This document shows positions 1 to 64,000 of a stretch of 64,000 nucleotides of DNA, piece after piece. Position numbers and translations under genes: made by a program. Positions within the stretch are counted from its first letter, which is position 1. Each line of letters starts with the position of its first letter. The stretch is from Xanthomonas sp. (GTDB lineage: Bacteria; Pseudomonadota; Gammaproteobacteria; Xanthomonadales; Xanthomonadaceae). Location: NCBI RefSeq assembly GCF_017163755.1, contig NZ_JAFIWC010000010.1, positions 1-64,000 of the forward strand, in the 5' to 3' direction. The notes beneath the pieces were generated by a model that had not been told where the DNA came from, ran no database searches, and was given only the letters and a program-made list of their open reading frames with translations.

Positions 1-820
1 CGTACAGCGACAACGCCGCGGTGGTGGAAGGGCATCCGGCCGCGCGCTTGTCCAGCGCCTGGCGCAGCTGCGCCGGCGGCAGGTAGCCGCCGAGCTGGGT
101 GCCGTCCGGGGCGAAGATCGCCGGGGTGCCGTTGACGCCCAGGCGCTGGCCCAGGTTGTACTGCAGCGTCACCGGGTTCTTGCAGTTCGCCGCGCCGGGG
201 ACCTTGCCGCTGGTCTTGGCCTCGGTCAGCGCCTTCTTCTTGTCGGCCGCGCACCACACCGCGACCATGTCCTTGTAGTCCTGGCTGCCCAGGCCCATGC
301 GCGGGAACGCCAGGTATTCCACCGCGATGCCCTGCTTGTTGAGCTCGGCGATCTCGCTGTGCAGCTTGCGGCAGTAACCGCATTCGATATCGGTGAACAC
401 GCTGACGGTGTACTTCGGGTTGGCCGGCGCGAACACGATGCGCTCGGCGCGCGGCGCGCTCTCCAGCAGCTTGCGGCGGTACGACAGCAGGCCCTCGCTG
501 GAGGCGAACTGCTTCTCCTGGATATCGAACGGCTGCGCCTGGAACAGGTAGCGGCCGTCGTCGGAGACGTACAGCACCTGGCCGCCGACCACCACCTCGC
601 GGAAGCCCGGGAACGGCGCGGCGCCCATGTAGTCGGGCTTGAAGTCCGGATCCAGCTGCAACAGCGCATTGCGCACGCGCTGGTCGGCAGGACCGGCGGC
701 AGCGGCGGCGGGCTTGGCGGCCGGCGCGGCGGCGCTCTTGGACGGCGGCGGCGCCGGCTGCGCGCAGGCGGAAAGGCTGACCGCGCCCAACAGCGCGCTA
801 AAGGCAATTCGGAGGAGCAT
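1..820 (-). CDS. dsbC: Thiol:disulfide interchange protein DsbC (3' end beyond window)
   Basis: Periplasmic disulfide isomerase of the DsbC/DsbG family. From the ATG at 820 about 273 codons are visible with no stop before the edge, so the C-terminus is cut, probably by only a few residues. The thioredoxin-fold active site reads ECGYCRKL, with CGYC at residues 147-150, the same tetrapeptide as E. coli DsbC. An N-terminal dimerisation-type segment (about residues 45-105) precedes it. The first 19 residues end in LSAC, a possible lipobox, followed by a Pro/Ala-rich linker, so the protein may be lipid-anchored instead of soluble. That anchoring is an inference. Downstream of xerD, same strand, after a 461-base gap. 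Confidence 0.93.
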   Translation of the reverse strand, partial: MLLRIAFSALLGAVSLSACAQPAPPPSKSAAAPAAKPAAAAAGPADQRVRNALLQLDPDFKPDYMGAAPFPGFREVVVGGQVLYVSDDGRYLFQAQPFDIQEKQFASSEGLLSYRRKLLESAPRAERIVFAPANPKYTVSVFTDIECGYCRKLHSEIAELNKQGIAVEYLAFPRMGLGSQDYKDMVAVWCAADKKKALTEAKTSGKVPGAANCKNPVTLQYNLGQRLGVNGTPAIFAPDGTQLGGYLPPAQLRQALDKRAAGCPSTTAALSLY

Positions 821-1013
821 GGCTATCCAGAGGGCTGACGAACCGGCGGGATTGTCGCATACCACCCGCGGCGCTTCGTGTACACGGGCGGCACGCGTTC
901 GATCGCCGGCATGCTCGGACTGGCGCCGGGCGGGTCGTGCAGCGCGGGCGCGCAGCGTCCATGGCTGCGCGCCGTCCGCGCCCGACCACACGGTCTGCGC
1001 TTGCCGGCGTTCG

Positions 1014-1250
1014 CTATCGCGATGCCGCCGCCACACCGGGGTGCCGGCGCCCGAACAGCAGGCCGCCATCGGGCCGCGCCAGCAGATCGTGCCGGTAGCG
1101 CGCGCCGTCCGCCCGCCAGGCCTGCGCCAAGGCTTCCCATGGCAGCGATTCGGCAGGCAGCGGCGGTGCATCTTGCTGGGTGCGACGAACGCGATCGGCG
1201 GCGCGCCTGCGGCACCGGCAGTGTTCATGCGAGCGGCAACATGGCCACAT
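1014..1250 (-). CDS. Possible small ORF between xerD and dsbC
   Basis: I do not recognise this product. The 821-1281 gap holds an open frame of about 78 codons on the xerD/dsbC strand. Its last 50 residues (from the PPLPAESLPWEAL segment to the stop at 1014) have the composition of a real xanthomonad protein, with hydrophobic/charged alternation and strong third-position GC. Its N-terminal part is Arg/Cys-rich and unconvincing, so the true start is unknown; another ATG at about 1234 lies in a different frame. It could be a short gene co-transcribed with xerD or a decayed remnant. Nothing else is visible in the gap. Confidence 0.3.
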   Translation of the reverse strand: MWPCCRSHEHCRCRRRAADRVRRTQQDAPPLPAESLPWEALAQAWRADGARYRHDLLARPDGGLLFGRRHPGVAAASR

Positions 1251-1281
1251 GCGCCGGCGGCTGCAGCGGGCGCCGCGGCGC

Positions 1282-2256
1282 TCAGCCGCGCGGATGGTGC
1301 TTGCTGTGCAGCTTCTGCAGGTGTTCGCGCGCCACCAGCGTGTAGATCTGGGTGGTGGACAGCGAACTGTGGCCGAGCAGCATCTGCAGCGCGCGCAGGT
1401 CGGCGCCGCGGTTGAGCAGGTGCGTGGCGAAGCTGTGGCGCAGGCCATGCGGGCTGATCCGCGCCGGATCGATCCCGGCCAGCGCGGCATAGCGCTTCAC
1501 CAGCACCCAGAACTGCTGCCGGCTCAACGGGCGGCGCGCGGCGTCGATGAACATCGGCACTACCCCGTCGCTGGCCGGCACCGCCTGCCCGGCCGCCAGC
1601 ACCGGCCGCGCGCTGTCCAGGTAGCGCTGCAGCCAGTGCTGCGACTCCTCGCCCAGCGGCACCAGGCGCTCCTTGCTGCCCTTGCCGGTGACGCGCAGCA
1701 CGCCCTGGCGCAGGTTCACCGCATTGGCCGGCAGCCCGACCAGTTCGCTGACCCGCAGGCCGGCGGCGTACATCAGCTCGAGCATGGCGCGATCGCGCAG
1801 GCCGGTCGGCTGCGCATCGTCGGGCGCGGCCAGCAACGCGTCGATCTGGCTTTCGGCCAGCGCCTTGGGCAGCGAACGCGGCAGCTTGGGCGGGTCCAGC
1901 AGCGCGGTGGGATCGTCGCTGCGCTCGCCGCGGCGCAGGCGCAGGGCGAAGAACGCGCGCAGCGACGACAGCCAGCGCGCGTTGCTGCGTTGCGAGTAGC
2001 CCAGCCGGGTGCGCCAGGCCAGGTAGTCGAACAGCGCCTGGCGGTCGGCGCCGGCCAGCCCGCCGCCGGCGCCGTCGCGCCAGCGCGCGAAGCCTTCCAG
2101 GTCGCGCCGGTAGCTGTCCAGGCTCTGCCGCGCCAGCCCCTGCTCGGCCCAGGCCACGTCCAGGAACTGCTGGATCGCGGCGGCATCGGCATCGCGCAAT
2201 GGCGCGAGCCGCTGCGCCTGCTGGCGGCGTTCGGCGGGGGTGGCGAGGTCGGGCAT
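1282..2256 (-). CDS. xerD: Site-specific tyrosine recombinase XerD
   Basis: Resolves chromosome dimers at dif together with XerC. At 324 aa it is slightly longer than E. coli XerD (298), the excess being at the N-terminus. The SAM-like core-binding domain spans about residues 25-110 and the catalytic domain about 130-320. All six catalytic positions are present: R168 (GLRVSE), K192 (GKGSKER), H270 and R273 (HGLRHSF), H296 (LLGHSS) and nucleophile Y305. Housekeeping context (dsbC downstream, no att sites or phage genes) favours XerD over a mobile-element integrase. Its upstream region carries heptanucleotide repeats. Confidence 0.95.
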
Positions 2257-2271
2257 GGCTACAGCTTACGC

Positions 2272-2317
2272 GGGACTCGGGACTCGGGACCGGGGACCGG
2301 GGACCGGGGACCGGGAA
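2272..2317. repeat. GGGACTC/GGGGACC heptanucleotide repeat tract
   Basis: Tandem heptamers directly upstream of xerD: two GGGACTC units followed by four GGGGACC-type units. They belong to the same family as tracts near 7117, 7241, 9806 and 19871. They lie between xerD (-) and the RDD gene (+), where the promoters of both should be. Confidence 0.85.
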
Positions 2318-2409
2318 GGCTAGCGGGTGCTTATCGCGGCGCAAGGCCACCGATGCTGCCCGATGGCGGCGGTTTGTCGCGCCAGCGGCGCTGCCGCTAA
2401 GCTGTGGCG

Positions 2410-2883
2410 ATGACCGATTCGCCCGCTGTCGACCCGCGTCCGCGCGCCCTGTTGCTGTGGCGCCTGCTCGCGCTGTTCTACGACCTGTGGCCGGTGCTTG
2501 CGCTGTGGTTCGCGATCTCGGCACTGTTCACGCTCGGCTATGCGCTGAGCGGGCATCCGCCGCGCGACAACATCGCCCCGTTCAGTGGCCTGCAATGGCT
2601 GCTGTGGCTGTGCTGCTGGGCGGTCGCCGGACTGTACGCCACGCTGAGCTGGCGTCGCGGCGGGCAGACCCTCGGCATGCGTCCGTGGCGGCTGCGCCTG
2701 CACGCCACCGACGGCACGCCGCCGTCGTGGTCCGCGTTGTGGCGGCGCTACCTGGTCGGCACGCTGTCGCTGCTGCTGGGCGGGCTGGGGTTCTGGTGGG
2801 CATTGTTCGACCGACAGCAGCTGGCGTGGCACGACCGCGCCAGCGGCACGCGCCTGACCCGGCTTTCCAAACCGCGTCCATGA
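2410..2883 (+). CDS. RDD family membrane protein
   Basis: Small inner-membrane protein of unknown transport role. From the ATG at 2410 it has 157 residues; an in-frame GTG at 2404 would add two, and neither start has a clear Shine-Dalgarno. Three hydrophobic segments are visible (about residues 15-45, 60-80 and 115-135), with the family's typical Arg near the N-terminus, the SWRRGGQTLGMRPWRLRL loop and a closing DRQQLAWHDRASGTRL, which is characteristic of RDD proteins. It is monocistronic between divergent xerD and convergent 3041-3352. The substrate is unknown. Confidence 0.85.
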   Translation: MTDSPAVDPRPRALLLWRLLALFYDLWPVLALWFAISALFTLGYALSGHPPRDNIAPFSGLQWLLWLCCWAVAGLYATLSWRRGGQTLGMRPWRLRLHATDGTPPSWSALWRRYLVGTLSLLLGGLGFWWALFDRQQLAWHDRASGTRLTRLSKPRP

Positions 2884-2913
2884 ACGCGGCGAACGCCGTG
2901 GCGCAGGAGAAGC

Positions 2914-2948
2914 GGCCGTCTTTCGCGTCGCTGCGAAGCGAGACGGCC
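2914..2948. terminator. Stem-loop between convergent genes, possible terminator
   Basis: Arms GGCCGTCT and AGACGGCC enclose a second inner pair (TTCGC/GCGAA). It lies 31 bases past the stop of the RDD gene and before the convergent 3041-3352. There is no T run, so termination is only inferred. Confidence 0.4.
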
Positions 2949-3040
2949 TCGCCGGGGTCATCCGGTGGACAGCCTTCCGCGCCATCGGCCTGACCGCAGC
3001 GCGGCGCGCGGGCGGAATCGCCGTTCCTGCCCTCGTCCTC

Positions 3041-3352
3041 TCAGCTGGGTTGCGGCGCAGCGCCAGCGCGAATGCGGCGGACACCGGCTTCCAGCGCATG
3101 GCCAAGCAGGTAGCAGCCGGCGAACACCGGGGGTACCAGCAGCAGGTACGCCACAGTCCAGGACATGCCGTGCAGCCACCGGGTCAGGCCGAGCGCGTGC
3201 AACGCCGCCGACTGCAGCGCGATGGGCAGCTGCAGCAGCACGAAACGCCCCTTGTCGTCGCCGCCCGCGTCGTGCGCGCCCCACAGGCACAGCGCGATCG
3301 CCGCCGCATACGGCAGGCACAGCGCCAGTCCGGTCAGGCTGATCCGCCGCAT
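3041..3352 (-). CDS. Hypothetical small membrane protein downstream of lptG
   Basis: I cannot assign a family. It is 103 residues with three hydrophobic segments (about 5-25, 37-57 and 65-88) and a short Arg-rich C-terminus ending GAAPQPS. It starts four bases after the lptG stop on the same strand, so it is probably the last gene of the lptF-lptG transcript. No catalytic motif is visible. A role in the LPS export machinery is suggested only by position. Confidence 0.7.
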   Translation of the reverse strand: MRRISLTGLALCLPYAAAIALCLWGAHDAGGDDKGRFVLLQLPIALQSAALHALGLTRWLHGMSWTVAYLLLVPPVFAGCYLLGHALEAGVRRIRAGAAPQPS

Positions 3353-3356
3353 CGGC

Positions 3357-4463
3357 TCAGCTGCTTCGCTTGCGGAACAGCATCCACGACACGCACAGCA
3401 TCACCGCCGGCGGCAACGCGTAGGCGATGCGGTAGTCGAACTTCAGCGCGCCGGCCATGCGCCCGAAGAACAGCTGCAGCAGCCAGAACGCCAGCGCGAA
3501 CAGGATGCCCAGGAACAGGCGCTTGCCCATGCCGCCGCTGCGCAGCGCGCCGAACGCGAACGGGATCGCGGCGAAGCACAGCGCCAGCACGTTGAGCGGG
3601 TAGAACCAGCGGCTCCAGTACTGGTCCTCGTAGTCGCGCGCGTCCAGGCCGTTGCGGCGCCGGTACTCGATGCTGGTGTGCAGGTCGCGCGCGGACAGGT
3701 TGCGCGGCTTGGCCAGGCCCGACGCCAGCGCCGCGGCATCGAGCCTGGACGCCCACGGCAGGCTGTCGAACTTCTCCCGCGTCACCGAGCGCTCGGCGAA
3801 GGTATCGCGATACACCCGCTTCAGCGTCCAGCCGTCGTTGCGGTGCTCGGCGACGTCGGCGTGGGTCAGCGTCGCCAGGCGGCCGCCAGCGTCCAGTGCG
3901 TACAGGCGCACGTCGCGCAGCTCCAGCCAGGTGCCGCCGGCCTGCTCCAGGTGCTCCTCGCCGGCCTGGGCGTTGAGGAAGGTGTCGCCCTCGCGCGCCC
4001 ACAGCCCGGAGTAGCGGGCCATGCTCATGTTGTTGTTGTACTTGGCGTTGGCCTTGATCGCATCGGCCTGGTTCTGCGCCCACGGCGCCAGCGTCTCGCC
4101 GCTGACCACCATGCCGACGGTGAGCAAGGCCATGGTCGCGGCCGCGGCCACGCTCAGCCGGCGCCGCGACAGACCCAGCGCGCGCAGCGCGGTCAGTTCG
4201 GAGGTGGCCGCCAGCTGGCCCAGGCCCATCAGCGCGCCGATCACCGCGGCGGTGGGGAACAGCGTGTAGGCGCGCCGCGGCACGGTGTAGGCGACATAGG
4301 ACGCGGCGTGGCCCAGGCTGTAGCTGCCTTTGCCGATGTCCTTGAACTCGTTGGACAGGGCCATGATCACGTCCAGGCCGAGCAGCACCGCCCAGGTCAG
4401 CAGCACCGTGCCGAGCACGGCGCGGCCGATGTAGATGTCGTGCAGGTACGGGCGCAGCCTCAT
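3357..4463 (-). CDS. lptG: LPS export ABC transporter permease LptG
   Basis: Inner-membrane permease of the LptB2FG complex that extracts LPS and passes it to LptC. It has 368 residues, normal length, in the family layout: three N-terminal TM segments, a long periplasmic beta-jellyroll (about residues 125-265), then three C-terminal TM segments. The open frame continues far upstream, but the ATG at 4463 starts the conserved MRLRPYLHDIYIGR N-terminus and overlaps the lptF stop by four bases (ATGA). The conserved cytoplasmic coupling region SELTALRALGLSRRR is present. Confidence 0.95.
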   Translation of the reverse strand: MRLRPYLHDIYIGRAVLGTVLLTWAVLLGLDVIMALSNEFKDIGKGSYSLGHAASYVAYTVPRRAYTLFPTAAVIGALMGLGQLAATSELTALRALGLSRRRLSVAAAATMALLTVGMVVSGETLAPWAQNQADAIKANAKYNNNMSMARYSGLWAREGDTFLNAQAGEEHLEQAGGTWLELRDVRLYALDAGGRLATLTHADVAEHRNDGWTLKRVYRDTFAERSVTREKFDSLPWASRLDAAALASGLAKPRNLSARDLHTSIEYRRRNGLDARDYEDQYWSRWFYPLNVLALCFAAIPFAFGALRSGGMGKRLFLGILFALAFWLLQLFFGRMAGALKFDYRIAYALPPAVMLCVSWMLFRKRSS

Positions 4464-5542
4464 GCGCGCCTCCGCGGCCGCGACAGCCGGCCGTCGCGCA
4501 GATAGGTCCAGATCGCCAGCCCCAGCAGCGGCAGGGTCAGCCACCACAGGCCCAGCGCGCGCGGGATCTTGTCCACCGTCAGCCACTGGGTGCCGATGAA
4601 CATCAGGTTGGTGCCGAGCAGATAGGCCAGGAACGCCAGCATGATGCGTCCGTAGCGCTGCTGCCGCGGCGCGCTGCGCGACAGCGGCAGGGTCAGCAGC
4701 GCGAACGCCAGCGCCAGCAGCGGCGGGGCGATGCGCGCGTTCAACTGCGCGTTGGCTTCGGCGCGCGGGTCGCCGAACAGCTGCGCGGTCGGCATCAGCT
4801 CCGGATCGTCGTCCTTGCGCGTCTGGCTGCGGTCGGGCAAGGCCACGTCGTTGCTGGCAAAGCGCATCAGCCGGTAGTCCAGGTTCTCGCCGGCCAGCGG
4901 CCCCTCGATCCGGTAGCCGTCCTCCAGGCGCAGGTAGCGGTCGGCCTTGCCTTCGAAGAACATCGCCCCGCGCTGCGCGGTGACCACGTCCAGGCGGCCG
5001 TCCTTCTGCCGCTGCATGAACACCTTGCCCAGTTGGGTGCCGTCGCCGGACAGCGAGCTGATGTAGACGATGCCGCCGTTGGCCAGCGGCGTGAAGCGCC
5101 CCGCCTCCAGGCCCGCCAGCACCAGGCTGCGGTTGGCCTCCTCGATCAGCCGTTCGGAGGTGCGGTCGGCCCACGGGCCCAGCCACAGCGAACACAGCCC
5201 CACTAGCGTCACCACCGGCAGCACCAGCAGCAGGATCGGCCGCAACAGGCGCCGCGGGCCCACGCCGATGGCGGTGATCACCGCCATCTCCGAATCGCGG
5301 TACAGCCGCCCCAGCGCCAGCAGCAGGCCGAGCATCAGCGCCAGCGGCAGGATCAGCGGCAGGTACACCACGAACTGCAGTCCCAGCTGCGAGAACAGCA
5401 GCTTGGCCGGGATGCGGCCATCGGCGATGTTGCCCAGCACGTCCACCAGGACGCCGCCGACGCTGACCACCAACAGCACGATCAAGGTGGCAGAGAAGCT
5501 CTGGACGAAATCGCGCAGCAGGTATCGATCGAGCTTCGGCAT
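4460..5542 (-). CDS. lptF: LPS export ABC transporter permease LptF
   Basis: Partner permease of LptG in the LptB2FG LPS extractor. It has 360 residues, with N-terminal MPKLDRYLLRDFVQSF, three TM segments, the coupling region YRDSEMAVITAIGVGPRRLL, a periplasmic domain (about residues 120-275) and three further TM segments. It is the first gene of the lptF-lptG pair and diverges from pepA across a 107-base gap that must hold both promoters. The same lptF/pepA divergence is known in other gammaproteobacteria. Confidence 0.96.
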   Translation of the reverse strand: MPKLDRYLLRDFVQSFSATLIVLLVVSVGGVLVDVLGNIADGRIPAKLLFSQLGLQFVVYLPLILPLALMLGLLLALGRLYRDSEMAVITAIGVGPRRLLRPILLLVLPVVTLVGLCSLWLGPWADRTSERLIEEANRSLVLAGLEAGRFTPLANGGIVYISSLSGDGTQLGKVFMQRQKDGRLDVVTAQRGAMFFEGKADRYLRLEDGYRIEGPLAGENLDYRLMRFASNDVALPDRSQTRKDDDPELMPTAQLFGDPRAEANAQLNARIAPPLLALAFALLTLPLSRSAPRQQRYGRIMLAFLAYLLGTNLMFIGTQWLTVDKIPRALGLWWLTLPLLGLAIWTYLRDGRLSRPRRRA

Positions 5543-5649
5543 GGGGGTGGGTTGATTTAAACTCTCGGATTCGTTCGCGGCGGTTCCAGCCTAACCGGCT
5601 GGAGGTAAACAGTCCGCGATTGTACGGATTTGCCAACGGAATCTGATCA

Positions 5650-7149
5650 ATGGCCCTGGAATTCACCCTGAACCACGACGCGCCGGCCACCGCCGCGTTC
5701 GATTGCATCGTCGTTGGCGTGTTCGCCGACAAGCGCCTGACGCCCGCCGCGCAGGCCCTGGACGCGGCCAGCGACGGACGCCTGGCGGCCCTGGCCGCGC
5801 GCGGCGACATCGGCGGCAAGACCGGCGCCACGGCCCTGCTGCACGACCTGCCCGGCGTGGCGGCACCGCGGGTGCTGGTGGTCGGGCTGGGCGAGGCGGC
5901 CAAGTTCGGGGTGCCGCAGTACCTGAAGGCGGTCGGCGACGCGGCGCGCGCGCTGAAGAGCGGGCCGGCGGCCAAGGCGCTGTTCACCCTGTCCGAGCTG
6001 GAGGTGAAGGGCCGCGACCGCGCCTGGAACATCCGCCAGGCGGTGATCGCCAGCGACCATGCCTGCTACCACTACACCGCCACGCTGGGCAAGAAGAAGG
6101 CCGAAGACGGCGGCCTGGCCGCGCTGGCGGTGTCCGGCGACGACGCCCAGGCGCTGGCGCAGGGCCAGGCGATCGCCGCCGGGGTCAAGTTCGCGCGCGA
6201 GCTGGGCAACCTGCCGCCGAACCTGTGCACCCCGGCGTACCTGGCGCAGACCGCGGCCGAGTTCGCCGCCGGCCACGACGGCGCCGAGGCGGAGATCCTC
6301 GACGAGACGCAGATGCAGGCGCTGGGCATGGGTTCGCTGCTGGCGGTGGCGCGCGGTTCGGCCAACCGCCCACACATGGTGGTGCTGAAGTGGAACGGCG
6401 GCGGCGACGCCAAGCCCTATGTGCTGGTCGGCAAGGGCATCACCTTCGACACCGGCGGCGTCAACCTGAAGACCCAGGGCGGCATCGAGGAGATGAAGTA
6501 CGACATGTGCGGCGGCGCCAACGTGATCGGCACCTTCGTCGCCGCGGTGACCGCGCGCCTGCCGTTGAACCTGGTGGTGGTGGTGCCGGCGGTGGAGAAC
6601 GCGATCGACGGCAACGCCTACCGCCCGTCCGACGTGATCACCAGCATGTCCGGCAAGACCATCGAGGTCGGCAACACCGACGCCGAAGGCCGCCTGATCC
6701 TGTGCGACGCACTGACCTACGCCGAGCGCTTCAACCCCGAGGCGCTGATCGACGTGGCCACCCTGACCGGCGCGTGCATGGTCGCGCTCGGCCACCAGAC
6801 CGCCGGCCTGATGAGCAAGCACGACGACCTGGCCGAGGAACTGCTGGCCGCCGGCGAGCACGTGTTCGACCGCGCCTGGCGCCTGCCGCTGTGGGACGAG
6901 TACCAGGGCCTGCTCGATTCCAGCTTCGCCGACGTCTACAACATCGGCGGACGCTGGGCCGGCGCCATCACCGCCGGCTGCTTCCTGTCGCGCTTCACCG
7001 AAGGCCAGCGCTGGGCGCACCTGGACATCGCCGGCGTGGCCAGCGACGAAGGCAAACGCGGCATGGCCACCGGCCGGCCGGTGGGGCTGCTTTCGCAGTG
7101 GTTGCTGGATAGGGCCGGGACTCGGGACTCGGGACTCGGGACTCGGTAA
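5650..7149 (+). CDS. pepA: Leucyl aminopeptidase (M17)
   Basis: Cytosolic di-zinc aminopeptidase, also a DNA-binding accessory in Xer recombination in E. coli. The C-terminal catalytic domain shows [11 protein letters not shown] with its metal-binding Lys and Asp and the family signature NTDAEGRL at about residues 342-349. Length is 499 aa. The last ten residues ([10 protein letters not shown]) are encoded by the GGGACTC tract at 7117-7146, so the native C-terminus has been replaced or extended by repeat DNA. holC and valS follow on the same strand, as in many gammaproteobacteria. Confidence 0.96.
7117..7146. repeat. GGGACTC tract encoding the pepA C-terminus
   Basis: Four tandem GGGACTC heptamers inside the last codons of pepA, read as a GTRDSGL-type repeat just before the stop. 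It faces the complementary tract at 7241-7311, so the two can pair across the intergenic gap. Confidence 0.9.
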
Positions 7150-7240
7150 GGCGCTGCCATGTCGCTCTCCCGAACCTGCCTCAGCACCGGCAGGATCTTC
7201 CTGGGTTCCAGAAAGATCTGCCCGTGCTCGCGAACCCGCT

Positions 7241-7311
7241 TCCCGAGTCCCGAGTCCCGCGTCCCGAGTCCCGGCCTCCCCGGACCCGAGTCCCGGGTCC
7301 CGAGTCCCGCC
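7241..7311. repeat. GAGTCCC tract upstream of holC
   Basis: About nine imperfect heptamers of GAGTCCC and variants, the reverse complement of the pepA-end tract. It ends six bases before the holC start codon and takes the place of any recognisable Shine-Dalgarno for holC. With 7117-7146 it can form a long hairpin. Confidence 0.9.
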
Positions 7312-7316
7312 CTCTG

Positions 7317-7739
7317 ATGCGCGCCGACTTCTACCTGATCGCCAAGCCGCGGTTCCTCACCGAGCCGCTGCGCCTGGTCTGCGAACTGGCGCGCAAGGCC
7401 AACGACGCCAACCTGTGGACGCTGGTACTGGCGCGCGACCAGGCGCAGGCCGAGGAACTGGACGAGTTGCTGTGGGCGTTCGACGACGACGCCTACATCC
7501 CGCACCAGATCGCCGGCGCCGATGTCGACGAGGAAGAGGCGCAGGTGCTGATCGCCCCGCCCGGGATCGAGGCGCCGTCGCGCGCGCTGGTGATCAACCT
7601 GCGCGACGATCCCTACCTGGGCGCGTGCGACCGCGTGCTGGAAGTGGTGCCGGCCGACCCGGCCGCGCGCGAACCGCTGCGCGAGCGCTGGAAGCAGTAC
7701 AAGGCGCTGGGCTTCGAGCTCAACAAGTACGACATGTGA
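7317..7739 (+). CDS. holC: DNA polymerase III subunit chi
   Basis: Clamp-loader accessory that binds SSB and psi. It has 140 residues, normal for chi, from the ATG at 7317. The frame is open further upstream, but only because the heptamer repeats lack stops there. Family features visible are MRADFYLI at the start, the helix [16 protein letters not shown] and the nucleotide-binding-like core ending [13 protein letters not shown]. Between pepA and valS, as in E. coli (pepA-holC-valS). A probable partner, holD, is in this window at 12997. Confidence 0.93.
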
Positions 7740-7740
7740 T

Positions 7741-7845
7741 GAAGCCGGGATTGGGGAGTGGGGATCCGGGATGGGTTCCCACTTTTCTTCCACCGGCACC
7801 ATCCCCGCGACGCATCCCCACTCCCGAACAACGAATCCCGGCTTC
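7741..7845. repeat. Intergenic long inverted repeat between holC and valS
   Basis: GAAGCCGGGATT (7741-7752) pairs with AATCCCGGCTTC (7834-7845), and GGGAGTGGGGAT (7754-7765) pairs with ATCCCCACTCCC (7814-7825). The result is a large hairpin filling nearly the whole gap and ending four bases before the valS ATG. The sequence is a relative of the heptamer family. Confidence 0.85.
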
Positions 7846-7848
7846 CCC

Positions 7849-10689
7849 ATGACCACCCTCGCCCCCAGCTACGACCCCAAATCCTTCGAATCGCGCCTGT
7901 ATGCGGCGTGGGAGCAGGCCGGCTACTTCAAGCCGTCCGGGCGCGGCGAGCCGTATTGCGTGCTGCTGCCGCCGCCGAACGTGACCGGCACCCTGCACAT
8001 GGGCCATGCCTTCCAGCAGACGCTGATGGACGCGCTGGTGCGCTACCACCGCATGCGCGGCTTCGACACGCTGTGGCAGGTCGGCAGCGACCATGCCGGC
8101 ATCGCCACCGAGATGGTGGTGTCGCGCAACCTGACGCTGGCCGGCAACGGCGAAACCCGCGACTCGCTCGGCCGCGACGGCTTCATCGCCAAGGTGTGGG
8201 AATGGAAGGCGCACTCGGGCGACACCATCGAGCGGCAGATGCGCCGCCTGGGCACGTCCAGCGACTGGTCGCGCAGCACCTTCACCATGGACCCGCAGCC
8301 GTCGGCGGCGGTGGTCGAGGCGTTCGTGCGCTGGCACGAGCAGGGGCTGATCTACCGCGGCCAGCGCCTGGTCAACTGGGACCCGGTGCTGAAGACCGCG
8401 ATCTCCGACCTGGAAGTGGAGAACGTCGAGGAAGACGGCTTCCTGTGGTCGATCGCCTACAAGCTCGAGGAAGGCGCCAGCTACGAGCACGTCGAGCACG
8501 ACGCCGACGGCAACGAGACCGTGCGCGAGACCCGCGACTACCTGGTGGTGGCCACCACGCGCCCGGAGACCATGCTCGGCGACACCGCGGTGATGGTGCA
8601 CCCGGACGATGCGCGCTACGCGCACCTGGTCGGCAGGACGGTGACGCTGCCGCTGACCGGCCGGCAGATCCCGGTGATCGCCGACGACTACGTCGACCGC
8701 GATTTCGGCACCGGCGTGGTCAAGGTCACCCCGGCGCACGACTTCAACGACTACCAGGTCGGCGTGCGCCATGACCTGCCGATGATCAACCTGTTCACCC
8801 CGACCGCGGCGGTCAACGACAACGCGCCGGAGAAGTACCGCGGGCTGGACCGCTACGACGCGCGCAAGGCGGTGCTCGAAGACCTGGAGGATCTGGGCAT
8901 CCTGGTCGAGACCCGGCCGCACAAGCTGCAGGTGCCGCGCGGCGACCGCACCGGCCAGGTGATCGAGCCCTACCTCACCGACCAGTGGTTCGTGAAGATG
9001 GACGCGCTGGCCAAGCGCGGCCTGGAGCTCGTCGAGAGCGGTGCGATCCAGTTCGTGCCGCCGAACTGGATCAACACCTACCGGCACTGGATGGAGAACA
9101 TCCAGGACTGGTGCATCAGCCGCCAATTGTGGTGGGGCCATCGCATTCCGGCGTGGTTCGACGACGCCGGCAATTGCTACGTCGGCCGCGACGAGGCGCA
9201 GGCGCGCGCGAACAATGGCCTGGGCGCCGACGTCGCCCTGCACCAGGACAGCGACGTGCTGGAGACCTGGTTCTCCTCGCAGCTGTGGCCGTTCTCGACG
9301 ATGGGCTGGCCGGATCCGCAGGCGATGGCCGCGCGCGGCTTCGAGCGCTACCTGCCGTCCAGCGTGCTGGTCACCGGCTTCGACATCATCTTCTTCTGGG
9401 TGGCGCGGATGATCATGGCCACCGACAGCTTCACCGGGCAGGTGCCGTTCCGCGACGTCTACATCACCGGCCTGATCCGCGACAAGGACGGGCAGAAGAT
9501 GTCCAAGTCCAAGGGCAACGTGCTCGATCCGCTGGACATCATCGACGGCATCGGCATCGAGGACCTGGTCGCCAAGCGCACCACCGGGCTGATGAAGCCC
9601 AAGGACGCGCCGAAGATCGAGAAGGCCACGCGCAAGGAATTCCCCGAAGGCATCATCGCCCACGGCGCCGACGCGCTGCGCTTCACCATCGCCGCGCTGG
9701 CCGGCCACGGCCGCGACATCAAGTTCGACCTGGGCCGCGCCGAGGGCTACAAGAACTTCTGCAACAAGCTGTGGAATGCCAGCCGGTTCGTGCTGATGAA
9801 CACGCGGGACTCGGGACTCGGGACTCGGGACTCGGCACGGCTCGTGCCAGTGACCGATGCGGAGAAGTGGATCCTGGTGCGGCTGGACAAGGTCGCCGCC
9901 GAGGCGCAGGCGCACTTCGCCGCCTACCGCTTCGATCTGCTGGCGCAGTCGCTGTACGAGTTCGCCTGGAACGAGTTCTGCGACTGGTTCCTGGAACTGG
10001 CCAAGCCGGCGTTGAACGGCGACGACGCCGTGGCCGCCGACAGCACCCGCCACACCCTGCTGCAGGTGCTGGAGACGCTGCTGCGCCTGCTGCACCCGCT
10101 GACCCCGTTCGTCACCGAGGAACTGTGGCAGCAGGTCGCCCCGCGCCTGGGCATCGCCGCGCCGACCATCTCGCTGCAGCCGTATCCGCGCGCCGGCGAT
10201 CTGGACGTGGCCGCGTACGCCGGCGCCGAGGCCGATATCGAATGGCTCAAGGCGATGGTCTCGGCGCTGCGCCGGGTGCGCAGCGAGCTCAATGTGCCGC
10301 CGTCCAGGCTGGTGCCGCTGCTGCTGCAGGGCGGCCAGGCGCAGGACCGCGCGCGCGCGGAGCGTTTCGCCTCGCAACTGAAGTTCCTGCTGCGGCTGGA
10401 CGCAATCCGGTGGCTGGACGCGACGCAGGACGCGCCGCCGGCGGCGGCGGCGATCGTCGGCGACCTGCGGCTGCTGGTGCCGCTGGAAGGCCTGGTCGAC
10501 CTGGACGCCGAGCGCAGCCGCCTGGACAAGGAAATCGCCCGGGTCGGCGCCGAGAAGGACAAGAGCGCGGCCAAGCTGGAGAAATTCACCGACAAGGTGC
10601 CGCCTGCGGTGATCGAGCAGGAGCGGCAGCGCCTGGCCGACTGGAGCGCGCAACTGGACGGCCTGCGCCAGCAACGCGCCAAGCTGTAG
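7849..10689 (+). CDS. valS: Valyl-tRNA synthetase
   Basis: Class Ia synthetase charging tRNA-Val. It has 946 residues from the ATG at 7849; the frame is open upstream through repeat DNA. The HIGH motif is HMGH at residues 50-53 ([13 protein letters not shown]), the KMSKS motif is at 550-554 ([11 protein letters not shown]), an editing domain lies between them, and the C-terminal coiled coil is about 870-940. Residues 652-662 ([11 protein letters not shown]) come from a GGGACTC tract inserted in frame between the catalytic and anticodon-binding domains, a natural variable loop. All conserved blocks around it are intact. Confidence 0.97.
9806..9835. repeat. In-frame GGGACTC tract inside valS
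   Basis: Four tandem GGGACTC heptamers plus GG in the valS reading frame. Three heptamers make 21 bases, so the tract reads as a 7-residue peptide repeat (GTRDSGL) without breaking the frame. Confidence 0.92.
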
Positions 10690-10778
10690 GTTCGCGGCTC
10701 GCGCTGCCGGCAAGTGCGCTGGCAGCGCGATATGCGGTTACCCGCGCGTTCTTCCCCGCAACCTGCCTGCAACCTGCA

Positions 10779-10840
10779 GGAGCGGCTTCAGCCGCGACAG
10801 GCGTTACCAGCAAAGCCCGGGTCGCGGCTGAAGCCGCTCC
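10779..10840. repeat. REP-like perfect inverted repeat after valS
   Basis: Twenty-base arms (10779-10798 and 10821-10840) are perfect reverse complements around a 22-base loop; the core is GGAGCGGCTTCAGCCGCGAC. This resembles the extragenic palindromes common in xanthomonads and pseudomonads. It lies between convergent valS and the pectate lyase gene and could also stop transcription, though it has no T run. Confidence 0.85.
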
Positions 10841-10913
10841 TACAGTGGCACCGTCTGCATCGAAGCGGCACGCGTACCGCTGCCCGGCGTGCCGGGCAGC
10901 GGCGCCGCCTCCC

Positions 10914-12068
10914 TCAGAGCTTGCCGGCACCGGCCTTGGCCTGGACGTCGTTCGCAACCTGGTTCGCCGGCAGCAGCGAATAGGTGTACGGCGGCGTCCA
11001 GCCGATGCTGTTGTTCCACGCGCAGGTCAACGCCTGGCCGTTGAGCAGCGAGCCGAAGTCGCGGTACACGCTGCCGCCGTAGTCGGCGGCGATCTTGTCG
11101 CAACCGCTCACTCCGCTGATCTGGAACGCGTTGTTCTCGGAGAAGATCTTCGACTCCTTGCCCACGCCGTGCGCGTGCGAGAACTTGTACACCGGGTGGC
11201 TGGTGCTGCCGACGTGGTAGTTGTTGTACAGGTGCACCTGGCCGAAGCGCACCCGCGGCGCGCGCGCGGAGATGTTCTCGAACAACGTGTTGTGGATGGT
11301 CACCTTCAGCTTGCCGCTGTCGGTACTCGAGGCGCTGTCGCTGGAGCCGATCAGGTTGTTCTTCTCGTGCGACTTGAACGCCGAGTACGACACGGTGACG
11401 TAGTTGGCGCCCTTCTTGATGTCCATCGCGCCGTCGTGGTGCTGCTTGGGACGGCCGTTGGCGGTGCCGTTCTGGTCGTCGGTGCGGCGCCCGTCGGTGA
11501 AGGTGACGTGGTCGACCCACACGTTGCTGGCGCCCTCGACGGTCAGGCCGTCGTATTCGGCGTTCCAGTTGCCGGCGCTGCCGTCGTCCGGATCCCACAC
11601 CGGCTCCGGATCCCACGGGTTCTCGATGGTCAGGTTGCGGATGATCACGTCGTTGGCCTTCACGTACAGGTAGCCCTCGCGGATCTCGGCGTTGCTGCCG
11701 ATGCCGATCAGCGTGGTCTTGGTCGGGATGTCCAGCCGCGCGCGGCTCTTCATGTCCGCGGTGGAGGTGTAGGCATTGCCTTCGCTGATGTCGATCACGC
11801 CGTTGATCTTGATGATGCGGCCGTTGCTGCCGACGCTGGCCTTCAGCGCGCTCTTGAGCTGGGCGGCATTGCTGACGGTGTAGATGTTGGCCGCTGCGGC
11901 CTTGGAGCCGCCCTTGGTCCCGCCGTTCTGGGTCGCCCAGCCGGTGGTGGCCACTTCCAGGCTGGGGTCGGCCCAGGCGCTGCCGCCGGCGCCGGCAAGG
12001 CACAGCGACAGGACCAGCGCGCGCGACAACGGTGCGGTGCGGGGCATCGTGTGGGATTGCATCTTCAT
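10914..12068 (-). CDS. Secreted pectate lyase, polysaccharide lyase family 1
   Basis: Cleaves polygalacturonate by beta-elimination; a plant cell wall degrading enzyme. It has 384 residues from the ATG at 12068, preceded by a GAGG Shine-Dalgarno. A Sec signal peptide ends about at GSAWA|DPS. The mature part is a parallel beta-helix with PL1 landmarks: VWVDHVTF, the calcium-site region with [21 protein letters not shown], and [16 protein letters not shown] with the catalytic Arg. Ca2+ dependence is family knowledge. Upstream ATGs in frame would spoil the signal peptide and were not used. Monocistronic. Confidence 0.94.
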
Positions 12069-12514
12069 ACTGGAAACCTCATGGACATGGGGAACTGCCG
12101 TCGCGTCCGCCATCGCCATGGCGGGCGCAGCCTTGTCCCGCCGGACAGCTGCAGCGATTGCGCTGAAACAGGGCCTGCACCGGAGGGGGCGCCACTCTAT
12201 GGATCGGCGCGCCCATGGGAAGGAAATGCTGGAGCAGCCCGTAGCCGGCGCCGCGATCTGCGGTAGTCATCCCACAAAACCACGCTGCGCAAGCGCCTTC
12301 CAGGCCGTCGCTGATGCGGGACAACAATCGTGTCTGCACGCCATACGGCGACATTCGAAGCGGCGCCCATGCGGGCGCGACCGCGCGCGGCTTGCGCCGC
12401 CGCATCGGCCGGCTCTGGCACTCCATTAGCCACGCGCGCGCGGCATCGCGGCGGCCGCGACATGAGGCGCATGAAAGAAAGTGGATTCACCCGCGCGCGC
12501 CGGAGCGCGCCAGG
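12069..12514. other. Intergenic region upstream of the pectate lyase
   Basis: 446 bases between the pectate lyase start and the rimI stop, both - strand. Open frames here lack coding character. I saw no TGTGA-N6-TCACA (CRP/Clp) site, tandem repeat or RNA. The only supported element is the pectate lyase Shine-Dalgarno (GAGG, about 10 bases before its ATG). Regulation of the lyase must act here, but I cannot point to an operator. Confidence 0.5.
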
Positions 12515-13000
12515 TCAGGACATGCCGTCGAAGAACAGCTCGATGGCCATCACCAGCGCGTCCTCGCGGCCTTGCGCGGCGGGGTAGTAGCGCGGGCGCC
12601 GACCGATCTCGTTGAAGCCTTCGCTGTGGTACAGCGCGATGGCGTTGGGATTGGACGGGCGCACCTCGAGGAACACGCGGCGCGCGCCGAGGTCGGCGCC
12701 GTACTTGATCAAGGCGCGCAGCAGCAGCCGGCCGTAGCCGCGCGACTGCCGTTCCGGGGCGATGCACACGTTGAGGATGTGCGCCTCGCCGGCGGCCACG
12801 CTGATCACGCCGTAGCCGACGATCTCGCCCTGCTCCTGCAGCACCCAGCCCGGATAGCCGGCCTGCAGGCAGTCGCGGAAGATGCCGCGGGTCCACGGGA
12901 ACGGATAGGCGCGCCGTTCGATCTCCATCACCGCATCGATGTCGGCTTCGCGCATCGCGCGCAGCGTCGCCGGCGACGAGGCATGGCTCAGCGCGCTCAT
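12515..13000 (-). CDS. rimI: Ribosomal protein S18-alanine N-acetyltransferase RimI
   Basis: GNAT acetyltransferase acting on the N-terminal Ala of ribosomal protein S18. It has 161 residues from the ATG at 13000, which overlaps the preceding gene by four bases (ATGA). Motif A, the acetyl-CoA pyrophosphate loop, reads ERQSRGYGRLLL; motif B continues EVRPSNPNAIALYHSEGF, typical of RimI. The start MSALSHA was chosen because it gives the family length and the overlap. Partner gene 12997-13467 sits upstream as in the E. coli holD-rimI pair. Confidence 0.93.
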   Translation of the reverse strand: MSALSHASSPATLRAMREADIDAVMEIERRAYPFPWTRGIFRDCLQAGYPGWVLQEQGEIVGYGVISVAAGEAHILNVCIAPERQSRGYGRLLLRALIKYGADLGARRVFLEVRPSNPNAIALYHSEGFNEIGRRPRYYPAAQGREDALVMAIELFFDGMS

Positions 13001-13467
13001 CGCGGCGCCTTCTTGCGCAGCGTGCGCAGCTGCGGCCACAACGCGCGCTTGGCGGCCGGATTGCCGCGCAGTTCGGCCAGCGGCCAGGTGGCCATCAAGG
13101 TTTGCGTGGCCGGATCGCTGGGATTGCAGCCGGAGGCACGCAGCAACGCGATCTGCAACCGGTCGGGCAGGCGCAGCCCGGCGCGCCGGACCGGCGCGGC
13201 GGCGGTTTCGCGCGGCGGCGGCTCGCGCGGGGGGGCCGGCGGCGCGTTGCGCTGCGGCGTGGCCACCGGCGAGGCGCTGCGCCGTTCGACGGCAGCCGCT
13301 GGCGCGGCGCCGGCCGTACGCGGTGCCGGCACCGCCGCAATGGGTTCAGCTTCGTGTTCCGGCGCGGCGGCCTCGGCGTCGGCGCCGCCGGGCACGTAGA
13401 GCGTATAGCCCATCGCCTGCAGCCAGCCGTGCTGCTCGGCGGACCACAGGGCATCGGGCGCGGCCAT
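12997..13467 (-). CDS. holD: Probable DNA polymerase III subunit psi (HolD-like)
   Basis: 156 residues. The N-terminus (SAEQHGWLQAMGYTLYVPG) resembles the start of E. coli psi (QLQQLGITQWSLRRPG), and the C-terminus (LRGNPAAKRALWPQLR) resembles E. coli LRANPTARAALWQQI. In between is a low-complexity Ala/Pro/Arg linker (about residues 30-95) that is not conserved. Position supports the call: psi is immediately upstream of rimI in E. coli, and here the two genes overlap by four bases. Psi bridges chi (holC, 7317) to the clamp loader. The similarity is from memory, without alignment, so the assignment is probable, not certain. Confidence 0.72.
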   Translation of the reverse strand: MAAPDALWSAEQHGWLQAMGYTLYVPGGADAEAAAPEHEAEPIAAVPAPRTAGAAPAAAVERRSASPVATPQRNAPPAPPREPPPRETAAAPVRRAGLRLPDRLQIALLRASGCNPSDPATQTLMATWPLAELRGNPAAKRALWPQLRTLRKKAPR

Positions 13468-13481
13468 CGTCGCCTCCCCGC

Positions 13482-14255
13482 TCACGCCGCGTCGGGCAGC
13501 TTGCGGCCGCGGCGCCACAGCCAGTAGCCGGGCCCGGACAACGCATAGATCACGCCGATGCCCAGCAGCGCGCGCGCCAGGTCGATGACCAGCACCGCGA
13601 TCACCACCGGCGCCAACGCCAGTACCAGAAACGGCACGCGGTCCGCGCGCGGCCCCTTGTCGCCGCCCTTGAAGCTCCAGAAGCGGATCCGGCTGACCAT
13701 CAGCAGCGCCGCGGCGATGGTCACGCCCAGCGCCACGTAGCGCAGCTGCTCGCCGTCCCAGCCCAGGGTGCCGTCGGCGAACGCCCATACGAAGGCCATC
13801 ATCAGCCCGGCCGCCGCCGGGCTGGCCAGGCCGACGAACCAGCGCTTGTCGACGGTGCCGACCTGGGTATTGAAGCGCGCCAGACGCAGCGCGGCGCACG
13901 CGGCGTACAGGAACGCGGCGGCCCAGCCCACACGCCCCATCACGCTGCCGTCGAACTTCAGCGCCGACAGCGACCAGTGGTACATCACCAGCGCCGGCGC
14001 CATGCCGAAGCTGACCAGGTCCGCCAGCGAGTCGTACTGCACGCCGAACTCGCTGCTGGTGCCGGTCAGCCGCGCCACCCGCCCGTCCAGCCCGTCCATC
14101 ACCGCGGCGACGAACACCGCGATGCTGGCATTGACGAACTGGCCATTGGCCGCGGCGATGATCGCGTAGAACCCGGAGAACAGGCCGGCGGTGGTGAACA
14201 GGTTCGGCAGCAGGTAGATGCTGCGCGAACGGGGCGGTGGGCGGGAAGGTTCCAT
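13482..14255 (-). CDS. pssA: CDP-diacylglycerol--serine O-phosphatidyltransferase
   Basis: Integral membrane enzyme making phosphatidylserine, the precursor of phosphatidylethanolamine. The 257-residue protein has about eight hydrophobic segments and a perfect CDP-alcohol phosphatidyltransferase signature DG-x2-AR-x8-G-x3-D-x3-D at residues 57-79. It belongs to the membrane type (Bacillus-like PssA), not the E. coli PLD-type enzyme. It lies 14 bases upstream of holD on the same strand. Phosphatidylcholine synthase would be the main alternative, but the short N-terminus SIYLLPNLFTTAGL is typical of PssA. Confidence 0.92.
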   Translation of the reverse strand: MEPSRPPPRSRSIYLLPNLFTTAGLFSGFYAIIAAANGQFVNASIAVFVAAVMDGLDGRVARLTGTSSEFGVQYDSLADLVSFGMAPALVMYHWSLSALKFDGSVMGRVGWAAAFLYAACAALRLARFNTQVGTVDKRWFVGLASPAAAGLMMAFVWAFADGTLGWDGEQLRYVALGVTIAAALLMVSRIRFWSFKGGDKGPRADRVPFLVLALAPVVIAVLVIDLARALLGIGVIYALSGPGYWLWRRGRKLPDAA

Positions 14256-14336
14256 GCCCGGCAGTTTAATCGACTTGCCAGGCCCGCCGGCGGGTGCTGC
14301 AATCGGCGCCTACCCCGCCCTCCCCCGGAGACCGTG

Positions 14337-14726
14337 ATGCGTGCCCTGACCCGGCTTTGCTGCCTGTGCCTGTTCGCCAGTTCCGCCGCCAGCGCCGCCA
14401 CCATCTACCAATGGAAGGACGCCCAGGGGGTCACCCATTACTCGGAAAGCCCGCCGGCCGGGCAGAAATACGAGGCGCGGCGCATCGACGCGCGCGGCGG
14501 CACCGCGATCCAGGCCGAGGCTGCAGGCGCGCCGGCGGAGAACGCCAACTGCACCACCGCGCGCAAGAACCTGGACCTGCTGAACAAGCCGGCGCCGGTG
14601 ATGTCCGACAACGACGGCGACGGCAAGCCGGACGGGGAACTGAGCGCAGCGCAGCGCGAATCGCAGAAGACCCTGGCCGAGGCGGCGATCAAGGCCTATT
14701 GCACGCCGGCCAATCCCGGCACCTGA
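14337..14726 (+). CDS. DUF4124 domain periplasmic protein
   Basis: 129 residues with a Sec signal peptide ([20 protein letters not shown]) followed directly by the DUF4124 core [18 protein letters not shown]. The rest is hydrophilic, with two Cys (in NCTTA and YCTP) that could form a disulfide, and an Asp-rich [11 protein letters not shown] stretch resembling a single calcium-binding loop; that binding is inferred. The function of DUF4124 proteins is unknown. It stands between divergent pssA and downstream proS. Confidence 0.85.
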
Positions 14727-14823
14727 GCGCCGGCCCCGCGCGCCGCCGGGCGTGGCGCCGGCGCCCGCAACGCGGGCAATGACTGGCAAAATAGGCGATT
14801 CCGCCGTTTCGCGAAGCCCGCTA

Positions 14824-16521
14824 ATGCGCCTGTCCCAGTTCCACCTGCATACCACCAAGGAAACCCCGGCCGAAGCCGAACTGGTCAGCCACCGGCTGAT
14901 GCTGCGCGCCGGCATGATCCGCAAGCTCGCCTCCGGCCTGTACACCTGGTCGCCGCTGGGCCTGCGCGTGCTGCGCAAGGTGGAGGCCGTGGTGCGCGAG
15001 GAAATGAACCGCGCCGGCGCGGTGGAAGTGCTGTTCCCGACGATCCAGCCGCGCGAACTGTGGGAAGCCACCGGGCGCTGGGAGAAGTTCGGCGGACTGA
15101 TGCTGCGGATCAAGGACCGCAAGGAGCAGGAATACTGCTACAGCCCCACCGCCGAGGAAGCCGCTGCCGACTTCGCGCGCCAGGAGCTGAGCAGCTACAA
15201 GCAGCTGCCGGTCAACTTCTACCAGATCCAGACCAAGTTCCGCGACGAGATCCGGCCGCGCTTCGGGGTCATGCGCGCGCGCGAGTTCCTGATGAAGGAC
15301 GCGTACTCGTTCCACCTGACCGACGAGGATCTGGCGCGCGAATACCGCAACATGCATGCGGCCTACAGCCGCATCTTCACCCGCCTGGGGCTGAAGTTCC
15401 GCGCGGTGCAGGCCGACTCCGGCGCGATCGGCGGCGATGCGTCGCAGGAATTCCAGGTGCTGGCCGAATCGGGCGAGGACGCGATCGTGTTCTCCACCGG
15501 TTCGGACTATGCGGCCAACCTGGAAGCGGCGGTCGCCGCCGAACCGGCGCCGCGCGCGGCGCCCGCCGAAACCCTGCGCAAGGTGGCGACGCCGACGCAG
15601 AAGACCTGCGAGGACGTCGCCGCGCTGCTGGGCATCGCCCTGCAGCGCACGGTGAAGTCGGTCGCGGTGATGAGCGCGGCCGGCGAATTCGTGCTGGCGC
15701 TGGTGCGCGGCGATCACGGCGTCAACGAGATCAAGCTCGGCAAGGTCGCCGGCCTGGCCGGCTACCGCATGGCCGGCGAAGCGGAGATCGCCGATCACCT
15801 CGGCGCCGAGCCGGGGTTTCTCGGCCCGCTGTCGCCGCGCAAGCCGATCCGCGTGGTCGCCGACCGCGACGTGGCGGCGCTGGCCGATTTCGTGATCGGC
15901 GCCAACGAGAACGGCTTCCATCTCGCCGGCGTCAACTGGGGCCGCGACCTGCCCGAACCGGATGCGGTCGCCGACCTGCGCAACGTGGTGGACGGCGATC
16001 GCGCCAGCGACGGCGGCGAGTTGCGCATCGCGCGCGGCATCGAGGTCGGCCATGTATTCCAGCTCGGCCGCCAGTATGCGCAGGCCATGAACGCCACCGT
16101 GCTGGACGAGAACGGCAAGGCGGTCACCCTGGCGATGGGCTGCTACGGCATCGGCGTATCGCGCATCGTCGCCGCGGCGATCGAGCAGAACCACGACGAC
16201 GCCGGCATCGTCTGGCCGCAACCGATGGCGCCATGGACGGTGGCGATCTGCGTGATCAACCCCAAGCGCGAGGACAGCGTGATCGCCGCCGCCGAGGCGT
16301 TGCTGTCCGAGCTGCAGGCCGCTGGCATCGATGCGGTGCTGGACGATCGCGGGCTGCGTCCAGGCGCGATGTTCGCCGATATCGAACTGATCGGCATTCC
16401 GCACCGCGTGGTGGTGTCCGAACGCGGCCTGGCGGCCGGGACGTTCGAATACCGCGCGCGTACCGCCAGCGATGCGGAAAACCTCGATCGCGCGGCGCTG
16501 CTGGCGCGGCTGCAGGGTTAA
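14824..16521 (+). CDS. proS: Prolyl-tRNA synthetase
   Basis: Class II synthetase of the bacterial type, 565 residues. Motif 2 region ([25 protein letters not shown], about residues 139-163) and motif 3 ([14 protein letters not shown], about 438-451) are present. The YbaK-type editing insertion lies between them (about 240-390), containing [21 protein letters not shown], and hydrolyses mischarged Ala-tRNA-Pro. The anticodon-binding domain closes the protein. The ATG at 14824 gives the canonical [19 protein letters not shown] start. A perfect palindrome follows the stop. Confidence 0.97.
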
Positions 16522-16528
16522 TCGACAG

Positions 16529-16552
16529 CGGCCGGGAATATATTCCCGGCCG
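16529..16552. terminator. 24-bp perfect palindrome after proS
   Basis: CGGCCGGGAATA and its complement meet with no loop, eight bases past the proS stop, followed by TTCTCTAT. It is a possible terminator or protein-binding palindrome; the weak T content makes termination uncertain. Confidence 0.5.
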
Positions 16553-16725
16553 TTCTCTATAGCCGCGATCGCAGGCGGCAGGCGGGCGTATTTCGCCAGC
16601 GCTGCCGTTCAAGCCATTGAAATCGTTGGAACTGCGCCATCGATGGCGGTGTCCGCCACGGCGCCGCAGCGCCGATATCGGCGGTGATTCGGCCGCCTTT
16701 GACCGAATTGAATATCCCCCGCTAT

Positions 16726-16754
16726 TTGTCAAGCCGATAAACCCTCATTATGCT
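16726..16754 (+). promoter_or_regulatory. Sigma-70 promoter of the H-NS family gene
   Basis: TTGTCA at 16726-16731 and TATGCT at 16749-16754 are separated by 17 bases, close to consensus. The surroundings are unusually AT-rich for this genome. An untranslated leader of about 45 bases leads to a GGAG Shine-Dalgarno (16798-16801) and the ATG at 16807. Confidence 0.75.
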
Positions 16755-16806
16755 TCCGGCCTAGCCAGGGAATGGCCTTACCCAACATCCATTTTCCGGA
16801 GTAACG

Positions 16807-17271
16807 ATGACCATCGATCTCAGCGGCCTGTCGGCCAAGCAGTTGGGCGCTCTTATCAAGACCGCGAAGAAACAGCAGACCCTCGTCGCCAAGCGCACCC
16901 CGATCGCGAAGGTCCGCACGCAGCTGGCCCGCATGGCCAAGGCCGAGGGTTACAGCATCGAGGAAATATTCGGCGGTGCCGCCCCAGCCAAGCGCGGCCG
17001 CAAGGCTGCCGGCAAGCCGGGCCCGAAGCCGGGCCGCAAGCTGGGCAAGGTCGCGCCGAAATACCGCAACCCCGCCAATTCCGCGGAAACCTGGACCGGC
17101 CGCGGCAAGCAGCCGCGCTGGCTGGCCGAGCAGGTCTCCAAGGGCAAGAAGGTCGAAGATTTCCTGATCGCCTCGGCCGCCAAGTCCGCAGCGCCGGCCA
17201 AGAAAACCGCCAAGAAGGCAGGCAAGAAAACCGCCAAGAAGGCCAGCAAATCCGCCGCGCCGAAAAACTGA
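16807..17271 (+). CDS. H-NS family nucleoid protein with basic C-terminal tail
   Basis: DNA-binding silencer of the H-NS/Xrv group of xanthomonads. It has 154 residues: an N-terminal oligomerisation helix (about 5-50), a flexible Lys/Gly/Pro linker (60-83), the H-NS DNA-binding module YRNPANSAETWTGRGKQPRW at 86-105, and a Lys/Ala-rich histone-H1-like tail of AKKT/KKAGK repeats from about 125 to the end. The tail is absent from enterobacterial H-NS. It has its own strong promoter and terminator, so it is monocistronic. It could silence the AT-richer polysaccharide cassettes in this window; that is an inference. Confidence 0.93.
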   Translation: MTIDLSGLSAKQLGALIKTAKKQQTLVAKRTPIAKVRTQLARMAKAEGYSIEEIFGGAAPAKRGRKAAGKPGPKPGRKLGKVAPKYRNPANSAETWTGRGKQPRWLAEQVSKGKKVEDFLIASAAKSAAPAKKTAKKAGKKTAKKASKSAAPKN

Positions 17272-17293
17272 TCGGGCGATCCGATTATCCGAG

Positions 17294-17322
17294 AAAACGC
17301 CGGCGCGAGCCGGCGTTTTTTT
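17294..17322 (+). terminator. Rho-independent terminator of the H-NS gene
   Basis: AACGCCGGC and GCCGGCGTT form a stem with a GCGA-type loop, followed by seven T. It begins 22 bases after the stop codon. Confidence 0.9.
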
Positions 17323-17360
17323 GAACCCGGTTTACGCGGCGCCAGCGACCAGCGCCGGAC

Positions 17361-18620
17361 TCACAGATTCTTGCGCGCCGGCGCCAGCAGGTTGCCGAAC
17401 AGCAACCCGGCGACCAGCGCCATCACGATATTGGTCACGCCCAGCAGCGCCGATTGCCCGCCGAGCACGTCCTGCTGCTGCACCAGGGTCAGCAGCCCAC
17501 GAAGGCTGGCGCTGCCGGGCACCAGCATGATGATGCCGGGCAGACGGATCAGCGCGCCGGGGCGTTGCACCACCCGGCCGAACACGTTGCCGGCCGCGGT
17601 CAGCGTCATCGCCGACAGGAAGATGCCGACCGGGCTGCCCCAGGCCTCGCCGGCATAGCGCGCGATCACGTAGCCGGCCACCGAGGCGGCCATCACCCAC
17701 GGATAGTCGCGTCGGCTGGCCTTGAACAGCAGCGCGAAGGCGAACGCGGCCACCAGCAGCGACGCCCATTCCACCCAGCCGGCCTGCGGCCGCGACGCGC
17801 GCACCATCGGCTCCAGTCCGAGCAGGCGCGCCAGCGTGACCGCGATGACCGCGCCGACGGTGAGCTTGAGCACCGTGGTCACCGCGCCGGCGAAGCGCGC
17901 GGTGCCCGACACCCAGTGCTGGCTGGACAGCTCGTTGACCGCATTGGTCAGCGCCATGCCCGGCAGCAGCACCACCAGCGAGGCGATGATCACCGTGTTG
18001 AGATTCAGCGGCGCCACATAGGTGGCCACCAGCGTGGCGACGAAACCGGCCAGCAGCGCCGCCAGCGCCTCGTTGGCCTCCTTGGTCGCCGCACGCTTGT
18101 CGGTGGCCTGGGTCAGCAACCCGATCAGCAGGCCGATCACCGTGGCGGTGGCCGTGTCCAGCCACGGCAGCCGCCACAGCCCGGCCACGCCGGCGGCGGC
18201 CAGGCCGAAGCCGAGCACCTGCATCGCCTTCCAGCCGCGGCTCGGCGGCTGGTCCAGCTGGCGCAGCGCGGTATGGCCCTGCGCCACGCTCATGCGCCCG
18301 CTGGCGACGTCGTCGGCGATCCGGTCGGCGACGCTGAGCTTGTGCAGGTCGTTCTCGCCCGGCGCCAGCCGCACCACGCGGGTGATGTCGCTGGAACCGA
18401 TCGCCTTGGTCGGGTCGCTGAAGCTGAGGATCAGCCCGGTCGGGTTGGACCAGGGTTCGCAGTCCAGATCCAGCTGCTGCGACAGCGCCACCACCGCCGC
18501 TTCCAGGCGCTGGGCGGTGGTGCCGTAGGTGTGCAGGCGGCCGGCGATCTCGGAGACGAAGGCGATCCGCTGCGCATAGGTGGCGTTGGCCGACGGGCTG
18601 ACGGAGGGGGCGAGGGGCAT
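17361..18620 (-). CDS. Threonine/serine exporter family protein (ThrE type)
   Basis: Inner-membrane exporter of small amino acids, 419 residues, combining both ThrE halves: an N-terminal cytosolic domain plus five TM segments (DUF1212/YjjP-like, about residues 20-270), then a C-terminal five-TM domain (DUF3815/YjjB-like, about 285-415). Landmarks are LHTYGTTAQRLE, LPGMALTNAVNEL and LVPGSASLRGLL. The ATG at 18620 is preceded by a GGAGG-like run (on the plus strand read as CCTCC-complement). Monocistronic, diverging from the mla operon. Substrate (Thr/Ser) is by family, not shown here. Confidence 0.9.
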   Translation of the reverse strand: MPLAPSVSPSANATYAQRIAFVSEIAGRLHTYGTTAQRLEAAVVALSQQLDLDCEPWSNPTGLILSFSDPTKAIGSSDITRVVRLAPGENDLHKLSVADRIADDVASGRMSVAQGHTALRQLDQPPSRGWKAMQVLGFGLAAAGVAGLWRLPWLDTATATVIGLLIGLLTQATDKRAATKEANEALAALLAGFVATLVATYVAPLNLNTVIIASLVVLLPGMALTNAVNELSSQHWVSGTARFAGAVTTVLKLTVGAVIAVTLARLLGLEPMVRASRPQAGWVEWASLLVAAFAFALLFKASRRDYPWVMAASVAGYVIARYAGEAWGSPVGIFLSAMTLTAAGNVFGRVVQRPGALIRLPGIIMLVPGSASLRGLLTLVQQQDVLGGQSALLGVTNIVMALVAGLLFGNLLAPARKNL

Positions 18621-18749
18621 GTCCGCTAGTATGGCGCGAACGCCGCGCGCGGCCACCCTCTGCGCGCCGCCGCGGCGGCCTTCGGCGGCCCGGCGCCGCA
18701 CCACGTTGCGCTGCCGGCGAAACAGGTATGCTCGCGCGTCGGACGACCC

Positions 18750-19862
18750 ATGATCGAAACCCAACCGCCAAAATTCAGCCAGGACGACCAGGACCCCTCG
18801 CGGGTGCGGCTGTCCGGCAGTTGGACGCTGTCCACCGCGCTGGCGGTCTCGCAACTGCTGCGCGAGCTGCCGCAGGGCACCACCGGCATCGACGCCAGCG
18901 GCATCAGCCAGCTGGATTCGGCCGGCGTGCTGCAGCTGATGCGCCACGCCACCCGCAGCGGCCTGGCCCACGACGCGCTGAACTTCCGCGCCGACCACCA
19001 GGCGCTGGTGTGCACCATCGAGGAGGTCGCCGACGACCGGCCCAAGCGCAAGCGCGACTACGGCTTCGCCGCCGCGCTCGAACGCCTGGGCTACGCGGTG
19101 CACCGCAACGGCAAGGAGATCGTGTCGCTGATCGGCTTCCTCGGCGAGACCCTGGTCAAGGTGCTGCGCCTGGTGCACGAACCGCGCCGTTTCCGCCTCA
19201 CCTCCACCGTGCACCACATGGAGCAGGTCGGGCTGGACGCGGTGCCGCTGGTGGCGCTGCTGTCGTACCTGGTCGGCGCGGTGATCGCGTTCCTGGGCTC
19301 GACCATCCTGCGCGACTTCGGCGCCGAGATCTACGTGGTGGAACTGGTCAGCATCGCCTTCCTGCGCGAGTTCGCGGTGCTGCTGACCGCGATCGTGCTG
19401 GCCGGGCGCACCGCCAGCGCCTTCACCGCGCAGATCGGCGCGATGAAGGCGCGCGAGGAGGTCGACGCGATCCAGACCCTGGGCCTGGACCCGATGGACC
19501 TGCTGGTGATTCCGCGGCTGGTGGCGCTGATGGTGATGCTGCCGCTGTTGACCTTCGTGGCGATGATCGCCGGCTTGGCCGGCGGCGTCACCGTCGGCGC
19601 GTTCGACCTGGGCATCCCGCCGCAGATGTACCTGGCGCGCATGCACGACACCATCCAGCTGCGGCACATGCTGGTCGGGCTGTCCAAGGCGCCGGTGTTC
19701 GCCGTGGTGATCGGCCTGATCGGCTGCCTGGAAGGCCTGCGCGTGGAAGGCACCGCGCAGTCGGTGGGCGAACGCACCACCTCCAGCGTGGTGCAGACGA
19801 TCTCGCTGGTGATCATCATCGACGCGATCGCCGCGCTGTGGTTCATGAACGTGGGGTGGTGA
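18750..19862 (+). CDS. mlaE: MlaE-type ABC permease with N-terminal STAS domain
   Basis: Permease of a phospholipid-trafficking ABC transporter. It has 370 residues. Residues 1-100 form a STAS/MlaB-like domain (DASGISQLDSAGVLQLMRH), and residues about 130-370 are the MlaE permease with conserved EIYVVELVSIAFLREF-type and AQIGAMKAREEVDAIQTLG sequences. In E. coli MlaB is a separate protein; here it is fused. MlaF and MlaD follow. There is no MlaC-type gene nearby; instead a lipoprotein closes the operon. Confidence 0.93.
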   Translation: MIETQPPKFSQDDQDPSRVRLSGSWTLSTALAVSQLLRELPQGTTGIDASGISQLDSAGVLQLMRHATRSGLAHDALNFRADHQALVCTIEEVADDRPKRKRDYGFAAALERLGYAVHRNGKEIVSLIGFLGETLVKVLRLVHEPRRFRLTSTVHHMEQVGLDAVPLVALLSYLVGAVIAFLGSTILRDFGAEIYVVELVSIAFLREFAVLLTAIVLAGRTASAFTAQIGAMKAREEVDAIQTLGLDPMDLLVIPRLVALMVMLPLLTFVAMIAGLAGGVTVGAFDLGIPPQMYLARMHDTIQLRHMLVGLSKAPVFAVVIGLIGCLEGLRVEGTAQSVGERTTSSVVQTISLVIIIDAIAALWFMNVGW

Positions 19863-19870
19863 GATGAGGC

Positions 19871-19979
19871 CGGGGATCGGGAGCCGGGAATCGGGAATGG
19901 ATGGAGCCAGGTGCGTCGCGGCACCTGGCCGGGAGTGCATGCCTTGACGATTCCCGATTCCCCGGTCCCGGTTCCCGAT
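19871..19979. repeat. Inverted GGGAATC/GATTCCC heptamers between mlaE and mlaF
   Basis: GGGAATCG-type heptamers (19871-19897) face their complement (19949-19979), with an internal hairpin CCAGGTGC (19907-19914) / GCACCTGG (19921-19928). The right arm is inside the mlaF reading frame and supplies the residues IPDSPVPVPD. Confidence 0.85.
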
Positions 19980-20765
19980 GAAGAACTGGCGGTCTCGGTG
20001 CGCGGCCTGCTCAACCGCTTCGGCGCGCAGACCGTGCACGAGGACCTGGACCTGGACGTGCGCCGCGGCGAGATCCTCGGCGTGGTCGGCGGTTCGGGCA
20101 CCGGCAAGTCGGTGCTGATGCGCAGCATCCTGGGCCTGCGCGAACCCGACGCCGGGCGCATCCGCGTGCTCGGCGTGGACACCGATTCGCGCCGCCGCGA
20201 AGACCGCCTGCACGTGGAGCGCAACACCGGCGTGCTGTTCCAGGACGGGGCGCTGTTCTCGTCGCTGACCGTGGGCGAGAACGTGCAGGTGCCGCTGAAG
20301 GAGCACTTCGGCGAGCTGCCCGACAGCTGGCACTACGAACTGGCGCTGCTGAAGGTCAAGCTGGCCGGGTTGCCGGCCGACGCGCTGAACAAGTTGCCGT
20401 CGCAGCTGTCCGGCGGCATGCGCAAGCGCGCCGGGCTGGCGCGGGCGCTGGCGCTGGATCCGCCGCTGCTGTTCCTGGACGAACCCACCGCCGGCCTGGA
20501 CCCGATCGGCGCGGCCGCGTTCGACCGCCTGATCCGCACCCTGCAGGAAGCGCTGGGCCTGACCGTGTTCCTCATCACCCACGACCTGGACACCCTGTAC
20601 GCTATCTGCGACCGCGTGGCGGTGCTGGCCGACCGCAAGGTCATCGCCACCGCGCCGCTAGCCGAGATCGAGCAGGTCGACCATCCGTGGATCCAGGAAT
20701 ACTTCCACGGCCCGCGCGCGCGCGCGGCCCGCGACGCCAAAACCGCCTGGACCGAGAACGTCTAG
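19944..20765 (+). CDS. mlaF: MlaF-type ABC ATPase
   Basis: ATPase that drives the MlaE permease. Walker A is GGSGTGKS (about residues 49-56), the signature is LSGGMRKRAGLARAL, Walker B is LLFLDEPTAGLD, and the switch His is in LITHDLD. The start is unsure. TTG at 19944 has a GGGAG Shine-Dalgarno eight bases upstream and was chosen. GTG at 19911 lies inside a repeat hairpin. Conserved sequence begins only at LAVSVRGLLNRFG, about residue 15, because the first codons are repeat-derived. Translation likely follows mlaE on the same transcript. Confidence 0.92.
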   Translation: MTIPDSPVPVPDEELAVSVRGLLNRFGAQTVHEDLDLDVRRGEILGVVGGSGTGKSVLMRSILGLREPDAGRIRVLGVDTDSRRREDRLHVERNTGVLFQDGALFSSLTVGENVQVPLKEHFGELPDSWHYELALLKVKLAGLPADALNKLPSQLSGGMRKRAGLARALALDPPLLFLDEPTAGLDPIGAAAFDRLIRTLQEALGLTVFLITHDLDTLYAICDRVAVLADRKVIATAPLAEIEQVDHPWIQEYFHGPRARAARDAKTAWTENV

Positions 20766-20925
20766 GGCCGACCGACGCCATGGGAACGAACCGCCGCGCC
20801 CCGGCGCGCGGGCAAGGAACAACGAGAGAGCTTATGCCGACAAGCAACCCAGCGATGACGCGGTCCCGTGCGTGCCCCGGCGCGGCCTTGCGCGCCGGCC
20901 TCCCTAGCGTTGACAGGTCCTAATC

Positions 20926-21852
20926 ATGGAAACCAAAGCCAACTACGTCCTGATCGGCGCCTTCACCATCGTGGTGGCGCTGGCGCTGCTGCTGTTCGGC
21001 CTGTGGGCGGCCAAGTACTCGTCCGACCGCACCTGGCAGGAGTACCGGGTGGTGTTCCGCGAGGCGGTCACCGGGCTGTCGGTCGGCAGCCCGGTGCAGT
21101 ACAACGGCATCTCGGTGGGCTCGATCACCGAGCTGACCCTGGCGCCGAACGATCCGCGCCAGGTGGTCGCACGGGTCCGGGTCAATTCCACCACCCCGAT
21201 CAAGAGCGACACCCGCGCCAAGCTGGGCATCACCAGCCTGACCGGACCGTCGATCATCCAGCTGTCCGGCGGCACCCCCGAAGCGCCCACGCTGACCTCG
21301 ATCGACAAGAGCGACGCGCCGATCATCCAGACCACGCCGTCGGCGCTGCAGAACATCACCGACACCGCCAACCGCATCGTCGAGCGCATGGACGAGGTGC
21401 TCAGCGACCGCAACGTGGCCAGCATCTCGGCCACGCTGCAGAACCTGGAATCGATCAGCGGCTCGCTGGCCGACCGCGACCAGGGCATGCAGTCGCTGAT
21501 CGTCAGCGCGCGCGACGCCGCGCGCAATCTGGATGCGACGCTGAAGACCACCAACGGCACCATCCAGCGCCTGGACCAGAACCTGGTGCAGCAGCTGCCG
21601 CCGATCCTGGAGAAGCTGGAAACCACGCTGAGCAAGCTGGATTCGGCCGCCGGCAACGCCGATACGATCCTCGGCGAGAACCGCTCGGCGATCAACAGCT
21701 TCGCCAACGACGGCCTGGGCCAGCTCGGCCCCACCCTGACCGAGCTGCGCGGGCTGATCCGCGACCTGCGCCGGGTCAGCGACCGCCTCGACAACAACCC
21801 CGCGCGCTACCTGCTCGGACGCGACGCCCCGAAGGAGTTCGAACCCAAATGA
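20926..21852 (+). CDS. mlaD: MlaD-type MCE domain protein
   Basis: Membrane-anchored, periplasmic lipid-binding subunit, 308 residues. One N-terminal TM (about 8-28) precedes a single MCE domain (about 38-115; YRVVFREAVTGLSVGSPVQYNG). A long helical C-terminus (about 140-300) is rich in Leu/Asp heptads (LEKLETTLSKLDSA) and probably forms the hexamer's coiled-coil needle, longer than in E. coli MlaD (183 aa). The ATG at 20926 follows the 160-base gap after mlaF. Its stop overlaps the next start (ATGA). Confidence 0.94.
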   Translation: METKANYVLIGAFTIVVALALLLFGLWAAKYSSDRTWQEYRVVFREAVTGLSVGSPVQYNGISVGSITELTLAPNDPRQVVARVRVNSTTPIKSDTRAKLGITSLTGPSIIQLSGGTPEAPTLTSIDKSDAPIIQTTPSALQNITDTANRIVERMDEVLSDRNVASISATLQNLESISGSLADRDQGMQSLIVSARDAARNLDATLKTTNGTIQRLDQNLVQQLPPILEKLETTLSKLDSAAGNADTILGENRSAINSFANDGLGQLGPTLTELRGLIRDLRRVSDRLDNNPARYLLGRDAPKEFEPK

Positions 21853-22517
21853 AGCCGACGCGCGCTCCCCTGCTGCTCGCCCCGGCCCTGTGCCTGCTCG
21901 CCGGCTGCTCCGCGCTGACCGGCGGCAGCAAGGAGCCGGCGACGATCTACGCCCCGAACGTGCGGGTCAGCGCCGATCCGGCGTGGCCGCGCGTGGACTG
22001 GCAGCTGGCGGTCGCCAAGCCCAGCGCCGCGCGCGTGGTCGACAGCCCGCGCATCAACGTGCGCCCGACCCCGGGCGAGCTGGAGGTGTACCGCGGCGTC
22101 GGCTGGGCGCAACCGGCCACCGACATGGTCGAGGACGCGCTGGTGCGCGCGTTCGAGGACTCCGAGCGCATTCCCGGCGTGGCCCGCCTGGGCAGCGGCA
22201 TCCGCGCCGACTACAAGCTGGTGCTGGACCTGCGCCGCTTCGAGTCCGACTACGCCGGCCGCGAAGTGCCATCGGCGACGATCGAACTCAACGCCAAGCT
22301 GCTGCACACCAGCGACCAGCGCGTGGTCGCCTCGCGCACCTTCCTCGCCGCGCAGCCGTCGGCGAGCACCGCGCCGGCGCAGGTGGCCGGCGCGTTCGAG
22401 CAGGCGCTGACCCGGATCACCACCGATGTCGTCGGCTGGACCCTGCAGCAGGGCCAGGCCGACGCGGCGGCCATGCCGGTGCCGCCGGCCACGATCCTGT
22501 CGACGCCGCGGCGCTGA
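21849..22517 (+). CDS. ABC-type transport auxiliary lipoprotein (PqiC/YmbA-like)
   Basis: Outer-membrane lipoprotein of the DUF330/ABC_trans_aux family, 222 residues, with a signal peptide and lipobox LLAGC (Cys at about residue 21). The core runs from the IYAPNVRVSADPAWPRVDW segment through SPRINVRPTPGELEVYRGVGWAQP to ATIELNAKLLHTSDQRVVASR. Family members dock MCE-protein tunnels to the outer membrane. It overlaps mlaD by four bases, so the operon is mlaE-mlaF-mlaD-lipoprotein and resembles a hybrid of Mla and Pqi systems. Confidence 0.9.
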   Translation: MKPTRAPLLLAPALCLLAGCSALTGGSKEPATIYAPNVRVSADPAWPRVDWQLAVAKPSAARVVDSPRINVRPTPGELEVYRGVGWAQPATDMVEDALVRAFEDSERIPGVARLGSGIRADYKLVLDLRRFESDYAGREVPSATIELNAKLLHTSDQRVVASRTFLAAQPSASTAPAQVAGAFEQALTRITTDVVGWTLQQGQADAAAMPVPPATILSTPRR

Positions 22518-22546
22518 TCGAGATGGCCTCGGCCCCTTCGGGGCAC

Positions 22547-22612
22547 CTTCTCCGCTGGGAGAAGGGAGCGGCGATGCACCCGCTTCAGCCCCTCTCCCTC
22601 CGGGAGAGGGGT
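22547..22612. repeat. Double stem-loop repeat after the mla operon
   Basis: Hairpin 1 is CCTTCTCC/GGAGAAGG (22547-22566). Hairpin 2 is CCCCTCTCCC/GGGAGAGGGG with a three-base loop (22590-22612). This two-hairpin sequence is a known kind of dispersed repeat in xanthomonads and lies between convergent genes, so it may also act as a terminator. Confidence 0.75.
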
Positions 22613-22747
22613 TGGGGTGAGGGTCCGGCAGGCAATGACGCCAGCGGGCACCACCTCCAATCAAGCGCCGCGGACTGGAGTCACCAGGCTTCGCCACCAA
22701 CCTTCTCCGTCCCTAGAAGCCTTCAGGAAGCGGAGCCCGCCACTACG

Positions 22748-23329
22748 CTAGTCCGCAGCGATCCGGCGGAAGGTCAGGTTGATGCGCTCGCCCACCGGCC
22801 TGGCGGTGCGCGGCAGCGCGTGGCGGTACAGGCGCTGGGTGTCGCCGCGCATCAGCAGCAAGCCGCCCGCGGTGAGGTCCAGCGCCTGGCGCAACGCCGG
22901 CTCATGGCGATGGCGCAGCGCGAAGCGGCGGGTCGCGCCCAGGCTCAGCGACGCGATCAGCGGCTGCGCGCCGAGTTCCTTTTCGTCGTCGCTGTGCCAG
23001 CCCATCGCATCGCGTCCGTCGCGATAGCGATTGGCCAGCACGCTATTGAACGCCACCCCGGTGTGCGCGACCAGCCGTTCGCGCAGCGGAAGCAGCGCCG
23101 ATGGCCACGGATGCGGCGCAAAGCGCGTGCCGGAATAGCGATAGCTGGCATCGGCATCGCCGATCCAGCAGCTCAGTCGCGGCGAGTCCACCTCGCGCCC
23201 GAACAGGCGGATGCGGTGCACCTCCCACGCCACCATGGCCTGCAGCTGCGCGAACAGCGCCGCGGCCGCGGCCGGCGCCAGCCAGTCCGGGATCCACTCC
23301 ACGTCGGCGCCGGGCAGATCGAGCTTCAT
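22748..23329 (-). CDS. alkB: AlkB-type 2-oxoglutarate/Fe(II) dioxygenase
   Basis: Oxidative demethylase of alkylated DNA/RNA bases, 193 residues. Fe ligands are H112 and D114 in MGWHSDDEKELG and H170 in YRHALP; R182 (ERINLTFR) would bind 2-oxoglutarate. ANRYRDGRDAMGWHSDDE is closest to the ALKBH2/3-like bacterial subgroup, not classical E. coli AlkB. The ATG at 23329 gives a complete fold. Monocistronic, diverging from the ETF-QO gene across a gap with a repeated ACGCTAGC element. Confidence 0.9.
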   Translation of the reverse strand: MKLDLPGADVEWIPDWLAPAAAAALFAQLQAMVAWEVHRIRLFGREVDSPRLSCWIGDADASYRYSGTRFAPHPWPSALLPLRERLVAHTGVAFNSVLANRYRDGRDAMGWHSDDEKELGAQPLIASLSLGATRRFALRHRHEPALRQALDLTAGGLLLMRGDTQRLYRHALPRTARPVGERINLTFRRIAAD

Positions 23330-23336
23330 CGCCCTC

Positions 23337-23371
23337 ACGCTAGCATGCCCGGGTTCACCATACGCTAGCGT
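23337..23371. promoter_or_regulatory. Repeated ACGCTAGC element between alkB and ETF-QO genes
   Basis: ACGCTAGC occurs at 23337-23344 and again at 23362-23369, where it is part of the palindrome ACGCTAGCGT (23362-23371). It lies 8-42 bases upstream of the alkB ATG in a 114-base divergent gap, where an operator would be expected. Function is inferred only from position. Confidence 0.35.
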
Positions 23372-23443
23372 CCGGAGTTTGCCCCGCGGGCGACAAACCC
23401 TGAAAATGCGGGCAGCCACAATGAGCCAACGGGAGCGGACGAC

Positions 23444-25087
23444 ATGACGGGAGTGGACGGGGACAGCGGCACGCCAGAACCGGTGGAACGCGACGTGATG
23501 GAGTACGACGTGGTCACCGTCGGCGCGGGTCCGTCCGGGCTGGCGTTCGCGATCCGGCTCAAGCAGCTCAACCCCGACATCTCGGTGTGCGTGATCGAGA
23601 AGGCCAGCACCGTGGGCGCGCAGATCCTGTCCGGCGCGGTGATCGAGCCGGCGCCGCTGGACGCGCTGCTGCCCGGCTGGCGCGACCACCCGCCGCCGGT
23701 CTGCGTGCCCGCCGGCGAGGACGAATTCTGGTACCTGAGCAAGGACGGCGGCCGCAAATCGCCGCTCGTGCCGCCGGGCATGCGCAACCACGGCAACTTC
23801 ATCGTCAGCCTGGGCGCGCTGTGCGCGTGGCTGGCGCCGCAGGCCGAGGCGCTGGGCGTGGAAATCTACCCCGGCTTCGCCGCCGCCGAGACCCTGCACG
23901 ACGCCGACGGCCGCGTCGCAGGCGTGCGCATCGGCGACATGGGCGTGGCCAAGGACGGCACGCACAAGCCCGGCTACACCGCCGGCATCGACATCCGCGC
24001 CAAGGTCACGGTGCTGGCCGAAGGCGCGCGCGGCCACCTGACCAAGCGGCTGATCAAGCGCTTCTCGCTCGACAAGGGCCACGACCCGCAGGCCTTCTCG
24101 ATCGGCATCAAGGAACTGTGGCAGGTCCCCGAAGGGCGCGCGGTCCCCGGCAAGATCGTGCATACCGTGGGCTGGCCGGCCGACAGCAAGACCTACGCCG
24201 GCAGCTTCCTGTACCACCTGGAGAACAACCAGATCGCGCTCGGCTACGTCAGCGGCCTGGACTATCAAGACCCCGAGTACCGGCCGTGGGAGGCCTTCCA
24301 GCAGTGGAAGAACCACCCGCTGATCAAGCCGCTGCTGGACGGCGGCAGCATCCTGTCGGCCGGCGCGCGCGCGATCGCCAGCGGCGGCTGGCAGTCGCTG
24401 CCGAAGGTGGAGATGCCCGGCGCGCTGCTGATCGGCGATACCGCTGGCCTGCTCAACGTGCCCAAGATCAAGGGCACCCACCAGGCGATCCGCAGCGGCA
24501 TGCTCGCCGCCGAGCACCTGGCCGCCGGCGCCGCGCTGGACCCGGCCGGCTTCGACGCGCGGCTGCGCGGCTCGGAGGTGATGGCCGAGTTGCGCCAGGT
24601 GCGCAACATCAAGCCCGGCTTCAAGAAGGGATTGTGGTTCGGCCTGCTCAATGGCGCGTGGGAGACGCTGGTCAAGGGCGCCTCCCCCTGGACGTTGAAG
24701 GTCACCGCAGACTGGTCGTCGATGGACCGGCTCGGCGAGCACGAACAGCCCCGGCGCGACTACGTGCAGCGCGAACTGGCCCCGCGCGACCGCCTGCAAG
24801 GCGTGTATTTCGCCGCCACCGAACACGACGAGGACCAGCCCGTGCACCTGCGCGTGCTGGACCCGCAGATCTGCGTGACCCGCTGCGCCGAGGAATACGG
24901 CAACCCCTGCACCCGCTTCTGCCCGGCCGCGGTCTACGAGATCGTCGACGACGACGCCGGCAAGCGCCTGCAGATCAACGCCGCCAACTGCGTGCACTGC
25001 AAGACCTGCGACATCAAGGACCCCTACGAGATCATCGACTGGGTCACCCCGGAAGGCGGCTCCGGACCGAACTACCAGAACCTGTGA
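23444..25087 (+). CDS. etfD: Electron transfer flavoprotein-ubiquinone oxidoreductase
   Basis: Membrane-associated FAD/4Fe-4S enzyme moving electrons from ETF to ubiquinone. It has 547 residues. The FAD-binding motif VGAGPSGLAFAIRL lies near residue 26; the membrane/quinone region follows; the C-terminal ferredoxin-like domain carries cluster Cys in CVTRCAEEYGNPCTRFCP and CVHCKTCD. The ATG at 23444 has GGAG eight bases upstream. Its partners etfB and etfA are at 35307-36991. Confidence 0.95.
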   Translation: MTGVDGDSGTPEPVERDVMEYDVVTVGAGPSGLAFAIRLKQLNPDISVCVIEKASTVGAQILSGAVIEPAPLDALLPGWRDHPPPVCVPAGEDEFWYLSKDGGRKSPLVPPGMRNHGNFIVSLGALCAWLAPQAEALGVEIYPGFAAAETLHDADGRVAGVRIGDMGVAKDGTHKPGYTAGIDIRAKVTVLAEGARGHLTKRLIKRFSLDKGHDPQAFSIGIKELWQVPEGRAVPGKIVHTVGWPADSKTYAGSFLYHLENNQIALGYVSGLDYQDPEYRPWEAFQQWKNHPLIKPLLDGGSILSAGARAIASGGWQSLPKVEMPGALLIGDTAGLLNVPKIKGTHQAIRSGMLAAEHLAAGAALDPAGFDARLRGSEVMAELRQVRNIKPGFKKGLWFGLLNGAWETLVKGASPWTLKVTADWSSMDRLGEHEQPRRDYVQRELAPRDRLQGVYFAATEHDEDQPVHLRVLDPQICVTRCAEEYGNPCTRFCPAAVYEIVDDDAGKRLQINAANCVHCKTCDIKDPYEIIDWVTPEGGSGPNYQNL

Positions 25088-25097
25088 TTTGCATCTG

Positions 25098-27164
25098 ATG
25101 AGCCCTTCCCTTCTCGAACGTTTTCGCTCTGCCGTCTATCGGCTATTGCGGACCGCTTTTCGCGTCGCTCCGATTTCTGAAGGAACACGAGACAGATGGC
25201 GGAGTTGGTTCCTGGACAACCATGCAGCATGGATACCGACGCCGCCAAAGGGCCATTTTTCCGAAGCAGGCAGCATCACCCTACGTCCACTCTTTCGCAG
25301 CGACGAAGCCGCGATTGGGCATGTTCCGCATTGCCGCGACGACATGCCATCGCCGCTACCCGCCACCTTGATTGCGTTTTATCTTCCGCAATTTCATACA
25401 ATCCCGGAAAACGATGCCTGGTGGGGCAAAGGATTCACCGAATGGCGGAACGTGAGTCGCGCACTACCGCAGTTTTATGGCCATATGCAGCCGCGGATTC
25501 CAGCGGACCTGGGTTTTTACAATCTACGTGACGGAGAGGTGATGCGCCGACAAGCGGAGCTAGCCTCCGAATATGGAATCGGCGCCTTTTGTTTCTACTT
25601 CTACTGGTTCGCCGGCAAAACGCTGTTGGAAGAGCCTGTACGCAAATGGCGAGACGACGCCACGATCACCCTGCCTTACTGCCTTTGCTGGGCGAACGAG
25701 AATTGGGCTCGCCGATGGGATGGCCGCAACGCGGATGTCCTGATCAGTCAGCAACATAGTCCCGAAGACGATCTGGAATTCATCGCGCATATCGGAGGCT
25801 ATCTGCGCGATACGCGCTATCTGCGTGTGGAAGGAAAGCCCATCCTTCTGGTCTATCGCCCTGCTCTGATGCCGGACCCAAAGGCGACGGCACAGCGATG
25901 GCGCGTGTGGTGTCGTGCAAACGGCATCGGTGAAATTCACCTAGCTTACGTGCAGGGATTCGAACGCCCAGACCCACGCGACATCGGTTTCGATGCTGCG
26001 GTGGAGTTCCCCCCGAACATGAGCAATCCGCCGTCGATAGCCGCATCGCAGCGGCTCATCAATCCCGATTTTTCCGGGGATGTGGTGGACTGGCGTGTAA
26101 TGGCCGCCGATCTGGCCTCGAGGCCTTTGGCGGACTACACGCTTTATCCTGGCGTCAATCCAGGTTGGGACAACGAACCCCGCCGATCCGGCAAGGGGCG
26201 CATCTATCAACATGCCTCGCCAAGAGGGTACGAAGACTGGCTCGGTCAAACCGTCCACACCAGGCTTGCCACCGCGCCTGACGCGCATCGTTTGATTTTT
26301 ATCAACGCCTGGAACGAATGGGCAGAGGGAGCTGTCCTGGAACCAGATGCACGGCTGGGCCACGCATGGCTGGAAGCGACCCGGCGTGCGCTTCGACGAA
26401 ATCAAACGGCCGCCCCCATTCCCCATGTGGTCATTCATGCGTGGTATGTCGATGTGCTGGACGAACTGCTTGCCCAACTGCGTGATGCCGCCTTCGATCA
26501 CCATCTCATCGTAACGACCCCTCACAACAACCTCGATGCCGTAAACCGAATCATTGCGCTCCACGCGATCAAGGCCGAAGTCGTCGTCCACAACAATCAT
26601 GGCCGCGACATCCTGCCGTTTCTCCATATTGCCGACCGGCTGATCAATGCAGGCGCGTCTTTGGTGTTGAAGCTGCATACCAAACGCTCCACTCACCGCC
26701 ATGACGGCGATCACTGGCGGCGAGCGATGGTAAATAGCTTGCTCACGCGCGAGCGTGCCAAAGCAATCATTGACGCCTTCAATGAACGACCTGAGCTCGG
26801 CCTGGTAGCACCGGAAGGTCATATCCAACCCCTGTCTTACTATTGGGGTGCCAACGAACAACTCGTGCGCTCACTGACGACACGCATGGGAATCACACAA
26901 CCGGACGTCGAGAAAACCCTATTCGCTTGCGGCAGCATGTTCTGGATCCGCCTGGACGCGATGCGCCCCATCCTGGATTGCCATCTTCGGCCAAGCGAAT
27001 TCGAGGAGGAGGCCGGACAAGTGGACGGCACTTTGGCTCACGCCATCGAACGCTTGTTCAGCCTGTCTGTACTCCACAAAGGCTATGCGCTATGCAGCGC
27101 AGCATCCGTCGTTGGAGCGCCGGAAACCGCTTCCGGCGATTACAGATACGCACGCAAAAGTTGA
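25098..27164 (+). CDS. WbsX/GH99-like and RgpF rhamnan-synthesis two-domain protein
   Basis: Surface polysaccharide protein of 688 residues with two recognisable parts. Residues about 90-430 are the glycosyltransferase WbsX family, GH99-like (YLPQFHTIPENDAWWGKGF, CLCWANENWARRWDG, FINAWNEWAEG). Residues about 440-670 are rhamnan synthesis protein F-like (VHAWYVDVLDEL, VHNNHGRDILPFL, LHTKRSTHR). No signal peptide. Base composition is visibly lower in GC than its neighbours. It starts 10 bases after the ETF-QO stop, but a functional link to ETF is unlikely. Acquisition by transfer is inferred. It sits outside the main O-antigen locus. Confidence 0.88.
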   Translation: MSPSLLERFRSAVYRLLRTAFRVAPISEGTRDRWRSWFLDNHAAWIPTPPKGHFSEAGSITLRPLFRSDEAAIGHVPHCRDDMPSPLPATLIAFYLPQFHTIPENDAWWGKGFTEWRNVSRALPQFYGHMQPRIPADLGFYNLRDGEVMRRQAELASEYGIGAFCFYFYWFAGKTLLEEPVRKWRDDATITLPYCLCWANENWARRWDGRNADVLISQQHSPEDDLEFIAHIGGYLRDTRYLRVEGKPILLVYRPALMPDPKATAQRWRVWCRANGIGEIHLAYVQGFERPDPRDIGFDAAVEFPPNMSNPPSIAASQRLINPDFSGDVVDWRVMAADLASRPLADYTLYPGVNPGWDNEPRRSGKGRIYQHASPRGYEDWLGQTVHTRLATAPDAHRLIFINAWNEWAEGAVLEPDARLGHAWLEATRRALRRNQTAAPIPHVVIHAWYVDVLDELLAQLRDAAFDHHLIVTTPHNNLDAVNRIIALHAIKAEVVVHNNHGRDILPFLHIADRLINAGASLVLKLHTKRSTHRHDGDHWRRAMVNSLLTRERAKAIIDAFNERPELGLVAPEGHIQPLSYYWGANEQLVRSLTTRMGITQPDVEKTLFACGSMFWIRLDAMRPILDCHLRPSEFEEEAGQVDGTLAHAIERLFSLSVLHKGYALCSAASVVGAPETASGDYRYARKS

Positions 27165-27193
27165 TCGTCACGCCCTGAACGACGTATACCCGC

Positions 27194-27823
27194 CTAGACG
27201 CGGAAGGACACGCCTGTCTTGGCCTGCAATTCGGCCGGGTCCACACCTTCGGCCGCCTCGACCAGCACCAGTCCATCCGCGGTCACGTCGAACACCGCCA
27301 GGTCGGTGATGATGCGGTCGACCACGCCGACCCCGGTCAGCGGCAGGTCGCAGTCGGGCAGGATCTTGTGGCTGCCGTCCTTGGCCACGTGCTCCATCAG
27401 CACCACCACGCGCTTGACCCCGGCGACCAGGTCCATCGCCCCGCCCATGCCCTTGACCATCTTGCCCGGCACCATCCAGTTGGCCAGGTCGCCGCGCGCG
27501 CTGACCTGCATCGCGCCGAGGATCGCCAGGTCGACATGGCCGCCGCGGATCATCGCGAACGAGTCGTGGCTGCCGAAATAGCTCGCGCCGGCGCGTGCGG
27601 TGACGGTCTGCTTGCCGGCGTTGATCAGGTCCGGGTCCAGCTCGTCCTCGGTCGGGAACGGACCGATGCCGAGCAGGCCGTTCTCCGATTGCAGCCATAC
27701 GTCCACGCCGTCGGGGATGTGATTGGCGACCAGGGTCGGCAGGCCTATGCCCAGGTTCACATAGGCGCCATCGCTGAGTTCGAGTGCGGCGCGCTGCGCC
27801 ATTTCGTCGCGGGTCCAGGCCAT
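27194..27823 (-). CDS. scoB: 3-oxoacid CoA-transferase subunit B
   Basis: Beta subunit of succinyl-CoA:3-ketoacid CoA-transferase, 209 residues. The catalytic Glu lies in the SENG motif ([11 protein letters not shown], about residue 47). [15 protein letters not shown] and the Gly-rich [14 protein letters not shown] are also present. It starts one base after the scoA stop, so the two subunits are co-translated. Substrate (acetoacetate/succinate or 3-oxoadipate) cannot be told from the sequence alone. Confidence 0.93.
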
Positions 27824-27824
27824 G

Positions 27825-28562
27825 TCAGGCGTCCTTCTGGCGCAGGGTGCGCTGTTCGATGCGTTTTTCCGGATGCGGGTTGTGCACGATCCGATCGACG
27901 TAGATGCCGGGCAGGTGCACCTGGTCCGGGTCGATCGCGCCGGTCTCGACGATCTGCTCGACTTCGGCGACGCAGACCTTGCCGGCCATCGCGCAGGCCG
28001 GGTTGAAGTTGCGCGCGGTCTTGCGGAACACCAGGTTGCCGGCGCCATCGGCCTTCCACGCCTTGACCAGCGCCACATCGGCCTGCAGCGCGGTTTCCAG
28101 CACGTAGTGCTTGTCGCCGAACTGGCGCGTCTCCTTGCCGTCGGCGACGACCGTGCCGTAGCCGGTGGCGGTGTAGAACGCCGGGATGCCCGCGCCGCCG
28201 GCGCGCAGACGCTCGGCCAGGGTGCCCTGCGGATTGAACTCCAGCTCCAGCTCGCCGGACAGGTACTGCCGTTCGAACTCCTTGTTCTCGCCCACGTAGG
28301 ACGAGATCATCTTGCGGATCTGCCGGGTCGCCAGCAGCAGGCCGAGGCCGAAGCCGTCGACCCCGGCATTGTTGGAGATCACGGTCAGCTGCCTGGCGCC
28401 GGAGTCGCGCAACGCCGCGATCAGCGCCTCGGGGATGCCGCACAGGCCGAAACCGCCGACCGCCAGGGTCTGCCCGTCGGCCACCACGTCGGCCAGGGCC
28501 GTCGCCGCGTCCGGGAACAGCTTGCCGCGCCGACCGGTCGCCCGGGAAGGTGTATCGCCCAT
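27825..28562 (-). CDS. scoA: 3-oxoacid CoA-transferase subunit A
   Basis: Alpha subunit of the CoA-transferase, 245 residues from the ATG at 28562; an upstream in-frame ATG at 28595 would add 11. Landmarks are the CoA-transferase motif [36 protein letters not shown] and the C-terminal [16 protein letters not shown]. The [15 protein letters not shown] start matches the family. It is first in the scoA-scoB pair and diverges from xanA, with which it shares a short gap of about 135 bases. Confidence 0.92.
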
Positions 28563-28697
28563 TGCCCGCACCCGCTTTGGAAGTGGAGCGCCCATTTTAG
28601 CGGCTGACTGGGCGCTGTCCCCAAGCGGCTGTGCAGCACGACGAATTCAGCACTGGAACGTTACACTCGGGGTTCCCCCAACCAAGGACCCTCCCCT

Positions 28698-30044
28698 ATG
28701 CCGCTTCCCGCGTTCAAGGCCTACGACATCCGCGGCCGCGTTCCCGACGAACTGAATGAGGACCTGGCACGCCGCATCGGCGTGGCCCTTGCAGCGCAAC
28801 TGGAGAATGGACCGGTGGTGGTGGGACACGACGTGCGCCTGGCCAGCCAGGGGCTGCAGGACGCGCTGTCGGCCGGCCTGCGCGCCAGCGGCCGCGAAGT
28901 CATCGACATCGGCCTGTGCGGCACCGAGGAGGTCTACTTCCAGACCGACCACCTGGGCGCGGCCGGCGGAGTCATGGTCACCGCCAGCCACAACCCGATG
29001 GACTACAACGGCATGAAGCTGGTGCGCGAGAACGCGCGCCCGATCAGCTCCGACACCGGCCTGTTCGCGATCCGCGACACCGTGGCCGCCGACACCGCGC
29101 CCGCCGGCACCCCGACCGCGGCCGAGCACAGCCGTCCGGACAAGTCCGCGTATATCGCGCACCTGCTGAGCTACGTGGACGTGTCCACGCTCAAGCCGCT
29201 GAAGCTGGTGGTCAATGCCGGCAACGGTGGCGCCGGCGCCATCGTCGACCTGCTGGCGCCGCACCTGCCGTTCGAATTCGTCCGCGTCTTCCACGAGCCG
29301 GACGGCCATTTCCCCAATGGCATCCCCAACCCGCTGCTGCCCGAGAACCGCGAGGCCACCGCCAGCGCGGTCAAGCAGCACGGCGCCGATTTCGGCATCG
29401 CCTGGGACGGCGACTTCGACCGCTGCTTCTTCTTCGACCATACCGGCCGCTTCATCGAAGGTTACTACCTGGTCGGCCTGCTGGCGCAAGCCATCCTGGC
29501 CAAGCAGCCCGGCGGCAAGGTCGTGCACGACCCGCGCCTGACCTGGAACACGATCGAGATGGTCGAGGACGCCGGCGGCGTACCGGTACTGTGCAAGAGC
29601 GGCCACGCCTTCATCAAGGAAAAGATGCGCAGCGAGAACGCCGTGTACGGCGGCGAGATGAGCGCGCACCACTACTTCCGCGAGTTCGCCTACGCCGACT
29701 CGGGCATGATCCCGTGGCTGCTGATCGCCGAGCTGGTATCGCAGTCGGGCCGCTCGCTCGCCGACCTGGTCGAGGCGCGCATGCAGAAGTTCCCGTGCAG
29801 CGGCGAGATCAACTTCAAGGTCGCCGACGCCAAGGCCGCCGTGGCCCGGGTGATGGAGCGCTACGCGGCGCAGTCGCCGACGCTGGACTACACCGACGGC
29901 GTGAGCGCCGAGTTCGAACGGTGGCGCTTCAACCTGCGCAGCTCCAACACCGAGCCGTTGCTGCGCCTGAACGTGGAAACGCGCGGCGATGCCGCGTTGC
30001 TGGAACAGCGCACCGCTGAAATCTCCGACCTATTGAAAGCATGA
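28698..30044 (+). CDS. xanA: Phosphoglucomutase/phosphomannomutase XanA
   Basis: Interconverts hexose 6- and 1-phosphates, feeding UDP-glucose, dTDP-rhamnose and GDP-mannose. It has 448 residues of the alpha-D-phosphohexomutase family. The phosphoserine is S97 in [12 protein letters not shown], the metal loop is DGDFDR (D237, D239, D241), the sugar-binding loop is [10 protein letters not shown] and the phosphate-binding loop is [12 protein letters not shown]. xanB follows 55 bases downstream. In Xanthomonas this enzyme serves both LPS and xanthan synthesis. Confidence 0.95.
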
Positions 30045-30099
30045 TCCGCCCCACGTCCTCCCACCTTCCTTTCAACGCATTTGTGGAGTCCCCCCGCCC

Positions 30100-31503
30100 A
30101 TGAGCGAAGTCCTTCCCATCATCCTGTCCGGCGGCTCCGGCACGCGCCTATGGCCGCTGTCGCGCGAGACCTATCCCAAGCAGTTCCTGCCATTGGTCGG
30201 CGAGCACAGCATGTTGCAGGCCACCTGGCTGCGGGCCGCTCCCGTCGCCGGACAGGCGCCCATCGTGGTCGCCAACGAAGAACATCGCTTCATCGCGGCC
30301 GAGCAACTGCAGCAGCTCGGAGTCAAGCCCGCCTCCATCCTGCTTGAACCGAAGGGCCGCAACACCGCCCCGGCCATCGCGGTAGCCGCCCTGGAAGCCA
30401 CGCGCGACGGCGCCGATCCGTTGTTGCTGGTGCTTCCCTCCGACCACGTGATCCTCGATGAGAACGCCTTCCAGGCGGCGGTCAAAGTCGCCGCCGCGGC
30501 CGCGGAGCAAGGCAAGCTGGTCACGTTCGGAATCCGGCCGACCACCCCGGAGACCGGCTACGGTTACATCAAGGCCGTTGGTGGCGATCAGGTCCGTCCG
30601 GTCGAGCGTTTCGTCGAGAAACCCGACCTGGCGACGGCGCAGGGCTATCTGTCCTCCGGCGAGTACTTCTGGAACAGCGGCATGTTCCTGTTCCGCGCCT
30701 CGCGCTATCTCGCCGAACTGCGCAAGTTTCAGCCGGCGATCGCCGAAGCCTGCACGCAGGCCTGGACCGCGGCCAAGCGCGATGCCGACTTCATCCGTCT
30801 GGACAAGGACGCATTTGCGGCCAGTCCGTCGGATTCCATCGACTACGCGGTAATGGAGAAGACCGCCGATGCAGTGGTGGTGCCGTTGGACGCCGGCTGG
30901 AGCGACGTCGGCTCCTGGTCCGCGCTGCTGGAGGTCTCGCCGCAGGATGCGCGGGGCAATGCCCATCATGGCGATGTGATCGAAATCGACTGCCGCAATA
31001 CCTACGCCTACGGCTCCCGCCTGATCGCGATGGTCGGCCTGGAAGACGTGGTCGTGGTGGAAACCGACGACGCGGTGCTGGTTGGACGCCGCGACCGCAT
31101 CCAGGAAGTCAAGGATATCGTGGCCACGATCAAGTCCAGCGGCCGGTCGGAAGCCACCTGGCACCGCAAGGTCTACCGCCCCTGGGGCGCCTACGACTCG
31201 ATCGACAACGGCCAGCGCTTCCAGGTCAAGCGCATCACGGTCAAGCCTGGCGCCACGCTGAGCCTGCAGATGCACCACCACCGCGCCGAACACTGGATCG
31301 TGGTCAGCGGCACGGCCGAAGTCACCCGCGGCGAAGAAGTGCTGCTGCTCACCGAGAACCAGAGCACCTACATCCCGCTCGGCGTGACCCACCGCTTGCG
31401 CAATCCGGGCAAGCTGCCGCTTGAGCTGATCGAGGTGCAGTCGGGCAGCTACCTCGGCGAGGACGATATCGTGCGCTTCGAGGATACCTACGGTCGGGCG
31501 TAG
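30100..31503 (+). CDS. xanB: Mannose-1-phosphate guanylyltransferase / mannose-6-phosphate isomerase XanB
   Basis: Bifunctional enzyme making GDP-mannose, 467 residues. The N-terminal nucleotidyltransferase (about 1-285) has the pyrophosphorylase motif [20 protein letters not shown] (about 9-28) and [10 protein letters not shown]. The C-terminal cupin phosphomannose isomerase (about 350-465) has [20 protein letters not shown] with the metal-binding His residues. GDP-mannose is the substrate of gmd at 45048. A strong terminator follows 29 bases after the stop. Confidence 0.96.
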
Positions 31504-31531
31504 CGCTGTCGTTGAGCTGCCGAACAAAGAG

Positions 31532-31560
31532 AAGCCGAGAGCATTGCTCTCGGCTTTTTA
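31532..31560. terminator. Rho-independent terminator between xanB and rmlD
   Basis: AAGCCGAGAGC and GCTCTCGGCTT form an 11-base stem around a three-base loop, followed by TTTTA. On the other strand the A/T flank is weaker, so it mainly serves xanB but may also stop rmlD transcripts. Confidence 0.92.
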
Positions 31561-31599
31561 GTTCTGCATCTCGGCTGTCAACGCCCCGACAGCTTCTCT

Positions 31600-32505
31600 C
31601 TAGCGACGTGCTGCAAGCTCGCCGATCACGTGGCGCAGGCCATCGCGCCAGTCTGCGAGCGGGATGCCGAAGTCGTCTTGCAAGCGGGTAGTGTCCAGCC
31701 GCGAGTAAGCCGGGCGCCTGGCCGGCGTCGGGTACTCGGCCGTAGTGATGGCCAGCACCCGAGGCGCGTGAGGCAACAAACCCGCTTTCACGGCCTGGTC
31801 GAAGATCGCTTCGGCAAAGCCGTGCCAACTCGTCTCGCCGCCCGCGGTCAGGTGCCAGGTCCCCGAGCGTTCGCCGGAATGCCGTTGCAACGCCATCGCG
31901 GTGGCATCCGCGATAAGCGCCGCGGTCGTCGGCGTTCCGATCTGGTCGGCGACCACCTTCAGCTCATCGCGCTCGGCGCCGACCCTCAGCATCGTGCGCA
32001 GGAAATTGTTGCCGTGCGACGCGTACACCCACGCGGTGCGGAAGATCAGGTGCGATCCGCCTGCGGCGCGGACCGCCTGCTCGCCGGCCAATTTGCTTTC
32101 GCCATACACGCCAAGCGGAGCGGTGGCGTCGTCCTCGCGGTACGGGCGGGCATCCTGTCCCGGGAACACGTAGTCGGTGGAGTAGTGCACCATCGGCACC
32201 GCGTGCGCCGCACACCATGCGGCAATGACTCCGGGCGCCTCGGCATTGGCGCGGAAGGCGGCCTCCCGATCCGTCTCCGCCTTGTCCACCGCCGTATACG
32301 CGGCGGCATTGATCACTACTTGCGGTTGCAGACGATCCAGCAGCGCGTTCAGCGTCTGCGGGACATCGAAGTCGGCCTGCTCGCACGAGCTGCCATCGGG
32401 AAGTTTGCCGCTACGCGTCGTCGCCAGCACCGTCCCTAGCGGCCGCAGCGCGCGCAGCAACTCCTGACCCACCTGGCCGTTCGCGCCGAAGACCAGCAAC
32501 TTCAT
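31600..32505 (-). CDS. rmlD: dTDP-4-dehydrorhamnose reductase
   Basis: Last step of dTDP-L-rhamnose synthesis: NAD(P)H-dependent reduction of the 4-keto sugar. SDR fold of 301 residues; the cofactor motif is FGANGQVGQELL, the catalytic triad is in YSTDYVFPG and YGESKLAGE (YxxxK). The ATG at 32505 overlaps rmlC by four bases. It is last in rmlB-rmlA-rmlC-rmlD, the order seen in other Xanthomonas LPS loci. Confidence 0.96.
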   Translation of the reverse strand: MKLLVFGANGQVGQELLRALRPLGTVLATTRSGKLPDGSSCEQADFDVPQTLNALLDRLQPQVVINAAAYTAVDKAETDREAAFRANAEAPGVIAAWCAAHAVPMVHYSTDYVFPGQDARPYREDDATAPLGVYGESKLAGEQAVRAAGGSHLIFRTAWVYASHGNNFLRTMLRVGAERDELKVVADQIGTPTTAALIADATAMALQRHSGERSGTWHLTAGGETSWHGFAEAIFDQAVKAGLLPHAPRVLAITTAEYPTPARRPAYSRLDTTRLQDDFGIPLADWRDGLRHVIGELAARR

Positions 32506-33059
32506 GGCTGATAGACCGGCAGGCGTGCAGCGGCGATCTCCTCCAGGAATGGCGCCTTGGCATCCTTGTCCGACAGCACCGGGCTGCCTATCGGCCAATC
32601 GATGCCGATCCTCGCGTCGTCCCAGCGCACCGAGGCGTCGGCGGCCTTGTCGTAGCCGGCCGTGCACAGGTAGCTGAAGATGGCCCGTTCCGACAGCACC
32701 GCGAAGCCGTGCGCGAAGCCCTCCGGGATCCAGAACTGCTTCTTGTTTTCCGCGCTGAGCACAGCCGCCGTCCAGCGCCCGAAGTGGGGCGAACCCTGGC
32801 GGATATCGACCGCCACGTCGTACACCTCGCCTTCCAGCACGCTGACCAGCTTGCCTTGCGGATTGGGCCATTGGTAGTGCAGTCCGCGCAGCACGCCCTT
32901 GGACGAGGAAGACACGTTGCTCTGCACGAATTTCGTCGGCAACCCGTGCTGGCCGAAACGCTCGGCGTTCCAGGTCTCGAAAAAGAAACCGCGCTCGTCG
33001 CCGAACACCGCCGGCTCGATTACCAGGCACCCTGGCAAGGATGTCTCAATGACTTTCAC
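32502..33059 (-). CDS. rmlC: dTDP-4-dehydrorhamnose 3,5-epimerase
   Basis: Cupin epimerase, 185 residues, using a GTG start at 33059 that overlaps the rmlA stop (GTGA). The in-frame ATG further upstream lies inside rmlA and was rejected. Motifs are [25 protein letters not shown] with the catalytic His, [14 protein letters not shown], and [10 protein letters not shown]. It acts between RmlB and RmlD. Confidence 0.96.
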
Positions 33060-33943
33060 GGTACAGACCCTCTCAACGCCAGTGCGCGCAGATACTGTCC
33101 ATAGGCATTCTTGGTCAGCGGGGCGGCCAGACGCTGCAGTTGTTCGGCATCGATCCACCCCTGGCCAAATGCCACTTCCTCAGGACAGCAGACCTGTAAT
33201 CCTTGTCGGGTCTGGATGGTTTCGATGAAATTGGACGCTTCCAGGAGCGATTGATGCGTTCCGGTATCCAACCAGGCGTGCCCACGACCGAGCGGCTCGA
33301 GGTGAAGCTGCTGCGCGCGCAGATACACCTTGTTCAAGTCGGTGATTTCCAGTTCGCCACGCGGCGAGGGTGCAAGCTCGGCCGCATAGTCGGCCGCGTG
33401 CCCGTCGTAGAAGTACAGACCGGTGACCGCATAGTTCGAGCGCGGCTTGGCGGGCTTTTCCTCGATGCCTACGACCTTTCCCGACGTGTCGAACTCGGCC
33501 ACGCCATAACGTTCAGGGTCGTTGACCCAGTAACCGAACACCGTCGCGCCTTCGATTCGCGCATCGGCCCGGCGCAGCGTCTCGGTCAGTCCGTGCCCGT
33601 AGAAGATATTGTCGCCAAGCACAAGGCAGCTGGGCTTGCCGCCGACGAAATCGCGGCCGATCAGATATGCCTGCGCGAGTCCGTCCGGGCTCGGCTGCAC
33701 AGCGTATTCGATCTGCATCCCCCACTGCGAACCATCGCCGAGCAGCGACTGGAACAGCGCCTGCTCGTGCGGCGTATTGATGATCAGCACTTCGCGGATG
33801 CCCGCCAGCATCAGCACGCTTAGCGGGTAGTAGATCATCGGCTTGTCGTACACCGGCAGCAACTGCTTGCTGACGCCTTTGGTGATCGGATAGAGCCGGG
33901 TGCCGGATCCGCCGGCCAGGATGATGCCTTTGCGTTGCGTCAT
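33056..33943 (-). CDS. rmlA: Glucose-1-phosphate thymidylyltransferase
   Basis: First enzyme of the dTDP-L-rhamnose pathway, 295 residues. The nucleotidyltransferase motif [13 protein letters not shown] is at about residues 9-21, with [26 protein letters not shown] and [14 protein letters not shown] further on. The ATG at 33943 is 56 bases after rmlB. Allosteric feedback by dTDP-rhamnose is family knowledge. Confidence 0.97.
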
Positions 33944-33999
33944 GGGATGCTTCCTTTGAACTCCACACATGATGTGCGAGTTCTTGCGAGGGACTCGCG

Positions 34000-35055
34000 T
34001 TATGCCGGCGTGCCGATGCGTTCCAGGCGATAGCTGCCGTCCAGTACCTGCCACACCCACTCCTGGTTATCCAGATACCAGTCGACCGTGATCGCGATCC
34101 CCTGTTCGAATGTGTACCTGGGCTCCCAGCCCAGTTCGTTCTTGAGCTTGGACGCATCGATCGCATAGCGTCGGTCATGGCCGGGACGGTCGGCGACGAA
34201 GGTGATCTGGCTGGACCGCGATTGGCCGTCGGCACGCGGACGGCGTTCGTCCAGCAACCGGCAGATGGTCTTCACCACCTCGATGTTCTCGCGCTCTGAA
34301 TTGCCGCCGACGTTGTAGGTCTCGCCCACGCGGCCCTTGGCCAGCACGATACGGATGGCCTCGCAGTGATCGAGCACGAACAGCCAGTCGCGAACCTGCC
34401 TGCCGTCGCCATAGACCGGCAGCGGCTCGCCAGCCAGCGCCTTGGCGATGACCAGCGGAATGAGCTTCTCCGGGAAATGATACGGCCCGTAGTTGTTCGA
34501 GCAGTTGGTGGTCAGCACCGGCAGGCCGTAGGTGTGGTGGAAGGCGCGGACCAGGTGATCGGACGCAGCTTTCGACGCCGCGTAAGGCGAGTTCGGCGCA
34601 TACGGCGTGGTTTCGGAAAACTTGCCGGTCTCGCCGAGCGTGCCGTACACCTCGTCGGTGGACACATGCAGGAAGCGGAACGCGGCGCCCTGCTCGTCGG
34701 CGAGCGCTTTCCAGTAGTCGCGCACCGCTTCCAGCAGCCCCAGCGTGCCCACGACGTTAGTCTGGATGAAGGCGCCAGGGCCATCGATCGAGCGGTCGAC
34801 ATGGCTCTCGGCGGCGAAGTTGATCACCGCGTCGGGGCGATGCTCGCCCAGCAGCTGGCTGACGAGCTCACGGTCGCCGATGTCGCCGTGCACGAACACG
34901 TGGTCGGGGTTGTCCCGCAAAGAAGCCAAGGTGCGCAGGTTGCCGGCGTAGGTCAACACGTCCAGGTTGACCACGCGAATACCGCGGCGCACCGCGTCGA
35001 GTACGAAATTGCCGCCGATGAAACCGGCGCCGCCGGTGACTAGCCAGGTTGGCAC
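34000..35055 (-). CDS. rmlB: dTDP-glucose 4,6-dehydratase
   Basis: SDR dehydratase, 351 residues, first gene of the rml operon. The NAD-binding motif is [12 protein letters not shown]; the catalytic Thr-Asp-Glu is in HVSTDEVYG; Tyr/Lys are in [14 protein letters not shown]. It diverges from etfB across about 250 bases that must hold the promoters of both. No convincing -35/-10 pair for rmlB was found. Confidence 0.97.
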
Positions 35056-35306
35056 AACAAGCTCTCCATGAGGAACGCGCCAAGACCCGCGGGATCTGGC
35101 TTCGCGCAGCAGGTAAGGATATTCGTTTACGCCCCTGCTGCCCTAACCAAACCCAACTCGACCGACACCCGACGTGCTCCGCCAATGCGCGCAAAGCACC
35201 ATACGCTCTCGCATGGACGCCCCGGCCCCGTTAGAATCAGCGTTCTGCCCCGTGCCAGCCGCCGCGGCCGGGCCTTCCCGCAATACCTGAAGGATCTGCC
35301 AAACCG

Positions 35307-36053
35307 ATGAAAATCCTCGTCGCCTACAAGCGCGTGGTGGACTACAACGTCCGCATCCAGGTCAAGCCGGATGGCTCCGGCGTGGTCACCGAGGGCGTCA
35401 AACTGTCGCCCAACCCGTTCGACGAAATCGCCCTGGAAGAGGCGCTGCGCCTGCGCGACCAGGGCATCGCCACCGAGGTGGTGGTCGCCACCATCGCCCC
35501 CGCCGACGCCCAGGCGCACCTGCGCAACGGCCTGGCGATGGGCGCCAACCGCGCCATCCACGTGGTCAGCGAGCAGCCGATCGCGCCGCTGACCGCCGCC
35601 CGCGCCCTGCTCAAGCTGGTCGAGCAGGAACAGCCGGACCTGGTGATCCTGGGCAAGCAGGCGATCGACGACGACGCCAACCAGACCGGGCAGATGCTGG
35701 CCACGCTGTGGGGCCGCCCGCAGGCCACGTTCGCCGGCAAGCTGGCCGTCGCCGGCGGCAAGGCCACGGTGACCCGCGAGGTCGACGCCGGCCTGGAAAC
35801 GCTGGAAGTGGACCTGCCGGCGGTGGTGACCACCGACCTGCGCCTGAACGAACCGCGCTTCATCAAGCTGCCGGACATCATGAAGGCCAAGAGCAAGCCG
35901 CTGCAGACCCTGGCCTTCGCCGACCTGGGCGTGGAATCCAACGACAGCCTGACCACCACCCACTACGCCCCGCCGCCCAAGCGCAGCCGCGGCGTGATGG
36001 TCAAGGACGCCGCCGAACTGGTGGCCGCACTCAAGCAGAAGGGGTTGTTGTAA
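35307..36053 (+). CDS. etfB: Electron transfer flavoprotein beta subunit
   Basis: AMP-binding subunit of the ETF heterodimer that accepts electrons from acyl-CoA dehydrogenases. It has 248 residues with the conserved MKILVAYKRVVDYNVRIQVK start, VVVATIAPADAQAHLRNGLAMGA-type sequence, ILGKQAIDDDANQTGQ and the beta-ETF recognition loop PDIMKAKSKPLQ. The stop overlaps the etfA start (TAATG). In xanthomonads etfBA marks one border of the O-antigen locus. Confidence 0.96.
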   Translation: MKILVAYKRVVDYNVRIQVKPDGSGVVTEGVKLSPNPFDEIALEEALRLRDQGIATEVVVATIAPADAQAHLRNGLAMGANRAIHVVSEQPIAPLTAARALLKLVEQEQPDLVILGKQAIDDDANQTGQMLATLWGRPQATFAGKLAVAGGKATVTREVDAGLETLEVDLPAVVTTDLRLNEPRFIKLPDIMKAKSKPLQTLAFADLGVESNDSLTTTHYAPPPKRSRGVMVKDAAELVAALKQKGLL

Positions 36054-36991
36054 TGGCCAAGATCCTCGTCGTCGCCGAACACCTGAACGGCCAGCTCAAC
36101 GCGGCCACCGCCAAGACCGTCAGCGCCGCGCAGGCGCTGTCGCCGGAGTCCATCGACATCGTGGTGCTGGCCGCCGACCCGGCCACCGTCGCCGCCCAAG
36201 CCGCGCAGATCGCCGGCGTCGGCCGCGTGCTCACCGTCGCCGACCCGGCCAACGAACACGCCATCGCGCAGGTGCTGGGGCCACAGATCGCGCAGCTGGC
36301 GCAGGGCTACAGCCATGTGTTCGGCCCGTCCACCACCTTCGGCAAGGACCTGATGCCGGTGGTCGCCGCACTGCTCGGCGTCAACCAGATCTCCGACCTG
36401 ATGGCGGTCGATGGCGACTACGCCTTCAAGCGCCCGATCTACGCCGGCAACGCGATCATCAGCGTCCAGGCGCCGGCCGACCAGACCGTGGTCGCCACCG
36501 TGCGCAGCGCCTCCTGGCCGGAAGCGGCCCAGGGCGGCAACGCGGCGATCGAAGCGGCCAGCGTCACCGCCACGCTGCCCACCCATACCCGCTTCGTCGG
36601 CCTGGCCGCAGGCACGTCCGACCGCCCCGACCTGCAGAGCGCCAAGCGCGTGGTCTCCGGCGGCCGCGGCGTGGGTTCGGCGGACAACTTCAAGCACATC
36701 TACAGCCTGGCCGACAAGCTCGGCGCCGCGGTGGGCGCCTCGCGCGCGGCGGTGGATGCCGGTTACGTGCCCAACGAACTGCAGGTCGGCCAGACCGGCA
36801 AGATCATCGCCCCGGACCTGTACGTGGCCATCGGCATCTCCGGCGCGATCCAGCACCTGACCGGGATCAAGGACGCCGGCACCATCGTGGCGATCAACAA
36901 GGATCCGGAATCGCCGATCTTCGAGATCGCGGATATCGGGTTGGTGGGTGACTTGTTCACGCTGTTGCCGGAGCTGGAAGCCGCTCTGTAG
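36053..36991 (+). CDS. etfA: Electron transfer flavoprotein alpha subunit
   Basis: FAD-binding subunit of ETF, 312 residues. The C-terminal domain has [37 protein letters not shown] (in parts), [15 protein letters not shown] and [19 protein letters not shown], the ETF alpha signature. Electrons go to the ETF-QO at 23444. It ends the housekeeping block; the O-antigen cassette begins 101 bases later. Confidence 0.96.
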
Positions 36992-37005
36992 AGGTCTACT
37001 GCCTT

Positions 37006-37027
37006 GGCGCCCGATACAGTGGGCGCC
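37006..37027. terminator. Hairpin after etfA
   Basis: GGCGCCC (37006-37012) and GGGCGCC (37021-37027) form a seven-base stem 15 bases after the etfA stop. There is no T run, so it is a weak terminator candidate. Confidence 0.4.
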
Positions 37028-37043
37028 TCGCGGCCCTATATGC

Positions 37044-37062
37044 GCGTCACCCTTGGTGACGC
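37044..37062. promoter_or_regulatory. Inverted repeat upstream of the O-antigen cassette
   Basis: GCGTCACC / GGTGACGC with a three-base spacer, centred about 40 bases before the ATG at 37093. A TATACT lies at about 37079-37084, but no -35 at proper spacing was found. It may be an operator or part of the etfA termination region. Confidence 0.4.
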
Positions 37063-37092
37063 CCTGTCACATGCGCACCTATACTAGCCGCG

Positions 37093-37893
37093 ATGAACAG
37101 AGAGCCATCGGCAGTGGACAGCCTCGATACGCTAATCGCCGATGCCCGCGCGCGCCTGTTGCGCATGCACTTCGAAACACGATCCGGCCATGTTGGGGGA
37201 AACCTTTCTTGCCTGGATGCGCTTCTGGTGCTGCATCACCGTGTCTTGCAAGCGCAAGACCGTTTCATCCTTTCGAAAGGGCATGCTGCCGGAGCGCTTT
37301 ATGTCACCCTCTGGAGCCTCGGCCTGCTGACTGACGACGACCTTCTGACCTTTGGTCAGGATGCCAGTCGTCTGCCCGGCCACCCCAGCGGCACCGGCAT
37401 TCCCGGGCTGTTGTTTTCCACCGGATCGCTGGGCCATGGACCATCGTTGGCCGCTGGCCTGGCGCTGGCGGCGCGCATGCAGGATTCGCAAAGAAGGGTG
37501 TACTGCCTGTGCTCGGATGGCGAATGGCAGGAAGGAAGTTGCTGGGAGGCGCTGACCTTTGCGGTACATCAGCGCCTGGATAACCTGACGATCATGGTGG
37601 ACCAGAATGGCCTCCAGGGATTCGGCACCACCCAGGAAGTGATTTCCTGCTCCGATCTGAGTCCTCGCCTCCTTGCCTTCGGGGCCCATGTGGTGCGCGT
37701 CGACGGGCACGACACACAAGCGCTGCAGAGCGCATTGATGACACGCCTGAGCGGCGCCCCGACCGTGCTGGTGATGGATACCGTCAAGGGGCGAGGTGCG
37801 CATTATGCCGGCCTGCTTGAATCGCACTATTTGCCCTTGACCCAGAACCAGTACGATCAGGCCAAGGCTCAACTGGCCAACGAGACTCCATGA
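37093..37893 (+). CDS. Transketolase N-terminal half (TPP-binding subunit)
   Basis: Split transketolase, first subunit, 266 residues. Visible are HFETRSGHVGGNLSCLDALL, LSKGHAAGALY, the TSTGSLGHG-type region (FSTGSLGHGPSLAAGLALA) and the ThDP/Mg motif DGEWQEGSCWEALTFAVHQRLDNL. It lacks the pyrimidine-binding and C-terminal domains, supplied by the next gene, whose start overlaps its stop (ATGA). A complete housekeeping transketolase would be one 660-residue chain, so this is a specialised enzyme. In a sugar locus it may form a ketose or transfer a two-carbon unit to a sugar donor; that is inference. Confidence 0.92.
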   Translation: MNREPSAVDSLDTLIADARARLLRMHFETRSGHVGGNLSCLDALLVLHHRVLQAQDRFILSKGHAAGALYVTLWSLGLLTDDDLLTFGQDASRLPGHPSGTGIPGLLFSTGSLGHGPSLAAGLALAARMQDSQRRVYCLCSDGEWQEGSCWEALTFAVHQRLDNLTIMVDQNGLQGFGTTQEVISCSDLSPRLLAFGAHVVRVDGHDTQALQSALMTRLSGAPTVLVMDTVKGRGAHYAGLLESHYLPLTQNQYDQAKAQLANETP

Positions 37894-38783
37894 GAAAGGC
37901 GTTTGCCGCTGCCGTCGTCGCCGGATGCAATACACAACGGCATTTCTTTCTGACAGGAGATCTGGGCTTCATGGCCTTGGAAGAGGTGCGAGACGCTTTC
38001 GGTCAGCGCTTCATCAATGCCGGTGTGGCGGAGCAGAACATGATCGGCGTTGCCGCGGGGCTGGCGCGCGAGGGAAATATCGTGTTTGCCTACAGCATTG
38101 CGCCGTTTTGCTATGCGCGGCCCTTCGAACAAGTTCGCAACGATGTGTGTCTGCCCGGACTACCGGTCTGCCTGGTTGGAAACGGCGGTGGCTTCGCGTA
38201 TGGACACATGGGTCCAACCCACCATGCCTTGGAAGATTGCGCTGCGATGAACGCACTGGGCATGCGCGTCAAGGTCCCCGCATTCGACGATGACCTACCG
38301 CATCTCCTGGCCGATCTGAATGGCCCCACCTATCTTCGCCTGGGCTACGACATGCGTCCACAAGGCGCCCAGGTGCCAGCCTATGCACCCTGGCGACAAC
38401 TGCTAAGCGGCAACCGCGGTGCGCTACTTGCGCTGGGGCCCTTGGCCGGCGTCGCGTGGTCGGCGCTGATCAACGTTTCTGCCGAGAGTCGCCCGGCGGT
38501 ATGGGCAGTAACCGAGTTCGATTTCGGATGCATCCCTGAAGCTCTGTGGCAGCAGCTGTCGGAAGGCCCGCTGTTCGTGGTGGAAGAACATGTCAGAGAA
38601 GGAGGACTCGGCATGCATGCCGCTATGGCCGCCCTGCAACAGGGCCGTGCGGTGCGGCACTTTGTCCACCGCCCAGCGCTACGTTATCCCTCCGGCCTGT
38701 TCGGCTCACAAAATTTCCACCGTCGCGAAAGCGGCATTGATGCTCACGGCATTCGCGCCATGATCCTGGCGTTTCAGGCATGA
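37890..38783 (+). CDS. Transketolase C-terminal half
   Basis: Second transketolase subunit, 297 residues. The pyrimidine-binding domain is at about 1-165, with the catalytic-type Glu in FINAGVAEQNMIGVAAGLA and the FAYSIAPFCYARPFEQVRND segment. The C-terminal domain (about 180-295) contains FVVEEHVREGGLGMHAAMAAL in parts. It pairs with the preceding gene by a four-base overlap and overlaps the next gene likewise. The product's acceptor is unknown. Base composition is somewhat AT-richer than the etf genes. Confidence 0.92.
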   Translation: MRKAFAAAVVAGCNTQRHFFLTGDLGFMALEEVRDAFGQRFINAGVAEQNMIGVAAGLAREGNIVFAYSIAPFCYARPFEQVRNDVCLPGLPVCLVGNGGGFAYGHMGPTHHALEDCAAMNALGMRVKVPAFDDDLPHLLADLNGPTYLRLGYDMRPQGAQVPAYAPWRQLLSGNRGALLALGPLAGVAWSALINVSAESRPAVWAVTEFDFGCIPEALWQQLSEGPLFVVEEHVREGGLGMHAAMAALQQGRAVRHFVHRPALRYPSGLFGSQNFHRRESGIDAHGIRAMILAFQA

Positions 38784-40744
38784 ACATGGAGCACATGATC
38801 AAGGCTTTGGAAGGACCGATCCTGGTAATCGGTGCCAGCGGCTTTATCGGCGCAAATCTGCTTCGTGCCTGTTTGGCACAACGTAGCGACGTCATAGGTA
38901 CCACGTTCTCCGGCGACTCCTGGCGCCTGCATGGCATTGCCGCTGCCAATTTGGCGTTTCTCAATCTTACCGACGCGATTTCGGTCAAGACGCTGCTCCA
39001 CCGTATTGCCCCACGGACAGTGTTCGACTGCTCCTCCTTCGGAGCGTATTCCTTCGAAGACGATTTCCAACGCATCCATGCAACGAACTACCTCAGCTTC
39101 ATCGGAATACTAGAGCAGCTGAAGGAATCACGACTGGCCGCCTACGTGCGCGCGGGCTCCTCATCCGAATACGGGATCAATGCCTCGGGACCGGATGAAG
39201 ATGCTCCGCTGATGCCTAACAGCCATTACGCCGTGAGCAAAGCCGCAGCGAGTCAGGCGATCGCGTATTACGGCAAGATCAGGCAGTTCCCGATCGTGAA
39301 CCTGCGACTGTATTCTGTCTATGGCCCCTATGAGGACAGCTCGCGCCTGATCCCGGCACTGTGCGAGCGCGGACTGCGCGGACATTTGCCGATGTTTGCA
39401 CATGCGGATGTCTCTCGTGATTTTGTGCACATAGACGACGTCGTATTGGCGTTCGTCTCTGCTGCCGCGCGAATGAGGCCGCAGATTGCCGGCGAATCGT
39501 TCAATATCGGCTCAGGCGTTCCCACACGCCTGGATGCCCTTGCAGAGATGGCACGATCGTTGTTCGGGATCGATGAAACGCCGCAGTTCAGCGCTTCCGC
39601 AGGGCGCGCGTGGGACGTGAGCGACTGGTTCGCCAATCCCGACAAGGCGGCGCGGCTGCTCGGATGGAAAGCCACGACAGACCTAACCGACGGCCTTCGC
39701 CTCACCTCAGAATGGTGGAAATCGCAACTGACGCTTGCAAACTTCAGCGACCTGACTAAGAAATCTCCCGAACAAGCGAAACGCAACTCTGTATCAGCCA
39801 TCATCGCCTGCTATAAGGATGAGCAAGCGATTCCGGTAATGCACCAACGATTGACCGAGGTGTTTCAACAGCTTGGCATCGACTACGAAATCATCTTCGT
39901 CAACGACTGTTCGCCCGACGATTCTGCCGAAACAATCCGCGCACTCAGCGCGTCGGACCCGCACGTGATCGGCATCACCCACTCGCGCAATTTCGGTTCG
40001 CAGGCCGCCTTCCGTAGCGGCATGGAATACGCCAGCAAAGAGGCCTGCGTCCTGTTGGACGGCGACCTCCAGGACCCGCCCGAGTTGATCGCCGATTTCG
40101 TTCGCGAATGGCGAAATGGCGCCGAGGTTGTCTACGGCCGCCGCGTGAAACGGGAGATGCCCTTCCTGCTCGAAACCTGCTATCGCACCTTCTACCGATT
40201 GTTCTCTGCCATGAGCGAAGTCCCAGTGCCCAAGGATGCCGGCGATTTTTCGCTATTGGATCGCACAGTTGTTTACTGGATGCTTCAATGCAATGAGCGC
40301 GACGCCTTCCTGCGCGGGCTTCGTGCGTTTGTCGGCTTTCGCCAGGTTGGCGTCGACTACTTGCGTCCGGAACGCATGTTTGGCACGAGCACCAACAACT
40401 GGATACGCAACATCGGCTGGGCGAAGAAGGGCATCTTTTCTTTCTCCCGCATGCCCCTGCATCTGCTTACCGCCCTTGGCGGCGGTGCATGCTTACTGAC
40501 CATACTGTTGGCGACGCTTAGTATTGCATTGAGACTTCTCCATCCCGAATCCGTACCGAAAGGGATCACCTTCATTTCATTGCTGGTGATGTTTTTCGGA
40601 TCGATGACTATTTTCGGCATCGGGCTTCTAGGCGAATACATCGGCAAGATTTTTGAGGAAGCGAAGGCACGCCCTGCCTTCATCCGCCGCAACTTAATCA
40701 TCCATGGCGAGATTCGACTACCACCCACGGGAACCGCGCCATGA
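38780..40744 (+). CDS. Fused SDR sugar epimerase/dehydratase and polyprenyl-phosphate GT2
   Basis: 654 residues, two enzymes in one chain. Residues 1-330 form an extended SDR: cofactor motif VIGASGFIGANLL, catalytic Ser/Tyr-Lys in AGSSSEYGI and NSHYAVSKAAASQ. Residues about 337-560 are a GT2 domain of the DPM1/ArnC/GtrB class: SAIIACYKDEQAIP, VNDCSPDDSAE, DGDLQDPPEL. Two TM segments (about 560-640) anchor it. By family it would load a sugar onto undecaprenyl phosphate after the SDR half modifies the nucleotide sugar or the bound sugar. It overlaps both neighbours by four bases. I know no standard enzyme with this order of domains in LPS loci. Confidence 0.9.
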   Translation: MNMEHMIKALEGPILVIGASGFIGANLLRACLAQRSDVIGTTFSGDSWRLHGIAAANLAFLNLTDAISVKTLLHRIAPRTVFDCSSFGAYSFEDDFQRIHATNYLSFIGILEQLKESRLAAYVRAGSSSEYGINASGPDEDAPLMPNSHYAVSKAAASQAIAYYGKIRQFPIVNLRLYSVYGPYEDSSRLIPALCERGLRGHLPMFAHADVSRDFVHIDDVVLAFVSAAARMRPQIAGESFNIGSGVPTRLDALAEMARSLFGIDETPQFSASAGRAWDVSDWFANPDKAARLLGWKATTDLTDGLRLTSEWWKSQLTLANFSDLTKKSPEQAKRNSVSAIIACYKDEQAIPVMHQRLTEVFQQLGIDYEIIFVNDCSPDDSAETIRALSASDPHVIGITHSRNFGSQAAFRSGMEYASKEACVLLDGDLQDPPELIADFVREWRNGAEVVYGRRVKREMPFLLETCYRTFYRLFSAMSEVPVPKDAGDFSLLDRTVVYWMLQCNERDAFLRGLRAFVGFRQVGVDYLRPERMFGTSTNNWIRNIGWAKKGIFSFSRMPLHLLTALGGGACLLTILLATLSIALRLLHPESVPKGITFISLLVMFFGSMTIFGIGLLGEYIGKIFEEAKARPAFIRRNLIIHGEIRLPPTGTAP

Positions 40745-41676
40745 AGCGGCAGGCACGACTGCACCCTGCCTCCGACCGCGCGTGTCCCGGCTGCGCTGGT
40801 CGCGAGGTCGAACATTTCGCGGACGAGCGTATCGATCCAAATAAGGTCAGCGACTTCACCTATGCCTCGCGCAAGACGCCGGAGTTCATGTGCCTGCGAC
40901 TGGTGCGCTGCGCTGCTTGTGATCTGGTGTTCGCGCCGCGCCCACCTGAAGATATCTTTCTGTCGCAGGCTTACTCGGAGGCGGCTTACGATTCCACGCC
41001 GGAAGCCGCTGCTGCGGCAGCTAGCTATGCGCAAGCATTGGCCCCACATATCAAGCAACTTTCGGATCTATCGGGAGCCGTGGACGTTGGCGCAGGAAGT
41101 GGTCCATTGCTGCCATATCTGCAACGTTTCGGCTTCAAATCCGTCGTCGGGGTGGAACCCTCGCGTGCGGCGATCAACGCCGCACCCGAAGCGGTAAAGG
41201 CGCTACTGATCGAAGGCATGTTCGATCCGAAAATGCTGAAGGGGCAGCGCGTGTCGCTGATTTGTTCATTCATGACGCTCGAACACGTAGCCAATCCGGG
41301 CGAGTTGGTCCGTTCCGCGTACACGCTTCTGGAACCCGGCGGCATGCTCGCCGTGGTGGTGCACAACTGGCGCGCGCCATTGAATCGAGCGCTTGGACTG
41401 CGGTCCCCCATCATCGACGTGGAACACCTGCAGCTTTTTAGCCATCGCGCGGCCCGCGCCTTACTGTCGTCCAACGGCTTTCAAGACGTGACGGTCAAAG
41501 CGATACGCAACGCCTACCCATTGCGGTACTGGTTGCGCCTGACCCCCTTGCCTGCCGGCGTCAAGGCGGCGTTGTTGCGGGTGCTCGATCTGATCGGAAT
41601 ATCCGGCTCATTGCTGCCCTTGCGGGTAGGCAACATCATGGCCATTGGCGTTAAGCCAGCGAGAGATCCCCAATGA
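40741..41676 (+). CDS. Class I SAM methyltransferase with N-terminal zinc ribbon
   Basis: 311 residues. Cys pairs C15/C18 and C57/C60 (CPGCAG, CAACDL) suggest a zinc ribbon at the N-terminus. The SAM-binding motif is AVDVGAGSGPLLPYL, followed by VVGVEPS and the SFMTLEHVANPGEL motif. This layout resembles NDP-sugar C-methyltransferases of the TylC3/ubiG-like groups, which act on keto sugars. It could act on the ketose made by the transketolase pair; that is inference. It overlaps its neighbours by four bases on each side. Confidence 0.85.
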   Translation: MKRQARLHPASDRACPGCAGREVEHFADERIDPNKVSDFTYASRKTPEFMCLRLVRCAACDLVFAPRPPEDIFLSQAYSEAAYDSTPEAAAAAASYAQALAPHIKQLSDLSGAVDVGAGSGPLLPYLQRFGFKSVVGVEPSRAAINAAPEAVKALLIEGMFDPKMLKGQRVSLICSFMTLEHVANPGELVRSAYTLLEPGGMLAVVVHNWRAPLNRALGLRSPIIDVEHLQLFSHRAARALLSSNGFQDVTVKAIRNAYPLRYWLRLTPLPAGVKAALLRVLDLIGISGSLLPLRVGNIMAIGVKPARDPQ

Positions 41677-42416
41677 AGCAAAGCAACTCAAACCAGATCA
41701 AGAAGAACGTAGCACAGTTCGACGAAGACGTTCGTACCACAGGATCCTACCGCTACACCACGGATCGCTTGTCGGCCAATTTGGCAAACGCGCGTATCAG
41801 CCGGGCGGTCGCCACTGCGTTTCACTTTTCCGGCAAGCGCGTTCTCGACCTTGGCTGTGGCGATGGCTCCTACACCCTTGAGTTCCCTTCATTGGGTGCA
41901 TCGCACGTACTGGGCGTAGATCCTGCCAGCGCAGCTATCGATGCCGCACGTGCCAAGGCTTCGGCATACGCACTGGAATCGGCAGTGCAGTTCGAGGTCG
42001 GCAATATCTATGAGATGTCGCCCTATCTTAGAGAGGATCGATTCGACTGCATCGTGTTGCGAGGCGTGCTTCACCATCTGCCGGACCCCGCCCGCGCCAT
42101 TGCCGGCATGGCAGGATTCAAGGGCTCGATTCTGATCGTGGAACCGAATGGCCTCAACCCCGTGCTGAAGTTGCTGGAGCGCTACTCCACCTATCATGTC
42201 GAACACGAGGAGCGCTCCTTCGCACCTTCACTGATCCGCCGCTGGCTGCAATCGGCAGGCTTTCGCATCTCGTCTTCTTCTCTCATCAACCTGGTGCCAT
42301 TCTTTTGTCCCGATGCTGCCGCACGCGCGCTTCGACTAGTCGAGCCATTGGTGGAACATACGCCGTTGATGCGCGACATCGCATGCGGACAGAGCGTCAT
42401 CGTCGCTAGACCATGA
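41673..42416 (+). CDS. Class I SAM-dependent methyltransferase
   Basis: 247 residues, without a zinc ribbon. The SAM motif is VLDLGCGDGSYTLEF, the acidic loop is VLGVDPAS, and DRFDCIVLRGVLHHLPDP is the motif typical of the UbiE/Methyltransf_11 group. A C-terminal Tyr/Arg-rich region (EERSFAPSLIRRWLQSAGF) resembles O-methyltransferases on sugars or lipids. It overlaps the next gene by four bases. The substrate cannot be named from sequence. Confidence 0.87.
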   Translation: MKQSNSNQIKKNVAQFDEDVRTTGSYRYTTDRLSANLANARISRAVATAFHFSGKRVLDLGCGDGSYTLEFPSLGASHVLGVDPASAAIDAARAKASAYALESAVQFEVGNIYEMSPYLREDRFDCIVLRGVLHHLPDPARAIAGMAGFKGSILIVEPNGLNPVLKLLERYSTYHVEHEERSFAPSLIRRWLQSAGFRISSSSLINLVPFFCPDAAARALRLVEPLVEHTPLMRDIACGQSVIVARP

Positions 42417-42787
42417 CGACGTCCCGCCCCTGGCCTTATCTGGCATTGATGATCGGCTGCATGGCGGCCTCTCAGATCATGCTTAAACAGGCCGGCCTTT
42501 ATGCGGCGGCTCACTTGGGATGGATCCACACCATAGTTTTCAATCCATGGCTTTGGCTGGGACTTGTCGCTTCTACTGCCGGCTTTGCGGCTTGGTTCCT
42601 GACGCTACGACGTATGCCGCTGGCCAGTGCATACCCCTGGACCGCTTTGATTTATCTACTGACTCCATTGGCAGGAATCGTACTGTTCCATGAAACGCTG
42701 AGTCTTGGATTCTGGCTGGGCATAGCGCTGATCGTCGTCGGTCTATTCATTACCAACGGAAGCGCGAGAACCGATGAATGCCTATGA
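42413..42787 (+). CDS. SMR-type flippase subunit, ArnE-like
   Basis: 124 residues, four TM segments (about 5-25, 42-62, 75-95 and 100-120). SQIMLKQAGL, LRRMPLASAYPWTALIYLLTPLAG and LFHETLSLGFWLGIALIVVG match the small multidrug resistance fold of the ArnE/ArnF subunits that flip undecaprenyl-phosphate aminoarabinose. It pairs with the next gene by a 14-base overlap. A lipid-linked sugar made by the SDR-GT2 fusion is the likely cargo, by context. Confidence 0.85.
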   Translation: MTTSRPWPYLALMIGCMAASQIMLKQAGLYAAAHLGWIHTIVFNPWLWLGLVASTAGFAAWFLTLRRMPLASAYPWTALIYLLTPLAGIVLFHETLSLGFWLGIALIVVGLFITNGSARTDECL

Positions 42788-43106
42788 GACGGTGCTCTGC
42801 GTGGCGTCGGTTGGCTGCAGCGTGAGCTCACAGCTGTCAATCAAAGCCGCAACCCTGTCCGCGCCCAGACCACGCCAGGCCGTCCTCCTTCTATCCGCCG
42901 TCGCGTTGCAGCTTGCTTCTGTATTGCTGGTTGTACAGGCGCTACAGACACTTCCGCTATCACTGCTTGTGCCTTTTGCCGCACTTGCCTACCTAGCGGT
43001 GCCCTTGCTGGCAACAATATTGTTCAAGGAACGACTGCTACCCCGCTTTTGGGTCGGCGCCGCCATGGTATTCGCTGGGGTGGCATGCATGGGGCTGTAC
43101 AGATGA
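42774..43106 (+). CDS. SMR-type flippase subunit, ArnF-like
   Basis: 110 residues, four TM segments. VGCSVSSQLSIKAATL, LQTLPLSLLVPFAALAYLAVPLLATILFKERLLP (in parts) and FWVGAAMVFAGVACMGL match the partner SMR subunit. Together with 42413-42787 it makes a heterodimer, as in ArnE/ArnF. It overlaps the downstream GT-C gene by four bases. Confidence 0.85.
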   Translation: MNAYETVLCVASVGCSVSSQLSIKAATLSAPRPRQAVLLLSAVALQLASVLLVVQALQTLPLSLLVPFAALAYLAVPLLATILFKERLLPRFWVGAAMVFAGVACMGLYR

Positions 43107-44695
43107 GAGCGGACGTGCGCAGCGTGCTTTGGATCAAGTTTGTCACCATGCTGCTCGTTGTGTTAGCGACAACCGTGCTACCGCGTGTCGCGAACATATC
43201 CGCCCCCCCTTCCACCGATGAAGGCTACATGGCCTATTTCGCGATGAAGATCGCGGCATCGGTGTCCAGTCATGGGCGACTGCCAGATGACGGCCCGCTG
43301 ATGCTGTACCCCATGCTGCTATCTTGGATATTCGAACTTCCTGGCAATCACAGCGTTCTGCTGCGCATCGCGGATCTCGTCGTGGCATCCGTGGCGGGTG
43401 GACTTTTATTTTTCGTGTTGCTCAAGGAATCACGCAGCGTCTTGGCCGCTGCAGCCATCTCGTCGCTCTTCCTTCTGACGATGAATGCCGCCGTGTTCGT
43501 ACAATACGGCTTCAAGAACAGTTTTTTCGCTGCCTATGTTCCACTACTCGCGGCACTATTGCTGTCAGGGAAAGACGGGCCGCTTTCGGCGCGACGCTAC
43601 GCAAGCATCGGCGCACTAGTCGCACTCGGCGTTTTGCTCAGAGAGACACTGGCTCCATTCGTTGTTTTTGCCGTCGCCGCCATCTGGATCAGCCGCGGCT
43701 TCAGGAGCACATTGCATTTCTGTGCCGGTGGCGCAGCCGCGGGACTCTCGTTGCTTGCACTTATCGCACTTTGGCGAGGCGATTTCGAAGGAGTGGCAGC
43801 CGGCTATAAAAGCGCTGGACTTTTATATCGCGCACTTGAGAACCAGCGTCAAGAGTACTTCAACAACGCCCTGAGCGGCTTTTTTGCCACTGCGCGGCTG
43901 CCATTGATTCTTGCAACGGCCAGCCTTCTGATAATAGTGTTGCGCCAATGGATGCGACGCAATGCATGCGAACTCCCTAAGGCCACGTTGTGGCTAGGCA
44001 TTACGCTTACTGCGTTGATAGAACCTACGACGAAAATCGGCTTTCCTTACCACTTTGCTGTCTGCCTCCTTGGCTTGGCGGGATTGTGCGCCCAGGGATG
44101 GCGCGTGTTGATCCAAGGCCGGCCACCTCGCCAAGCACACGCCGCAGCATCTCTCTTCGCCGCTGCGACGGCCTTGATGATTGCCCCACAGATCAAAGAC
44201 GCCTTGAAGACGCTGCCCTATGCCACCAGGGAAGCATACCGCGTAGCGCGCAGCGGATGGCCAGCCGAGATCGTTAACCAATCGAACTACCTGATGGCTG
44301 CACGCCTGATCCAGGCCACCACCCCGCCCGCGGGAACCGTGAGTGTCAGCGGCTTCATGTTTTCGCTATATCCGCTTTCAGGCACACTTCCTCCATCCGG
44401 CGAATTGAGCAACCTCAGTGCTGAACTCATTCAACTGGGACTGGATGGAGAACGCCTTAAAGCCGAGTTGATTCGCTGCTCTCCCGACGTAGTCATGACT
44501 ACTACACGTGTTGACTGGCCGGACCCGCGAATACTCACCGCCGCAGTAGAAGCGACAGGCCTCTACGAAGCCGCTGGCACCATCCCGGTGGATACCAGCA
44601 AGTCGTATGGCACATTTGGCGGTACGGTCTATCGCAAGACCAAGCCAGGCGGGCACGCCTGTCGTGACCGAGGCAATGCGAACTGGGCGCAGTAG
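43103..44695 (+). CDS. GT-C fold membrane glycosyltransferase (ArnT/PMT-like)
   Basis: 530 residues with about ten TM segments, starting at the ATG at 43103 that overlaps the preceding gene. The first loop has the acidic pair D39-E40 in STDEGYMAYFAMK, the typical catalytic position of ArnT/PMT-like GT-C enzymes using polyprenyl-phosphate donors. A soluble C-terminal region (about 400-515) follows. The last dozen residues (HACRDRGNANWAQ) lie antisense to a galE remnant and are probably not native. The acceptor would be the exported O-antigen in the periplasm, by context. I see no closer family. Confidence 0.82.
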   Translation: MRADVRSVLWIKFVTMLLVVLATTVLPRVANISAPPSTDEGYMAYFAMKIAASVSSHGRLPDDGPLMLYPMLLSWIFELPGNHSVLLRIADLVVASVAGGLLFFVLLKESRSVLAAAAISSLFLLTMNAAVFVQYGFKNSFFAAYVPLLAALLLSGKDGPLSARRYASIGALVALGVLLRETLAPFVVFAVAAIWISRGFRSTLHFCAGGAAAGLSLLALIALWRGDFEGVAAGYKSAGLLYRALENQRQEYFNNALSGFFATARLPLILATASLLIIVLRQWMRRNACELPKATLWLGITLTALIEPTTKIGFPYHFAVCLLGLAGLCAQGWRVLIQGRPPRQAHAAASLFAAATALMIAPQIKDALKTLPYATREAYRVARSGWPAEIVNQSNYLMAARLIQATTPPAGTVSVSGFMFSLYPLSGTLPPSGELSNLSAELIQLGLDGERLKAELIRCSPDVVMTTTRVDWPDPRILTAAVEATGLYEAAGTIPVDTSKSYGTFGGTVYRKTKPGGHACRDRGNANWAQ

Positions 44696-44969
44696 TCCAG
44701 CGGCAGCGCGACCAACTCGCCGACTAGCGAGAGGAACGCAAAATGCAACACGGCCAAAACGCAACACGGCGCCGATCCGGTGCGTCGCGATAGTGCGGGC
44801 AAGCGCCTCGCCGTCGCACAGATCGCCTGCGACCAGCGCTACGTCGGGCAAGGCTTCTCAGTGGCCTGTGGACAGGTTGTCATACGCGACCACTCCCTAC
44901 GGCTGGTCAGCAGCGACGCACCATATGCGACCCGATGTAACGGGCACCGCCGCAAACCAGAATCTTCAT
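44682..44969 (-). pseudogene. galE: galE 5' fragment, frameshifted UDP-glucose 4-epimerase remnant
   Basis: On the - strand the ATG at 44969 opens MKILVCGGARYIGSHMV, the GalE N-terminus, then meets a stop. Other frames continue: YDNLSTGH-stop-EALPDVALVAGDL and then HFAFLSLVGELVALPLDYCAQ, which match consecutive GalE segments (FDNLSTGHREAL, HFA..SLVGES..PLDYY). So about 95 codons of galE survive with at least two frameshifts and stops. The fragment overlaps the stop of the GT-C gene and lies just upstream of the gmd end. It occupies most of the 352-base gap 44696-45047. Confidence 0.82.
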
Positions 44970-44993
44970 ACGCCCCCTGCCTCTCCCAAATGG

Positions 44994-45018
44994 AAAGGGC
45001 CCGCTTGACGGACCCCTT
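44994..45018 (-). terminator. Possible terminator downstream of gmd
   Basis: On the - strand, AAGGGGTCCG and CGGGCCCTTT pair with two G-T wobbles around a five-base loop, 30 bases past the gmd stop. Only a short T tract lies at the end of the stem. Confidence 0.4.
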
Positions 45019-45047
45019 CCTTACTACCTTGCGACTTGTTCGATCGA

Positions 45048-46133
45048 TTACTCGTGGAAGTCGAAGGCGCTATAGCCGTGACGCTTCACCAACTCGTCGC
45101 GTTCGGCGGACTTGAGATCCTCGCGCACCATCTCGGCCACGAGTTCCTTGAACGTGATCTTGGGCTCCCAGCCCAGCTTCTGCTTGGCCTTGCTTGCGTC
45201 GCCCAAGAGCGTCTCCACTTCGGCGGGACGGAAATACAATGGGTCGACCGCAACCACGCAATTGCCCTTGTCGTCGTAGCCCTTTTCGTCGACCCCGTTG
45301 CCTTCCCAGCGGATGTTCATGCCGAGTTCGGCGGCAGCGGCATTCACGAAATCGCGTACGCTGAACTGCACGCCGGTGGCGATCACGAAGTCTTCCGGCT
45401 GCTCCTGCTGCAGCATCAGCCACTGCATCTCGACATAGTCCTTGGCATGGCCCCAGTCACGCAGCGCATCCATGTTGCCCAAATACAGGCAGCTCTGCAG
45501 GCCCAGCTTGATCCGCGCCAGAGCGCGGGTGATCTTGCGGGTGACGAAGGTTTCGCCGCGCACCGGCGATTCGTGGTTGAACAGGATGCCGTTGCAGGCG
45601 TACATGCCATAGGACTCGCGGTAGTTCACCGTGATCCAGTAGGCGTAGAGCTTGGCCACCGCATAGGGCGAACGCGGGTAGAAGGGCGTGGTTTCCTTCT
45701 GCGGGATCTCCTGGACCAGGCCGTACAGCTCCGAGGTCGAGGCCTGGTAGAAACGCGTCTTCTTCTCCAGGCCCAGGATCCGGATCGCCTCGAGCACGCG
45801 CAGCGGGCCCAGCGCGTCGGAGTTGGCGGTGTATTCCGGCTCCTGGAACGACACGGCCACGTGGCTCTGCGCGGCCAGGTTGTAGATCTCATCCGGCTGG
45901 GTCTGCTGGATGATGCGGATCATGCTGCTCGAATCCGTCATGTCGCCATGGTGCAGGATGAAGCGGCGGTCCTTGACGTGCGGATCCTGGTACAGGTGAT
46001 CGATGCGATCGGTATTGAACAGCGAGCTGCGCCGCTTGATACCGTGGACGATATAGCCCTTACCCAGCAGGAACTCGGCGAGATACGAACCATCCTGGCC
46101 CGTCACACCCGTAATCAAGGCAACCTTACTCAT
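45048..46133 (-). CDS. gmd: GDP-mannose 4,6-dehydratase
   Basis: SDR converting GDP-mannose to GDP-4-dehydro-6-deoxymannose, 361 residues. Motifs: [17 protein letters not shown], the Thr/Ser-Glu in [15 protein letters not shown], catalytic Tyr/Lys in [10 protein letters not shown], and the [17 protein letters not shown] region typical of GMD. It is last in the - operon, 34 bases after a glycosyltransferase gene. GDP-mannose comes from XanB; the next enzyme is Fcl at 58528. Two-step GDP-L-fucose synthesis is established for these families. Confidence 0.97.
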
Positions 46134-46167
46134 TACTTCCTAAACCTCAGTCGATGGATTGTCAGAA

Positions 46168-47328
46168 TCACAGGGAAAAAATCCTTCTCAACGCAGGCAA
46201 CCGGCTGTCCCAGGAGTATTCCTGCAGACAGACTTCCCGCGCCAATCGTCCCATTTCCCGGTTCAGTGCGGGATCTGCGAGTAGCTCGATGCAGGCGCGC
46301 GCGAACTGGGGGGCGTTGGCCGCCAGGCGGATACTGCGTCCGGGCTCGTAGGCAAACCCCTTCCCGGCAAGCGTCGACGCGACGCAGGGAACTCCCGCAA
46401 TCGCGTACTGATTGATTTTACCACGCAATCCGGCGCCCCCCAGTGCCGGCGCGATGCCAACCCAGGCGTGCGCCAGTTCCTCCTCCAGTGAGTCCACCTC
46501 GCCCACCAGGTACACGTTCTCGTCGGCGTGGTCCGGTAGACGCGCAAGGCCCCGTCCAGCCACGCGCAGCCGGTAGCCGGGATGGGCGGCCTTCACCTGC
46601 GGATGGACCTCCCGCAGGTACCAGTCCAGCGCGTCCAAGTTGGTCTGCGAGCCAAAATAGGCCAGGAACACCACGGTAGGCGCCCCCCGCAACGGCCGCT
46701 CCGGCAAGGCGCGCAGGGACTGGGCGAACTCGGCGACGGAAATTCCGGTTTCCACCGCCTCCACGCCGCCCCAGAACCTGAACATGCGCAGGACCCGCGC
46801 ATCCGCCTCGGACACGCACATCACGCGGTCGGCGCGCCAAACGCCAAGCAGTTCACGCAGCGCGACCCGCAGCTCCCACAACAGCCAATGCCTGCTCGGC
46901 ACGAAAGGCACGCTCTGGTGCCGCAGCGCCAGCGCGGTGGCGCGGACATGCGACTCCATCGGCGACACGACGACCCGCGGCACGCCGTTGCGGCGGAAGA
47001 AGCTCGCCAGGTCGGCAGCCTGCAGGAACTGGAGATCGACCGCGTCAAACCCGTCTTCCAGCACGCCAGTGGCGACGATGCCAGCCTCGTTGAAGTGCTC
47101 GACCGGCAGCAGGACGATACATTCGAAGATCGCGCCCAGCTCCGGATCGAGTGCCTCGCCATGACTGCAGGTCACCAACGTGAGCGACACGCCCTCGACC
47201 CGCTCGGCGAGCAGGCGATACATGTCCAGCAGGCGCAATCCGCCGCCGGTGCCATGCTCGGGCGGGTAGAAGGACACCAGTAACAGCCGCCTGGTCCTGC
47301 GCGGTGGGTCGCGACCGGCACTACTCAC
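46168..47328 (-). CDS. Glycosyltransferase family 4 type
   Basis: 386 residues, GT-B fold. The N-terminal domain has LLLVSFYPPEHGTGGGLRLLDMYRL; the C-terminal domain has VVFLAYFGSQTNLDALDWYL, GYRLRVAGRGLARL and GLRGKINQYAIAGVPCVAS, the nucleotide-sugar binding region of GT4/GT1-like enzymes. No TM segment. It is probably a cytoplasmic O-antigen chain transferase; donor and linkage are unknown. A gap of 153 bases precedes it. Confidence 0.85.
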   Translation of the reverse strand: MSSAGRDPPRRTRRLLLVSFYPPEHGTGGGLRLLDMYRLLAERVEGVSLTLVTCSHGEALDPELGAIFECIVLLPVEHFNEAGIVATGVLEDGFDAVDLQFLQAADLASFFRRNGVPRVVVSPMESHVRATALALRHQSVPFVPSRHWLLWELRVALRELLGVWRADRVMCVSEADARVLRMFRFWGGVEAVETGISVAEFAQSLRALPERPLRGAPTVVFLAYFGSQTNLDALDWYLREVHPQVKAAHPGYRLRVAGRGLARLPDHADENVYLVGEVDSLEEELAHAWVGIAPALGGAGLRGKINQYAIAGVPCVASTLAGKGFAYEPGRSIRLAANAPQFARACIELLADPALNREMGRLAREVCLQEYSWDSRLPALRRIFSL

Positions 47329-47409
47329 GACATGACGCCTCGCGGCCGGAACACGGGCGCTGCCGGCACGATACCGCGCCAGGCGCGGGATGCCCGCCCA
47401 GAAGGGCCG

Positions 47410-47447
47410 CCCCCCCCCGAGGGGACGCGCCCGCCCGTGCGGGCGCG
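47410..47447. repeat. C9 homopolymer and GC-rich hairpin in an intergenic gap
   Basis: Nine C in a row (47410-47418) are followed by CGCGCCCGC / GCGGGCGCG (47426-47447), a nine-base stem with a CCGT loop. It lies in the 153-base gap between the GT4 and GT2 genes of the - operon. Confidence 0.7.
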
Positions 47448-47481
47448 AAGCGCCGGCGCGGGCCCTTCGTGGAGCGCGTGG

Positions 47482-48447
47482 TCACGACTGCCCGGCCGAT
47501 TTCCGTCGCGCCGCCGAGCCACTGGACTGGAACTCATACGGCAGGGCGATCGGACGCCGCTTGGACTCGATATGCACCTGGCCAAGATACTCGCCCATGA
47601 TGGCGAGGACGAAAAACAGCAACGCAAACTGCAACGACAGCACGGCGCATACCACCAGAGGGGCCGTCCAGCCCGGGGGCGCGAAGAATACCGCGCCGAT
47701 ACACGCCACGGTACAAAGCGCGGAAACAGCGCCTGCCAGGCCGATCTTCCTCAGCGGCTCGATCGAGATCCCCGTCAGGCTGTCGAGCGCATAGCGGATC
47801 ATCGACATCAGTTTGTATTTGGTTTCCCCGGCAAAGCGCCGGTCCCGCTCGTAGGCGACCACGCTGGTGTTCATCCCCAGATAGGGGACCAGCACCCGGA
47901 AAACGCCGTTGACCTCGGGCAGTTCCAGCAGCTTCGTCACCGCCTTCCGGTCCAGCAGGCGGAAGTTCGCGGCACTTTCCTCCAGCTTGAGCTTGCCGGA
48001 AAGCGAGTCCATGACGGTGTAGAAGGCGTTCGCCGTCGCACGCTTGAAGAAGCTGTCGCTCGGGCGCCCGGAGCGTGAACCCACGACGATGTCGGCACCG
48101 TTCTCCCAGGCCCGGATCATCTCCAGAATGACCGCCGGCGGATCCTGCAGGTCGGCGTCCATCACCACGACGGCATCGCCGGCCGCCGCGCGAAGGCCTT
48201 CCTGGATCGCGGCCTCCAGGCCGAAGTTCCTCGTCAGACGCAGCACGCTGATCGTATCCGGGAACCGGGCGCGAACCGCCTTCATCTGCTCATGGGTCCC
48301 GTCCCGGGACCCGTCTTCCACCAGAAGCAGCTCGATGTCGTAGCGATCCGCGATCGGCGCCAGCGCCTTCAGCGTTTCCTCGCAGAAGGTCGAAACCAGC
48401 GCCTCCTCGTTGTACATCGGACCAATGATCGAAATCAGCTTCTTCAT
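47482..48447 (-). CDS. GT2 polyprenyl-phosphate glycosyltransferase (GtrB/ArnC-like)
   Basis: 321 residues. The GT2 domain (1-230) has IIGPMYNEEALVSTFCEE, VEDGSRDGTHEQMKA and VMDADLQDPPAVI; two C-terminal TM segments (about 232-255 and 265-295) anchor it in the membrane. By family it transfers a sugar from a nucleotide donor to undecaprenyl phosphate on the cytoplasmic side. GtrA (50586) is the likely flippase. It is the nearer of two adjacent paralogues. Confidence 0.88.
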   Translation of the reverse strand: MKKLISIIGPMYNEEALVSTFCEETLKALAPIADRYDIELLLVEDGSRDGTHEQMKAVRARFPDTISVLRLTRNFGLEAAIQEGLRAAAGDAVVVMDADLQDPPAVILEMIRAWENGADIVVGSRSGRPSDSFFKRATANAFYTVMDSLSGKLKLEESAANFRLLDRKAVTKLLELPEVNGVFRVLVPYLGMNTSVVAYERDRRFAGETKYKLMSMIRYALDSLTGISIEPLRKIGLAGAVSALCTVACIGAVFFAPPGWTAPLVVCAVLSLQFALLFFVLAIMGEYLGQVHIESKRRPIALPYEFQSSGSAARRKSAGQS

Positions 48448-48493
48448 CTCGTAATTCCCGTCTAGCCATTCCCGTCCGCGCGAACGCGGAACC

Positions 48494-49453
48494 CTACAGC
48501 ACGTTGACCCGATCCTGATCGACCATGACCACGCTGTTCTTCTCGAACGCGATGGAGTAATCGCCCCGGTCGCTCCTGTCGTTGAGGAGCCTGCCCAGGT
48601 ATTCGCCGAAGAACGCCATCATGATGAACTGGAACATGAAGAGCACGGACATCGAGAGCACGACCGTCGTCCAGCCCGGGACGATGTTGTTGCTTACCAG
48701 GTGGATCAGCACGCTGTACGTGGCCAGCACGAACGCGGCGAGCGCACCCAGGAAGCCGAGCACGGACATCCAGCGCAGCGGACTGAGCGAATTGAACACC
48801 ATCAGCCGCACGAGCCGGTAGATGCCCTGCACCAGGGATTTCTCCCCCGCCAGTGGCGACGTGCTCTGGTACCTGTACGCAACCGAGGGATAGCCGGTCT
48901 TCTGGATCCGCAGGTAGAACTGGTGGTGGAACCGGCCAGTGCTCGTGACCGCGTTAACGGCGCGCCGGCTCAGGCATCGCAGGCTGGTCGCGTTCTTCGG
49001 CAACTGGTAGTCGATCGCGCGCAGGAGGCGGTCGGCGAAATACCTGAAGGCCGCATAGGCGGGCGTTTTGCGCCGCTCGGCCGTGCCGACGACGACGTCA
49101 TACCCGGACCTGCAGAGCTCCACGACGTCCGGGACCACCGAGATGGGATCCATCTCGTGGTTGAACAGCACGACGAAGTCGCCGATGGCATTCTCCAGGC
49201 CTGCCGCCCAGGCCACGTCCAGGCTGACCGTGCCCACCAGCTGGATGTAGCGCACGCTGGGCAGGTGCTTGAGCATCTCGGAGATGTCCCTGCTGGCGCT
49301 GGAATGCATGATCGCGCCCTGCCCGATCACCACGATCTCGTAATCCGAGTAGCGGGCATTCAGCTCGCCCTGCATGGCGGAGATTTCCTCGTAGCGCAGC
49401 GGGGATCCCGCCTCCACGACGTACACCACCGAAACAAAAGAATCGCTTTTCAC
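48494..49453 (-). CDS. GT2 membrane glycosyltransferase (GtrB-like paralogue)
   Basis: 319 residues. The GT2 part is divergent: VSVVYVVEAGSPLRYEEISAM at the start and FVVLFNHEMDPISVV in place of the DxDLQDP motif, so its metal-binding acid is less clear (NHEMD). Two C-terminal TM segments (about 235-285). The second GT2 next to it has the canonical motif, so this one may be a non-catalytic or altered-donor partner. It abuts the FAD oxidoreductase stop with no spacing. Confidence 0.82.
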   Translation of the reverse strand: MKSDSFVSVVYVVEAGSPLRYEEISAMQGELNARYSDYEIVVIGQGAIMHSSASRDISEMLKHLPSVRYIQLVGTVSLDVAWAAGLENAIGDFVVLFNHEMDPISVVPDVVELCRSGYDVVVGTAERRKTPAYAAFRYFADRLLRAIDYQLPKNATSLRCLSRRAVNAVTSTGRFHHQFYLRIQKTGYPSVAYRYQSTSPLAGEKSLVQGIYRLVRLMVFNSLSPLRWMSVLGFLGALAAFVLATYSVLIHLVSNNIVPGWTTVVLSMSVLFMFQFIMMAFFGEYLGRLLNDRSDRGDYSIAFEKNSVVMVDQDRVNVL

Positions 49454-50584
49454 TCAGCCCCTCCCCCCGAACTCCGCCAGTCCCTTGGTTTCGATCGCGT
49501 CAATCGCGTCATAAACATTGTCGATCTTCCCGCCCATGACGCAGTGAAAGCCCTCCAGCGAATGGTTGGCTTTCAACAGGATCGGCCTGGAGTCGTCCGA
49601 CTCGCTGCGCGGCAGGACCGTCTTGGTCTCCCACAGGGAACGCATGTAGACGCACCCGTCCAGCAGCGGAATGTATCTGGCGGCATCCTTGCGCATGTGG
49701 CGCCAAGCCGACGCGCGGCCGTGCTCATCCAGCACGCGCTGGCTGTCGGCGTACTGGCCGCCCTGCTCGTCGGACCACTCCAGTCGCGGCGTATAGCGGA
49801 CATGGCTGAAGGAGTGCAGCCCGGCCGACGGGAAGGGCATGACCGAGAAGAACGGGCCGCACATCACCGTGATACCCACGTCCCGAAGCTCATGGGGAAC
49901 CTCGACAAGGCACATCTCGGTCACTTCGTGCTTGAGCGGTATGAGCTCAAGGCCGGAGTTGGCGTTGAGGTAGTTGATCCGGGAGTAGGCGCAGTTGAAG
50001 ACGACGCTGGCAGGCATCTCGATCCAGTCATCGCCCCCCTCCCTGCCAACCTCCACGACCAGGCCCGGGCCCTCGCGCCGGATGCGTCGCGCCGAAGTGC
50101 CGAAATGCAGTTGCACGCCGGCGTCCGCCAGCCTGCCCATCATCTTTTCCCTCAACGCGACCGCGTCGAACGCGTATTCGGTGACGGAGAAGCAGGCCTC
50201 GATCAGGCCCGGGTTGACGAGCTTCTGCATGGCATGCGACGCGGGCACGCAGCGCGCGCCCACGCGGTCGCAGAACTTCTGGAACTGCCGACCGGTGACC
50301 TTTCCCAGCGGCTTGCCGATCAGGTACTGCATTTCGAAGGAGGCATCCACGCAGTCGCGAAATTCGCTCACGAACCGCGGGAACGACAGGCGCGAACGCA
50401 GTGCGGTCAACACACTGCGCGGATAGTGGTATCCGTTATGGACGCGCGCCTGGTTGTTGAACGAGGCCCGGGTCATCAGGGTATCTTCCTTCTCGAATAG
50501 GTGCACCTTGGCACCCTTCCGCGCCAGGTGCTCGGCGATGCACGCGCCGAAGAAGCCGCCGCCAATGACGATAGCCCTGTTCAT
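49454..50584 (-). CDS. FAD-dependent oxidoreductase (DAO family)
   Basis: 376 residues, ATG at 50584. The dinucleotide-binding motif is IVIGGGFFGACIAEHLARKGAKVHLFEKED (in parts), followed by RASFNNQARVHNGYHYPRS. The fold is that of D-amino acid oxidase/glycine oxidase-like enzymes. Its substrate is unknown; in the operon it may oxidise a sugar or amino-sugar before lipid loading. It sits between gtrA (1-base gap) and a GT2 gene (0-base gap), so it is tightly bound to that set. Confidence 0.85.
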   Translation of the reverse strand: MNRAIVIGGGFFGACIAEHLARKGAKVHLFEKEDTLMTRASFNNQARVHNGYHYPRSVLTALRSRLSFPRFVSEFRDCVDASFEMQYLIGKPLGKVTGRQFQKFCDRVGARCVPASHAMQKLVNPGLIEACFSVTEYAFDAVALREKMMGRLADAGVQLHFGTSARRIRREGPGLVVEVGREGGDDWIEMPASVVFNCAYSRINYLNANSGLELIPLKHEVTEMCLVEVPHELRDVGITVMCGPFFSVMPFPSAGLHSFSHVRYTPRLEWSDEQGGQYADSQRVLDEHGRASAWRHMRKDAARYIPLLDGCVYMRSLWETKTVLPRSESDDSRPILLKANHSLEGFHCVMGGKIDNVYDAIDAIETKGLAEFGGRG

Positions 50585-50585
50585 C

Positions 50586-50972
50586 TTATTCCCGGAAGGT
50601 CCAGAACTTATGGCAGAGGAAATTGAACACCCCGACCAGGACGACATTGACCACCCCGACCATGACCGCATCCACGCCCATCGGGGACAGCACCTCGGAG
50701 ACCAGCACATTCATGCCAAACGACAGCCCGACCACGATCAGGAATTTCACCAGGCTCGCGCCACTCATTTTCCTGCGGAACGCAAAGACCCCTGAGCCGA
50801 CGTAGGAAACGATGGTCCCAACCGCATAGCCCACGATCACCGAAGGGGTATTGCGCCAGCCAAGCCAGGAAGCACACAGGGCGATCACCAGCAGATAGGT
50901 AAGGCTGGAGACGACGCCGACCAATCCAAAGGTCAACACCTGCCGGTATCGCTGTACGGTCCTGTTCAACAT
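50586..50972 (-). CDS. gtrA: GtrA family membrane protein
   Basis: 128 residues from the ATG at 50972; a TTG at 50984 overlapping the upstream stop would add four. Four TM segments with FGLVGVVSSLTYLLVIALC, the GtrA-type VGYAVGTIVSYVGSGVFAFRR and NFLCHKFWTF at the end. GtrA proteins flip undecaprenyl-phosphate-linked sugars during O-antigen glucosylation. It lies next to the GtrB-like GT2 pair and the large membrane protein. Confidence 0.9.
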   Translation of the reverse strand: MLNRTVQRYRQVLTFGLVGVVSSLTYLLVIALCASWLGWRNTPSVIVGYAVGTIVSYVGSGVFAFRRKMSGASLVKFLIVVGLSFGMNVLVSEVLSPMGVDAVMVGVVNVVLVGVFNFLCHKFWTFRE

Positions 50973-50980
50973 GGAGTAAT

Positions 50981-53863
50981 TCAATTTCTATCGACCCTTC
51001 GCAGCGACCTGACGGCAGGGACCAGCCACGCCAGCGCGGCAAGCACGCCGTACAGGGCGAACATGACCCAGAAAGCCAGCAATGGCCAGTTCCTGTAGCG
51101 CAGCTCCAGCACGTTGCGGCCCGCCGCCGCGTCGATGGTGATCAGTCCCTCGCGCGGCCTCGGCTTGATCCGCTTGCCATTGAGCGTGTAGCGCAGGTTG
51201 GGATTATCGGAGAACAGGTACTGCACGGTCGTCGGCGCGTCCGACTGCCATGCCACCCGGGTGTAATTGGCGAAGTTGGTTTCGAAATCCAGCAGCTTCG
51301 GCGAGACGTCGGTGACCGCTCCCGCAGCCGGTGCCGGTGCCGGGCCACCGAATACCTCGACCTCGGCCAGGTGAAGATAGGCTTCCTCCGGCGCGCTCGC
51401 GCCGCCAAGCTGCACACGTACATAGCGACCCTGCACACCGCCGACCCGGACGACGTCATGCTGCGTGCGCCCGGGCAGCTGCCGCGCCCAGGTCCCCGGC
51501 CGGGCCTTCAGGGTGTCCGCGGTGTCGGCGGGCCCGAAAGGCGTCCTGGAGACGAAGACCCAGTAGTCGTGCAGCCTGAACTCGTACCTCTTCACGTTCC
51601 AGATGCCGATGCGGTCGATCGCCTGCGCACTGCCAAGGTCGATATCAAGCCACGCGTTGAGATCCTGGTTGGTGTGGGAAATCGATCCGGCCTCGAGATC
51701 CCCGTTCGTATTGCCATCGACGGCGAGGCGCGCCTCGCGGCCATCGATGGTCCCGCTCTGCGTCGCCGCCTTGCCCCTGGCGATATTCACCGGCTCAGGA
51801 CGCGTTGGCCCGATCCTGAAGAAGCCATTGTCCACCACGGTGGAGTCGGCCGGTGGATTTGCCGATGCCGTGGCCCGCAAAGGCACCGCGACGATGCCGT
51901 TCGGCAGGTGGTAGATGTCGTCGGGCGCCACGCCCGCGGCGAATTCCGCCAGGGCGCCCACGGCGGACAGGTCGGACTCATAGGCCACGAAGAAGTCCGC
52001 GCTCGAACGCGTGACCAAGTCCCAGTCAGGATTCAGCACCCAGGTTTCATCCCTGACCGCCATCGGCATCTTCTGCAGGTAATCCGCACGCGGACCCATG
52101 CGGAAATCGAAGCCATGGTAGGAGGAGAGCTTCAGCTCGTTGAGGACGAGGTAAGGGAACGACTTGGGAAATGGCTCCCGCCCCACCTTGCTCCACAGCA
52201 GGGTGAGGTCGACATACTTGAGCACGGCCTTGTCGGAGAACCGCTGCTTGAGATACTCGGCAAAGCGATGCTTCTCGCCCGCATCAAGCGACATCACGTC
52301 CGTCCTGGACCGGGCCTCGTAGGTATTCCGCCCGTGCGAGAAGTCGTACATCACGTCGAGTGCGGGCAGAAGGGACAGGGCGATGGCCGCGCTGTACGCA
52401 ATGCCCCTCACCGGCACCAGCAATGCCACGATGAAGGCGAACGCAAGGACCAGTTCAAACAGCACGTAGTTGTTCAAGCCGAGACTGCCCGACACGCCAG
52501 GGCTTCGTGCCACCAGGAAGGCCCCGACCAGCACGAGCAGCCCCACGACCAGCAGCGCGAGCTTGGTGGCGAGCACCGGCCGGGTCTCGACCACGGCCCG
52601 CAGCATGATGGCGATGACTACCGCGAACAGGAGGTGCACCGGCAGCAGGAACCGCTGATAGATATGCATGCCCCCGACCTGGGGCACGAAGTAGTAGACG
52701 AGGTCGCTGACGACACTGAACTCGCCGAAAGTCGACAGCGTGACGAGCATCCAGATCGCCAGGCAGCCCACGATCGCCCGCCACTCCCTTGGTGTGACCG
52801 CCTTGATCGGATCGCGTCCGAAGACAAACAGGCAGAAGATGACGACCGCGATCAGGCCCGCCTGCGACGAGAACTCGTAGAACGGCCCCGGCACCTCCAG
52901 CCGCGTGGAAAGCAGCCGGAGCAGGCCCTGGGGCGCCTGGGCAAGCTGGTGAGCGCTATAGAACAGCGACGGGGTATCGGCGCTGATCGTCGCCTTCAGG
53001 TGCCGGTAGATGGCGAGCAGGTAAGGCATCACGATTACCGATGCCACCCCGTAGGGCAACATCGCCAGCACGACGCGCCGAACGCGCATCCGCAGCGTGA
53101 CGTCATCGTCGGCCAGCACCAGAAGCGTTGCGGCGACCACGACGACCGACAGCCCGATGCTCGTGACGCCGATGGGGACATAGCCGCCGAGAAAGCCGAA
53201 GATCACCGGCAGAGCCGCGGCGAACAGCCGTCCGACCGTCGGCCCGGCCGCGAAGGACAACGCCATGTAGGCCGCCCACGGCAACACCGATATGCAGAAG
53301 ATGAACTGCGGCTGCGTGGTCGCGCCGATCATGTTCACGCTGAACGTGAAGGCGGTGGCCGCGAAGGCCGCAATCGCGAAGCCGAAGAAGCGCGTCAGCA
53401 GCCTCAACGAGAAATAGCAGGCAATGAACGAATGAAGGGCAACAAGCCAGACCAGGATCCGGCCGTAGTCCTGCATTGCCGTGCCTTCCGGTGAGGACAG
53501 CAGGCAATAGAGGACGAAGAGCGGGTGCAGCACGAAGAAGTTCGGCGCAAGGAAATAGTCGGAGCTGCCGTTGTACTGCGAAAAATCCAGCGCACTGAAG
53601 TGCATTCCCGCGAGCAGGGAATGCGTCTTCATCATGGAGGGCCAGTAGAGGCCGAGCACATCCCCGCCATAGAGGATGCCGCCGGCGTCAAGCGAGCCAT
53701 GCCTCAGCGCCGGATAGTAGAAGAGCAAGGTCACCGCGGCCGCGAGGAAGAACGCTCGGTTTCTGTCGATGGCGCCTGCCGCCGCGCCTGCGGCGCGCAC
53801 AAGCCAGTCCGCCAGCGCATCGAGCATGCGCGGACCGTCGACGTTGAATCGGGCGATTCTCAT
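50981..53863 (-). CDS. Large GT-C-like membrane protein with F5/8 type C domain
   Basis: 960 residues. Residues about 30-520 hold 12 or so TM segments, with an acidic loop GGDVLGLYWPSMMKTHSLL near the N-terminus, as in YfhO/GT-C proteins. A periplasmic part follows (about 520-930). Within it, about 688-837 is a discoidin/F5/8 type C (fucolectin-like) domain: VNIARGKAATQSGTIDG, ARLAVDGNTNGDLEAG, DLNAWLDIDLGSAQAIDRIGI (in parts). A last TM is near 915-945. It may transfer the sugar delivered by GtrA/GtrB to a fucose-containing chain; the fucose link to gmd/fcl is inference. It overlaps FkbM by four bases. Confidence 0.82.
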   Translation of the reverse strand: MRIARFNVDGPRMLDALADWLVRAAGAAAGAIDRNRAFFLAAAVTLLFYYPALRHGSLDAGGILYGGDVLGLYWPSMMKTHSLLAGMHFSALDFSQYNGSSDYFLAPNFFVLHPLFVLYCLLSSPEGTAMQDYGRILVWLVALHSFIACYFSLRLLTRFFGFAIAAFAATAFTFSVNMIGATTQPQFIFCISVLPWAAYMALSFAAGPTVGRLFAAALPVIFGFLGGYVPIGVTSIGLSVVVVAATLLVLADDDVTLRMRVRRVVLAMLPYGVASVIVMPYLLAIYRHLKATISADTPSLFYSAHQLAQAPQGLLRLLSTRLEVPGPFYEFSSQAGLIAVVIFCLFVFGRDPIKAVTPREWRAIVGCLAIWMLVTLSTFGEFSVVSDLVYYFVPQVGGMHIYQRFLLPVHLLFAVVIAIMLRAVVETRPVLATKLALLVVGLLVLVGAFLVARSPGVSGSLGLNNYVLFELVLAFAFIVALLVPVRGIAYSAAIALSLLPALDVMYDFSHGRNTYEARSRTDVMSLDAGEKHRFAEYLKQRFSDKAVLKYVDLTLLWSKVGREPFPKSFPYLVLNELKLSSYHGFDFRMGPRADYLQKMPMAVRDETWVLNPDWDLVTRSSADFFVAYESDLSAVGALAEFAAGVAPDDIYHLPNGIVAVPLRATASANPPADSTVVDNGFFRIGPTRPEPVNIARGKAATQSGTIDGREARLAVDGNTNGDLEAGSISHTNQDLNAWLDIDLGSAQAIDRIGIWNVKRYEFRLHDYWVFVSRTPFGPADTADTLKARPGTWARQLPGRTQHDVVRVGGVQGRYVRVQLGGASAPEEAYLHLAEVEVFGGPAPAPAAGAVTDVSPKLLDFETNFANYTRVAWQSDAPTTVQYLFSDNPNLRYTLNGKRIKPRPREGLITIDAAAGRNVLELRYRNWPLLAFWVMFALYGVLAALAWLVPAVRSLRRVDRN

Positions 53864-54654
53864 CTCCCGACCCCGGGCAGGCGCTCAACGGGAATGAAGA
53901 AGACGTTGAGGATCGGACCGCCGTCGAAATCCACGAAGGAATCGGATTGCTTCAGGTAACGGCAAACCCGGTAGTTCCGGCCGGCGAAGAACTCGGCAAG
54001 ATTCGGATAGCTGAGGGGATTGTGCTCGACCATGAAAGCCGGTCGGCACCTGTCGATGGTGTTGGCCAGCCCGGCCACCACGGAGTCCTCGAGTCCTTCC
54101 ACGTCGATCTTCACGACGTCTACCTGGAGGTTCAGCTCGTCGAGCGGAATCACCTGCACCACGTTCTCGACCAGCTGGACATGCCGGGAAAGGCCGTCGA
54201 TATTCATGTGCTTCTCGAGGTTGGCACGCACCGCCTCGGGGTTCATCGACGCATAGTTCGTGAGCGCGAAACCCCGGTACACCGGGGTGAAGAGCGTGAA
54301 GGACGCCGCACCGCGGCCAGCGCCGACCATGCGGAAGTCGAAGGGCCAGCCCTTCGCGCGAAGCGCGGCAAGCGACGCCTCGTGCGCGGGATTGGGCTCG
54401 ATCGAGAAAATCGACTTCTGCGGCCGAAGGTGATGCATCGACCGAGCGGAGAGCCCGTCGTTGGCGCCCACGTCCAGCATCAGGTCGCGATCATTCGCCA
54501 GCTTGCTCAGGCCATGGAAGTCCGCGTCGTGCGGCAGCATGAACGGCAGGCGGCCGACCACCCAGCGCGAGAACACGTAGAGATAGATGTTCGAGACGGC
54601 GATCCGCTGCAAGGCGTCCTTGAGCCGGAAGACGGTTTTTACTGGAGCAATCAT
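53860..54654 (-). CDS. FkbM family methyltransferase
   Basis: 264 residues. The SAM-binding region is DLMLDVGANDGLSARSMHHL, then IFSIEPNPAHEASL, and the FkbM hallmark VDVVKIDVEGLEDSVVAGL with AFMVEHNP. By family it is a sugar O-methyltransferase. The N-terminus has a hydrophobic stretch near residue 20-40 but no clear TM. It overlaps the large membrane protein by four bases. Confidence 0.88.
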   Translation of the reverse strand: MIAPVKTVFRLKDALQRIAVSNIYLYVFSRWVVGRLPFMLPHDADFHGLSKLANDRDLMLDVGANDGLSARSMHHLRPQKSIFSIEPNPAHEASLAALRAKGWPFDFRMVGAGRGAASFTLFTPVYRGFALTNYASMNPEAVRANLEKHMNIDGLSRHVQLVENVVQVIPLDELNLQVDVVKIDVEGLEDSVVAGLANTIDRCRPAFMVEHNPLSYPNLAEFFAGRNYRVCRYLKQSDSFVDFDGGPILNVFFIPVERLPGVGR

Positions 54655-54697
54655 GTGCTGGCACCCAAGAAAAAACTATTGAATATGAGGTTGGAAG

Positions 54698-55495
54698 TCA
54701 GTTCTTTCCGAACGCTTGCGCCACGACTTCCAGCGAGTCGAACAGGTCCGCCAGGCCAAGATTCTTCATTTCGAGCGAAACCCACCCTTCGTAGCCTTCC
54801 GACTTCAGCAGTCGGGCCAGCTCGGCGTGTTCAGAGCGGTTGACGATCTTCACCAGGGCCGGCTCGCTGATCTGCACATGGCTGGCATAGGGAATGGCCG
54901 CAGCCACCGAGGCGATGGGCTCCTGGTTGGCGATGATCGTGCCCACGTCCAGGTTCAGCCTCAAGGACGGGGAGTCGATGAGCCGCACCAGTGCCAACGC
55001 CTCGGGTGTGGTGTTGAGGTAGTTGGTGCCGTAAAGCGTCGGATTAGCCTCCATCCCGATCACCACGCCCTTCCGCTCGGCGTAGGCCGCACAGTCCGAG
55101 AAGAATCGAATCCCTATCGGATACTGCCCCGCATTTTCGATGACCCGGTTTTTAGGACATCCGAAAACGATATGAGGCACGCCGACCTCCACAGCAAAAT
55201 CAATTGCCGAATGGGTGTATCGCAGCAGGAAATCGCGCTCATCTTCCGACCCGAAGATCCGCTCGCTCAACCCATACCAGACCGACTGCATGGAGCATGT
55301 CTCCAAGCCCCATGCGCTGCGGAATTCCGCGACCATCGATGCCGCCAGGCGCCGGCTGTACGGCTCGTACGGATTCACCGGAACGAGCCGGGTTGGCGCA
55401 ATCTCCAGCCCGGAGAAGCCCTCGGCCCTCAGCTTCTCGAAAACAGCTTGGTCATCTTCTGATCCCCATCCGATATTGGACGCTGCGAGCTTCAT
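54698..55495 (-). CDS. Sugar phosphate isomerase/epimerase (xylose isomerase-like TIM barrel)
   Basis: 265 residues of the AP-endonuclease-2/xylose isomerase-like superfamily. The start KLAASNIGWGSEDDQAVFEKL, then GLEIAPTRLVPVNPY and IGMEANPTLYGTNYLNT, carry the metal-ligand Glu; NLDVGTIIAN and HVQISEPALV carry further ligands. Its sugar substrate is unknown. It overlaps the aldo-keto reductase by four bases, so the two probably work on the same intermediate. Confidence 0.85.
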   Translation of the reverse strand: MKLAASNIGWGSEDDQAVFEKLRAEGFSGLEIAPTRLVPVNPYEPYSRRLAASMVAEFRSAWGLETCSMQSVWYGLSERIFGSEDERDFLLRYTHSAIDFAVEVGVPHIVFGCPKNRVIENAGQYPIGIRFFSDCAAYAERKGVVIGMEANPTLYGTNYLNTTPEALALVRLIDSPSLRLNLDVGTIIANQEPIASVAAAIPYASHVQISEPALVKIVNRSEHAELARLLKSEGYEGWVSLEMKNLGLADLFDSLEVVAQAFGKN

Positions 55496-56454
55496 CTACA
55501 TTCCTCAGATGGAGAATCCACGCGCACCCAGAACTCGTCCGGAATGGCAGTTTCCAAGGCGCGCACGTTTTCCTCCAGTTGAGCGGGACTGCTTGCCCCC
55601 AGCACGGGAAGGACGCCTCCCCTGAGCACCCACTGCAGCGCCGCATGACTTCCTTTCACATCGAACTCTTGGCACGCACTGACGAAGTGATCGATCCGGG
55701 CCTTGTTCTGCTCGTAGATCTTCTCCGTCTTGTCGTAGCCAATCTGCTCGCTTTTCGAGATACGGGATCCGGAGGGGACGCCATCGCGGTACTTACCGGT
55801 CAACAGGCCTTGCGCCAGTGGCGAAAAACCAAGCATTCCCACCCCATTTGTCTCACAGAAAGCCCTGACGCCGTTGGCATCAATTCTGTTGATCGCATAC
55901 GAGAAAATGAACTGTTCCAGGATCGGCTTCTCCATGCCGAGGCGATCACACACTTCATGGCATTCCAGCAGCGCCTCAATGGGCCATTCGGAAGTGGCCC
56001 AGTACAAGATCCGCCCGGAATCGATCAGGCGGTCATACGTCCTGACCACCTCCTCCATTGGAACTTCAGGATCGTAGCGATGAGCGTAGTAAATATCCAC
56101 ATACTCGACGCCGAGCCGGGCGATCGATTGCTCGAAGGCCCAGCGGATGTGCTTTCGGCTCAGCCCCTTGTGGTAGACATGAGGGCCGATCGGCCAGGAG
56201 CCTTTGGTCGCCAAGACAAATTCTTCCCTGGGGTATCTTTCCAATGCCTGCCCCAGCAGGGATTCGGCCTTGCCCATTCCATAGTTGTTGGACGTGTCGA
56301 AAGAGCGCATCCCCAGATCCCAAGCCGCATCGACCATTTCCCGGGCGAACCCGACATCGGTCTTTTCGGTGCCAATTGTCAATGCACTGCCGAAGGTGAG
56401 GCTCGACAGCTTCAAGCCGGAGTTTCCAACCCTGACGAACGAATTCATGTCCAT
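55492..56454 (-). CDS. Aldo/keto reductase
   Basis: 320 residues, TIM barrel. The AKR landmarks are FGSALTIGTEKTDVGFA, FDTSNNYGMGKAESLLG with catalytic Asp and Tyr, LATKGSWPIG, and YYAHRYDPEVPMEEV. Catalytic Tyr and Lys positions look intact. The start at 56454 was chosen; ATG at 56448 is a close alternative. With the isomerase it forms a pair that could make or remodel a keto-sugar in the O-antigen pathway. Confidence 0.88.
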   Translation of the reverse strand: MDMNSFVRVGNSGLKLSSLTFGSALTIGTEKTDVGFAREMVDAAWDLGMRSFDTSNNYGMGKAESLLGQALERYPREEFVLATKGSWPIGPHVYHKGLSRKHIRWAFEQSIARLGVEYVDIYYAHRYDPEVPMEEVVRTYDRLIDSGRILYWATSEWPIEALLECHEVCDRLGMEKPILEQFIFSYAINRIDANGVRAFCETNGVGMLGFSPLAQGLLTGKYRDGVPSGSRISKSEQIGYDKTEKIYEQNKARIDHFVSACQEFDVKGSHAALQWVLRGGVLPVLGASSPAQLEENVRALETAIPDEFWVRVDSPSEECR

Positions 56455-56479
56455 ACCCGTAGTCCGTGTAGTAATGAGG

Positions 56480-58528
56480 TCACTTCCGGTGGCGCAACCT
56501 AGCATTAAGCCATGACAGGCCACTCACGTGCCAGATCTTGCGAGCGACTACATAAAATGGGCGCACACGCTGCGCGAAGTGGTTGAATCGATCCAGACCC
56601 GGCACGACGGGCATTGGCGGCTGGCCATGTCCGCTAAGCTTGTCGGCGACGGCCACAGCCGCTACGGATTCGTGGAAGGCGTCGTACAGCGCGTTGATCT
56701 CATGCGAGAAGTTGGTGGGCATGTCGTACTGCAGCGCCCAGAACCCTTTCGCCTCAACCTGCGCGTGTACCGCGCGGTAGCGGTGGAAGTAGCCCTCGCT
56801 CTCGCGCAATGTGAGGTGACGCGAACGATGCAACTCGACATCCGCGTCGTTTGCACGCAGCACAAGGGTGAGTGCCAGCAGGATGTCAAACCGGACCAGT
56901 GTCGACAGATCCAGCGCCACAAGCGCTTGGCGACTGAAAAACAGCGTGCCGAGCTGATGCTCGGCGATGCTGTCCTGGGTCCAGCGGTACAGGCCAACCG
57001 AACTGCTGTTGCGCAGGATGCCATTAGCGCTCGCTGGAGCTTCTGCCTTGAATGCATTGACGAAGAAGCCAGCCACGAACACGGTTGGCCGATTCTCGCG
57101 TGCGGCGTTCAGCGACCAGTCGAGCGCCTTCTCGAAGTAGTCGTATTGCGGGAAGTCAAGCTGGTTGAAGAATACAGCATAGTCACCCTCAACCAGGCCG
57201 GAAGCGTCGAACAGCTTGGCACCCAAACGCTGCTTGTTCCACTCGCCCTCGTCACTCTGTGGAGGCGAGAAGCTGAATTCGACGTTGGTCGGCTTATCGG
57301 TCGGCGCGTTCTCGCGCCAACGCGGGCTGCGGACGATGATGCGGACGCGATGGCGCGACTGGCTCTGGAGTTCCGCCGCAGCGCGCAGGATATGGGTCAG
57401 GTTCGGGAACACCTGCTCATCACTGGCATCGTCCTGCTTGCTCCACGGATCGTGGTCGATCAAGACCACGTCCACGACGACACCAGCATCGGCAGCAGCC
57501 AATGCAGAATGATGTTCCTCTTTGATCGCCGCCAGAGTCGCGTCGAGCTTGGTTTCGAACGAGTACTCTTCGGCGATCAGCTTCTGCGCTGCGCGAACGC
57601 GCCGATTCGCCTCCTCGGGATCAGCCAGGATCTGGTTCAGCGCCGCTTGGATGGCGTTGGCGCGCTCCTGCTCGGTCTCCCCGGAGAAGTAATACACCAG
57701 ATCCCCGAACTGCTCGATGACATGCGGGTTGCGATCGGAGATGACCGGCGTACCTGACACTAGGCCTTCGAACACACGGCCGGAGGCCGTGCGCGACTTC
57801 AGGTGCGCGGGCGAAGAGACCGCCAGCACCGCGCCGTACTGTCGCATGGTTTCGAACATGCTGACGCCGTCGAATGGGATCTCACCGCGGTAAGAGGTGA
57901 AGCCGGCCCACGGATCGATGCCTTCCAGCTTGCGCGGCCCATAGAAGTCAGCGATGCCGCGCTCCTGCAGCACATCTAGCAGACCCTGGGCACGGCCGGA
58001 CTTGCCGCTGCCGCGCTCCCAGTTCACACCGCAGTAGAAGACCTTGGAAGCTTCTGCGGCCACTGCCGCGCCGCCCAGCGGATGCGGCGGCACCAGCGCG
58101 CTGCGCGAGGCAGAGCCGATCAACGACAGGCCCTTGTCCTGCCACTCGCTGCCCAGCACCTGGCGGATATGTTCCTTCAGCAATGCCGAGCCGTTGAACA
58201 GATAACCATCGTAAGCGCGCAGATGCTGGATCAGGTTGATCCGGTAGTTGGACTGGAAATGCATGAATTCCAGCGGATTGGCCACCCATAGGAACGTGCG
58301 CAGATTCAGGAACTTCGGCGTGTCGTAGTGGAACGAAATGGCGAAGTCGTACTTGTCAGGCAGATGTACATCGTTGATGCACTTTCCGGTGGCGACGTCG
58401 AACCCCAGGAAGTCAACCACGGTGATGGGATAGCCGGTCTTCCTCATTTTCTCGATGAGTTCGTACTCGGCGTTCTTGATCTTAGGCCACTGGGAGATCA
58501 CCAGGACCCGTGGCACCGCTGACGACAT
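56480..58528 (-). CDS. Large glycosyltransferase of O-antigen synthesis
   Basis: 682 residues, ATG at 58528 overlapping the fcl stop (TGATG); a GTG at 58531 is the alternative. The first half (about 1-345) is GT4/CgeB-like: LVISQWPKIKNAEYELIEKM, FYCGVNWERGSGKSGRAQGL, ASGRVFEGLVSGTPVISDRN. The second half (about 360-600, beginning VVVDVVLIDHDPWSKQDD) is a separate domain with GT2-like spacing but weak motifs. I cannot name donor or linkage. The two-domain size suggests two transferase activities, as in some O-antigen polymerising enzymes. Confidence 0.83.
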   Translation of the reverse strand: MSSAVPRVLVISQWPKIKNAEYELIEKMRKTGYPITVVDFLGFDVATGKCINDVHLPDKYDFAISFHYDTPKFLNLRTFLWVANPLEFMHFQSNYRINLIQHLRAYDGYLFNGSALLKEHIRQVLGSEWQDKGLSLIGSASRSALVPPHPLGGAAVAAEASKVFYCGVNWERGSGKSGRAQGLLDVLQERGIADFYGPRKLEGIDPWAGFTSYRGEIPFDGVSMFETMRQYGAVLAVSSPAHLKSRTASGRVFEGLVSGTPVISDRNPHVIEQFGDLVYYFSGETEQERANAIQAALNQILADPEEANRRVRAAQKLIAEEYSFETKLDATLAAIKEEHHSALAAADAGVVVDVVLIDHDPWSKQDDASDEQVFPNLTHILRAAAELQSQSRHRVRIIVRSPRWRENAPTDKPTNVEFSFSPPQSDEGEWNKQRLGAKLFDASGLVEGDYAVFFNQLDFPQYDYFEKALDWSLNAARENRPTVFVAGFFVNAFKAEAPASANGILRNSSSVGLYRWTQDSIAEHQLGTLFFSRQALVALDLSTLVRFDILLALTLVLRANDADVELHRSRHLTLRESEGYFHRYRAVHAQVEAKGFWALQYDMPTNFSHEINALYDAFHESVAAVAVADKLSGHGQPPMPVVPGLDRFNHFAQRVRPFYVVARKIWHVSGLSWLNARLRHRK

Positions 58529-59457
58529 CACAGCACACCTTCATGGGCGATGTACCAGTCCCACGTCTTCTGCAGACCCTCCTTCAGCGTGTTGTCGCTG
58601 CGGAAACCAGTCGCGTTGATCTTGCTGAGGTCATAACCGAGATATTCGCGACCGTTAGGCTTGCTCAGGTCCCAGTCCACGCGACCCTGCATGCCAGACA
58701 CCTCCGTCAGCGCCTCGACCATCTCGCGGATGGTGTAGACGTTGCCGCTGCCGATGTTGACCGGGCCTTGGACGTTATCCATCGCCAGCAGCGCGGCCTT
58801 GGCGGCGTCTTCCACGAACAGGAAGTCGCGCTGCGCGGTACCGTCCCCCCACACAGCGACGCGGCCACCAGCGCGCTTGGCTTCTTGGAAACGCTTGATG
58901 AGCGACGGGATCACGTGCCCATGCTCGGCGTCAAAGCGGTCGCGCGGCCCGAACAGATTGCAGGACACGATATAGGCCCAGTCCAGCCCGTAGCTTTCGC
59001 CGTAGGCACGCAGCATGCCTAGCATGGCGCGCTTGGCATGCGAGTAGGAATCTTCGGACTTGTGCGGTTCGCCCATGAAGATCATGTCTTCGGTGAAGGG
59101 CTGCGCCGGCGGAGGATACGGGTACACCGCGCCGGTTCCCATCACGGCGATCTTGCGCACGCCGGCCTTCTGCGCCGCGTCCACCACGCTGGTGTTGATC
59201 AGGATGTTGTCGTAGAACGACAGCGCCTTGTTCTTCATATTTCCCATGATGCCGTAGACACGACCCGCGCCATGGAATACATACTGCGGCGCGATCTTCT
59301 CGAAATAGCGGCGCGTTGCGGGAAGGTCGACCAGGTCGCATTCCTCGCGACCCACGGGCACGACGTTCCGGTAACCCAGTGCGCGGAGGTGTTCGACCAT
59401 CGCAGAGCCGAACAGGCCCCGCGCACCGGTCACTACGATCTTGTCTTCCTGCTTCAT
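58528..59457 (-). CDS. fcl: GDP-L-fucose synthase-like reductase/epimerase
   Basis: Converts GDP-4-dehydro-6-deoxymannose to GDP-L-fucose. It has 309 residues from the ATG at 59457, preceded by a GAGGGA Shine-Dalgarno. Cofactor motif VTGARGLFGSAMVEHL; catalytic region MGTGAVYPYPPPAQPFTEDM and YSHAKRAMLGML (YxxxK); GHVIPSLIKRF, VWGDGTAQRDFLFVEDAA and INVGSGN-type GPVNIGSGNVYTIREM match Fcl/WcaG. A GDP-sugar reductase of different stereochemistry is possible. Partner gmd is 12 kb away at the end of the same operon. Confidence 0.9.
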   Translation of the reverse strand: MKQEDKIVVTGARGLFGSAMVEHLRALGYRNVVPVGREECDLVDLPATRRYFEKIAPQYVFHGAGRVYGIMGNMKNKALSFYDNILINTSVVDAAQKAGVRKIAVMGTGAVYPYPPPAQPFTEDMIFMGEPHKSEDSYSHAKRAMLGMLRAYGESYGLDWAYIVSCNLFGPRDRFDAEHGHVIPSLIKRFQEAKRAGGRVAVWGDGTAQRDFLFVEDAAKAALLAMDNVQGPVNIGSGNVYTIREMVEALTEVSGMQGRVDWDLSKPNGREYLGYDLSKINATGFRSDNTLKEGLQKTWDWYIAHEGVL

Positions 59458-59595
59458 GCCATTCCCTCTATACCAATTCAAAACGCATCCACAGCTGCGG
59501 ACGGCGAAATATAAGCAATCCCCATACGCCGCGCTGGTCGCCCTGAGGCGACCATGGCAACATCGTCACACACGCGGCTTGCCAAGCTCAACGAC

Positions 59596-62031
59596 TTACA
59601 CCAGTTTTGGCTCCCGATTAGCCAGTTCAGCGCAAGCTGCTTCCAGCCGTCCGGTCCGATCGATCAATTCCCGGCTAGCCAGATCCAATGCATCGGTGCG
59701 TTCGGCAAGCAAGGACCGCAGTTCGTCGAGCTCGGCCTGCAACGCCCGCGTCCGTGCCTCGGATTCCTCCAGACGCCTGGTTCGCTCCGAAAGCTGCGCA
59801 CTGACGTCTTCCAGCCGCCGCGTACGATCAACGAGGATTTCTCGCACGCTAACCAATTCATCAGTACGACTAACCAGATCGGCAGCGGCGCTTTCCAGCC
59901 GCAAGGTGCGATCATGCAACTCTGATCGCAGCGCGCCGAGTTCAACATCGCGGTAGCGTAGCTGTGCGCGACCTTCTGCCTGATCACGGGTAACGATTTC
60001 GTATTCGTTGGCGAAACTCGCATCCAGCGCACGAACGTCGATCTCGCCTCCCGCGGCCAGCAAATGGATGCCATTGGCGCAGCGCGCCAGATTGTCCCAA
60101 GCTAGCGCGTATTCGCGGATACCGTCCCCGTGGTTGAAGAGATTCGGATGCTCCGGCAGCAACAGCACGTCGTCCAGGCTCACCGATAGCAGGCGGCGCC
60201 CCACCTCCAGCCCCTGCAGCCAAAGATCACGCGCCTGCTCCACTCTGCCTAGCGCCAGGGCCAGCCGCCCCGCCTCGAACCACGAGGCGGTCGTCTTGGT
60301 CAGCAAGTGTACGCCGAAGGCTCCTGCGTCGATCCGGGCGCAGGCAACGAATGCATCGATGGCCGCGTCGAGCTTCCCCTGAGCGCGCAGCACCGCTGCC
60401 TTGACGTAGGCGAGCGACACGCGCCAGCGCAGAACCATCCGCCCTTCGCCCGGGGCCTGAATGTAGTTGTCGATCCGCCCCAACAGCGCGTCGACGGTCG
60501 TCGATGACGGCAGCGCCGATTCCAGCAGCGCATAAGCCTGCACGCACAGCGCGGCACCTTCGTCAGCGGACCCGGCAGCCGCCTGCTTCAGCACATTGGC
60601 AGCATATCGCCCGCGTAGCGCTGCAGAAGAGGCACGTTGGCCAATCGTGATCATGGATAGGCCCAGCCACGGGTTGGCGTATTCCTCGGCGTATTGCACT
60701 GAAGGATGGCCGGACGCTGCGACGTGGTCGAATACACGTTCTTCGTACGTGGCGGCGGCAAAGGGCGACTTCATCCCCACCATTAGCCACCATTCCGCGC
60801 TCCAGGGCTCTCGAGTCTGCGGGTCGACGGAATACAGCTCGCGTTGCTTCCTTTCCCAGACGAAGCGTTGACCGACGACCTTGGCCTGGCTAGCCGACTG
60901 CACGTACGCAGCTTCCACATCGAAATCGTTGGAGATCTCCGTGCGCAGACGGTCGAGGTCGTACACGTGCAGGTGGTAAGGATTGGGGTCCTCGCCACTT
61001 TCGTCGCTCCAGTCGTTGGGCACGCTGACGATCACCCGCCCGCCCGGTGTCAGCACGCGCTCGAACTCCTTGAGCAGACCTTGCGGATCCGCAACGTGCT
61101 CCAGCGTCTCGAAAGAAATCACCGTATCGAAGCTGGCATCCGGGTAGGCGTGCAGCGCCTGAGGCAGGTAGCCACATACGTAGGCACCGCGCGACCGATC
61201 GCCTGCATAGCAGAGGTTGGCATAGTCGACGGCATACTCGCTGCCATCGATCCCGGTGACGCTGGAGGCACGGGTCAGCGCGCGGACGACGTGACCGCCA
61301 TAGCCGAGGCCGCAGGCTGCGTCGAGCACGCGGTCATTGGGGCGGATGAAATCGCAGGCCCACTGATAGCGGATCACATGCGCGTCGGAGCGCTCACCGG
61401 TATCGCGCAACATGTCCATGTGCAGGCCGCGCTCCTCTTCCAGCGCAGACAGCGGATAGGCGGCCAGCGCGGCATCGGGGATGCGTTCGAGCGCCACGAG
61501 GATGTCGCCGTTCTCATGGTTGAGCGAGTCGTAGGGATTGAGCCGGTAGTAGCGCGGATGCTTGCGAAAACCGGCGGCAAAACAGAGCCGCTCCCACCAG
61601 GCGCGGGTCCGCGCGACGCCATTCTCATCGATGGATGCCGAGGCAAACCGCAAGATGGCGTCGCGACTGCATACGCGGCGGATTTCCGCCAATGCCGTGC
61701 GCACGCCGTCCTCATCCATGCATTCAAGGCAGCCATCGGACACGACGACATCGAACTGGCCATCGCCGAAGGGCATCGCCCGGACATCTCCTTGGACGAA
61801 GCGGCCGGGCATTCTTGCATTGGCATCGTCGACGAGCGCGCCATCGAGTTCGAGTCCGCTCGCATCGACGCCCTGGCGCAGCAAGGCCTCGGTCAATCGC
61901 CCTGCGCCTGAACCAACGTCGAGCACCTTGGCCAGACCGCATGCCGTGACAACGGCATTGGCGAGCCCAGCGCTGCGTTCATTCGACCGGGCCGGACTAG
62001 CGCCTCTTGCTTTCATTCTCTTCACCGCCAT
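59596..62031 (-). CDS. Double-methyltransferase protein with 14-residue-repeat coiled coil
   Basis: 811 residues. Two class I methyltransferase domains: SAM motifs AKVLDVGSGAGRLTEALL (about 34-51) and RVLDAACGLGYGGHVV (about 233-248), the second followed by ISFETLEHVADPQGL. A helical, TPR-like middle follows (about 470-690). The tail (about 705-802) is seven 14-residue units of LhxRTxxLExxxxx, a predicted long coiled coil. It resembles in plan WbdD-type chain terminators whose coiled coil sets O-antigen length, though no kinase domain is seen. Starts three bases after wzt with AAGGA nine bases before the ATG. Confidence 0.86.
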   Translation of the reverse strand: MAVKRMKARGASPARSNERSAGLANAVVTACGLAKVLDVGSGAGRLTEALLRQGVDASGLELDGALVDDANARMPGRFVQGDVRAMPFGDGQFDVVVSDGCLECMDEDGVRTALAEIRRVCSRDAILRFASASIDENGVARTRAWWERLCFAAGFRKHPRYYRLNPYDSLNHENGDILVALERIPDAALAAYPLSALEEERGLHMDMLRDTGERSDAHVIRYQWACDFIRPNDRVLDAACGLGYGGHVVRALTRASSVTGIDGSEYAVDYANLCYAGDRSRGAYVCGYLPQALHAYPDASFDTVISFETLEHVADPQGLLKEFERVLTPGGRVIVSVPNDWSDESGEDPNPYHLHVYDLDRLRTEISNDFDVEAAYVQSASQAKVVGQRFVWERKQRELYSVDPQTREPWSAEWWLMVGMKSPFAAATYEERVFDHVAASGHPSVQYAEEYANPWLGLSMITIGQRASSAALRGRYAANVLKQAAAGSADEGAALCVQAYALLESALPSSTTVDALLGRIDNYIQAPGEGRMVLRWRVSLAYVKAAVLRAQGKLDAAIDAFVACARIDAGAFGVHLLTKTTASWFEAGRLALALGRVEQARDLWLQGLEVGRRLLSVSLDDVLLLPEHPNLFNHGDGIREYALAWDNLARCANGIHLLAAGGEIDVRALDASFANEYEIVTRDQAEGRAQLRYRDVELGALRSELHDRTLRLESAAADLVSRTDELVSVREILVDRTRRLEDVSAQLSERTRRLEESEARTRALQAELDELRSLLAERTDALDLASRELIDRTGRLEAACAELANREPKLV
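59626..59919 (-). repeat. Seven 42-bp coding units (14-residue coiled-coil repeat)
   Basis: Seven consecutive units of 14 residues, each beginning like LHDRTLRLESAAAD, LVDRTRRLEDVSAQ and LIDRTGRLEAACAE. One unit (TRALQAELDELRSL) has lost the RT. Fourteen residues are two heptads, so the number of units sets the coil length. Confidence 0.85.
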
Positions 62032-62034
62032 AGA

Positions 62035-63405
62035 TTAGTTTCCTTGCCGGCGCCAAGTGGCATTCATGCGCAGATCGATGACACCGCCAAAGAAGTACTC
62101 CTCCTTCCGCATCAGCACCTGAAAGAACGCTGCCTCGTCCACCCAGTGCAGCATCCGCTGCGCCAAATAGTCGGGGGTGTCTTCATGGGACACCGACGCT
62201 TGCACTTCGTACAGATTGACGCCCAGCACGCAGTCGCATTCGAGTTCGACCTCGAAACGTTCGCCTGCGTGAATCTGGCGCCGCCAGAAAGTTTCGGCGG
62301 AGGGATTCTCCGCCATGCGCTGCATGTCCTGATTCAAAGTGCCCCAGGAGTAGAGCTTGACGCCTTCCTTGTTGCGGATGCGCACGCCCACAGACAACTT
62401 GTCCGTGGTGATCTGCGACTCGCAGACCACCTTGATGCGCAGCCGTTCGCCGGGATAGAACACGCTGACACCGGTGCCGTCTGCCGCAAGGGTCGTGACA
62501 CTAAGGATGCGTACTCCACCGTCGCCGAAGGTCAACCGGTCCGAACCGATCATTGACGCAACCGGCGCCTGCGCCATATCGGTCTGCCCCGACTCTTCGC
62601 TCTTCAGCATTTCGGTCAGACTACTAAAGTAGGCCGCTTCTTCGTCATGCAAGAGCCTGCGGTAATTCAGCACCACATTGGCCGACGCACCCCAGTCCAG
62701 CTGCCTCCCGTTACTCAACAGCAGGCAGCGGCTGGTCAACGTCCGGACGCTCTCCTGATCATGCGAGACAAATAGCAAGGACATGCCGTCGGATACCAGC
62801 TTCTCGATCCGCTGGAAGCAACGCTTCTGGAACAGCGCATCGCCGACGGCCAACGCTTCGTCCACGATCAAGATGTCCGGTTCGACCTGCACCTGCACCG
62901 CGAATGCCAGGCGCACCAGCATGCCACTGGAGTAGGTCTTGACCGGCTGGTCGAGATGATCGCCGATGTCAGCGAACGCCGCGATGGCATCGAACTTGCG
63001 GTCGATCTCGTCGGCAGTAAACCCCAGCAGGGCAGCGTTGAGATAGACATTCTCGCGACCGCTGAACTCGGGGTTGAAGCCCGACCCGAGTTCGAGCAGC
63101 GCGGCTACGCGCCCTTTCACCTCGACACGCCCCTCAGTCGGCGCCAGCGTGCCCGTCACGATCTGCAACAAGGTGCTCTTGCCACTGCCATTGCGGCCCA
63201 GAATGCCGACCGACTCGCCGCGGCGGACGTCGAAATTAACGTCGCGCAGAGCCCAGAACTCGCGAAAGTACTCACGCTGGCCTAGGCCGGCCGCGCGACG
63301 CAGGCGCGGCAGGACGAACTGCTTCATTCGGTCGCGAGGCGTGTCGTACATCTCGTAGCGCTTCGACACCGACTCGACGTGGACAACGATCTCGTCAGAG
63401 GACAT
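62035..63405 (-). CDS. wzt: O-antigen export ABC ATPase Wzt with C-terminal binding domain
   Basis: ATPase of the ABC-dependent O-antigen exporter, 456 residues, ATG at 63405 (11-base overlap with wzm). Walker A is GRNGSGKST (70-78); the Wzt-type GRVAALLELGSGFNPEFSGREN follows; the signature is KTYSSGMLVRLAFA; Walker B is DILIVDEALAVGD. The extra C-terminal domain (about 300-456) is a beta-rich module, in the family a binder of the methylated chain end, which fits the methyltransferase gene next to it. Confidence 0.95.
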   Translation of the reverse strand: MSSDEIVVHVESVSKRYEMYDTPRDRMKQFVLPRLRRAAGLGQREYFREFWALRDVNFDVRRGESVGILGRNGSGKSTLLQIVTGTLAPTEGRVEVKGRVAALLELGSGFNPEFSGRENVYLNAALLGFTADEIDRKFDAIAAFADIGDHLDQPVKTYSSGMLVRLAFAVQVQVEPDILIVDEALAVGDALFQKRCFQRIEKLVSDGMSLLFVSHDQESVRTLTSRCLLLSNGRQLDWGASANVVLNYRRLLHDEEAAYFSSLTEMLKSEESGQTDMAQAPVASMIGSDRLTFGDGGVRILSVTTLAADGTGVSVFYPGERLRIKVVCESQITTDKLSVGVRIRNKEGVKLYSWGTLNQDMQRMAENPSAETFWRRQIHAGERFEVELECDCVLGVNLYEVQASVSHEDTPDYLAQRMLHWVDEAAFFQVLMRKEEYFFGGVIDLRMNATWRRQGN

Positions 63406-64000
63406 CGGCGAAACCCTTGCGCGTTTTCTGAAACCAGGCATATCCGAACATCATCACCGCCAGCCCGACCGCCATCGCCAGACTCCACTGCGGCAGACGT
63501 GGCAACTGCCCGAAAACCAGCACACTGCGACTATCTTCGATGATGTAGGTCAATGGATTGAGATACATCCAAGGGCGCACCCACTCCGGCAGCGACGCGG
63601 CCGGGTAGAACACCGGCGAGAGAAACAGCATGACGCTGGAAAGCACACCGGTGACTTGCGAGATATCGCGCAGGTAGACCCCGGACGACGCCAACAGCCA
63701 CGACACGCCGGTCATCATCAGGATCAGAGGCAACATGACTAATGGGAACAGCACCGCAGTCCACGGCACGCCGACACCCAACACGATCTGCGCAATCAAT
63801 AGCACCAGCATGCTGATAGCCAGGTGGAACAGTGCCGAGCCGATCAGCACCCAAATGAGCGCGTCCAACGGGAAGATGACCTTCTTGACGAAATTCACGT
63901 TGGCGATGATCAGAGTCGGTGCCTTGTTAAGGCACTCGGAAAAAAACCCGTGCACCGCCAAGCCGACGAAAGCCAGCACCGCAAAGTTCACCTTGTCCAC
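63395..64000 (-). CDS. wzm: O-antigen export ABC permease Wzm (5' end beyond window)
   Basis: Permease of the Wzt/Wzm exporter. The visible 201 residues are the C-terminal three quarters; the start lies past the right edge. The open frame's first codon (GTG) is internal. Five TM segments remain, with LRDISQVTGVLSSVMLFLSPVFYP and LNPLTYIIEDSRSVLVFGQLP, typical of ABC-2 polysaccharide permeases. First visible gene of the - operon, so the promoter is outside the window. Confidence 0.94.
   Translation of the reverse strand: MDKVNFAVLAFVGLAVHGFFSECLNKAPTLIIANVNFVKKVIFPLDALIWVLIGSALFHLAISMLVLLIAQIVLGVGVPWTAVLFPLVMLPLILMMTGVSWLLASSGVYLRDISQVTGVLSSVMLFLSPVFYPAASLPEWVRPWMYLNPLTYIIEDSRSVLVFGQLPRLPQWSLAMAVGLAVMMFGYAWFQKTRKGFADVL

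Follow-up and report, generated by a model that had tools for sequence, protein, structure and literature searches.

A split transketolase in a conserved Xanthomonas gene cassette: a candidate route to branched sugars for periplasmic glycosylation

A coupled eight-gene cassette built on a conserved core

What sugar could a two-chain transketolase make when its genes share an operon with a polyprenyl-phosphate glycosyltransferase, and on which glycan would that sugar be placed? These questions are raised by positions 37093 to 44695 of a 64,000-nucleotide stretch of Xanthomonas sp. DNA (hereafter the window, meaning the whole stretch), where the eight forward-strand open reading frames of the translationally coupled cassette described in the first-pass annotation were all found, neighbours overlapping throughout, by 4 bases at six junctions and by 14 bases at one (42774–42787). 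The first two genes, tktN (37093–37893; Transketolase_N, 7.8e-33) and tktC (37890–38783; Transket_pyr, 1.3e-17), encode the N-terminal ThDP-binding half and the C-terminal half, with the pyrimidine-binding domain, of the same split transketolase. They are followed by a fusion (38780–40744; Epimerase, 5.5e-39, and Glycos_transf_2, 6.4e-23) of an NDP-sugar epimerase/reductase-type SDR with a GtrB/ArnC-like polyprenyl-phosphate glycosyltransferase (GT2), by two class I methyltransferases, MT1 with N-terminal CxxC pairs (40741–41676; Methyltransf_23, 7.3e-21) and MT2 (41673–42416; Methyltransf_23, 3.9e-18), by two flippase subunits, the ArnE-like SMR1 (42413–42787; EamA, 5.2e-7; NCBIfam ArnE, 5.7e-12, below cut-off) and SMR2 (42774–43106; EamA, 1.7e-6; NCBIfam ArnE, 7e-10, below cut-off), and by a probable GT-C periplasmic glycosyltransferase (43103–44695). 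Pfam and NCBIfam scans agree with the families proposed earlier for the first seven proteins and leave the last one unmatched; among the eight proteins, the same scans detected neither a kinase nor an isomerase or nucleotidyltransferase.

The tktN-tktC-SDR-GT2 core is conserved in this order in 33 loci, window included, from several phyla; these were found by scanning contigs with six short peptide patterns, a search that recovers close relatives only, and many of them derive from metagenome bins. Environmental bacteria such as Zoogloea sp. 1C4 (L049) and Pseudoduganella violaceinigra DSM 15887 (L046) are among the carriers. The SDR and GT2 are fused in all 32 loci where this can be read, the window among them, a contig end falling inside the SDR in the remaining one. 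The overlap between tktN and tktC is exactly 4 bases in 25 of the 28 relatives measured (-1, -1 and +2 in the others), a recurrence which argues that the gene arrangement is not due to chance. The expectation that the full eight-gene order would recur in relatives held exactly for three of them (L034, L049 and L054), and L045 has the same order with one additional gene; elsewhere only the three-gene core is constant, and scattering, the outcome that would have spoken against a functional unit, is not seen for this core. The conserved unit thus consists of tktN, tktC and the SDR-GT2 fusion, usually with MT1 (27/33 loci, including the window), and the variable parts are MT2 (homologues of at least 50% identity in 16/33 loci, including the window, two of them split between frames), the type of flippase and the terminal membrane enzyme.

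A split transketolase as a putative branching enzyme

The best PDB match of TktN is the N chain of the split transketolase 6yak (1.1e-45) and that of TktC the C chain of 6yaj/6yak (8.1e-27), the next matches of the pair being one-piece transketolases. This nearest solved relative of both chains, from Carboxydothermus hydrogenoformans, is distant, and in the printed alignment its C chain has HQ and RNS where the TktC of the cassette has HH and RND. TktN Asp142, Asn172, His33, His64, His97 and His245 and TktC Glu48 and His111, the ThDP and catalytic positions of transketolases, are kept in 33/33 loci, and by these residues both halves belong to the transketolases; TktC Arg150 is likewise kept in 33/33. 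DXS-like or E1-like chemistry ranks lower, as the TktN matches to such enzymes are far weaker than those to transketolase; in the TktC scan one-piece transketolases (2.5e-10) and DXS (5.3e-9) lie close together and the split transketolase alone stands out. The decarboxylase architecture of YerE was likewise rejected, the best matches being transketolases; a TPP_enzyme_C match of TktN (5.8e-5) is far weaker than the transketolase one, yet above cut-off. We know of no assayed enzyme, and of no product, for the transketolase group of the window. The accessible portions of the Cobetia and Xanthomonas hortorum papers mention ordinary transketolase only. The window genome also encodes a separate one-piece transketolase-like gene (G000:C25, a frame of 681 residues).

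We consider it rather probable that the locus serves three-component periplasmic glycosylation and supplies the unusual donor itself, through transketolase branching. TktN and TktC would act as one ThDP enzyme in two chains. A common donor, for example a ketose phosphate, would give up a hydroxyacetyl (glycolaldehyde) unit to this enzyme, and these two carbons would be attached to an NDP-4-keto-6-deoxyhexose at its keto carbon; the likeliest acceptor is the dTDP-4-keto-6-deoxyglucose produced by RmlB.

Source of the keto sugar

The operon itself has no 4,6-dehydratase, and two are encoded outside it on the reverse strand of the window: rmlB (34000–35055; dTDP-glucose 4,6-dehydratase, TIGR01181, 510.5 bits against a cut-off of 365.1), the candidate source of the 4-keto sugar, and gmd (45048–46133; GDP-mannose 4,6-dehydratase, TIGR01472, 591.4 bits, cut-off 415), the candidate rival source. 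Besides the window, rmlB lies near the cassette in 4/32 relatives, as RmlB-RmlA directly upstream of tktN in L050 and L038, and within RmlDCAB after the last cassette gene in L034 and L054; in the other 28 of the 32, the fetched stretch contains no rmlB, gmd or RfbG homologue of at least 40% identity. Among the 31 genomes with the core that were searched, 29 have RmlB above cut-off, 14 Gmd and 10 a CDP-glucose dehydratase, the frequency of RmlB having to be read against its presence in 115 of 150 sampled genomes anyway (p ~0.05). We find it improbable that the keto-sugar acceptor comes from the adjacent gmd (as GDP-4-keto-6-deoxymannose) or is produced by the SDR. The gmd gene does lie 0.35 kb downstream of the cassette in the window and also occurs within the L038 stretch, but that is the only one of the 32 relatives' stretches to contain it, and fewer than half of the searched core genomes encode Gmd. 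As for the SDR, its alignment with a 4,6-dehydratase places Ser residues at the Thr-Asp-Glu positions, presumably the catalytic motif of 4,6-dehydratases, which argues against its being one.

More distant TktN/TktC pairs are encoded beside RfbF (glucose-1-phosphate cytidylyltransferase) and RfbG (CDP-glucose 4,6-dehydratase). Locus L122, for instance, runs RfbF (445.6 bits, cut-off 300.25), CDP-glucose 4,6-dehydratase (478.7 bits, cut-off 278.45), TktN, TktC, SDR, GtrA, GT2 and a membrane protein. One transketolase clade has both enzymes near TktN/TktC in 7 of its 12 rows and its sister set in 0/29, a count from which weak RfbF matches (24–25%) in L150 and L161 were left out. The seven rows include near-copies. 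In our quick unrooted transketolase tree, which carries long-branch warnings, was built without eight C rows and three one-piece transketolases, and uses group labels (A, B, Bp, C and O) assigned beforehand from gene neighbours, this CDP-glucose clade and the window group are not joined. Because of this, and of the near-copies, the keto-sugar acceptor is suggested by analogy only.

Transketolases normally use sugar phosphates, and the pair could instead make a free ketose, or a higher sugar phosphate such as an octulose phosphate, that is activated by enzymes encoded elsewhere and reaches the SDR and GT2 as an NDP-sugar. Two arginines that would bind the phosphate of such a sugar, Arg2 and Arg150, are indeed still present, and a third set of split transketolases adjoins proteins that we take to be HldE-like, as in heptose activation. 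However, that set departs from the window group at TktC Arg83, Asn84 and His112, found in only 4, 1 and 1 of its 14 rows, respectively, and kept in 33/33 loci of the window group (as in 7/7 of the CDP-glucose rows), and the cassette has none of the kinase, isomerase and nucleotidyltransferase functions mentioned above. We therefore regard the free ketose as unlikely: a branched NDP-sugar better fits a set without kinase or nucleotidyltransferase and the related pairs that adjoin NDP-sugar 4,6-dehydratases. Of the two transketolase products initially envisaged, the two-carbon-branched sugar thus becomes the most likely one and the ketose recedes.

Reduction, methylation and loading onto polyprenyl phosphate

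On the branched NDP-sugar, the SDR half of the fusion (residues about 1–325) would reduce the new branch carbonyl to yield a 1,2-dihydroxyethyl-type branch. In the fusion protein, Tyr150 and Lys154, and likewise Asp427 and Asp429, are invariant in 28/28 rows. No SDR match was found in five loci that have the transketolase pair and a GT2 (L115, L132, L149, L156 and L159), so this reduction is not universal. The GT2 part matches sll0501 (5e-58), which we take to be GtrB, and then ArnC (about 1e-39); these matches and two C-terminal hydrophobic segments (569–587 and 599–617; transmembrane segments were counted throughout by a simple hydropathy rule) place it among the polyprenyl-phosphate sugar synthases with C-terminal TM helices, and it would transfer the sugar onto polyprenyl phosphate.

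One or both methyltransferases would O-methylate the sugar after the branching and reduction. C-methylation, as first proposed, finds no support here: neither Methyltransf_13 nor Methyltransf_14, presumably the zinc-binding and C-terminal domains of known sugar C-methyltransferases (TylC3-type), is among the five Pfam matches of MT1 at 0.001, and MT2 likewise has neither. Given these absences, O-methylation is likelier than C-methylation, and MT1 is probably a sugar O-methyltransferase.

Flipping, transfer and the acceptor glycan

The small flippase gene of a three-component system is represented in the window by the SMR pair, which would flip the lipid-linked sugar. Such a pair occurs in 13 of the 33 loci and GtrA in 8, the two never together, and neither was found in 12/33 stretches, several of which end at contig ends. 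With its GtrB/ArnC-like GT2 and SMR pair, the cassette conforms to the Arn-type logic of loading, flipping and transfer recognized at the outset. The terminal protein has 9 hydrophobic segments and, after the first of them, a TDEG motif that is invariant in 6/6 aligned homologues. It has no PDB match at E 10 and none in the Pfam or NCBIfam scans; a weak PMT_2 similarity appears in 2/6 members of its family (best 4.6e-4; window protein 0.11). The hydrophobic segments and the motif fit a GT-C periplasmic glycosyltransferase, an assignment that is probable though weak by sequence. Its homologues occur in only 5/32 relatives, and a profile comparison detected no homology with two other terminal families.

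The putative GT-C enzyme would then transfer the sugar onto a polysaccharide of the cell surface, probably the adjacently encoded O-antigen with its ABC-type export. O-antigen is a plausible acceptor because the neighbours include wzt (62035–63441, reverse strand; ABC_tran, 1.1e-22, and Wzt_C, 4.3e-19), encoding an ATPase with a Wzt_C domain for ABC-type O-polysaccharide export. The ArnE-like character of the flippase subunits and the restricted distribution of the terminal enzyme, unmatched to the two other families, would also suit a different target such as lipid A, core, capsule or protein; as terminal enzymes differ, acceptors probably differ between relatives too. Nevertheless, the window cassette is surrounded by a polysaccharide locus that includes glycosyltransferases and Wzt, and we see a target other than O-antigen as a tentative option here.

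Comparison with known systems

The ArnC/ArnE-ArnF/ArnT pathway of lipid A modification likewise combines an ArnC-like loader, ArnE-like SMR subunits and a GT-C-like last enzyme (in the cassette a probable one), but the cassette is devoid of the aminotransferase and formyltransferase and has the transketolase pair. The GtrA/GtrB/Gtr* systems of Shigella and Salmonella and those of Citrobacter youngae also cluster the genes for a polyprenyl-phosphate sugar synthase, a flippase and a GT-C-type transferase (again only probable in the cassette), whereas here an SDR forms one protein with the synthase, the operon adds a split transketolase and methyltransferases, and the flippase is an SMR pair. For the undP-pentofuranose systems of C. 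youngae, the available part of the report describes a three-component glycosylation cluster with an ABC-type O-antigen locus (PMC11127046). On the side of sugar branching, YerE is described in the accessible part of a 2025 review as a decarboxylase-type ThDP enzyme that uses pyruvate or other keto acids towards branched yersiniose and erwiniose in LPS (PMC12247030). Like it, the cassette would use a ThDP enzyme to attach a carbon branch to an NDP-4-keto sugar destined for a surface polysaccharide, but with a split transketolase as that enzyme and hydroxyacetyl as the branch. Section 2.3 of the same review lists hydroxyacetyl transfer to a keto sugar by the split-gene transketolases of miharamycin and amipurimycin as proposed only; those are antibiotic pathways, whereas the cassette would serve lipid-linked surface sugars in several phyla. 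A link to bradyrhizose was sought in a search listing, and this reading was dropped when none appeared there.

We judge evenly balanced the broader proposal of an undescribed, widespread route in which split transketolases act as hydroxyacetyl transferases on NDP-4-keto-6-deoxy sugars, giving 4-C-(1,2-dihydroxyethyl)-type branched sugars that SDR-GT2 fusions pass on to polyprenyl phosphate and that are then attached to surface glycans in the periplasm, across several bacterial phyla. If true, transketolase chemistry, which section 2.3 of PMC12247030 lists as a proposal, would enter the branching of surface sugars, and three-component glycosylation would gain a new donor class, predicting branched, methylated sugars in glycans with checkable structures. 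Dozens of such gene pairs, several beside substrate-making enzymes, make the question directly testable.

In a phage collection, identity to TktN is at most 42% among the best 15 of 20 records. Among 1013 plasmid-collection records, 25 have a match that spans at least 80% of the fusion protein; that from Methylobacterium aquaticum (56%) has the core, and the other 24 show about 30% identity to the fusion.

Organization and surroundings of the cassette

The first-pass annotation had proposed eight translationally coupled genes at 37093-44695. They lie on the forward strand, and both this arrangement (six 4-base overlaps and one of 14 bases) and the assigned families were upheld. By Pfam and NCBIfam, the first two genes encode the halves of a split transketolase (TktN and TktC) and the third joins an SDR to an ArnC/GtrB-like GT2; next come two methyltransferases (MT1 and MT2) and a pair of small ArnE-like membrane proteins (the SMR pair). 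The last protein, the candidate terminal membrane enzyme, had a family match in neither database. Among solved structures in the PDB, TktN and TktC were each closest to a chain of the split transketolase from Carboxydothermus, and the GT2 half was closest to glycosyltransferase sll0501 (GtrB), with ArnC next. The cassette very probably loads a sugar onto polyprenyl phosphate and exports it; with appreciably less assurance, we favor a sugar made through transketolase branching of an NDP-4-keto-6-deoxyhexose.

G+C content runs at 57-61% between 37 and 45 kb, compared with ~70% over most of the window's first 25 kb. Upstream lie rml genes, with an rmlB exceeding its cut-off, and genes whose sequences read as etfBA. 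Downstream are gmd and genes for glycosyltransferases, for an FkbM-type methyltransferase and an aldo/keto reductase, and for a Wzt-type ABC protein carrying Wzt_C. Such surroundings resemble an ABC-exporter-type locus for surface polysaccharide; for loci of this type, PMC11127046 describes periplasmic additions by three-component systems. Two neighboring reverse-strand proteins (48494-49453 and 47482-48447) also read like GtrB-type GT2s; the first had no Pfam match at 1e-5 and its gene may be decayed. Also on the reverse strand, an FkbM methyltransferase, a xylose-isomerase-like TIM barrel, and an aldo/keto reductase stand in tandem (53860-56523), perhaps for another unusual sugar belonging to this polysaccharide locus.

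Conservation and spread

A pattern search of genome contigs yielded 39 loci. The core tktN-tktC-SDR is present in 21 of them (L034-L054), fused to the GT2 in every case where the contig extends that far; the other 18 have one-piece or more distant transketolases. The records of the search loci are labeled Pseudoxanthomonas, Synechococcus, Nitrospinaceae, Rhizobiales, Accumulibacter, Duganella, Vibrio, Pseudomonas protegens, Verrucomicrobia, Synergistales, and others. A sample of 397 genomes of the order added six core loci, one of 398 genomes of the phylum four, and a plasmid one, which brought the total to 33, window included. The tktN/tktC overlap is 4 bases in 25 of 28 relatives measured and the SDR-GT2 fusion is present in all 32 readable loci. 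The cassette is real and conserved. It is also probably mobile: since eight listed same-genus genomes gave no match at 1e-20, its distribution is patchy and points to probable horizontal transfer. The plasmid locus (L082, core at 12194-15944) belongs to a 1.57-Mb Methylobacterium aquaticum plasmid typed as mobilizable, and plasmid carriage is a possible route for the spread of the core. In 24 further plasmid records (Leisingera, Roseibium, Ensifer, and others) both fusion halves were matched at ~30%, close together, SDR and GT2 being annotated as separate genes where named.

The accessory genes vary among the 33 loci. MT1 occurs in 27, window included, and three of the six loci without it (L040, L047, and L113) stop at or near a contig end; MT2 (at least 50% identity) occurs in 16, again including the window. 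As flippase, 13 loci have the SMR pair, eight GtrA (verified by Pfam in the three examined, L040, L042, and L073), none both, and in 12 neither was found. A frame of 400 or more residues with six or more predicted transmembrane segments lies within 9 kb in 26/33 of these loci versus 4/22 loci of a third set of split transketolases, a count made on uncurated stop-to-stop frames, some probably spurious, in stretches of unequal length. For the window's terminal enzyme, homologs occur in five relatives only (L034, L045, L049, L052, and L054), and profile comparison detected no match to two other terminal families, as expected if this enzyme sets the acceptor. Of 13 further candidate membrane proteins that show no BLAST similarity to this enzyme, three (L037, L038, and L076) share its DEG motif after the first transmembrane segment.

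Probable transketolase chemistry and candidate sugar substrates

The transketolase His, Asp, Asn, and Glu residues are retained in 33/33 loci, so hydroxyacetyl transfer is the expected donor chemistry. In other transketolases, a Ser and a His bind the phosphate of the substrate; at the corresponding TktC positions, assigned by eye from PDB alignments, all 33 loci lack Ser (position 28) and have Gly (position 99), while two arginines remain. This replacement is not specific to the group, since Gly99 is also the rule in other transketolase groups.

The strongest clue to the transketolase role comes from distant pairs beside CDP-glucose genes. In L122, glucose-1-phosphate cytidylyltransferase and CDP-glucose 4,6-dehydratase precede TktN, TktC, SDR, GtrA, GT2, and a large membrane protein, and homologs of both CDP-glucose genes also lie near the pair in L128, L119 (whose dehydratase exceeds its cut-off), L120, L125, L152, and L165. 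In a quick, unrooted 80-row tree, these seven rows all fall within a 12-row clade (SH-aLRT 99), against 0/29 rows with such genes in its sister set (Fisher p 3.5e-5, with no correction for relatedness; L119, L120, and L125 nearly duplicate one another). TktC Arg83, Asn84, Asp85, and His112 are each conserved in 33/33 loci of the window group, in 12, 12, 12, and 11 of 12 rows of that clade, and in 11, 5, 22, and 8 of 29 sister rows.

For the window group itself, rmlB-rmlA lies immediately upstream of tktN in L050 and, with one membrane-protein gene between, in L038; rmlDCAB follows the last gene on the opposite strand in L034 and L054. The fetched stretches of the other 28 of 32 relatives contained no RmlA-D, Gmd, RfbF, or RfbG homolog at 40% identity. 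Cut-off scores were passed by RmlB in 29 of 31 core genomes (L048 and L082 left out), by Gmd in 14, and by CDP-glucose dehydratase in 10; the last was not found in the window genome at 1e-60. Because RmlB is common (115/150 sampled genomes), its frequency is permissive, and these counts oppose Gmd or CDP-glucose dehydratase as a universal source more than they prove dTDP-4-keto-6-deoxyglucose.

The SDR retains Tyr150 and Lys154 and has Ser residues where 4,6-dehydratases have the catalytic Thr-Asp-Glu, which fits a reductase or epimerase. Its strongest PDB matches are various epimerases and dehydratases, and they include, though not in first place, a GDP-6-deoxyhexulose reductase (2pk3, 1.9e-23). 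By analogy with yersiniose-type pathways, the SDR would reduce the new branch.

The literature matches listed, from open-licence papers, included no description of this gene set. According to the review PMC12247030, split-transketolase branching has been proposed, not demonstrated, for miharamycin and amipurimycin; it reports 13 more putative sequences, every one from Streptomycetes. TktN/TktC are also listed within the wps-2 exopolysaccharide cluster in a paper on Actinoplanes.

Five loci (L115, L132, L149, L156, and L159) have TktN-TktC followed by a methyltransferase and GT2, with no SDR match found, and on gene content constitute a module variant without the reductase; the scan for RmlA-D, Gmd, RfbF, and RfbG likewise found none in the L115 stretch. 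The third set of split transketolases (L123, L126, L129-L131, L133, L134, L136, L138, L139, L141-L143, L145-L147, L153, L154, L158, L162, L166, and L056) adjoins a ~220-residue family and often also a ~510-residue protein that reads as HldE-like, and looks like a different sugar pathway.
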